Shown here: one piece after another, positions 1 to 21,351 of the stretch
How positions within the stretch are numbered: position 1 is the stretch's first letter
Layout: every line of letters begins with the position of its first letter
Virus record (IMG/VR): IMGVR_UViG_3300034103_001630
Coordinates: 1 to 21,351 of that record
Reading direction: 5' to 3' (one strand)
Origin: a virus
DNA length: 21,351 bases
Notes under the pieces: model-generated
The model's input: only the letters and a program-made list of their open reading frames with translations
The model's database searches: none
What the model was told of the DNA's origin: nothing
Made by a program: the position numbers and the translations under genes

Positions 1-3000
1 AATAGGTCAAAGTTTAGTGCACTAGCAAAAGCAATGCCTAGGACTCCCCATTCTTTAATTGTTAATACTGGCTCTCTAACAATTGACCCATTCATAAAAT
101 AAGAAATACCATTGTATGGAGAATTTGTTGCTAGGCTTGTAGCGTATATTCTTGCTCTAGTTCCTTCTGGATTATCTGCCACCATATAAAACTTTATGGT
201 ATCTGCCTTGTATTTTATTTCAAATATTTCTGTTGGTGTAATTGGGAATGCATCTTGATCGTATCTCATCCAAACCTGGGAAGCACTAATACGATAGTTA
301 TCTGCAATATTTTCATTAATTGGAATAGAGATACCCCGACTTACAAGTGGGTCAAAACTTCCACGTACCTCTACTCCAGATGTTCTATTTAAATAAAGGT
401 ATGGGGTACTTCCTTTATATATACTAAATGGATTTTTAGCCTTATAGTCAAAATATAGTCCAGACCTTGTGTATGGGAACATATCAATACCAAATCTTGT
501 ACCAACTGGATTAAACGAGTTATCATTAAATGCTTGTGATGCAATTTCTAATTTTCTTAGATTAATCGGCTTTCTCAATATGCCACGAATATTAAAGTCA
601 AGGTGGTAGACAAGTGCAAGATCATTAAAGTCAACTGTCTTTGTAGGATAAATCAAAGTATTATCAACAACTTCAAACTTTGTAGATAACCAGTGAGGAT
701 ACTCGTCCATATCAATTATTGCATCCTCTTTTGCTGGAAGAACTGTCGCAAAGTCGGTCTGTGGTGCATTTGCTCCTGATGCTATATACTGAAAAGTAAT
801 ATAACTTCTAATAGATGCACCTTCTGTATCATATTCATAATATTTTTCTGCTCTTTGTGCCATATCCGCATAATCATTCCAACCAGTAAACAAGTTATTG
901 TCTAGTTGTAGATATGTTCTTTGTACTGGGTGAGCGTATTCGTCTTTTAATTCTTGATAGGTCCAAGAACTTGTTGTCTCATACTCTTTTAATTTTGTAG
1001 GAGAAGGGTAGCCAATATTAAATTGCAAGAAGTCAAGGTCGTAGTATGTATTTCCAACATCGTTTGACACATACTTTGCAAAATATGACAATGGCATGTA
1101 GTCTTCCCAATACCCCGCAACGCCTATGTCTAAAAAGTAAGAGCCGTATGCCTGCTGTGGAAGTAGTGTATAACTTGCAGTATGTTCTAGCAAGGCTATT
1201 GCATTTGCTGACTCTTCTGATCCAGTTGCTAAGTAACTATCAACAATCGCTGTTCCATTATCTTCAAAGTGACTTGTTAGTTCTACCGCATTATATGATG
1301 TTGCTAAACCAACAGAATAAATGTTTCCAGTAAACTGGTAAATGCCTTCTGCTTCTCCACCAACATACATCTGCAAACCATTTTGATTACCAAAGAAGGA
1401 AGAAACATTTCCTCCAAATGAAGCAACTAGTGTTTTAATCTCAATTCCTGCTGCAAATTTTTCATTAGAAACAATTATTCCACTGGTGTATATCTCTTCT
1501 TCAACGCCATTAAAAAATAAATAATAGTGAACTTCGTCTAGGTCTTTTCTTATACTAAAGTAGTTTCCAGTAAGCGGATTATATATCTTAAAAAGCGTTT
1601 CTTCTGTTAAAAGATTGTCTGATGAAAATACCCCATATATTGTATGAATTTCATCACTTAAAACATTAAATGCTGGAAAATTAATGTAACAGTTTTGAGA
1701 GTTCCAAGTGTTGTTTGGTCTAAATGTTACAAAGTCATAATCTAATGGGTCCTGTATTAGTTTATTGTCTGCATATAGGTTTTGTATTGTTTTTGTTCCA
1801 AGATTAATGTCTGGCAAAGAATACTGAGGAGTTGTTAAAGAATTAGATGTTGTGGTTAAATTATCAAAAGTGCCTTGATCCCATTGTGCAAAATCTGGAT
1901 AGTTGTAGTTTGATACATAGTCTGCAAATGGATAATCAATAAATGCTGCAGTTCCACCATATGCTGAGTTAATTCCTTCTGGAGAAAGAACTCCTTGTCC
2001 ATAAACCCATCTTCTTTTTGCAACATTTATCGCAACTGAGTATGGATAAACAGCAACACAGTCAATCTCGATTGGTGTTACGTCTGTATAGGCATAGAAG
2101 CCAAGCCAATCTTGATTATCTCCAGATTGATTAACGATGTCTGGTAGGTCTAACGTATCTGTATTAATTGGTAAATTAATTACTTCTTCGCCATTTAATA
2201 AAACTGTTGCATTGTTTCTAATTATTCTAACATGAATAAGCATTGGCCTAAACCATTCACCAACAAAGTGTGATGCAAACTCTGTTCCTATAACAAGTGT
2301 TAAAAATCCTGATTCTACATATATTCCATCTGTAGAAGAAATTGGACCAAAGATTCTTTTTGCTATATAAGCATTTGAATTAATTCTTGTCCAAAACTCT
2401 ACTGTGTATTCTTTGTACTGGCCTGACTTATTTAAAAATCCTTTTCCAGGGACAATTAAAGATGGTTGATTATTTGAGTTGGGTGTCATTCTTGTAATGT
2501 TGCTTGCACCAAATACCATTGGCACTCCGCTATTTCTAGCAAGAAGTGCATTATTGTTTGCTAAATAGTATCCAACTTCTCCTGCAAGTCCATAAGGATC
2601 TGCAGGAATGCCCTGAGTTGAAGGAATTGCAATTGTTGAAGGAATAGTAGTTGGGGTTACTCCAAGAGATGTTGTGTTAAACTCTTCTGACCATTGACCT
2701 GCAGTTATTCCATTAATATAAAAATCGTAATCTCCAGCACTTCCACCAGTTGCATAGGTTAATTTTATGACTACCTGAAAGTCTGTATTTTCATCTACAA
2801 TATCAAAAGTACCAGAAACAAAACTCCAAGATTGAAAAACGGAAGTTGTAAAAGAATCCAACTCTTCAATAGGCAAAGAAGTGGTTGTATCAATATACCT
2901 AAATCCTATTTGAACAGATTGCAAATAAGCACTGTCAGAATAAAAGTATGATCCAATAGAAAAAGATCCAAGATCTGTGTTTAAATCTTGAAAATTAACT

Positions 3001-3266
3001 AAGTCTGGACTTATTAAGGTAACTGTTTCTGTTGCACCAGATGGTACATCTCCTTGAACAAGAGTTGTATAACTATCTGGAAATGGCTCTCCAGTAACTC
3101 CAGCAGCAGATGTTACAGATGCATTGGTTACAGTCCAGCCAGAAGATATATTTCTTTGCTGTTCTGTAATAAGAGTGATATAGTCAGCCGCATCGTCCAA
3201 AGCCCAAAGAATGGTTGGGTGCTCAGAATAAATCTTTTCTGCATATAAGTTAGACGGCTGGGACAT
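1..3266 (-). CDS. Large LamG/concanavalin-like tail protein (partial, C-terminus beyond left edge)
   Basis: The frame is open from an ATG at 3266 to the window edge (1088 codons), so the protein is over 1,000 residues and its end is not seen. The start is supported by AAGGAG 4 nt upstream of the ATG and by a TGCTATAAT box at 3284-3292. The N-terminus (LYAEKIYSEHPTILWALDD) resembles the start of large tail proteins I recall from actinobacterial phages. Around residues 285-415 there is a LamG/concanavalin-type jelly roll, with the hallmark YTVEFW at about 287-292. A second similar sheet-rich region lies near residues 520-660. These folds usually bind glycans, so the protein is probably a virion surface protein that contacts the host envelope. 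It lies directly downstream of the ribonucleotide reductase but has its own promoter. The structural role is fairly sure; the exact place in the tail is unknown. Confidence 0.75.
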   Translation of the reverse strand, partial: MSQPSNLYAEKIYSEHPTILWALDDAADYITLITEQQRNISSGWTVTNASVTSAAGVTGEPFPDSYTTLVQGDVPSGATETVTLISPDLVNFQDLNTDLGSFSIGSYFYSDSAYLQSVQIGFRYIDTTTSLPIEELDSFTTSVFQSWSFVSGTFDIVDENTDFQVVIKLTYATGGSAGDYDFYINGITAGQWSEEFNTTSLGVTPTTIPSTIAIPSTQGIPADPYGLAGEVGYYLANNNALLARNSGVPMVFGASNITRMTPNSNNQPSLIVPGKGFLNKSGQYKEYTVEFWTRINSNAYIAKRIFGPISSTDGIYVESGFLTLVIGTEFASHFVGEWFRPMLIHVRIIRNNATVLLNGEEVINLPINTDTLDLPDIVNQSGDNQDWLGFYAYTDVTPIEIDCVAVYPYSVAINVAKRRWVYGQGVLSPEGINSAYGGTAAFIDYPFADYVSNYNYPDFAQWDQGTFDNLTTTSNSLTTPQYSLPDINLGTKTIQNLYADNKLIQDPLDYDFVTFRPNNTWNSQNCYINFPAFNVLSDEIHTIYGVFSSDNLLTEETLFKIYNPLTGNYFSIRKDLDEVHYYLFFNGVEEEIYTSGIIVSNEKFAAGIEIKTLVASFGGNVSSFFGNQNGLQMYVGGEAEGIYQFTGNIYSVGLATSYNAVELTSHFEDNGTAIVDSYLATGSEESANAIALLEHTASYTLLPQQAYGSYFLDIGVAGYWEDYMPLSYFAKYVSNDVGNTYYDLDFLQFNIGYPSPTKLKEYETTSSWTYQELKDEYAHPVQRTYLQLDNNLFTGWNDYADMAQRAEKYYEYDTEGASIRSYITFQYIASGANAPQTDFATVLPAKEDAIIDMDEYPHWLSTKFEVVDNTLIYPTKTVDFNDLALVYHLDFNIRGILRKPINLRKLEIASQAFNDNSFNPVGTRFGIDMFPYTRSGLYFDYKAKNPFSIYKGSTPYLYLNRTSGVEVRGSFDPLVSRGISIPINENIADNYRISASQVWMRYDQDAFPITPTEIFEIKYKADTIKFYMVADNPEGTRARIYATSLATNSPYNGISYFMNGSIVREPVLTIKEWGVLGIAFASALNFDL

Positions 3267-3283
3267 GTTACTCCTTAGCCTTT

Positions 3284-3292
3284 ATTATAGCA
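3284..3292 (-). promoter_or_regulatory. Extended -10 promoter TGCTATAAT before the LamG gene
   Basis: TGCTATAAT reads on the minus strand in the 28 bases between the reductase stop and the LamG start. Transcription would begin near 3277, leaving a leader of about 10 nt that carries the AAGGAG ribosome site. No good -35 hexamer is visible. The same box recurs before other genes in the window. Confidence 0.55.
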
Positions 3293-3294
3293 TT

Positions 3295-5322
3295 TTAGAG
3301 TTTTATTTCGCACACATCTGTGGTGCAATATGCCTCGCCCATAGCCTCAAGGTTGTCAACACCATCATAAATTGCATCCCAATTAATCTTCTTGATTTGA
3401 CCAAGATGTGCCTCATACTCGTCTTTTGTAATTTGAGTATATGGTTGTTGAGGATAGGTATGATTTCCCATTGGTAAAAATGATACAGCCTTGAGTTGCC
3501 CCTCATACATATGAAGTGCTGGGGCAACATGCTTTGCCTCTGTTTCTTTATCAAATGAAAGGGTAACAGAAACACCATTATCTGACCAATACTTTTGAGC
3601 AGTTGCAGCAAGAGCAATCTTTTCAAACAATGTTACATCCTTTTCAGAACGTGGGTGTCCTGAATGTACTGGGAAATATACTACTTGAGTATTTGCTGAT
3701 ACAAGGTCTTTTTCAATCTTGTACCCCGCTGCTTTAAATAAATGAAGCATTGGATCTGTTTCACCAAAACGAATAGCACGTAGGAAGTATTCTCCTCCTG
3801 GTCCCCAGTGAACTCCAGGTGTTGCACCAGAAAGAATTGAAACAGAGCCTGATGGCTTTACTGTTGTTACACGAATTGATTCACGTACACATAGCCACTC
3901 TGAATACTTGTGGTCATAGTGACGAATCTTTTCATAGCCTTCGTCCATCCACTCACGAGTTGTTGGAAGTCCTCTTTCATCTGCAAAAGATGCAATACCT
4001 GTTAGAGATGTTCCAATACGACGATTACGTTGCATGATACCGTTTGTCTGCTGCCAATGTGTTGGAAGCAGTGTTACAGTCTTTCCATAAAGATATGCAA
4101 ACTTCAATGTCTTGAGGAAGTCTTCCTTGGTTTCATGGCGATTTAGGTGCACTTCTACAAGTGTACAAAGTTCGTATGATTCCAATGGCTGCTCCGCACA
4201 AGGATTGAAGCCCATTACACGGAAGTCTTTTCCGTCTGCTGGATCTTTTAGTCGACCATAATTCCTGGCAACATCAAGCCAAATAAAACCTGGCTCTCCA
4301 TTGTCAACAATTAAATCTACATATTTTTCATAATCCATTCCTACGTTTGCAGAAATAGAATTATTAGACATCCATGCCCAACCTGGGTTTTTTGGATCAA
4401 ATGAGTTTCTTTCAGGAAATGCTTCTGCATTTTTTAGATTAATAAAATCTTGATCTCCTGGTGCACCTAAAGCAAGTGTAGCAGAACGACGTACATTTCC
4501 AGAAACAACACATGTACCAATAAGATTTACAACATCTGTAATTGCACGAGAATCTAACTTCTCTCCTGCTCTACCGCCAATAACTTTACGAATACGTGTA
4601 TGGAGGTCAATCAGTGGCTGTGGACCGCTTGCAACCCCTCCAAAGCCCTTAATAGGGGCACCTAAAGGACGGATCAATGAGTAGTCAAACTCCTGAATGC
4701 TTTGATTTGGGCGTAGAAAGGAATTTAGCAAGAATCTAACAGATTCAACCCATCCCTCACGGGTATCTGGAATCTCATAGGTAGAGGATGGCTCTGTTGG
4801 TGCATAAATTGGATATTCTTTTTCAGCACCGACGGTATCAAATCCAACTCCAATACCCAGCATTAATGCATCCATCACCCATGCAAATAATGCACCAGGA
4901 TCATTACGATCAATGTCACGAGTGGAAACCATTGCACAATTTTGCAATGCTGCAGAGTTCTTCTTTTCCATAGTCATAGGGGTGCCGAATGTCCACATAC
5001 CGCGACCTGGTGGAGTCCACTTAAGATTAAACATACGCTCATAGGCTTCTTGTGCAGACTTCTGAGCCTTGTTATCATTCCAGGGAAGTCTGTTTTCCTT
5101 AGCATGGTTCTTTTGAACTGAGTACATACCCTCAATTACACGCTTACAAACCTCATGCCATCTTTCTTTTGTTCCGTCTTCCTTGATTCTAGAATAGGTG
5201 CGAATGAAAGTGATTTCTCCTAAAGAGTTATTGCCTGCGTCTGTAAAGCCAAAAGGAGGCTCAACCTCCTTGTATTTTGCAATAAAATCATCTAACAAAC
5301 GAAAAGAAAAGATATCTGACAT
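3295..5322 (-). CDS. nrdJ: Adenosylcobalamin-dependent class II ribonucleoside-triphosphate reductase
   Basis: The 675-residue protein reduces ribonucleotides to deoxyribonucleotides by a B12-derived radical, supplying phage DNA synthesis in the cytoplasm. All expected catalytic residues are visible. C129 (NCAMVS) and C386 (ELCTL) match the redox pair. N373-P-C375-A-E377 matches the thiyl-radical cysteine with its Asn and Glu partners. C666 and C671 in the tail (CTTDVC) match the cysteine pair that re-reduces the active site. The layout is that of the monomeric Lactobacillus-type enzyme (about 740 residues), slightly shorter, with no intein and no sign of decay. The ATG at 5322 has a GAGAGG element about 12 nt upstream, a rather long spacing. 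It is the only metabolic gene among tail genes and has its own promoter. No partner thioredoxin is in the window. Confidence 0.95.
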   Translation of the reverse strand: MSDIFSFRLLDDFIAKYKEVEPPFGFTDAGNNSLGEITFIRTYSRIKEDGTKERWHEVCKRVIEGMYSVQKNHAKENRLPWNDNKAQKSAQEAYERMFNLKWTPPGRGMWTFGTPMTMEKKNSAALQNCAMVSTRDIDRNDPGALFAWVMDALMLGIGVGFDTVGAEKEYPIYAPTEPSSTYEIPDTREGWVESVRFLLNSFLRPNQSIQEFDYSLIRPLGAPIKGFGGVASGPQPLIDLHTRIRKVIGGRAGEKLDSRAITDVVNLIGTCVVSGNVRRSATLALGAPGDQDFINLKNAEAFPERNSFDPKNPGWAWMSNNSISANVGMDYEKYVDLIVDNGEPGFIWLDVARNYGRLKDPADGKDFRVMGFNPCAEQPLESYELCTLVEVHLNRHETKEDFLKTLKFAYLYGKTVTLLPTHWQQTNGIMQRNRRIGTSLTGIASFADERGLPTTREWMDEGYEKIRHYDHKYSEWLCVRESIRVTTVKPSGSVSILSGATPGVHWGPGGEYFLRAIRFGETDPMLHLFKAAGYKIEKDLVSANTQVVYFPVHSGHPRSEKDVTLFEKIALAATAQKYWSDNGVSVTLSFDKETEAKHVAPALHMYEGQLKAVSFLPMGNHTYPQQPYTQITKDEYEAHLGQIKKINWDAIYDGVDNLEAMGEAYCTTDVCEIKL

Positions 5323-5358
5323 TGAATTTGTAAACCTCTCACTAAAAATAATAATAGA

Positions 5359-5377
5359 ACTTTACATATTGTAAAGT
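5359..5377. promoter_or_regulatory. Perfect inverted repeat at predicted start of reductase mRNA
   Basis: The sequence ACTTTACATATTGTAAAGT has 8-base arms and a 3-base centre. It begins exactly where transcription from the TGATATACT box should start. It may be an operator for a dimeric repressor or a 5'-terminal RNA hairpin. It resembles an NrdR box only loosely, and only one copy is present. Confidence 0.5.
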
Positions 5378-5383
5378 AGTCTA

Positions 5384-5392
5384 AGTATATCA
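5384..5392 (-). promoter_or_regulatory. Extended -10 promoter TGATATACT before nrdJ
   Basis: TGATATACT on the minus strand is a one-base variant of the TGNTATAAT boxes elsewhere in the window. It lies six bases upstream of the inverted repeat at 5359-5377, giving a predicted leader of about 55 nt before the reductase ATG. A second AT-rich TATAAT-like hexamer lies just upstream, so the exact start could differ. Confidence 0.45.
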
Positions 5393-5474
5393 CATGATTA
5401 TATTATTTTTTTACGCTTAATTTAAAACATTAAGTATAAAGTAAAGGTTTAGTACTTTTGATTTTACAAAGTAA

Positions 5475-6656
5475 TTAACTAATTACAAGTCCAGACTTAC
5501 CATCTTTAACTTCTCCCCATGTAAGGGCTGGTAAGGCTGCTGATATTGCTGTATTGTTAATCTTGTAAGACTTACCTGTAAGCAAATTCATATGCTCAGA
5601 AGATGTCCAAGCATCTGTTGAATCTACCCAATTAAAAGTTTTATTTGTTGTTCCTAATAGAGTTATACCGCCACCATCTGCACCAACATCTGATGTATTT
5701 CCATATGCAAGAGTAATATTTTTATCTTCTACCTGTAGGTGTGCTGTGTCAATTGTAGTAGTTGTTCCATTTACAGTTAAATCTCCAGTAACTACAAGAT
5801 TGTTTGCTGCTGTTACTGTACCATTTAGAGTAATATTAGATGTTGCTCCAGAAGAAGAGCCAATAGTAATTGCTGTGGTTCCACCTGTTGATCCAGTTCC
5901 AATATCAATTGTTTTGGTTCCAGATGTTGTTGCACCAGTTGCAATTCCAACTATACCAGTTGTTCTTGCTGATCCTCCGCCAATCGTAAGATTTCCTGAT
6001 GTTTGTTGTGTACCAAGCGTAATGTTAGCACTAGTTGATGTGCTTAACAAGTTAACAGATGTGGTAGTATTTGGTCCATTTACTGTTGAAGGTAATACTA
6101 CTGTTCCAGTAAATGTTGGGGAAGCAGCAGGAGCCTTAAGATCAATCTGAGTCTGAATTGCAGAAGTAACGCCATCTACATAGTTTAACTCTGTTGCAGT
6201 TGCTGTAACTGCTACATCCTCATTAATTTTTGGAGATGTGAGTGTCTTATTTGTAAGAGTGTCTGTTGTTGCACGACCAACAAGTGTGTCTGTTGAATTT
6301 GGCAGGCTTAGAGTTATATCTGATGCTGGCTCTGTTACAGTTAGAAGTGTTTCAAAATCATTTGCTGTTGCACCCTCAAAAACAACTGAAAGAGCAGTAA
6401 TAACATTTTTATTTCCATCAAGACCTGCAACACCATCTGCTGCATTCTTTTCTGTAGAAGCAATTGCCCCAATTTCATTTGGTGTTATATCTGCTGCTGC
6501 TTGATAATAATCTAGTTCAGACCAGAGAGACTCGCCATCTCCAATTTTGAAAGAAGTAAGTGTTGAGTTATACCCAATTTCTCCTTCATTAAGGATTGGA
6601 TCTGCATCATTCCATTCAGAGGTCGTACCTCTACGCATTTGAATTCTAACAGACAC
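5475..6656 (-). CDS. Tail fibre with Mtd-like N-terminal domain
   Basis: This 393-residue protein starts at GTG (6656) with AGGAGGT-type ribosome pairing (GGAGGT, 5 nt spacer). Residues 1-50 (RIQMRRGT..EW..ADPILNEGEIGY..........KIGDG) match the N-terminal domain of the Bordetella phage major tropism determinant family, which fixes fibres to the baseplate. Near residue 90 is a VFEGA...E.LLTVTEP unit, followed by LTNKTLTSP, ELNYVDGVTSAIQTQ and Ser/Thr/Gly-rich repeats of a fibre shaft. The C-terminal part (VEDKNITLAYGN, DGGGITLLGTTNKTFNWVD, DAWTSSEHMNL) is a common ending of cyanophage-like fibres. The middle is nearly identical in protein to part of the fibre at 7122-9419. The C-terminus is not a C-type lectin, so it is not a diversity-generating target of the Mtd kind. 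Receptor binding or shaft function is inferred. Confidence 0.8.
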   Translation of the reverse strand: MSVRIQMRRGTTSEWNDADPILNEGEIGYNSTLTSFKIGDGESLWSELDYYQAAADITPNEIGAIASTEKNAADGVAGLDGNKNVITALSVVFEGATANDFETLLTVTEPASDITLSLPNSTDTLVGRATTDTLTNKTLTSPKINEDVAVTATATELNYVDGVTSAIQTQIDLKAPAASPTFTGTVVLPSTVNGPNTTTSVNLLSTSTSANITLGTQQTSGNLTIGGGSARTTGIVGIATGATTSGTKTIDIGTGSTGGTTAITIGSSSGATSNITLNGTVTAANNLVVTGDLTVNGTTTTIDTAHLQVEDKNITLAYGNTSDVGADGGGITLLGTTNKTFNWVDSTDAWTSSEHMNLLTGKSYKINNTAISAALPALTWGEVKDGKSGLVIS

Positions 6657-6679
6657 AGTAAACCTCCATATTATGTTTA

Positions 6680-6688
6680 ATTATAGCA
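6680..6688 (-). promoter_or_regulatory. Extended -10 promoter TGCTATAAT before Mtd-N fibre
   Basis: TGCTATAAT on the minus strand sits in the 39-base gap between two fibre genes. Transcription would begin near 6673, just upstream of the GGAGGT ribosome site. No convincing -35 hexamer is visible. Confidence 0.55.
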
Positions 6689-6695
6689 GAATTTG

Positions 6696-7094
6696 TCATG
6701 CTGCTGCCCCGCCATCAATAGTCATTGTAAATGATGTTGTGGCTGGTGAGCCACCATCTAGTGATGTTCCAAGCCATGGGCCAACAGGACCATTACCCTG
6801 ATATGTATAAACATCTTGAACAAAACCATCTGCATTGTGGTTGTGATCTGTAACTGAAGCGGTATCATCATAATTAGCCATTGCATACCAAGTACTAGAA
6901 TAATAGTAATAAATTCTATTTGTATTTGTATCTAAATGCATTGCACCATTTGATGGACTAACTGGAAATGTACTGCCAACAGTAATTGCACTTCCAGTAA
7001 ACGCTGTAGTCTGTACAGAGTTATCAGGGAATGTAACTCCAGTGGCAACCTTAAGTCCTTGTCTTACAACAAAGTCTTTATTATTAGTCGTCAC
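6696..7094 (-). CDS. Short tail fibre-like protein
   Basis: The protein has 132 residues. GTG at 7094 is the only usable start, because an in-frame stop lies just upstream; a GAAGGGA element is rather far away, so initiation may be weak or coupled to the preceding gene. Residues 9-35 (VVRQGLKVATGVTFPDNSVQTTAFTG) contain the 'FPDNSVQTT' linker seen in many cyanophage and myovirus fibre proteins. The middle (AMHLDTNTNRIYYYYSSTWYAMANY) is a typical short beta module ending in a 'STW' turn. The end (FTMTIDGGAAA) is small-residue rich. It lies 27 bases after the large fibre and probably shares its mRNA. A virion role is likely; the exact role is unknown. Confidence 0.65.
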   Translation of the reverse strand: MTTNNKDFVVRQGLKVATGVTFPDNSVQTTAFTGSAITVGSTFPVSPSNGAMHLDTNTNRIYYYYSSTWYAMANYDDTASVTDHNHNADGFVQDVYTYQGNGPVGPWLGTSLDGGSPATTSFTMTIDGGAAA

Positions 7095-7121
7095 TGAAGT
7101 TCACTGTCCCTTCAGTCCACA

Positions 7122-9419
7122 TTACGCTTCAATAAGCGTCTTGTGAACCTTTACTGTAGTACCATCTGTAGATGTAACTAGTAGGCGGACGTTGCCACCT
7201 GAGAAGTCAGCATCTGTTGTTCCAATTTGAGCATTGCTAATTACATCAGCATACTCTGTTAAGTAAACATTATCGTTGCCATCAATTGTTACTAGAACCT
7301 CTAGAACCTCAATGTCATTTCCGTTTGTCATTTGAACAATATACTTTGCTGTGCTGTATGTTGTTGCTGACCATGTATCAACTACTGTTGCACTTGTTGT
7401 GCTTAGGCTAGTTGTAGCAGTACCGATAAGTGCATCTGTCAAAGTTACTGAACCTGCTGTAAGTGATCCAGTTCCAACAGAAAGTCCTGCAAATGTTGGG
7501 CTAGATGTTGCAGCAATGCTCTGTGGAAGAGACAGAGTTACTGATCCAGTAGATGCAGAAACAGTTACTTGATCTGCTGTTCCAGTAAGACCTGTTACAC
7601 CTACGTTAGTAATTGTTAGAATATTTGATGTTGATGCATATGAAGCAGTAATTCCTGTGCTGCCTGTAACGGCATTACCGAATGCGTCTACTGCAGTTTC
7701 AATGTCTGATGTAAGAGCAACAGTTCCTGTAGCATTTGGAAGTGTAAGCGTACGATCTTCTGTTGGGTTTGTTACTGTAAGTGTGGTCTCAAAATCATCA
7801 GCACTTGATCCTTCAAACACGATGCTTGAATCATCTAACTTAAGTCCAGTTACAACTGGTGTTGTAATTGTTGGGCTTGTTAATGTCTTGTTTGTAAATG
7901 TCTGTGCTGTTGATAGGTCTGCAGTAATTGTTGTATTAATGCTAAATGAGTTACCAGTTAATGTTAATCCGTTTCCAGCAACAAATGTTCCTGCTCCAGA
8001 GAACTGTGAAAATGTGATGTTTGTTTCGCCAAGAGTTACAGTGTTATTTGTACAAACAAAGCCCTTGTCTGCGTTTGAAGTTCCTGCTTCAACAAATGTA
8101 AAGGCTGAAGGAAATTCAGAACCAGTGTTCATGTCTGCTGATCTAGTAGGTGCGCCTGATGCTGCAACTACATAAATACCATTAGCAGTTTCATCTGTTT
8201 GATTCTTAATAAGAATACGATCACCAGTTGCAAGAGTTACACCATCGATTACGCTTCCGTTATCAAAATCAGTAGCGAGTGTTCCATTTTCTGTTGTAGC
8301 AACTCTTACAGATGCCTTAACATCTAGTCCCTGTGCAACAGAGTCTACGTATGCCTTTGTTGCTGCTTGAAGATCTTCTGTTGGAGCGGCATTAAGAGTA
8401 ACTGTTCCTGGGAATGTTACTGCGCTTGGAAGTGATAGTGTGATATCTCCAGTTGTTGCACTTACTGCAATCTGATTAGTTGTTCCAGAAACACTTGATA
8501 CTCCAGATGTAATGCTTACTGATCCACCAAGAGAAATTGCGCTTCCATTAATTGTAATAGAAGAGTTTGTAAGTTTTTCATTTGCAATTGATCCTGCAAG
8601 CATTGTATTTGTTACTGAACCAGTATCGCCTGTTGTTACAACAGTACCAGTTACGTCTGGCAAAGTTATTGTACGGTCCGCAGTTGGATTTGTTACTGTA
8701 AGTGTAGTTTCATTGTTATCAGCACTTGATCCTTCAAAAACAATGCTTGAGTCTGAAATAGCAAGTCCTGAAATAACTGGGCTTGTTAGTGTTTTATTTG
8801 TAAGAGTTTCTGTGCCAGCAATAGTTGCAAAATCAGCATCTGTTAGTGCGGAATTAAATTCTGCAAGAGTACCAGTTACTGTGTTTGTAGAAAGAGAAAT
8901 AGACTTATTTGTAAGTGTTTCTGTTTTTGATGCTGTTGACTTAGCGTCTAACTGTGTTTGAATTGCTGATGTAACTCCGTCTACATAGTTAAGTTCAGTA
9001 GCAGTTGCTGTAAGCACTACATCTTCGTTAATCTTAGGAGAAGTTAAAGTTTTGTTTGTAAGAGTATCTGTTGTTGCCTTACCTACCAAAGTATCTGTAG
9101 CATTTGGAAGGGTTACTGTTACATCTTGTGTTGGCTCTGTAACAAGAAGAGTTAATTCATAATCATCAGGTGTTGCGCCTTCAAATGTAATTCTATCTGC
9201 AAATGTTGGTGTTGTAGATACTGTTGCAGTAATCTTTCCTGATGTATCATTATATGAAAATGAGATACCGCTCTGAGCGCCATCAAACATTGCTGCCGTG
9301 GTATCTTGTAGAAATTCTGTAGAGGCTTCTGTAAGGACTGTTGATCCATTTACGGTAGCCGATGCGCCTTCAACTACGAGGCCATTTTTAATGCGAAAGG
9401 CTTTGTCGACTGTAGCCAT
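7122..9419 (-). CDS. Long repetitive tail fibre protein
   Basis: The 765-residue protein starts at ATG 9419 with a strong AAGGAG site. It contains three copies of an [IV]FEG[AS]...E.TL.VT.PT.D.T.TLP unit, near residues 76, 225 and 531. LTNKTLTSP-type motifs lie near residues 122, 171 (LTNKSISL), 211 and 510 (FTNKTLTSP). Residues of about 350-475 form a recognisable fibre domain (AATKAYVDSVAQGLDVKASVRVA, then IDGVTLATGDRILIKNQ and NGIYVV, ending FSQFSGAG) found in many prophage and cyanophage fibres. The last 95 residues (KYIVQM...EVLV...LTEYADV...VRLLVTS) match the end of the neighbouring 9436-9873 protein. These features suggest a trimeric beta-rich shaft with a shared terminal module. The fibre assignment is firm; the receptor is unknown. 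Confidence 0.85.
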   Translation of the reverse strand: MATVDKAFRIKNGLVVEGASATVNGSTVLTEASTEFLQDTTAAMFDGAQSGISFSYNDTSGKITATVSTTPTFADRITFEGATPDDYELTLLVTEPTQDVTVTLPNATDTLVGKATTDTLTNKTLTSPKINEDVVLTATATELNYVDGVTSAIQTQLDAKSTASKTETLTNKSISLSTNTVTGTLAEFNSALTDADFATIAGTETLTNKTLTSPVISGLAISDSSIVFEGSSADNNETTLTVTNPTADRTITLPDVTGTVVTTGDTGSVTNTMLAGSIANEKLTNSSITINGSAISLGGSVSITSGVSSVSGTTNQIAVSATTGDITLSLPSAVTFPGTVTLNAAPTEDLQAATKAYVDSVAQGLDVKASVRVATTENGTLATDFDNGSVIDGVTLATGDRILIKNQTDETANGIYVVAASGAPTRSADMNTGSEFPSAFTFVEAGTSNADKGFVCTNNTVTLGETNITFSQFSGAGTFVAGNGLTLTGNSFSINTTITADLSTAQTFTNKTLTSPTITTPVVTGLKLDDSSIVFEGSSADDFETTLTVTNPTEDRTLTLPNATGTVALTSDIETAVDAFGNAVTGSTGITASYASTSNILTITNVGVTGLTGTADQVTVSASTGSVTLSLPQSIAATSSPTFAGLSVGTGSLTAGSVTLTDALIGTATTSLSTTSATVVDTWSATTYSTAKYIVQMTNGNDIEVLEVLVTIDGNDNVYLTEYADVISNAQIGTTDADFSGGNVRLLVTSTDGTTVKVHKTLIEA

Positions 9420-9435
9420 TTACTTCTCCTTTAGG

Positions 9436-9873
9436 TCAGGCCTTCAAACCTGTACGGTAGAACCGTATGGTCATCGGGCTTAATGCTGGTGTAACTGTCA
9501 TGCTAATTGTACCAGAATTTAAATTAGCAGTGATATTTCCTACATTGCTATTTGTATTAGCAACAGAGGCAAATTCTGTAATATTTTGATTGGTACCATC
9601 AAAAACTATGTTTATTTCTGCACTTCTATATGAAGAAGATCCAGCATGGGACATTTGAACCATGTATTTGATTGTTCTCCAGGTAGATGTGTCTATTGTG
9701 TCAAATACTGTTGCTGATTCAATACCGTTGATTGTTACGGAGTTGTTTCCATCTCCACCAAGGGAGTCTGCTCTGTATGCGGTCGTATCAATTAAATCAG
9801 AAAAGTCTGAACCTGTTGGCCTGTCGCCAGTCTCAAATTTTGCTTTAAGGGTGTTTATTGGTAGAACGGCCAT
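9436..9873 (-). CDS. Small structural protein sharing C-terminal module with the long fibre
   Basis: The 145-residue protein has an N-terminal segment (LPINTLKAKFETGDRPTGSDF) common in small phage structural proteins. Its C-terminal domain, residues of about 60-145 (TIKYMVQMSHAG, then EINIVFDG, TEFASV, IRFYRTGLKA), parallels the last 95 residues of the adjacent long fibre, so the two share a duplicated module. The ATG at 9873 has no ribosome-binding site upstream. The -10 box ends 7 bases before it, which predicts translation from a leaderless mRNA. The next gene follows 16 bases downstream, implying a common transcript. It may be a fibre base or fibre-connector protein, but that is inference. 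Confidence 0.7.
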   Translation of the reverse strand: MAVLPINTLKAKFETGDRPTGSDFSDLIDTTAYRADSLGGDGNNSVTINGIESATVFDTIDTSTWRTIKYMVQMSHAGSSSYRSAEINIVFDGTNQNITEFASVANTNSNVGNITANLNSGTISMTVTPALSPMTIRFYRTGLKA

Positions 9874-9880
9874 ATCTTAG

Positions 9881-9889
9881 ATTATATCA
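9881..9889 (-). promoter_or_regulatory. Extended -10 promoter TGATATAAT, predicted leaderless start
   Basis: TGATATAAT on the minus strand ends exactly 7 bases before the ATG at 9873 (spacer CTAAGAT). RNA polymerase normally starts about 7 bases after the -10 box, so the transcript should begin at or next to the A of the start codon. No Shine-Dalgarno sequence is present. Confidence 0.55.
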
Positions 9890-10087
9890 TAAAATATAGT
9901 TATTTAGTCCGATGATGGCTATACCAATCGGCGGTACATTAATTGGAGAATAGGCTGGAACCGTTATATTAGTAATTCTAATCTTAAAAGGAAGTTCACT
10001 TATTACTAAGGCCTGGCGTTTTTTACATGTTGAATTTACTTCTATTACTCTATTGGCTTCAGTATTAATTACTTTTGCTAGAGCCAT
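9887..10087 (-). CDS. Small hypothetical phage protein
   Basis: A 66-residue protein of unknown function. It starts two bases after the stop of the preceding gene (TAA AA ATG), so translation is probably coupled. It is beta-prone and ends in a hydrophobic stretch (VPPIGIAIIGLNNYIL). The segment ALVISELPFKIRITNITVP loosely resembles the partial protein at the right edge of the window (SVVAELPFDLQITIPTDGP), which also neighbours a BppU-like gene. That hints at a repeated small module. It overlaps the promoter of the next gene by three bases. It is probably a virion component; no firm family match is possible by eye. Confidence 0.55.
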   Translation of the reverse strand: MALAKVINTEANRVIEVNSTCKKRQALVISELPFKIRITNITVPAYSPINVPPIGIAIIGLNNYIL

Positions 10088-10089
10088 TT

Positions 10090-10464
10090 TTAAGTAATAT
10101 CTTCAATCATTTTAACCTTGCCCTGCAAAACTGTCCAAACAACTGCATTACCGCTATTGGCCATCTGAATATCAAACTCGTCATCTGTTTCTAAAAGTTC
10201 TGTTTCATCATATTCAAGATAAACTGTGAACTCTCCGTCTGGCTCGCCTTCTTCTGCAGAAGGTGTTACTGTTAAAATTACAGAAGATGTGTTTGGTCTA
10301 GCAAAGTCCATTGTAATTGTCCAGTCTTCAATTATTAATGGATCGCCAGCATCATCTTGTACATACATTTTAAAAGATGCTGTATCTCCTCTAACAATTG
10401 TCCAGATAGATTGTGGTGGCTCTGAACCAATTTGATAAGGTGTTTGACTTCTATACTGTGCCAT
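10090..10464 (-). CDS. BppU-like baseplate/fibre N-terminal domain protein
   Basis: The chosen start is the ATG at 10464, which overlaps the upstream stop as TAATG and gives 124 residues. A longer frame runs 10 residues further into the upstream gene and is less likely. The core (IVRGDTASFKMYVQDDAGDPL, then WTITMDFARP) has the 'RGD T..F.....D..G.P' pattern of the immunoglobulin-like BppU N-terminal family, which attaches receptor-binding proteins to siphovirus baseplates. The C-terminal half is acidic (EEGEPDGEF, DETELLETDDEFDIQM). A related protein with the same opening (YYKGDTNEFVIRPKNSSG) lies at 20714-21061. It is probably a small adaptor in the virion. Confidence 0.6.
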   Translation of the reverse strand: MAQYRSQTPYQIGSEPPQSIWTIVRGDTASFKMYVQDDAGDPLIIEDWTITMDFARPNTSSVILTVTPSAEEGEPDGEFTVYLEYDETELLETDDEFDIQMANSGNAVVWTVLQGKVKMIEDIT

Positions 10465-11003
10465 TATGATAATCCTGCTTTCATTGATCCCCACGTACCA
10501 TTGCCTTTAAAAGATCCTACAAGAATAACACCAGTAGTGCTATTTGATTTTGCAACAATTCCAACTACTCCAGAATTTGTTGTAGCGGTAATTGGCTGAG
10601 TTGCTGTAAGACCACCGCTTGATCCAACATATAGCCTATCTCCAGCGGCATAAGAAGAAGTATTAACTCCAGTAAATACACCTGATATAACAACAACTCC
10701 ATCATTACCATTTCCAATTGCAGATTGTGCTAATCCAATTACTGGAAATGTAGCAATGCTTGATGCTTGTGATTTTGCTACTCTTGGTTTGCTGGTACCA
10801 AAACCTGATATGTATACAGGATCACCTTTGGCAATAGAATCACCACTATTATTTACAACTTCTAATGTATGAAATGGCAATCCAATTGTAGGTAAAATAA
10901 CCTCAATACGCTCAGCAAGTGATTGAATATCCCCTGCTACGTTTACAGGGTCTGAGTTAACTGGATACGGTAAATCATATACCGTTGTTTCGCCTGATGC
11001 CAT
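10464..11003 (-). CDS. Phage surface/tail protein with repeated beta core
   Basis: The 179-residue protein opens with a helical stretch (ASGETTVYDLPYPVNSDPVNVAGDIQSLAERIE) often used to anchor fibre proteins. It then carries a beta-rich core (EVVNNSGDSIAKGDPVYISG, IATFPVIGLAQSAI, GVFTGVNTSSYAAGDRLYVG, GIVAKSNSTTGVILVG). This core is widespread in cyanophage-like and T4-like virion proteins of fibre or decoration type. The ATG at 11003 lies 9 bases after a TGGTATAAT box and has no clear Shine-Dalgarno site, so its transcript is nearly leaderless. It opens a three-gene operon (11003 to 9887) with TAATG or 2-base junctions. The exact location in the particle cannot be told from sequence. Confidence 0.65.
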   Translation of the reverse strand: MASGETTVYDLPYPVNSDPVNVAGDIQSLAERIEVILPTIGLPFHTLEVVNNSGDSIAKGDPVYISGFGTSKPRVAKSQASSIATFPVIGLAQSAIGNGNDGVVVISGVFTGVNTSSYAAGDRLYVGSSGGLTATQPITATTNSGVVGIVAKSNSTTGVILVGSFKGNGTWGSMKAGLS

Positions 11004-11012
11004 AGTCTTATT

Positions 11013-11021
11013 ATTATACCA
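11013..11021 (-). promoter_or_regulatory. Extended -10 promoter TGGTATAAT before small-protein operon
   Basis: TGGTATAAT on the minus strand lies 9 bases upstream of the ATG at 11003. It is divergent from the lysozyme promoter, about 60 bases away. The short spacing predicts a leader of zero to three bases. Confidence 0.5.
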
Positions 11022-11059
11022 CTTGCAATTAAAATAATTTTGATTATTATTACGTATAT

Positions 11060-11089
11060 TTGACTTAAAAGGCCAAAAGATGCTATAAT
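11060..11089 (+). promoter_or_regulatory. Promoter of the plus-strand lysozyme gene
   Basis: TTGACT (11060-11065) and an extended -10, TGCTATAAT (11081-11089), are separated by 18 bases. This is the most complete promoter in the window and the only one of this set on the plus strand. Transcription should begin near 11096, at the first base of a stem-loop. Confidence 0.7.
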
Positions 11090-11095
11090 TATCTT

Positions 11096-11115
11096 ATGCT
11101 ACTGAGAAGTAGCAT
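11096..11115 (+). promoter_or_regulatory. 5'-terminal stem-loop with GAGA tetraloop
   Basis: ATGCTACT-GAGA-AGTAGCAT forms a perfect 8-bp stem closed by a GNRA tetraloop. It lies just where the lysozyme mRNA should begin, 9 bases before the AGGAGG ribosome site. It could protect the 5' end from decay or be bound by a regulator. Confidence 0.6.
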
Positions 11116-11136
11116 TTGTAGTCTAGGAGGAAAAAC

Positions 11137-11703
11137 TTGAGAGACAACAAAATACTATCGGGGGTTCTTGTAACATTGCTTACTTTAACATTATTAAATA
11201 ATGGTCTTGGTATTGCACATGCTACAAAGAACAATTTACTAAGTAGTACCGCCGTAAGCCAACCTGCCGCCGACAAAGCGGCTTTTTTGCTTTCTAAGCC
11301 TACTACTGATGTGGTGCTTGCTAAGTATGCGGACGCTACAAGTTTGACTGACAGCCAGTTGGTTGAATTACTGAAAGCCGTTGGATTTAAGGGACAAGGA
11401 TTAAAGACTGCTTGGGCTGTTGCCAAAGCGGAATCAAATGGTCGCCCTTTTGCTTTCAATGGCAACGTTAATACGGGAGACTCTTCATATGGAATCTTCC
11501 AAATTAACATGATAGGTAATTTAGGTCCAGATCGTAAAGACAAATTCAATCTTGATTTAAATGCTGAACTCTTTAGCCCAGTTAAGAATGCTCAAATCGT
11601 GTTACACATGACAAAAGGCGGTACTAATTGGAGTGCTTGGTCATCCTATAAAAAGGGTGCCCATTACAAATGGTTAAAGAGATTTCCCAATAATTTAATT
11701 TAA
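11137..11703 (+). CDS. Secreted lysozyme-like / SLT transglycosylase
   Basis: The 188-residue protein starts at TTG (11137), six bases after a perfect AGGAGG. Residues 1-29 look like a signal peptide: a basic start (MRDNK), a hydrophobic core (LSGVLVTLLTLTLL), and a probable signal-peptidase site after AHA. Residues of about 65-188 fit a lysozyme-like fold of the soluble lytic transglycosylase family. The candidate catalytic Glu is E99 in AVAKAESNG, followed by SSYGIFQINM (117-125) and the helix NAQIVLHM (151-158). It should cut peptidoglycan glycan strands outside the membrane. It could be an exported endolysin or a cargo wall hydrolase. It is the only plus-strand gene, with its own promoter, 5' hairpin and terminator, like a 'moron' cassette. 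No holin is seen beside it. Confidence 0.85.
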   Translation: MRDNKILSGVLVTLLTLTLLNNGLGIAHATKNNLLSSTAVSQPAADKAAFLLSKPTTDVVLAKYADATSLTDSQLVELLKAVGFKGQGLKTAWAVAKAESNGRPFAFNGNVNTGDSSYGIFQINMIGNLGPDRKDKFNLDLNAELFSPVKNAQIVLHMTKGGTNWSAWSSYKKGAHYKWLKRFPNNLI

Positions 11704-11707
11704 GGGA

Positions 11708-11754
11708 TAAAAAATACCCCCATTGGAGAATATCCTTTGGGGGTTATTTTTTTA
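11708..11754. terminator. Bidirectional rho-independent terminator
   Basis: The stem CCCCCA/TGGGGG (11717-11722 with 11738-11743) continues, after a TT/TT internal loop, as GGA/TCC around a GAATA loop. On the plus strand it is followed by TTATTTTTTT. On the minus strand it is followed by TATTTTTTAT. It can therefore stop the lysozyme transcript and the convergent adhesin-cassette transcript. Confidence 0.85.
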
Positions 11755-11762
11755 TTTAATTA

Positions 11763-11978
11763 TTATACAACTGGATCATTTTCTGGATCTAGTGTTGGTT
11801 CTGGCATTGGTGGATTCTCAAACACTCCATCAGCATATCCAAGACCAATTATTGCTGGATTTGCATCAGTGTATTCTACACATGTTAAACCAGTTACCTG
11901 TTCAGCAATTTCTTTTGATTCAGCAACAATTGTATTTTCTACCTTGTTGTTTTCGTCTAATACCGCAAAATTTCCCAT
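11763..11978 (-). CDS. Small fibre-accessory protein (NN-x-V-x-N type)
   Basis: The 71-residue protein opens with FAVLDENNKVENTIVAES, a signature of small phage proteins coded beside tail fibres. I regard these as fibre-assembly or accessory proteins, but their action is not proven. The same type occurs at 17254-17583 (YAVIKNNIVSNIIVFD). This copy ends in an acidic proline-rich tail (NPPMPEPTLDPENDPVV) and lacks the PPQPFLSWIKNEDLKVWEAP module of the other. The ATG at 11978 lies one base after the preceding stop, with AGGAGAA overlapping the end of that gene, so translation is coupled. It is the last gene before the terminator. Confidence 0.65.
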   Translation of the reverse strand: MGNFAVLDENNKVENTIVAESKEIAEQVTGLTCVEYTDANPAIIGLGYADGVFENPPMPEPTLDPENDPVV

Positions 11979-11979
11979 G

Positions 11980-12162
11980 TTATTCTCCTATCTTGTAAAA
12001 TTTTTGACCATCCCATTTGCCGTGTAAATGGGCTGGACTATTTTCTAATGTCATTTCTACTAAATGTGTATACCCTTTGTCTTCAGCATCTTTTATCATG
12101 TTGTCATAAGGTATTTCAATATAGTAGTCTTTTACTATTCCGTTTTGTATTGCAGCCCACAT
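11980..12162 (-). CDS. Small fibre-accessory protein
   Basis: The ATG at 12162 is chosen because it follows the adhesin stop by one base (TAA A ATG) and gives 60 residues. A longer open frame would run back into the adhesin gene. The opening, WAAIQNGIVKDYYIEIPYD, is a variant of the 'AVIxNNxVxN' start of the next gene. The rest (YTHLVEMTLENSPAHLHGKW, then DGQKFYKIGE) ends in a short 'WDG.KFYK' module common beside phage fibres. Its function is unknown. Its position between a polyglycine adhesin and another accessory gene suggests a role in adhesin folding or assembly. Confidence 0.6.
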   Translation of the reverse strand: MWAAIQNGIVKDYYIEIPYDNMIKDAEDKGYTHLVEMTLENSPAHLHGKWDGQKFYKIGE

Positions 12163-12163
12163 T

Positions 12164-13051
12164 TTAGTAGTATACCAAAACTTGTCCTGTAGCACCTGCT
12201 CCGCCTGCGCCACCAGTTACAGGACCGCCAGAGTTGTTGTTTGATGTGATTCTTGCTCCACCACCGCCGCCACCGCCACCTGTAGTTCCTGCACCGCCTG
12301 CTGTTCCAGTACCAGCACCAAAACTTGCTGCACCACCTGCGCCGCCACCTGGAAGTCCTGCTGCACCGCCTGCACCATTGCTGCCAGCAGGGAAATTACC
12401 GTTTATGCCTTGACTTCCTCCGCCGCCGCCGCCGCCGCCTGCTTTTGAAGTAGCGTTTCCAATAGCACCGCCGCCGCCGCCGCTGTTACCCATATCTGCA
12501 CCCGCAGCACCTGCACTACTTGTTCCGCCTGCACCGCCTGCACCGCCTCCAGGTGAACCTCCTTGTGATGCGCCACCACCGCCACCACCGCCACCTGAGC
12601 CGCCAGAACCACCTGCACCGCCTGCACCGCCGTTTGTGCTGCCAGCAGAGCCACCACCGCCACCTGCAGTATTTAAGTAAGCAAAAATAGTAGTTCCACC
12701 AGCGTTGCCAGCATTTCCACCAGAAGCGCCTGCAGTATTTAATGTTGGTGGTGTGCCAGGAGTGCCTCCAGCACCAATGGTAACTGCTTGCGTAGTAGAG
12801 GAAAGAAGTAGTTGTCCAAATGAAGTTCCGCCGCCTGCGCCGCCACCGCCACCACCTGTACCTGCATCATTAGTAGTCCATCGCACACTACCTGGACCAC
12901 CTGCACCGCCGCCGCCTGATACAACAGCATAAACAACTACAGTTCCAGAATCAAGTGTAATTGTTGAAGAACTATTTACTGTATGTTTTAATGTAGGTTG
13001 AATTGCAGAAAAGGATGCACCAGATGCTGCTGGGATAATTGCAATAGCCAT
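12164..13051 (-). CDS. Glycine-rich adhesin (no FN3 domains)
   Basis: The 295-residue start (MAIAIIPAASG) at ATG 13051 lies one base after the previous stop, with a GGAG site inside the end of that gene. A further 18 upstream codons are open but unlikely. Residues 20-45 (KHTVNSSSTITLDSGTVVVY) match the opening strand of phage 'glycine-rich domain' proteins. A long region of repeated Gly runs follows, broken by short strands (FGQLLLSSTTQAVTIGAGG), and the protein ends with the family's usual GATGQVLVYY. Such proteins may pack as polyglycine II helices, as in the T-even-type gp38 adhesin of Salmonella phage S16; this is analogy. Gly codons include long GGC runs. It is a likely receptor-binding tip of the third fibre cassette. 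Confidence 0.75.
   Translation of the reverse strand: MAIAIIPAASGASFSAIQPTLKHTVNSSSTITLDSGTVVVYAVVSGGGGAGGPGSVRWTTNDAGTGGGGGGAGGGTSFGQLLLSSTTQAVTIGAGGTPGTPPTLNTAGASGGNAGNAGGTTIFAYLNTAGGGGGSAGSTNGGAGGAGGSGGSGGGGGGGGASQGGSPGGGAGGAGGTSSAGAAGADMGNSGGGGGAIGNATSKAGGGGGGGGSQGINGNFPAGSNGAGGAAGLPGGGAGGAASFGAGTGTAGGAGTTGGGGGGGGARITSNNNSGGPVTGGAGGAGATGQVLVYY
12420..12439. repeat. (CCG)n trinucleotide run in adhesin gene
   Basis: An uninterrupted 20-base CCG/GGC run codes for consecutive glycines. A second run of 16 bases lies at 12468-12483. Being in multiples of three, slippage here would change glycine number without shifting the frame. Confidence 0.7.
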
Positions 13052-13052
13052 A

Positions 13053-13355
13053 TTAAGATATCTCCACTCCAGAAATATGAAAATTAACAGTAGTTGCAGA
13101 AGCAAGACCTGTAATTGTTTGTGTTGTAGTAAGTACTTGTTTTAGATCAATATATACCGTCGCATTTGCAGCGATTGCTGTTGTTGTATGCAATGCAACT
13201 GAATTAAGTGCAAGTGTAAATGTTTGTGCAGATGCAGATGTGTTTGTTACTGCAATATTTGACACTACGGTTGTTGTTGATGAGGGTACTGTATATAGTG
13301 TTGTGCTTGATGTGGCTGCCGCTGTTCTAGCGAGTACTTTTGTTAATGTAGCCAT
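13053..13355 (-). CDS. Small beta-structured virion protein
   Basis: The 100-residue protein (MATLTKVLARTAAATSSTTL...) is rich in Thr, Ser, Ala and Val. It has a strand pattern (TVVSNIAVTNTSASAQTFTLAL, then TVYIDLKQVL) seen in small phage proteins often placed between fibre genes. In similar proteins the opening 'ATSSTTLYTVPSSTTTVVSNIAVTN' forms a sandwich domain. The ATG at 13355 has GAAAGGTAG about 9 bases upstream. It lies between the fibre at 13374 and the glycine-rich adhesin, so it may connect the two. The function is inferred only from position. Confidence 0.65.
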   Translation of the reverse strand: MATLTKVLARTAAATSSTTLYTVPSSTTTVVSNIAVTNTSASAQTFTLALNSVALHTTTAIAANATVYIDLKQVLTTTQTITGLASATTVNFHISGVEIS

Positions 13356-13373
13356 TAGTTACTACCTTTCATG

Positions 13374-14144
13374 TTAGAGTGCTCCCATAAGAAGGAGTGT
13401 TAATTCATCTATGATACTTCCTGGTGCATTTGTTCCAGATAATACTATATCTCCAGAAACTGTTAGGCTTGTTAGTGTACCAGTTGAAGTAATAGATGAA
13501 AGGTTTCCTGTTGTTATTACTGTACCGTCAACATTTGGCAAAGTAATTGTTCTATCTGCTGTAGGATCAACTACTGTAAGAGTAGTTTCATTAGCATCTG
13601 CAGTAGAACCTTCAAAAACAATACTTGAATCATTTAGTGTTAAACCTGTTACAGTTGGTGTTGTAATAACAGGACTTGTTAAAGTTTTATTAGTCATTGT
13701 GAGAGTATTACTTGTTGTTGCTACTACTGTTGTATCAACAGAAAGAGTAACTGTTCCTGATGTACCGCCGCCTGAAAGACCAGTTCCAGCAGTTACACCA
13801 TTAATGTCTCCATCATTTGCAACCCAAGCGGTACCATTATAAAATTGAATTTGATTAAGTGGTGATCCACCAGCATCTTGTCTTACAAAAACAAGAGTAC
13901 CTGCAACTGGTGCTGTCAAAGCAGCATCACGGGCAGCAGGGTTTAGAAAATTATTAAAACCATCTCTTAAAATAACAGCAGCATCTGTAGTTACTGTATT
14001 TAAAAATGTTTGTGCGCCAGCCCATTCGTATCCTGCGGCGGTATCAATCTTGGCACCAACGGCATACCAAACACCATCAGTAGAAGTTGCTCCAGCCTGG
14101 AACATGTAGGTTGGTTTGCCGCTATTATCAAAGGTAATTGCCAT
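13374..14144 (-). CDS. Tail fibre protein of cassette C
   Basis: The 256-residue protein begins MAITFDNSGKPTYMFQAG and has a short beta module near residues 75-112 (GTLVFVRQDAGGSPLNQIQFYNGTAWV). A common fibre turn follows (GDINGVTAGTGLSGGGTSGTVTL), then MTNKTLTSP and a SSIVFEGSTADANETTLTV unit near residue 176. That unit is nearly identical in protein to units in the 7122-9419 fibre. The ATG at 14144 has no ribosome site. A TGCTATAAT box ends 7 bases before it, so a leaderless mRNA is predicted. It opens the cassette that ends with the adhesin and two accessory genes. It is a fibre shaft or adhesin carrier by similarity. Confidence 0.75.
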   Translation of the reverse strand: MAITFDNSGKPTYMFQAGATSTDGVWYAVGAKIDTAAGYEWAGAQTFLNTVTTDAAVILRDGFNNFLNPAARDAALTAPVAGTLVFVRQDAGGSPLNQIQFYNGTAWVANDGDINGVTAGTGLSGGGTSGTVTLSVDTTVVATTSNTLTMTNKTLTSPVITTPTVTGLTLNDSSIVFEGSTADANETTLTVVDPTADRTITLPNVDGTVITTGNLSSITSTGTLTSLTVSGDIVLSGTNAPGSIIDELTLLLMGAL

Positions 14145-14151
14145 AGTTTAA

Positions 14152-14160
14152 ATTATAGCA
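14152..14160 (-). promoter_or_regulatory. Extended -10 promoter TGCTATAAT, predicted leaderless start
   Basis: TGCTATAAT on the minus strand ends 7 bases before the ATG at 14144 (spacer TTAAACT). This is the same geometry as the promoter at 9881-9889, and there is no Shine-Dalgarno site, so translation from a leaderless mRNA is expected. Confidence 0.55.
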
Positions 14161-14186
14161 GTTATTTCTGCTATCTCCTCATAGAA

Positions 14187-14195
14187 ATTATACCA
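14187..14195 (-). promoter_or_regulatory. Second, upstream -10 promoter TGGTATAAT
   Basis: A TGGTATAAT box on the minus strand lies 35 bases upstream of the one at 14152-14160, in the same short gap. It would give a longer transcript for the same fibre gene, with a leader that holds a GAGGAGA motif but no gene at a usable distance. This is the only clear tandem pair in the window. Confidence 0.4.
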
Positions 14196-14200
14196 CAAGA

Positions 14201-14950
14201 CTACTTATATTCTTTTAGTTGCCTATACTGTGTTTTATAGGAATCAAAGAATTTGGTACGTAGTTTGTCAGTTATTTTGACCTGTTCGTTAAAATCTTCT
14301 ATAGTGCCCATTTCCATTTGCCAAGCATCTCTCTTGAATGGAATGACCTGAGCCATCGGGGTACCTGCAGGAATTAACCCCTCAAACTTATCTGCCTCAT
14401 TTAATACAAATGGAAAATTAACGGCAGCCTTATATTTATCTGTATCTACAACACCAGGAAGTATGGTGAATACAGATTCTCTATGTAATGGTTGTACAAA
14501 TAGTGTTGAATACCCTGGAGGAGTTGCAATTGCCCAGGGATTAATCCATTTTGGATAAGAAAATGTATGAGCACCTCTGCTAGGGTGGTCTGGAGCCTGC
14601 TCTACTGGGTGAAACTGAATTGGACCAAGTGTAGGCCATTCGTAAAATGGTTGTGTTGGAAATTCTGACATATCTGTATTTTCATCTAGAATAGTTCCTT
14701 CTGGAACTTGTGGTACTTGCTTTACCCATACATCTACATAGGTAGTTAAAATATATCCACCTGTTATTGCATCAAAGATGGGCATACAGCGTTTTGCTGT
14801 TGCGCTTGTTCCTCCTTGACCAGTTGGTTTTTTCTCACCACTAATATAAGATTCTAGATTTTTATACCAATCAGGAATAATTTTATCTGCTGGTTTTGGA
14901 CGGTATTCTTCAGGAACGCCTATTGTATCTGTAAATTTAATAACTGTCAT
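14201..14950 (-). CDS. Conserved phage protein of unknown function
   Basis: The 249-residue protein belongs to a family I recall from many aquatic phage genomes without assigned function; a DUF6065-type relationship is possible but unsure. Its features are an N-terminal EEYRPKPADKIIPDWYKNLE, a TAKRCMPIFDAITGGYILTT segment, and H-rich and P-rich middle motifs (FHPVEQAPDHPSRG). The conserved core reads INPWAIATPPGYSTLFVQPLHR, then GVVDTDKYKAAVNFPFVL and IPAGTPMAQVIPFKR. It is a soluble, mixed alpha/beta protein with no transmembrane or signal segment. It is not fibre-like in composition. It stands alone between two adhesin cassettes, with GGGGGAA before its ATG. It may modify or assemble virion parts, or act in the host; no claim can be made. 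Confidence 0.7.
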   Translation of the reverse strand: MTVIKFTDTIGVPEEYRPKPADKIIPDWYKNLESYISGEKKPTGQGGTSATAKRCMPIFDAITGGYILTTYVDVWVKQVPQVPEGTILDENTDMSEFPTQPFYEWPTLGPIQFHPVEQAPDHPSRGAHTFSYPKWINPWAIATPPGYSTLFVQPLHRESVFTILPGVVDTDKYKAAVNFPFVLNEADKFEGLIPAGTPMAQVIPFKRDAWQMEMGTIEDFNEQVKITDKLRTKFFDSYKTQYRQLKEYK

Positions 14951-14997
14951 TTTAATTCCCCCGAATTAGTAATCTCTCCTGCTTAAAAGTATACACT

Positions 14998-15005
14998 ATT
15001 ATACC
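14998..15005 (-). promoter_or_regulatory. Possible -10 promoter (GGTATAAT) before the unknown-function gene
   Basis: GGTATAAT on the minus strand resembles the recurrent boxes but has CGG in place of TGN. A TATACT hexamer lies 8 bases downstream of it as an alternative. The leader would be about 40 nt. Confidence 0.35.
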
Positions 15006-15031
15006 GATTTATCCAAAATCAAATACGTTCT

Positions 15032-15057
15032 TAATGCATTATTTTATAAATGCATTA
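15032..15057. repeat. Inverted repeat of AATGCATT in AT-rich gap
   Basis: Two copies of the self-complementary octamer AATGCATT (15033-15040 and 15049-15056) flank ATTTTATA and can form a 9-bp stem. It lies 20 bases past the stop of the adhesin gene. No U-run follows on the minus strand, so it is a weak terminator candidate or a protein site. Confidence 0.4.
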
Positions 15058-15076
15058 TATTTTATCAATAAATTAA

Positions 15077-16486
15077 TTATCCAGTTTTTCTATAAAGAAT
15101 AATTTGTCCAGCAGCACCTACGCCGCCGCCGCCGCCAGGATTTGATGCTCCTCCGCCGCCGCCGCCGCCGCCGCCTGCTCCTGGAGCATTTCCAGCAGCA
15201 CCTGGAGAACCAGTTGGATTTCCGCCCTGTCCTCCAGCGCCTCCGCTTGTTGTTCCACCAGCACCGCCTGCTCCAAAAGAGTTATAGAAGTTTTGAAAAG
15301 CGCCATTTCCTCCACCGCCACCCGCTCCTCCACGTGTATTCATTGATACTGTTCCAAGAACGGCTAGGTTCATTGAAAGATTTGCTGCATTTCCTCCTGC
15401 GTTGCCATTAACAATTGTTCCAAATTGTTGTCCAGGTCCTCCGTTTCCTCCAGAGGGACCAGTAGAGGCACTGCCGCCTACGGCATTTCCGCTTGCGGTT
15501 CCACCCTCCCTACCACTTGTAGAACCTCCGCCTGACCCACCTCTACCACCAATTACTGTAGCAATTGCAGTTCCTGCAACGGATAGTGAAGATGTTCCAC
15601 CAAAATTTGTATTATTACCAGCAAAAGTATTTCCGCCTGCACCAACTACAAGTGCAACGACTTGTCCAGGAGATACTGGATGCTCACTAAATGTAAAGGC
15701 ACCTCCTCCACCGCCGCCACCTGCTCCTGCTCCAGAACCATACGGACCAGCGCCACCTGATGCAATTCCACCACCACCGCCACCTGAAATAACAAATGCT
15801 GCAATTGCTGTTGTTTCTGCAGGTATTGTGTAATTGCTAGTTGTATTATATGTACCAACTAATGTATAAGCAGGTAGAACTGGGGTTACAGAATTAGATC
15901 CAGCAGATGCTGTTGAAGTTCCATTAGCGTTGGTTGCTGTAACTGTAAATGTATAAGCAGTACCATTGCTTAATCCTGATACTGTAATTGGGCTTGATCC
16001 TGTTCCTGTAAATGATCCAGGAGATGAGGTTGCTGTAAATGTAGAAATTGCCTTACCGCCTGTAGCACCTGCTGTATAAGTAACAGTAGCGGAAGCATTT
16101 CCACGAGTTGCAGTTCCAATAGTAGGGGCTTGTGGAACAGTTGTTGCTGTAATGCTTGAAGAAGCAGAACTTGCATCAGATGTTCCAACTGCATTAGTAG
16201 CAGTAACAGTAAAAGTATAAGAAGTATTTGACTGCAACCCTGTAACTTGTACAGAAGTAGAAGATGTTGTTGCTGTAAATGATCCTGGAGAAGATGTTAC
16301 AGTATATGAAGTAATTGGTGCACCATTTGAAGAAGGTGCTGACCAAGTTACATCTGCTGCACCATTATTAAATGCACGACCTGTTCCTACATCGGTAGCA
16401 GAAACTGATGTTGGTACAGATGGCTTTCCAGCACCCTGAAAACCTAAACCTCTTACACCAACTTGTCTACCACCAATAATAGGCAT
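15077..16486 (-). CDS. FN3-FN3-polyglycine adhesin of cassette B
   Basis: The 469-residue protein has two fibronectin type III domains. The first covers residues of about 22-116 (GAADVTWSAPSSNGAPITSY, then YTFTVTATNAVGTS) and the second about 118-204 (AISTFTATSSPGS, YTFTVTATNANGTS). Residues 205-469 form a glycine-rich domain. It opens with YTIPAETTAIAAFVISGGG, has sheet segments (FTFSEHPVSPGQVVALVVGAGG) and ends GAAGQIILYRKTG. FN3 domains often space phage adhesins, and glycine-rich ends may bind the receptor. The ATG at 16486 has AAGGAG overlapping the end of the upstream fibre gene (TTTGCATAAGGAG). It is a clear paralogue of 17573-18928. Long GGC codon runs lie near the 3' end. Confidence 0.85.
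   Translation of the reverse strand: MPIIGGRQVGVRGLGFQGAGKPSVPTSVSATDVGTGRAFNNGAADVTWSAPSSNGAPITSYTVTSSPGSFTATTSSTSVQVTGLQSNTSYTFTVTATNAVGTSDASSASSSITATTVPQAPTIGTATRGNASATVTYTAGATGGKAISTFTATSSPGSFTGTGSSPITVSGLSNGTAYTFTVTATNANGTSTASAGSNSVTPVLPAYTLVGTYNTTSNYTIPAETTAIAAFVISGGGGGGIASGGAGPYGSGAGAGGGGGGGAFTFSEHPVSPGQVVALVVGAGGNTFAGNNTNFGGTSSLSVAGTAIATVIGGRGGSGGGSTSGREGGTASGNAVGGSASTGPSGGNGGPGQQFGTIVNGNAGGNAANLSMNLAVLGTVSMNTRGGAGGGGGNGAFQNFYNSFGAGGAGGTTSGGAGGQGGNPTGSPGAAGNAPGAGGGGGGGGGASNPGGGGGVGAAGQIILYRKTG
15153..15175. repeat. (CCG)n trinucleotide run in adhesin gene
   Basis: A 23-base CCG/GGC run, with another of 16 bases at 15121-15136, encodes glycine tracts close to the end of the adhesin. 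Slippage would keep the frame. These are the most GC-rich points in an otherwise AT-rich window. Confidence 0.7.
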
Positions 16487-16496
16487 TTAAAACTCC

Positions 16497-17222
16497 TTAT
16501 GCAAATCTTGTTTGTGATCCAAAGGCTGTAAAAGTAGCCGAACCTGTCTTTACAATTGTAAATGAATAAATATCAATACTATTTGCATTACCAGCAGCAG
16601 GTGCTACACCATTTTGCCATTTTGGAGTAACTGCGTTTCCATCAATCTGAAATGCTGTTTGATAAAATGCAGGAGAACCTTGTGTTGCAAACATTACTAC
16701 TGTAATTGAATCATTAGTTGTTAAAATTGAATCTAGAGATGTTGATGAACTACCACGAACATTTAATGTCCAGTTACCAGTAGCAGATGCTGTTGAATAA
16801 TATACCCCAGCAGTTAGCACGTCTAGGTTTACCGTTCCTGTTGCAGCAGTTGCTGTAACTGTGAATCGCTCTTCTGGAGATAACATAACGTTACCTGATA
16901 ACAATTTATTTGTTAGTGTTTGAGCAGTACTTAAGTCTACAGTTGTTGCAGTATCAATTGCAATTGTAGGAATTGGACCAGTACCGTTAGTTACTGTGAT
17001 TCCTGTTCCTGAACTCACGGCGGTAATATCACCAGACTCAGTTGCATTAATCCAATTTGTACCATTATAAACTAATGCCTGATTTGTAGTAGGGGATGTA
17101 ATAACAACATCACTTAATGCGTCCAGAGTTGTTGTTGCAATACCCTGCAATGGGAACCAGGTGTCAGTGTCTAGGTCGTAGACAAACCCTGGTTTTGGAT
17201 CAGTAGTGTTAATAGTAGCCAT
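16497..17222 (-). CDS. Tail fibre protein of cassette B
   Basis: The 241-residue protein starts at ATG 17222 with a GAGGAGA ribosome site. The N-terminus (TTDPKPGFVYDLDTDTWFPLQG) and following ALSDVVITSPTTNQALVYNGTNW are typical of cyanophage-like fibres. GDITAVSSGTGITVTNGTG and LSTAQTLTNKLLSG follow. The C-terminal 125 residues (VTATAATGTVNLDVLTAGVYY, GNWTLNVRGSSSTSLDS, WQNGVAPAAGNANSIDIYSF) match the end of the 18941-20107 fibre position by position. Both genes end in 'FA' followed by TAAGG and an FN3-polyglycine adhesin, so the two are duplicated cassettes. It probably forms the fibre to which the downstream adhesin binds. Confidence 0.8.
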   Translation of the reverse strand: MATINTTDPKPGFVYDLDTDTWFPLQGIATTTLDALSDVVITSPTTNQALVYNGTNWINATESGDITAVSSGTGITVTNGTGPIPTIAIDTATTVDLSTAQTLTNKLLSGNVMLSPEERFTVTATAATGTVNLDVLTAGVYYSTASATGNWTLNVRGSSSTSLDSILTTNDSITVVMFATQGSPAFYQTAFQIDGNAVTPKWQNGVAPAAGNANSIDIYSFTIVKTGSATFTAFGSQTRFA

Positions 17223-17240
17223 TTGAATCTCCTCTGGTTT

Positions 17241-17249
17241 ATTATATCA
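17241..17249 (-). promoter_or_regulatory. Extended -10 promoter TGATATAAT before cassette B
   Basis: TGATATAAT on the minus strand sits between the accessory gene stop at 17254 and the fibre start at 17222. Transcription from about 17234 would leave a short leader with the AGAGGAGA ribosome site. Confidence 0.55.
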
Positions 17250-17253
17250 GATA

Positions 17254-17583
17254 TTACTCTGATGCCTGGATTTCTTCCCAGTTTAAAACATCTTCGTTCC
17301 ATTTATAGTGTTTAGGGTTTTCTGGGTCAAAATCAGGGTATGAAACTGGTGCTTCCCAAACTTTAAGATCTTCATTTTTAATCCAAGATAGGAATGGTTG
17401 CGGTGGGAAAAAGGTAAAACCATCATATGTGCTTCCAACAACAACTAATTCATCAAGTTCTACAATGCTATCTGCTGAGTATTCGTTTTTAAAAAAATCA
17501 ACAAGTTCTTGTGGTGGATTATCAAAAACAATAATATTTGATACAATATTGTTTTTTATAACTGCATATTCCTTATTTGACAT
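17254..17583 (-). CDS. Fibre-accessory protein (NN-x-V-x-N type)
   Basis: The ATG at 17583 (MSNKEYAVIKNN) is preferred; a TTG two codons upstream is also open. The 109-residue protein overlaps the end of the adhesin gene by 11 bases, so translation is coupled. It opens with YAVIKNNIVSNIIVFDNPP and has a middle VVVGSTYDGFTFFPPQPFLSW. It ends in the family's module of aromatic and Pro residues (WIKNEDLKVWEAPVSYPDFD, then YKWNEDVLNWEEI). Similar proteins are common beside tail fibres of aquatic phages, where an assembly or capping role is presumed but not shown. Its shorter relative lies at 11763-11978. Confidence 0.7.
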   Translation of the reverse strand: MSNKEYAVIKNNIVSNIIVFDNPPQELVDFFKNEYSADSIVELDELVVVGSTYDGFTFFPPQPFLSWIKNEDLKVWEAPVSYPDFDPENPKHYKWNEDVLNWEEIQASE

Positions 17584-18928
17584 ATACAACTACCCTTCCG
17601 CTTCCTCCAGCACCCTGTGTTCCGCCTACTCCGTTTACGTTTGATGAATTTCTTTGATCATAATATCCTGCTTGACCGCCACCTCCACCGCCACCGCCAC
17701 CAGTACCACTGCTTCCAGAACTGGCAGCGTTTCCATTTGCTGGAGGGTTTATATTTGCTCCACCGTTTCCACCAGCACCTCCACCAGCAGATCCTCCAGA
17801 ACCTCCGCTCTGTCCATTGCTATTCTGAAAAAATCCAGAATTGGTTCTGCTTCCGTAGGCACCAGATCCACCACCACCGCCGCCACCACCAGACTGTATG
17901 GTTGTTAGTCCTGTAGCATTTAAAGTAAGATTTCCCCCAGATAGACCGCCTCTAGGTGCAAATACATCTCCACCTGCTCCTCCTTGCGCTGTTACTCCGC
18001 CAGCAACATTTGTTGAGCCATTAGATAGAGTAGAGTAGTTGTTGCTGCCTCCATTTGCTGTAGCATAACTACCAAAAGAGGAAGATCCATTTTGTCCACC
18101 AACACTAACCGAAACAGTTGCTCCTGGGCTTAGACTTAAATCTTGAAATGCTGCTCCACCTCCACCAGAAGATCCTCTTCTCCAAGAATTTCCAGCCGCT
18201 CCGCCGCCACCTCCGCCAATCACATATGCAGCAACTTTGCTCTTACCAGCAGGCATTGTAAATGTACCAGAAGAATTAAATGTTGTAGATAGAGTATATG
18301 GAAGTGCTGTCGTTACAGAGTTAGATGCAGCAGAAGCAGTAGATGTTCCGTTAGCATTAGTTGCTGTAACGGTATAAGTTCTTGATCCATCTGATGTTTC
18401 TGTAACTGTAACTGAACCTGATGAACTTCCTGTTGCACCACTTGTTGATGTTGCTGTAAATGTAGATACTGCTTTACCACCAGTTGCACCTGCTGTAAAT
18501 CCAACAGAAACTGTTCCTGTAGTACCACTTGCAGTTCCAATTGTAGGTGCTTGTGGAACGGTAGTTGCAGTGGCACTTGATACAGTAGATGCATCTGAAG
18601 TTCCAGCAGCATTTATAGCAGAAACCCTATAATAATAAATTTGTGCACTTGTTAAAGATGTATCAGAATATGTTGTTGCCCCTGATGCTGTATTTGCTAC
18701 TAAAGTAGAGTATGAAGATCCATCAGTAGATCTTTCAATAAAATACCCTGAAATTGTTGCACCGTTATTTCCAGGTGCCGTCCAAGATAAATCGATTCGT
18801 CCATTATTAAATGCTCTTGATGTTCCAAAATCTGTAGCAGTTAATCCTGTTACTTGATTTGGTTTTGCAGCACCAGCGTAGCCAAAGGCTCTATTTGATC
18901 CTGCTCCACGAGTTCCTAGAAATGGCAC
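17573..18928 (-). CDS. FN3-FN3-polyglycine adhesin of cassette A
   Basis: The 451-residue protein starts at GTG (18928), seven bases after a GGGGG ribosome site that begins at the stop of the fibre gene (GCATAAGGGGG). FN3 domain 1 covers residues of about 24-125 (GRIDLSWTAPGNNGATISGY, then YYYRVSAINAAGTS). FN3 domain 2 covers 126-208 (AVSTFTATSTSG, YTVTATNANGTS). Residues 209-451 are the glycine-rich domain (GTFTMPAGKSKVAAYVIGGG, QDLSLSPGATVSVSVGG, and end GGSGRVVVYVK). It matches the cassette B adhesin through both FN3 domains and the domain order, but its glycine tail differs in length and in spacer residues. It probably forms an alternative receptor-binding tip. Confidence 0.85.
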   Translation of the reverse strand: MPFLGTRGAGSNRAFGYAGAAKPNQVTGLTATDFGTSRAFNNGRIDLSWTAPGNNGATISGYFIERSTDGSSYSTLVANTASGATTYSDTSLTSAQIYYYRVSAINAAGTSDASTVSSATATTVPQAPTIGTASGTTGTVSVGFTAGATGGKAVSTFTATSTSGATGSSSGSVTVTETSDGSRTYTVTATNANGTSTASAASNSVTTALPYTLSTTFNSSGTFTMPAGKSKVAAYVIGGGGGGAAGNSWRRGSSGGGGAAFQDLSLSPGATVSVSVGGQNGSSSFGSYATANGGSNNYSTLSNGSTNVAGGVTAQGGAGGDVFAPRGGLSGGNLTLNATGLTTIQSGGGGGGGGSGAYGSRTNSGFFQNSNGQSGGSGGSAGGGAGGNGGANINPPANGNAASSGSSGTGGGGGGGGGQAGYYDQRNSSNVNGVGGTQGAGGSGRVVVYVK

Positions 18929-18940
18929 CCTCTATCCCCC

Positions 18941-20107
18941 TTATGCAAACTTGGTTTGAGATGCTAATGCTGTATATGTTGCGCTTCCAGTTTTAATAAG
19001 TGTAACTGAATAAATATCAATACTGTTGATATTTCCAGCAGCAGGTACTGCACCGTTTTGCCACTCTACTGTGACTCCAGATGTTGTTCCATCAACTTGA
19101 AGTTCTGTCTGATAATATGCTGTACCACCATTTGTTACAAGAAATGCAACAGTAAGTGATTTTCCAGTACCCATAACTGAGTTGAGTGTGGTAGATCCAT
19201 CTCCACGCAAATTAAGTGTCCAGTTTCCTGTAGCATTTGATGTGTAGTATGTAACTGCTCCATTTGTTAAAACATCATAGTTTACTGTACCAGTTGCTGC
19301 TGTTGCAGATACCGTCACATTTTCCATCATCTGCCAGATTGAAGCAGTTCCAGTAATAACTGGTGCTGTTAGGTTTGCAGATGTTAAAGTCTTATTTGTA
19401 AGTGTCTCGGTACCTGCAACTGTTGCAAAGTCTGCATCTGTTACTGCGCTGTTGAATTGTGCAATTGTTCCTGTTACTGTATTTGAACCAAGTGCAACTG
19501 ACTTGTTTGTTAATGTTTGTGTGCTCGCTGCTGAATCAACCCAAGCAAGTCCTGAAGTTGTTGAAGAGTTAACATTAAGAACAAACCCATTTGTAGAAGC
19601 AGCAGATAAAATAGTTACTGCATCATTTGCACTTCCTGCAATTAAATCACCTTTTGCTGCAATAGCAGCAGTTGGAATATATGGATTTGCTGCAATCTCT
19701 GTTGCATCTCTGTCTACCCAGATAACTCCAGATGTAAGAGATGTTGTTGGAGCAGAGTTTGTAAATACTGAGGTTGCAGATGTTGGTTGTCCACCTACTG
19801 TGCCATTTGAATCTACCCAGATAAATCCATCTGGAATCTCTGGTGGTGTAAAGTCTGCTGGTGCTGGCTCTGTGTTATCTACCTCTCCACCAGATGATGG
19901 ACGGTTCTCAAGAGCAGTAATGTCTGTTTGAATATCATAAATGGTCTTTGCCATAGAAGGGCTTACAAGTGATGCTGGTGATGTATTAGCAGGGTCATAA
20001 GTATATGAACCATAGTGGTATGCACGTAGTGCTGCTTGGATATCTGCTGAATCAGTATATCCTGGAATTGCTGTTGGTATTAACGTACCAATTGACTCTG
20101 TTGCCAT
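18941..20107 (-). CDS. Tail fibre protein of cassette A
   Basis: The 388-residue protein starts at ATG 20107 with AGAGGTGA eight bases upstream. The N-terminus (IPTAIPGYTDSADIQAALRA, then YHYGS) resembles that of tail proteins I recall from actinobacterial phages. Two modules with IPDGFIWVDSNG and SGVIWVDRDATE repeat a 'WVDS' motif; a third, SGLAWVDSAAS, comes later. LTNKSVAL and LTNKTLTSANL follow, with the FNSAVTDADFATVAGTETL segment that is also in the 7122-9419 fibre. The last 125 residues (VSATAATGTVNYDVLTNGAV, GNWTLNLRGDGSTTLNS, WQNGAVPAAGNINSIDIYS) match the cassette B fibre. It is a likely shaft protein carrying the downstream adhesin. Confidence 0.8.
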   Translation of the reverse strand: MATESIGTLIPTAIPGYTDSADIQAALRAYHYGSYTYDPANTSPASLVSPSMAKTIYDIQTDITALENRPSSGGEVDNTEPAPADFTPPEIPDGFIWVDSNGTVGGQPTSATSVFTNSAPTTSLTSGVIWVDRDATEIAANPYIPTAAIAAKGDLIAGSANDAVTILSAASTNGFVLNVNSSTTSGLAWVDSAASTQTLTNKSVALGSNTVTGTIAQFNSAVTDADFATVAGTETLTNKTLTSANLTAPVITGTASIWQMMENVTVSATAATGTVNYDVLTNGAVTYYTSNATGNWTLNLRGDGSTTLNSVMGTGKSLTVAFLVTNGGTAYYQTELQVDGTTSGVTVEWQNGAVPAAGNINSIDIYSVTLIKTGSATYTALASQTKFA

Positions 20108-20124
20108 TAGATCACCTCTTGAAA

Positions 20125-20133
20125 ATTATACCA
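20125..20133 (-). promoter_or_regulatory. Extended -10 promoter TGGTATAAT before cassette A
   Basis: TGGTATAAT on the minus strand lies in the 28-base gap between the collagen-stub gene and the cassette A fibre. The transcript would start near 20118, just before the AGAGGTGA ribosome site. Confidence 0.55.
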
Positions 20134-20135
20134 TA

Positions 20136-20714
20136 TTATGATACTGCACCCGCTTCAACAATGGTAATGTTGAAGTGAATTGTAACTGACTCATCTAGTG
20201 CCGACCATGCAGCGCCAGCATACTCAACGGCCTCAAGGTTAATGACAAGATTAGTTCCTGCACCTACTAGTGCTGGAATCTGCATTGCTGAAGCAACTGG
20301 ATTGGTATGGGCGATGCTGTATTGCACACTAAAGTTATCCGATGTTAGCGGGGTACCAGTAACAGTTACAATATCTGCTACTGGAATAACAACTTCTGCA
20401 CTGCCTGCCTCAAATGTGACCTGTGCATTTTCTGAATATACTGAAGGATAAATATCAAGTACTTCTACCCAAACATTTCCACCAGGCTCTGATCTATACT
20501 GATATAAATATCCTAATTCTCCACCAGGAGATGTATTTATATATAAATCGTTTAAATTTGGGGTTTGTCCAATATTTATTGAGTTTGGATTTCCTACTCC
20601 GACAAAAAACTGGCTTCCACGAATTCCTTGTGGTCCAATATCTACAAGAAGTTCAACTATTGCAGGTGGCGCAAAAATTGTAACATCGTCATTATTTAAA
20701 ACGACATTTGTCAT
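20136..20714 (-). CDS. Collagen-stub tail protein
   Basis: The 192-residue protein starts at ATG 20714, overlapping the upstream stop as TAATG. Residues 1-35 (VTIFAPPAIVELLVDIGPQG, then IRGSQFF) are a short strand followed by a minimal GPQGIRG collagen-like triplet, a frequent connector in phage fibre proteins. Next is a module with INIGQTPNLNDLYINTSPGG and YLYQYRSEPGGNVWVEVLDI, which resembles small 'GD.Y.....G..Y.....G.W' fibre units. The C-terminal half (AQVTFEAGSAEVVIPVADIV, then INLEAVEYAGAAWSALDESV) is a beta-sandwich-like domain that also occurs in other phage virion proteins. It is a virion component, probably an adaptor to the fibres; the exact role is not known. Confidence 0.65.
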   Translation of the reverse strand: MTNVVLNNDDVTIFAPPAIVELLVDIGPQGIRGSQFFVGVGNPNSINIGQTPNLNDLYINTSPGGELGYLYQYRSEPGGNVWVEVLDIYPSVYSENAQVTFEAGSAEVVIPVADIVTVTGTPLTSDNFSVQYSIAHTNPVASAMQIPALVGAGTNLVINLEAVEYAGAAWSALDESVTIHFNITIVEAGAVS

Positions 20715-21061
20715 TACGCTGCTCCAGTTACTTGCTCTGTTACCGAGATTGTTCCTGTAACGATTGTATAAATTGTAGAAGGGCCAGAAGTAATCTGTAC
20801 GTCATAAACATACGACCCAGCATCTAATGTTCCACCAACACCTGGCAAAATTGTGCATGTAACTGTATCGTTTACTGCGCTGACTACTGCCTGTGCTTCA
20901 ACAGAAAATGCTGGATTATCTCCACGGGCTGATGCAATAAAAAATTCAGCGGTATAACCAGTTAGATCAAATGCTGCTCCACTAGAATTCTTTGGACGAA
21001 TAACAAACTCATTTGTATCACCCTTGTAATAACTAAAATTATATGTACCTGGAAATGCCAT
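20714..21061 (-). CDS. BppU-like baseplate adaptor protein
   Basis: The 115-residue protein opens with FSYYKGDTNEFVIRPKNSSG, followed by FDLTGYTAEFFIASARGDNP. This is the recurrent start of BppU N-terminal-type immunoglobulin-like domains that link receptor-binding proteins to baseplates. The end (GSYVYDVQITSGPSTIYTIV, then TGTISVTEQVTGA) gives the remaining strands of the sandwich. It begins one base after the stop of the 32-residue gene and overlaps the next gene as TAATG, so the group is translationally coupled. A paralogue lies at 10090-10464. Baseplate placement is inferred from the family. Confidence 0.65.
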   Translation of the reverse strand: MAFPGTYNFSYYKGDTNEFVIRPKNSSGAAFDLTGYTAEFFIASARGDNPAFSVEAQAVVSAVNDTVTCTILPGVGGTLDAGSYVYDVQITSGPSTIYTIVTGTISVTEQVTGAA

Positions 21062-21062
21062 G

Positions 21063-21161
21063 TTAGCCCTTTACCTTAAAAATCTTGTTGTTTACTTTAA
21101 TAAGTGGAGGCAAGTTTTCTTTGTTGTTACTAATTTTAACAACTGGTGATAATGTAATCAT
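21063..21161 (-). CDS. 32-residue basic small protein
   Basis: This mini-gene (MITLSPVVKISNNKENLPPL, then IKVNNKIFKVKG) starts with TAATG overlap on the gene at the right edge and stops one base before the next ATG. GGAGGAAG lies 6 bases upstream of its ATG, inside the end of the previous gene. It is lysine- and asparagine-rich and has no membrane segment. Tight coupling on both sides supports its being a real gene, but the function is unknown. Confidence 0.5.
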   Translation of the reverse strand: MITLSPVVKISNNKENLPPLIKVNNKIFKVKG

Positions 21162-21351
21162 TATAGACTTCCTCCTGGTGTAATATCGCCTAGTACACAT
21201 ATTGTACCAATAACTGGTGTCCAAATTGTGTCATTTGGCCCATCTGTTGGAATTGTTATCTGTAAATCAAATGGCAATTCTGCTACCACTGATTTATATG
21301 TTGTTCCCCATTTTTCTGTAAGGCATGAATCTGCTGTAATAACCGCAGAGC
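21161..21351 (-). CDS. Unidentified structural protein (partial, N-terminus beyond right edge)
   Basis: Only the last 62 residues are present. They read through AVITADSCLTEKWGTTYKSV and AELPFDLQITIPTDGP, and end TPVIGTICVLGDITPGGSL. The frame is open to the window edge and the stop overlaps the next ATG (TAATG). The stretch around ELPFDLQIT loosely resembles the 9887-10087 protein. No family can be named. It is probably a virion protein because of its operon. Confidence 0.5.
   Translation of the reverse strand, partial: SAVITADSCLTEKWGTTYKSVVAELPFDLQITIPTDGPNDTIWTPVIGTICVLGDITPGGSL

Follow-up and report, generated by a model that had tools for sequence, protein, structure and literature searches.

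The adhesin gp38 of Salmonella phage S16 (PDB 6f45) is described as a set of polyglycine helices with hypervariable turns tied to host range, together with a beta-helix base and a helical attachment domain (PMC6851490). In cyanophage Pam3, the fiber gp24 (PDB 7ypx and 7yfw) has a TNF-like domain and a glycine-rich tip with 12 Gly motifs, which form a lattice whose dihedral angles its authors place near those of a beta-sheet; its stem is reported to be conserved and its end hypervariable, a chaperone (gp25) binds the junction, and the paper already points to the ALK structure 7LIR (PMC9608196). The domains of mycobacteriophage Bxb1 gp33 are described as polyproline-II-type glycine bundles resembling S16 (PMC13243192). 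In the hafunaviruses of haloarchaea, host range is reported to go with a locus comprising a glycine-rich tail fiber gene and a small gene (PMC8651126). In uncultured phages, the genes for host recognition change fastest, which makes them difficult to locate.

We analyzed a stretch of 21,351 nucleotides from an uncultured virus (IMGVR_UViG_3300034103_001630; hereafter, the window), in which three polyglycine proteins had been proposed as possible polyglycine-II receptor tips. All three ORFs are present on the minus strand, and the quoted opening and closing strands were found in their sequences. Gene A (17573..18928, minus strand; 451 aa; GTG start at 18928) comprises an anchor (residues 1 to 25), two FN3-type domains, and a PF21722 tip (residues 206 to 451; 17576..18313, minus strand) of canonical topology, i.e., opening strands, a Gly lattice, and the closing strand GRVVVYVK. 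Gene B (15077..16486, minus strand; 469 aa; ATG start at 16486) has the same parts, with a tip (residues 201 to 469; 15080..15886, minus strand) whose topology was judged canonical by sequence (alignment A1); good ribosome sites precede both starts. Gene C (12164..13051, minus strand; 295 aa) consists of a short N-terminal piece and a tip, with no FN3 domain, and most likely starts at the ATG at 13051, which has GGAG upstream, rather than at the TTG of 13105. Pfam detected a single FN3 domain in A, the tandem being visible in the predicted model (3lpw_B; Z score of 16.0 over 20..209), and the best 60 of 73 matches in a PDB sequence search with gene B were mainly FN3 proteins.

Gene A is followed by a small partner ORF (17254..17583, minus strand; 109 aa; phrog_7759/14370) that overlaps its end by 11 nt, and gene B has none behind it. 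Directly behind C, starting one base past its stop codon, is a 60-aa ORF (11980..12162, minus strand) that follows the start-motif rule of partner ORFs and scores only 8.2 bits (E value of 0.049) against the partner profile. Next comes a 71-aa partner ORF of a third class (11763..11978, minus strand; 33.9 bits), one gene removed from C. The gene preceding C (13053..13355, minus strand) shares 34% identity with gp21 of Pontimonas phage phiPsal1, a gene likewise located ahead of a tip-partner pair. Between A and B lies a phrog_5906 gene (16497..17222, minus strand) that is 91 to 98% identical across ten contigs and served as the yardstick of relatedness. PDB sequence searches with gene C gave no useful match, and a search of viral contigs with its peptides returned four stretches that fit a pattern, none of them a relative. 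The tblastn searches against phages with B and C gave no match (nor did a LamG-like protein at 3-3266); isolates were instead reached via the partner ORF. The A/B profile had no match in Actinomycetia phage DSL-LC01, the best ribonucleotide reductase relative, which by itself shows little.

Genes A (25.4 bits) and B (25.8 bits) passed the cutoff of PF21722 Gly_rich_2 (24.3 bits), to which Bxb1 gp33 scores 45.4 bits. Gene C remained under the cutoff (17.6 bits), and 6 of the 13 rows in the C-type alignment, C included, matched the family at an E value of ≤0.01. The other Bxb1 protein scanned, gp29, did not match. AlphaFold2 models were generated for A and C from small alignments (24 and 13 rows, respectively). 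The best solved matches of these predicted models are Bxb1 tail-tip chains and the Pam3 fiber, rather than S16 gp38. The A tip model (residues 213 to 451) matched 9d93_Qb (Z score, 16.6; rmsd, 2.7 Å; 180 aligned residues; 30% identity) and the C model matched 9d93_Qa (Z score, 18.9; 3.5 Å; 203 aligned residues; 29% identity); we read the Q chains of 9d93 as gp33 from their 267-aa length and the chain numbering. Matches to the Pam3 fiber had Z scores of 14.8 to 15.8 (7ypx_A, 15.4 for the A tip and 15.8 for C). The C model also matched ALK 9g5i_B (Z score, 9.5); among the matches listed, ALK appears for C only, those for A being taken up by FN3 domains. As modeled, the tips of A and C have a TNF-like base running on into a Gly-rich lattice, as in Pam3 gp24, and this lattice would presumably be of the polyglycine type. 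When the tip alignments were compared with gp33 by profile, the match was weak (probabilities of 0.3% for C-type and 18.6% for A/B-type tips), and the link to Bxb1 therefore rests on PF21722 and the fold.

The original prediction of polyglycine-II tips was thus largely right about a folded Gly scaffold with variable inserts, and its model, S16 gp38, was not supported. The GP38 profile (PF05268) had no match at an E value of ≤10 in the window, in a search whose composition filters may hide weak matches, and the best matches of the predicted tips have a TNF-like base, not the gp38 beta-helix. The S16 structure 6f45 was absent among the fold matches listed for the A and C models, an absence that excludes nothing. 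The ALK_LTK_GRD profile (PF12810) likewise had no match at an E value of ≤10 under filters that may hide weak ones.

Gly accounts for 34%, 38%, and 43% of the A, B, and C tips, with longest runs of 9, 9, and 8 residues, respectively. Runs of that length recurred in 12, 39, and 316 of 2,000 shuffles of the same tips, which makes the runs unusually long for A and B and not for C. Gly periodicity was higher at lag 3 (z of 4.0, 3.3, and 4.9 for A, B, and C) than at lag 2 (1.3, 1.6, and 1.0), which fits the expectation for a three-residue helix; the signal at lag 1 was also raised (4.0, 3.0, and 3.3) because of the Gly runs. Among 24 aligned A/B-type tips, 24 columns were ≥90% Gly, against a mean of 8.6 and a maximum of 15 when the interiors were shuffled in 20 control alignments; the 13 aligned C-type tips had 34 such columns (shuffled mean, 10.2; maximum, 15). 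Conservation extends to the positions of Gly, which form a framework, and not only to composition. Simple repeats, considered as a source of variation by slippage, are only short in the tips.

The Gly framework columns and the lag-3 periodicity argue against the view that the Gly segments are mere spacers, disordered or of low complexity, and that the AlphaFold2 models are artifacts of a training set that may include related structures such as S16 gp38. The small input alignments would be in keeping with that view, as would the C model (pLDDT, 70.3; pTM, 0.75), in which 40 of 295 residues have a pLDDT of <50, including residues 140 to 162 within the Gly-rich part. We regard it as very improbable given that the A model is ordered (pLDDT, 86.5), as the predicted scaffold had implied, with 24 of 26 ten-residue tip blocks at 74 to 97, and that Bxb1 gp33 belongs to PF21722.

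Comparison of ten related contigs (45 pairs) revealed that whole tips are replaced while their flanks stay conserved. The median identity was 94% for the neighboring gene and 78 and 79% for the anchors, compared with 43% each for the A tip, the B tip, and whole C, close to the levels obtained with shuffled partners (38, 37, and 35%, respectively). The tips are also swapped independently of each other: in contigs 3300042350_001757 and 3300033816_000174, gene C is 98% identical, the B tips are 52% identical, and the A and B tips are opposite in topology. In 17 of 31 close tip pairs, the first 60 residues share <40% identity (for some, the start may be wrongly called or truncated), as in L056_5665/L098_7737, where the tips are 61% identical and the starts 20%. 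The pair L055_5795/L071_4234 was discarded as a case of tips behind different anchors, its starts being 50% identical. Across the 31 pairs (60 to 95% alike over the final 230 residues), identity was 63% outside the neighborhoods of Gly runs and 81% inside; the inserts are more variable than the framework, as anticipated. Specificity loops that vary by point change would be just one part of the picture, since whole tips are replaced.

Tip replacement of this kind, together with the FN3 domains of A and B, could also reflect environmental diversification of a decoration, i.e., the Gly-rich proteins may coat the capsid or tail tube and be generally sticky (to mucus, particles, or glycans) instead of binding receptors at the tail tip. 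The FN3 part of gene A matches the Hoc-like head decoration family phrog_10993 (3.7e-6), a cement-like protein (10467-11003) lies within the same cassette, and in the related 39-kb contig 3300033816_000174 the cassette precedes the genes for the portal, head protease, and head protein; these observations count against attachment tips. We nevertheless consider a decoration unlikely, because the top fold matches of the predicted tips are tail-tip and tail-fiber chains, the window neighbors match tail fiber and baseplate families, and the 298-aa PF21722 ORF of phiPsal1 and its 126-aa partner sit a few genes past the tape measure and putative tail fiber genes.

The order of tip elements also varies. 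Of 239 distinct Gly-rich ORFs, 46 carry the opening-strand motif at the extreme C terminus, and another 46 carry it ahead of the first Gly run. This change of order fits circular permutation (46/239 tips), of which we found no report for this domain in the titles and abstract openings among the matches listed.

The small ORF of phrog_14370/7759, which has no assigned function, is located behind 128 of 233 Gly-rich tips examined (the other 105 have no partner start motif behind them), with an overlap or a gap of <31 nt in 117 of the 128. Conversely, when a scan was seeded with the partner, 59 of the 63 usable loci had a Gly-rich gene upstream of it. The partner class matches the tip class (26/2 against 0/42), in a table that leaves out 58 of the 128 pairs and uses class regular expressions devised after examples had been seen; within genes A and B alone, the table is 8/0 against 0/15, plus one pair of no class. 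Among VP-type tips with a partner, 15 of 43 have one of neither main class. No report of the pairing was found in the titles and abstract openings among the matches listed.

Lying directly downstream of the tip and covarying with it, the partner has a chaperone-like gene order, to which gene B is an exception; the missing partner of B and the marginal match behind C both weigh against this reading. The ORF may instead be a virion component (a tip cap or coreceptor) or a recombination passenger. In that direction, the partner follows a non-Gly gene in 4 of the 63 loci, and in two of eight isolates the gene ahead of it encodes a 2OG-Fe(II) oxygenase or is named ferrochelatase; in the other six isolates, in keeping with the tip pairing, it stands behind a Gly-rich tip. 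Moreover, Pfam and PDB profile searches revealed no sequence similarity to Tfa families, Pam3 gp25, or solved chaperones: among 23 aligned partner ORFs (60 to 130 aa), no Pfam family matched more than two (best E value, 0.02), and the best PDB match was the molecule CG4930 (E value, 0.051). The tight spacing and the class match argue the other way, and a mere passenger would have no need to match the tip class across contigs; a role other than chaperone thus appears to us the somewhat weaker option.

A second neighbor, the phrog_7084 protein (14201..14950, minus strand), regularly adjoins Gly-rich tips in this group; a distant halovirus relative matches DUF6065. Its tip linkage is strong in this group, and it was dropped as a general partner because in halovirus HSTV-2 the phrog_7084 gene adjoins thymidylate synthase and DNA polymerase genes.

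Our preferred reading, which we consider probable, is that A, B, and C encode attachment tips that can be exchanged for one another and are mounted on two or three adaptor types. We infer a position on the tail, where the N-terminal anchor, which is conserved and in A and B is joined by two FN3 spacers, would fix each protein to the virion. The C-terminal tip would be a TNF-like jelly roll whose loops extend as parallel polyglycine-type helices, and the non-Gly turns at its far end may contact the host. Evolution swaps the tip whole and separately at each adaptor, so that many tip combinations can arise within one lineage. The class-matched small ORF directly behind many of the tips may encode a cognate folding chaperone or a transient cap, like gp25 for Pam3 gp24. 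A broader version, to which we give about an even chance, is that these are plug-in cassettes of aquatic tailed phages, in which a tip of at least three structural classes, permutants included, travels with its class-matched cognate chaperone behind many anchors and is shuffled independently among several sockets per virion. If so, the partner ORF would be a genomic flag for host-recognition tips. As a cognate chaperone, it would point to the recognition tip of pelagiphages, roseophages, and actinobacteria phages, and also in isolates where the tip was missed or otherwise named (phiPsal1 and Greip). Natural circular permutation, together with the swapping of tips among many anchors, would reveal how tips are exchanged and why a single fold, which the ALK receptor also has, can accommodate such extensive change.

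Among known systems, the ALK/LTK TG domain (PDB 9g5i, 7nx3, 7lir, and 7nx1; Z scores of 7.1 to 9.5 with the C model) is a glycine-rich ligand-binding ectodomain of animal receptor kinases, and its PF12810 profile is without a match in the window. The glycine-rich adhesins of Hafunavirus are likened to the window tips by their published description. S16 gp38 differs in its profile and in its base, for which the best matches of the predicted tips have a TNF-like one. Bxb1 gp33 has PF21722 in common with the window tips and matches the A and C models in fold; unlike A and B, it has no FN3 match, and it has no partner-like neighbor among gp31, gp32, and gp34. Pam3 gp25 has a trimerizing helical C-terminal domain (residues 64 to 162), whereas the aligned partner ORFs of the window type carry a different C-terminal motif. 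Pam3 has a single such fiber with a helical shaft, whereas the window has three genes, whose anchors are short or carry FN3 domains.

In the window, a 21,351-base virus record, the genes considered lie nearly all on the minus strand, the lysozyme-like gene being on the plus strand. Gene A (17573-18928), gene B (15077-16486), and gene C (12164-13051), all on the minus strand and with start codons refined by means of ribosome sites, end in a glycine-rich C-terminal domain (tip). The N-terminal part (anchor) of A and B contains FN3-type domains (by Pfam, one stretch in A, where a tandem is visible in the model, and two in B), and C has a short N-terminal piece only. The surrounding genes are related to tail fibre, baseplate, decoration, and unknown virion families. 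This virion-protein cassette also includes a B12-dependent ribonucleotide reductase gene (3298-5322), whose product is closest to those of actinobacterial phages (61.8% to Actinomycetia phage DSL-LC01; Mycobacterium phages account for 686 of the 1197 matching records), suggesting that an actinobacterium is the likely host. At 5475-6656, the cassette encodes a protein with a Major tropism determinant N-terminal domain (PF18454), and at 14201-14950 a phrog_7084 protein, a halovirus relative of which matches DUF6065. Relatives of phrog_7084 have a glycine-rich ORF within 2 kb in 68 of 76 loci, the nearest one on the same strand; in the remaining 8 loci, which have no such ORF, the upstream sequence is shorter than 1.4 kb. 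In contig 3300033816_000174 (L240 4033-4587), a sulfotransferase-like ORF, recognized by eye, separates gene B from the phrog_7084 gene.

The original prediction took the three proteins for possible polyglycine-II receptor tips resembling the S16 gp38 adhesin. The glycine pattern is real: the tips contain 34-43% glycine, glycines recur with a lag of three (z = 4.0, 3.3, and 4.9 for A, B, and C), and relatives share fixed glycine columns well above a shuffled-interior control. The glycine runs of A and B exceed the usual shuffled length (equaled in 12 and 39 of 2000 shuffles, respectively); in C, shuffles equal the longest run too often (316 of 2000) for it to be remarkable. A and B passed the Pfam cut-off for PF21722, C fell below it, and 6 of the 13 rows of the alignment of C relatives, C included, matched this family at E <= 0.01. 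AlphaFold2 models were built from 24 rows of A and B relatives for A (pLDDT 86.5, pTM 0.73; in the tip weak at about residues 361-380, where non-glycine residues abound) and from the 13 C-type rows for C (pLDDT 70.3, pTM 0.75). By VIA-align, the A tip (residues 213-451) matched the Bxb1 tail tip chain 9d93_Qb (Z 16.6, 180 residues aligned, 2.7 A, 30% identity) and the Pam3 fibre 7ypx_A (Z 15.4, 169 aligned, 2.5 A). C matched 9d93_Qa (Z 18.9, 203 aligned, 3.5 A), 7ypx_A (Z 15.8, 199 aligned, 5.0 A), and ALK/LTK chains (Z 7.1-9.5), and Foldseek agreed for C (3.4e-6 and 1.8e-4). Bxb1 gp33 is itself a PF21722 protein (45.4 bits), and comparison of its profile with the A/B-type and C-type alignments was weak. 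From these matches of predicted models, we infer the polyglycine geometry of the tips, and the predicted reading as polyglycine tips is supported in part. The fold is common, since 222 predicted viral proteins match C at E <= 0.001, tail fibre names being among the matches listed. Among the BFVD matches listed, giant viruses (Fadolivirus, moumouviruses, and Powai lake megavirus) have the same predicted fold in proteins named glycine-rich or collagen-like. Several C-type relatives (L163, L166, L165, and L021) carry 14-residue repeats ahead of the tip (AVAAAVPTNSSIAN), absent from the window copy, that perhaps form a shaft.

Tips are replaced whole. From a collection of viral contigs with a common gene order, ten, including the window, were compared in all 45 pairs. 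Between A and B lies a gene (phrog_5906) that is 91-98% identical (median 94%), and the FN3-containing anchors have medians of 78% for A and 79% for B. For the tips of A, the tips of B, and whole C, the medians are 43% each versus 38, 37, and 35% for shuffled partners, or 23-25% versus 18-19% once Gly-Gly pairs are removed. The best cross-slot tip match (61%, between A of one contig and B of another) exceeds all same-slot tip matches (at most 55% for A and 52% for B). In 3300042350_001757 and 3300033816_000174, C is 98% identical, the B tips are 52% identical, and the A tips are at most 49% identical. The variation is not limited to tips, because the small ORF behind A, with a median of 47% over 28 pairs, and the gene before C, with one of 66% over 45 pairs, vary too. 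Outside this group, 31 pairs of glycine-rich ORFs are 60-95% alike over the last 230 residues; for 17 of these pairs, identity over the first 60 residues is below 40%, some starts being cut by contig ends or perhaps miscalled (e.g., L056_5665/L098_7737, tip 61% and start 20%; L035_462/L047_2977, 67% and 20%). Identity within the 31 pairs is 81% in the neighbourhoods of glycine runs and 63% elsewhere.

Tips also differ in the position of one strand. A motif of the type YRFTGTGTVTF ends 33 of 239 distinct glycine-rich ORFs, and a profile of this type matched 59 of the other 206 (versus 3 of 206 shuffled), ahead of the first glycine run in 46 and at the extreme C-terminus in 13. By order in the sequence, one strand would thus open one tip form and close the other, which is what circular permutation predicts if the two termini of the jelly roll are adjacent. 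Among A-type proteins, 4 of 13 are permuted, and among B-type proteins, 2 of 16. The remaining ORFs of the 206, including the three of the window, did not match the profile; the window's tips are assigned to the unpermuted form because they open with a VP-type strand.

Directly behind many tips lies a small ORF (partner ORF) of 50-170 aa with a common start motif, found behind 128 of the 233 glycine-rich ORFs with enough downstream sequence and overlapping the tip gene or starting within 30 nt in 117 of the 128. Chosen partner ORFs matched phrog_14370 (21 of 23) and phrog_7759 (19 of 23), both without known function. Among pairs classified on both sides, the partner class YAFIK stands behind VP-type tips in 26 of 28 and the class AH.A behind permuted tips or those with a YYRTF-type opening strand in 42 of 42, counts that include contig kinship and rest on class rules made after examples had been seen, with 58 of the 128 pairs unclassified on one side or the other. 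A further 15 VP-type tips have partners of neither class. In the A and B genes alone, which share anchors and neighbours, the match is 8 of 8 for YAFIK and 15 of 15 for AH.A, and one further VP-type tip is followed by a partner outside both classes. Where loci had been collected by tip genes, a glycine-rich ORF stands ahead of 127 of 135 partner-like ORFs. To lessen this bias, viral contigs were scanned with one partner protein alone; the best 80 of 513 candidates, minus 4 without upstream sequence and 13 duplicates, left 63 loci, at least 5 of the 80 contigs being also in the first sample. A glycine-rich ORF lies directly upstream in 59 of these 63. In these loci, where 98 of 533 genes are glycine-rich, such a gene precedes 63 of 70 partners versus 21 of 313 other neighbours. 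A scan with a YAFIK partner returned two loci only, both already known.

The AH.A partner matches 39 of 50,697 phage records, including cyanophages, pelagiphages, roseophages, Methylophilales phages, Pontimonas phage phiPsal1, and others. In 6 of 8 isolates inspected (HTVC025P, CRP-143, CRP-207, Melnitz-3, Greip, and phiPsal1), a glycine-rich ORF directly precedes the partner; S-SSM5 and DSL-LC04 have none in this position. Three of four isolate tips scanned passed the PF21722 cut-off, Melnitz-3 falling just short (22.0 bits). In Pelagibacter phage Greip (MT375525.1, L334 start), a permuted glycine-rich tip forms the end of a gene annotated as DNA stabilization protein and is directly followed by a partner ORF. 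The best evidence that the tips may serve in the tail is the gene order of phiPsal1, whose host is the actinobacterium Pontimonas salivibrio. Its 298-aa tip ORF (L330 3105-4001; PF21722, 84.6 bits) is missing from the record (MG835450.1), which lists two Val-rich frames inside it (gp22 and gp23). The ORF follows the tape measure and putative tail fibre genes at a distance of a few genes, and its preceding gene shares 34% identity with the one that precedes C in the window. Against a tail role counts a related 39-kb contig, in which the cassette lies upstream of portal, protease, and head genes.

Most likely, the anchor would fix each protein, the FN3 domains of A and B would hold the tip out, and the host would be contacted by the distal turns of a polyglycine bundle that has its root in a TNF-like base. 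Such a bundle would likely need help to fold, for which the partner ORF, being right behind the tip and class-matched to it, is a natural candidate, as Pam3 gp25 is for gp24. This function remains inferred, since the partner ORF has no detectable sequence similarity to Pam3 gp25 or Tfa, gene B has no partner ORF, and none was found among three neighbour genes tested for Bxb1 gp33.

The tip domain is of a known kind, as the literature on several systems indicates. The S16 gp38 adhesin is described as a beta-helix bearing ten polyglycine-II helices, with host range related to variable turns (PMC6851490), and a likeness to S16 has been noted for domains of Bxb1 gp33 and gp29 (PMC13243192). Polyglycine-rich domains have been mentioned for minor tail proteins of mycobacteriophages (preprint, PMC13252515), and in haloarchaeal hafunaviruses host range is associated with a locus that pairs a glycine-rich adhesin gene with a small gene (PMC8651126). 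The dihedral angles of the glycine motifs of Pam3 gp24 are placed near beta-sheet by its authors (PMC9608196). As far as literature searches tell, three things are new: the exchange of whole tips independently at several sockets, tips that are natural circular permutants, and a class-matched partner ORF. For the window's tips, the predicted model, S16 gp38, gives way to Pam3 gp24 and Bxb1 gp33.
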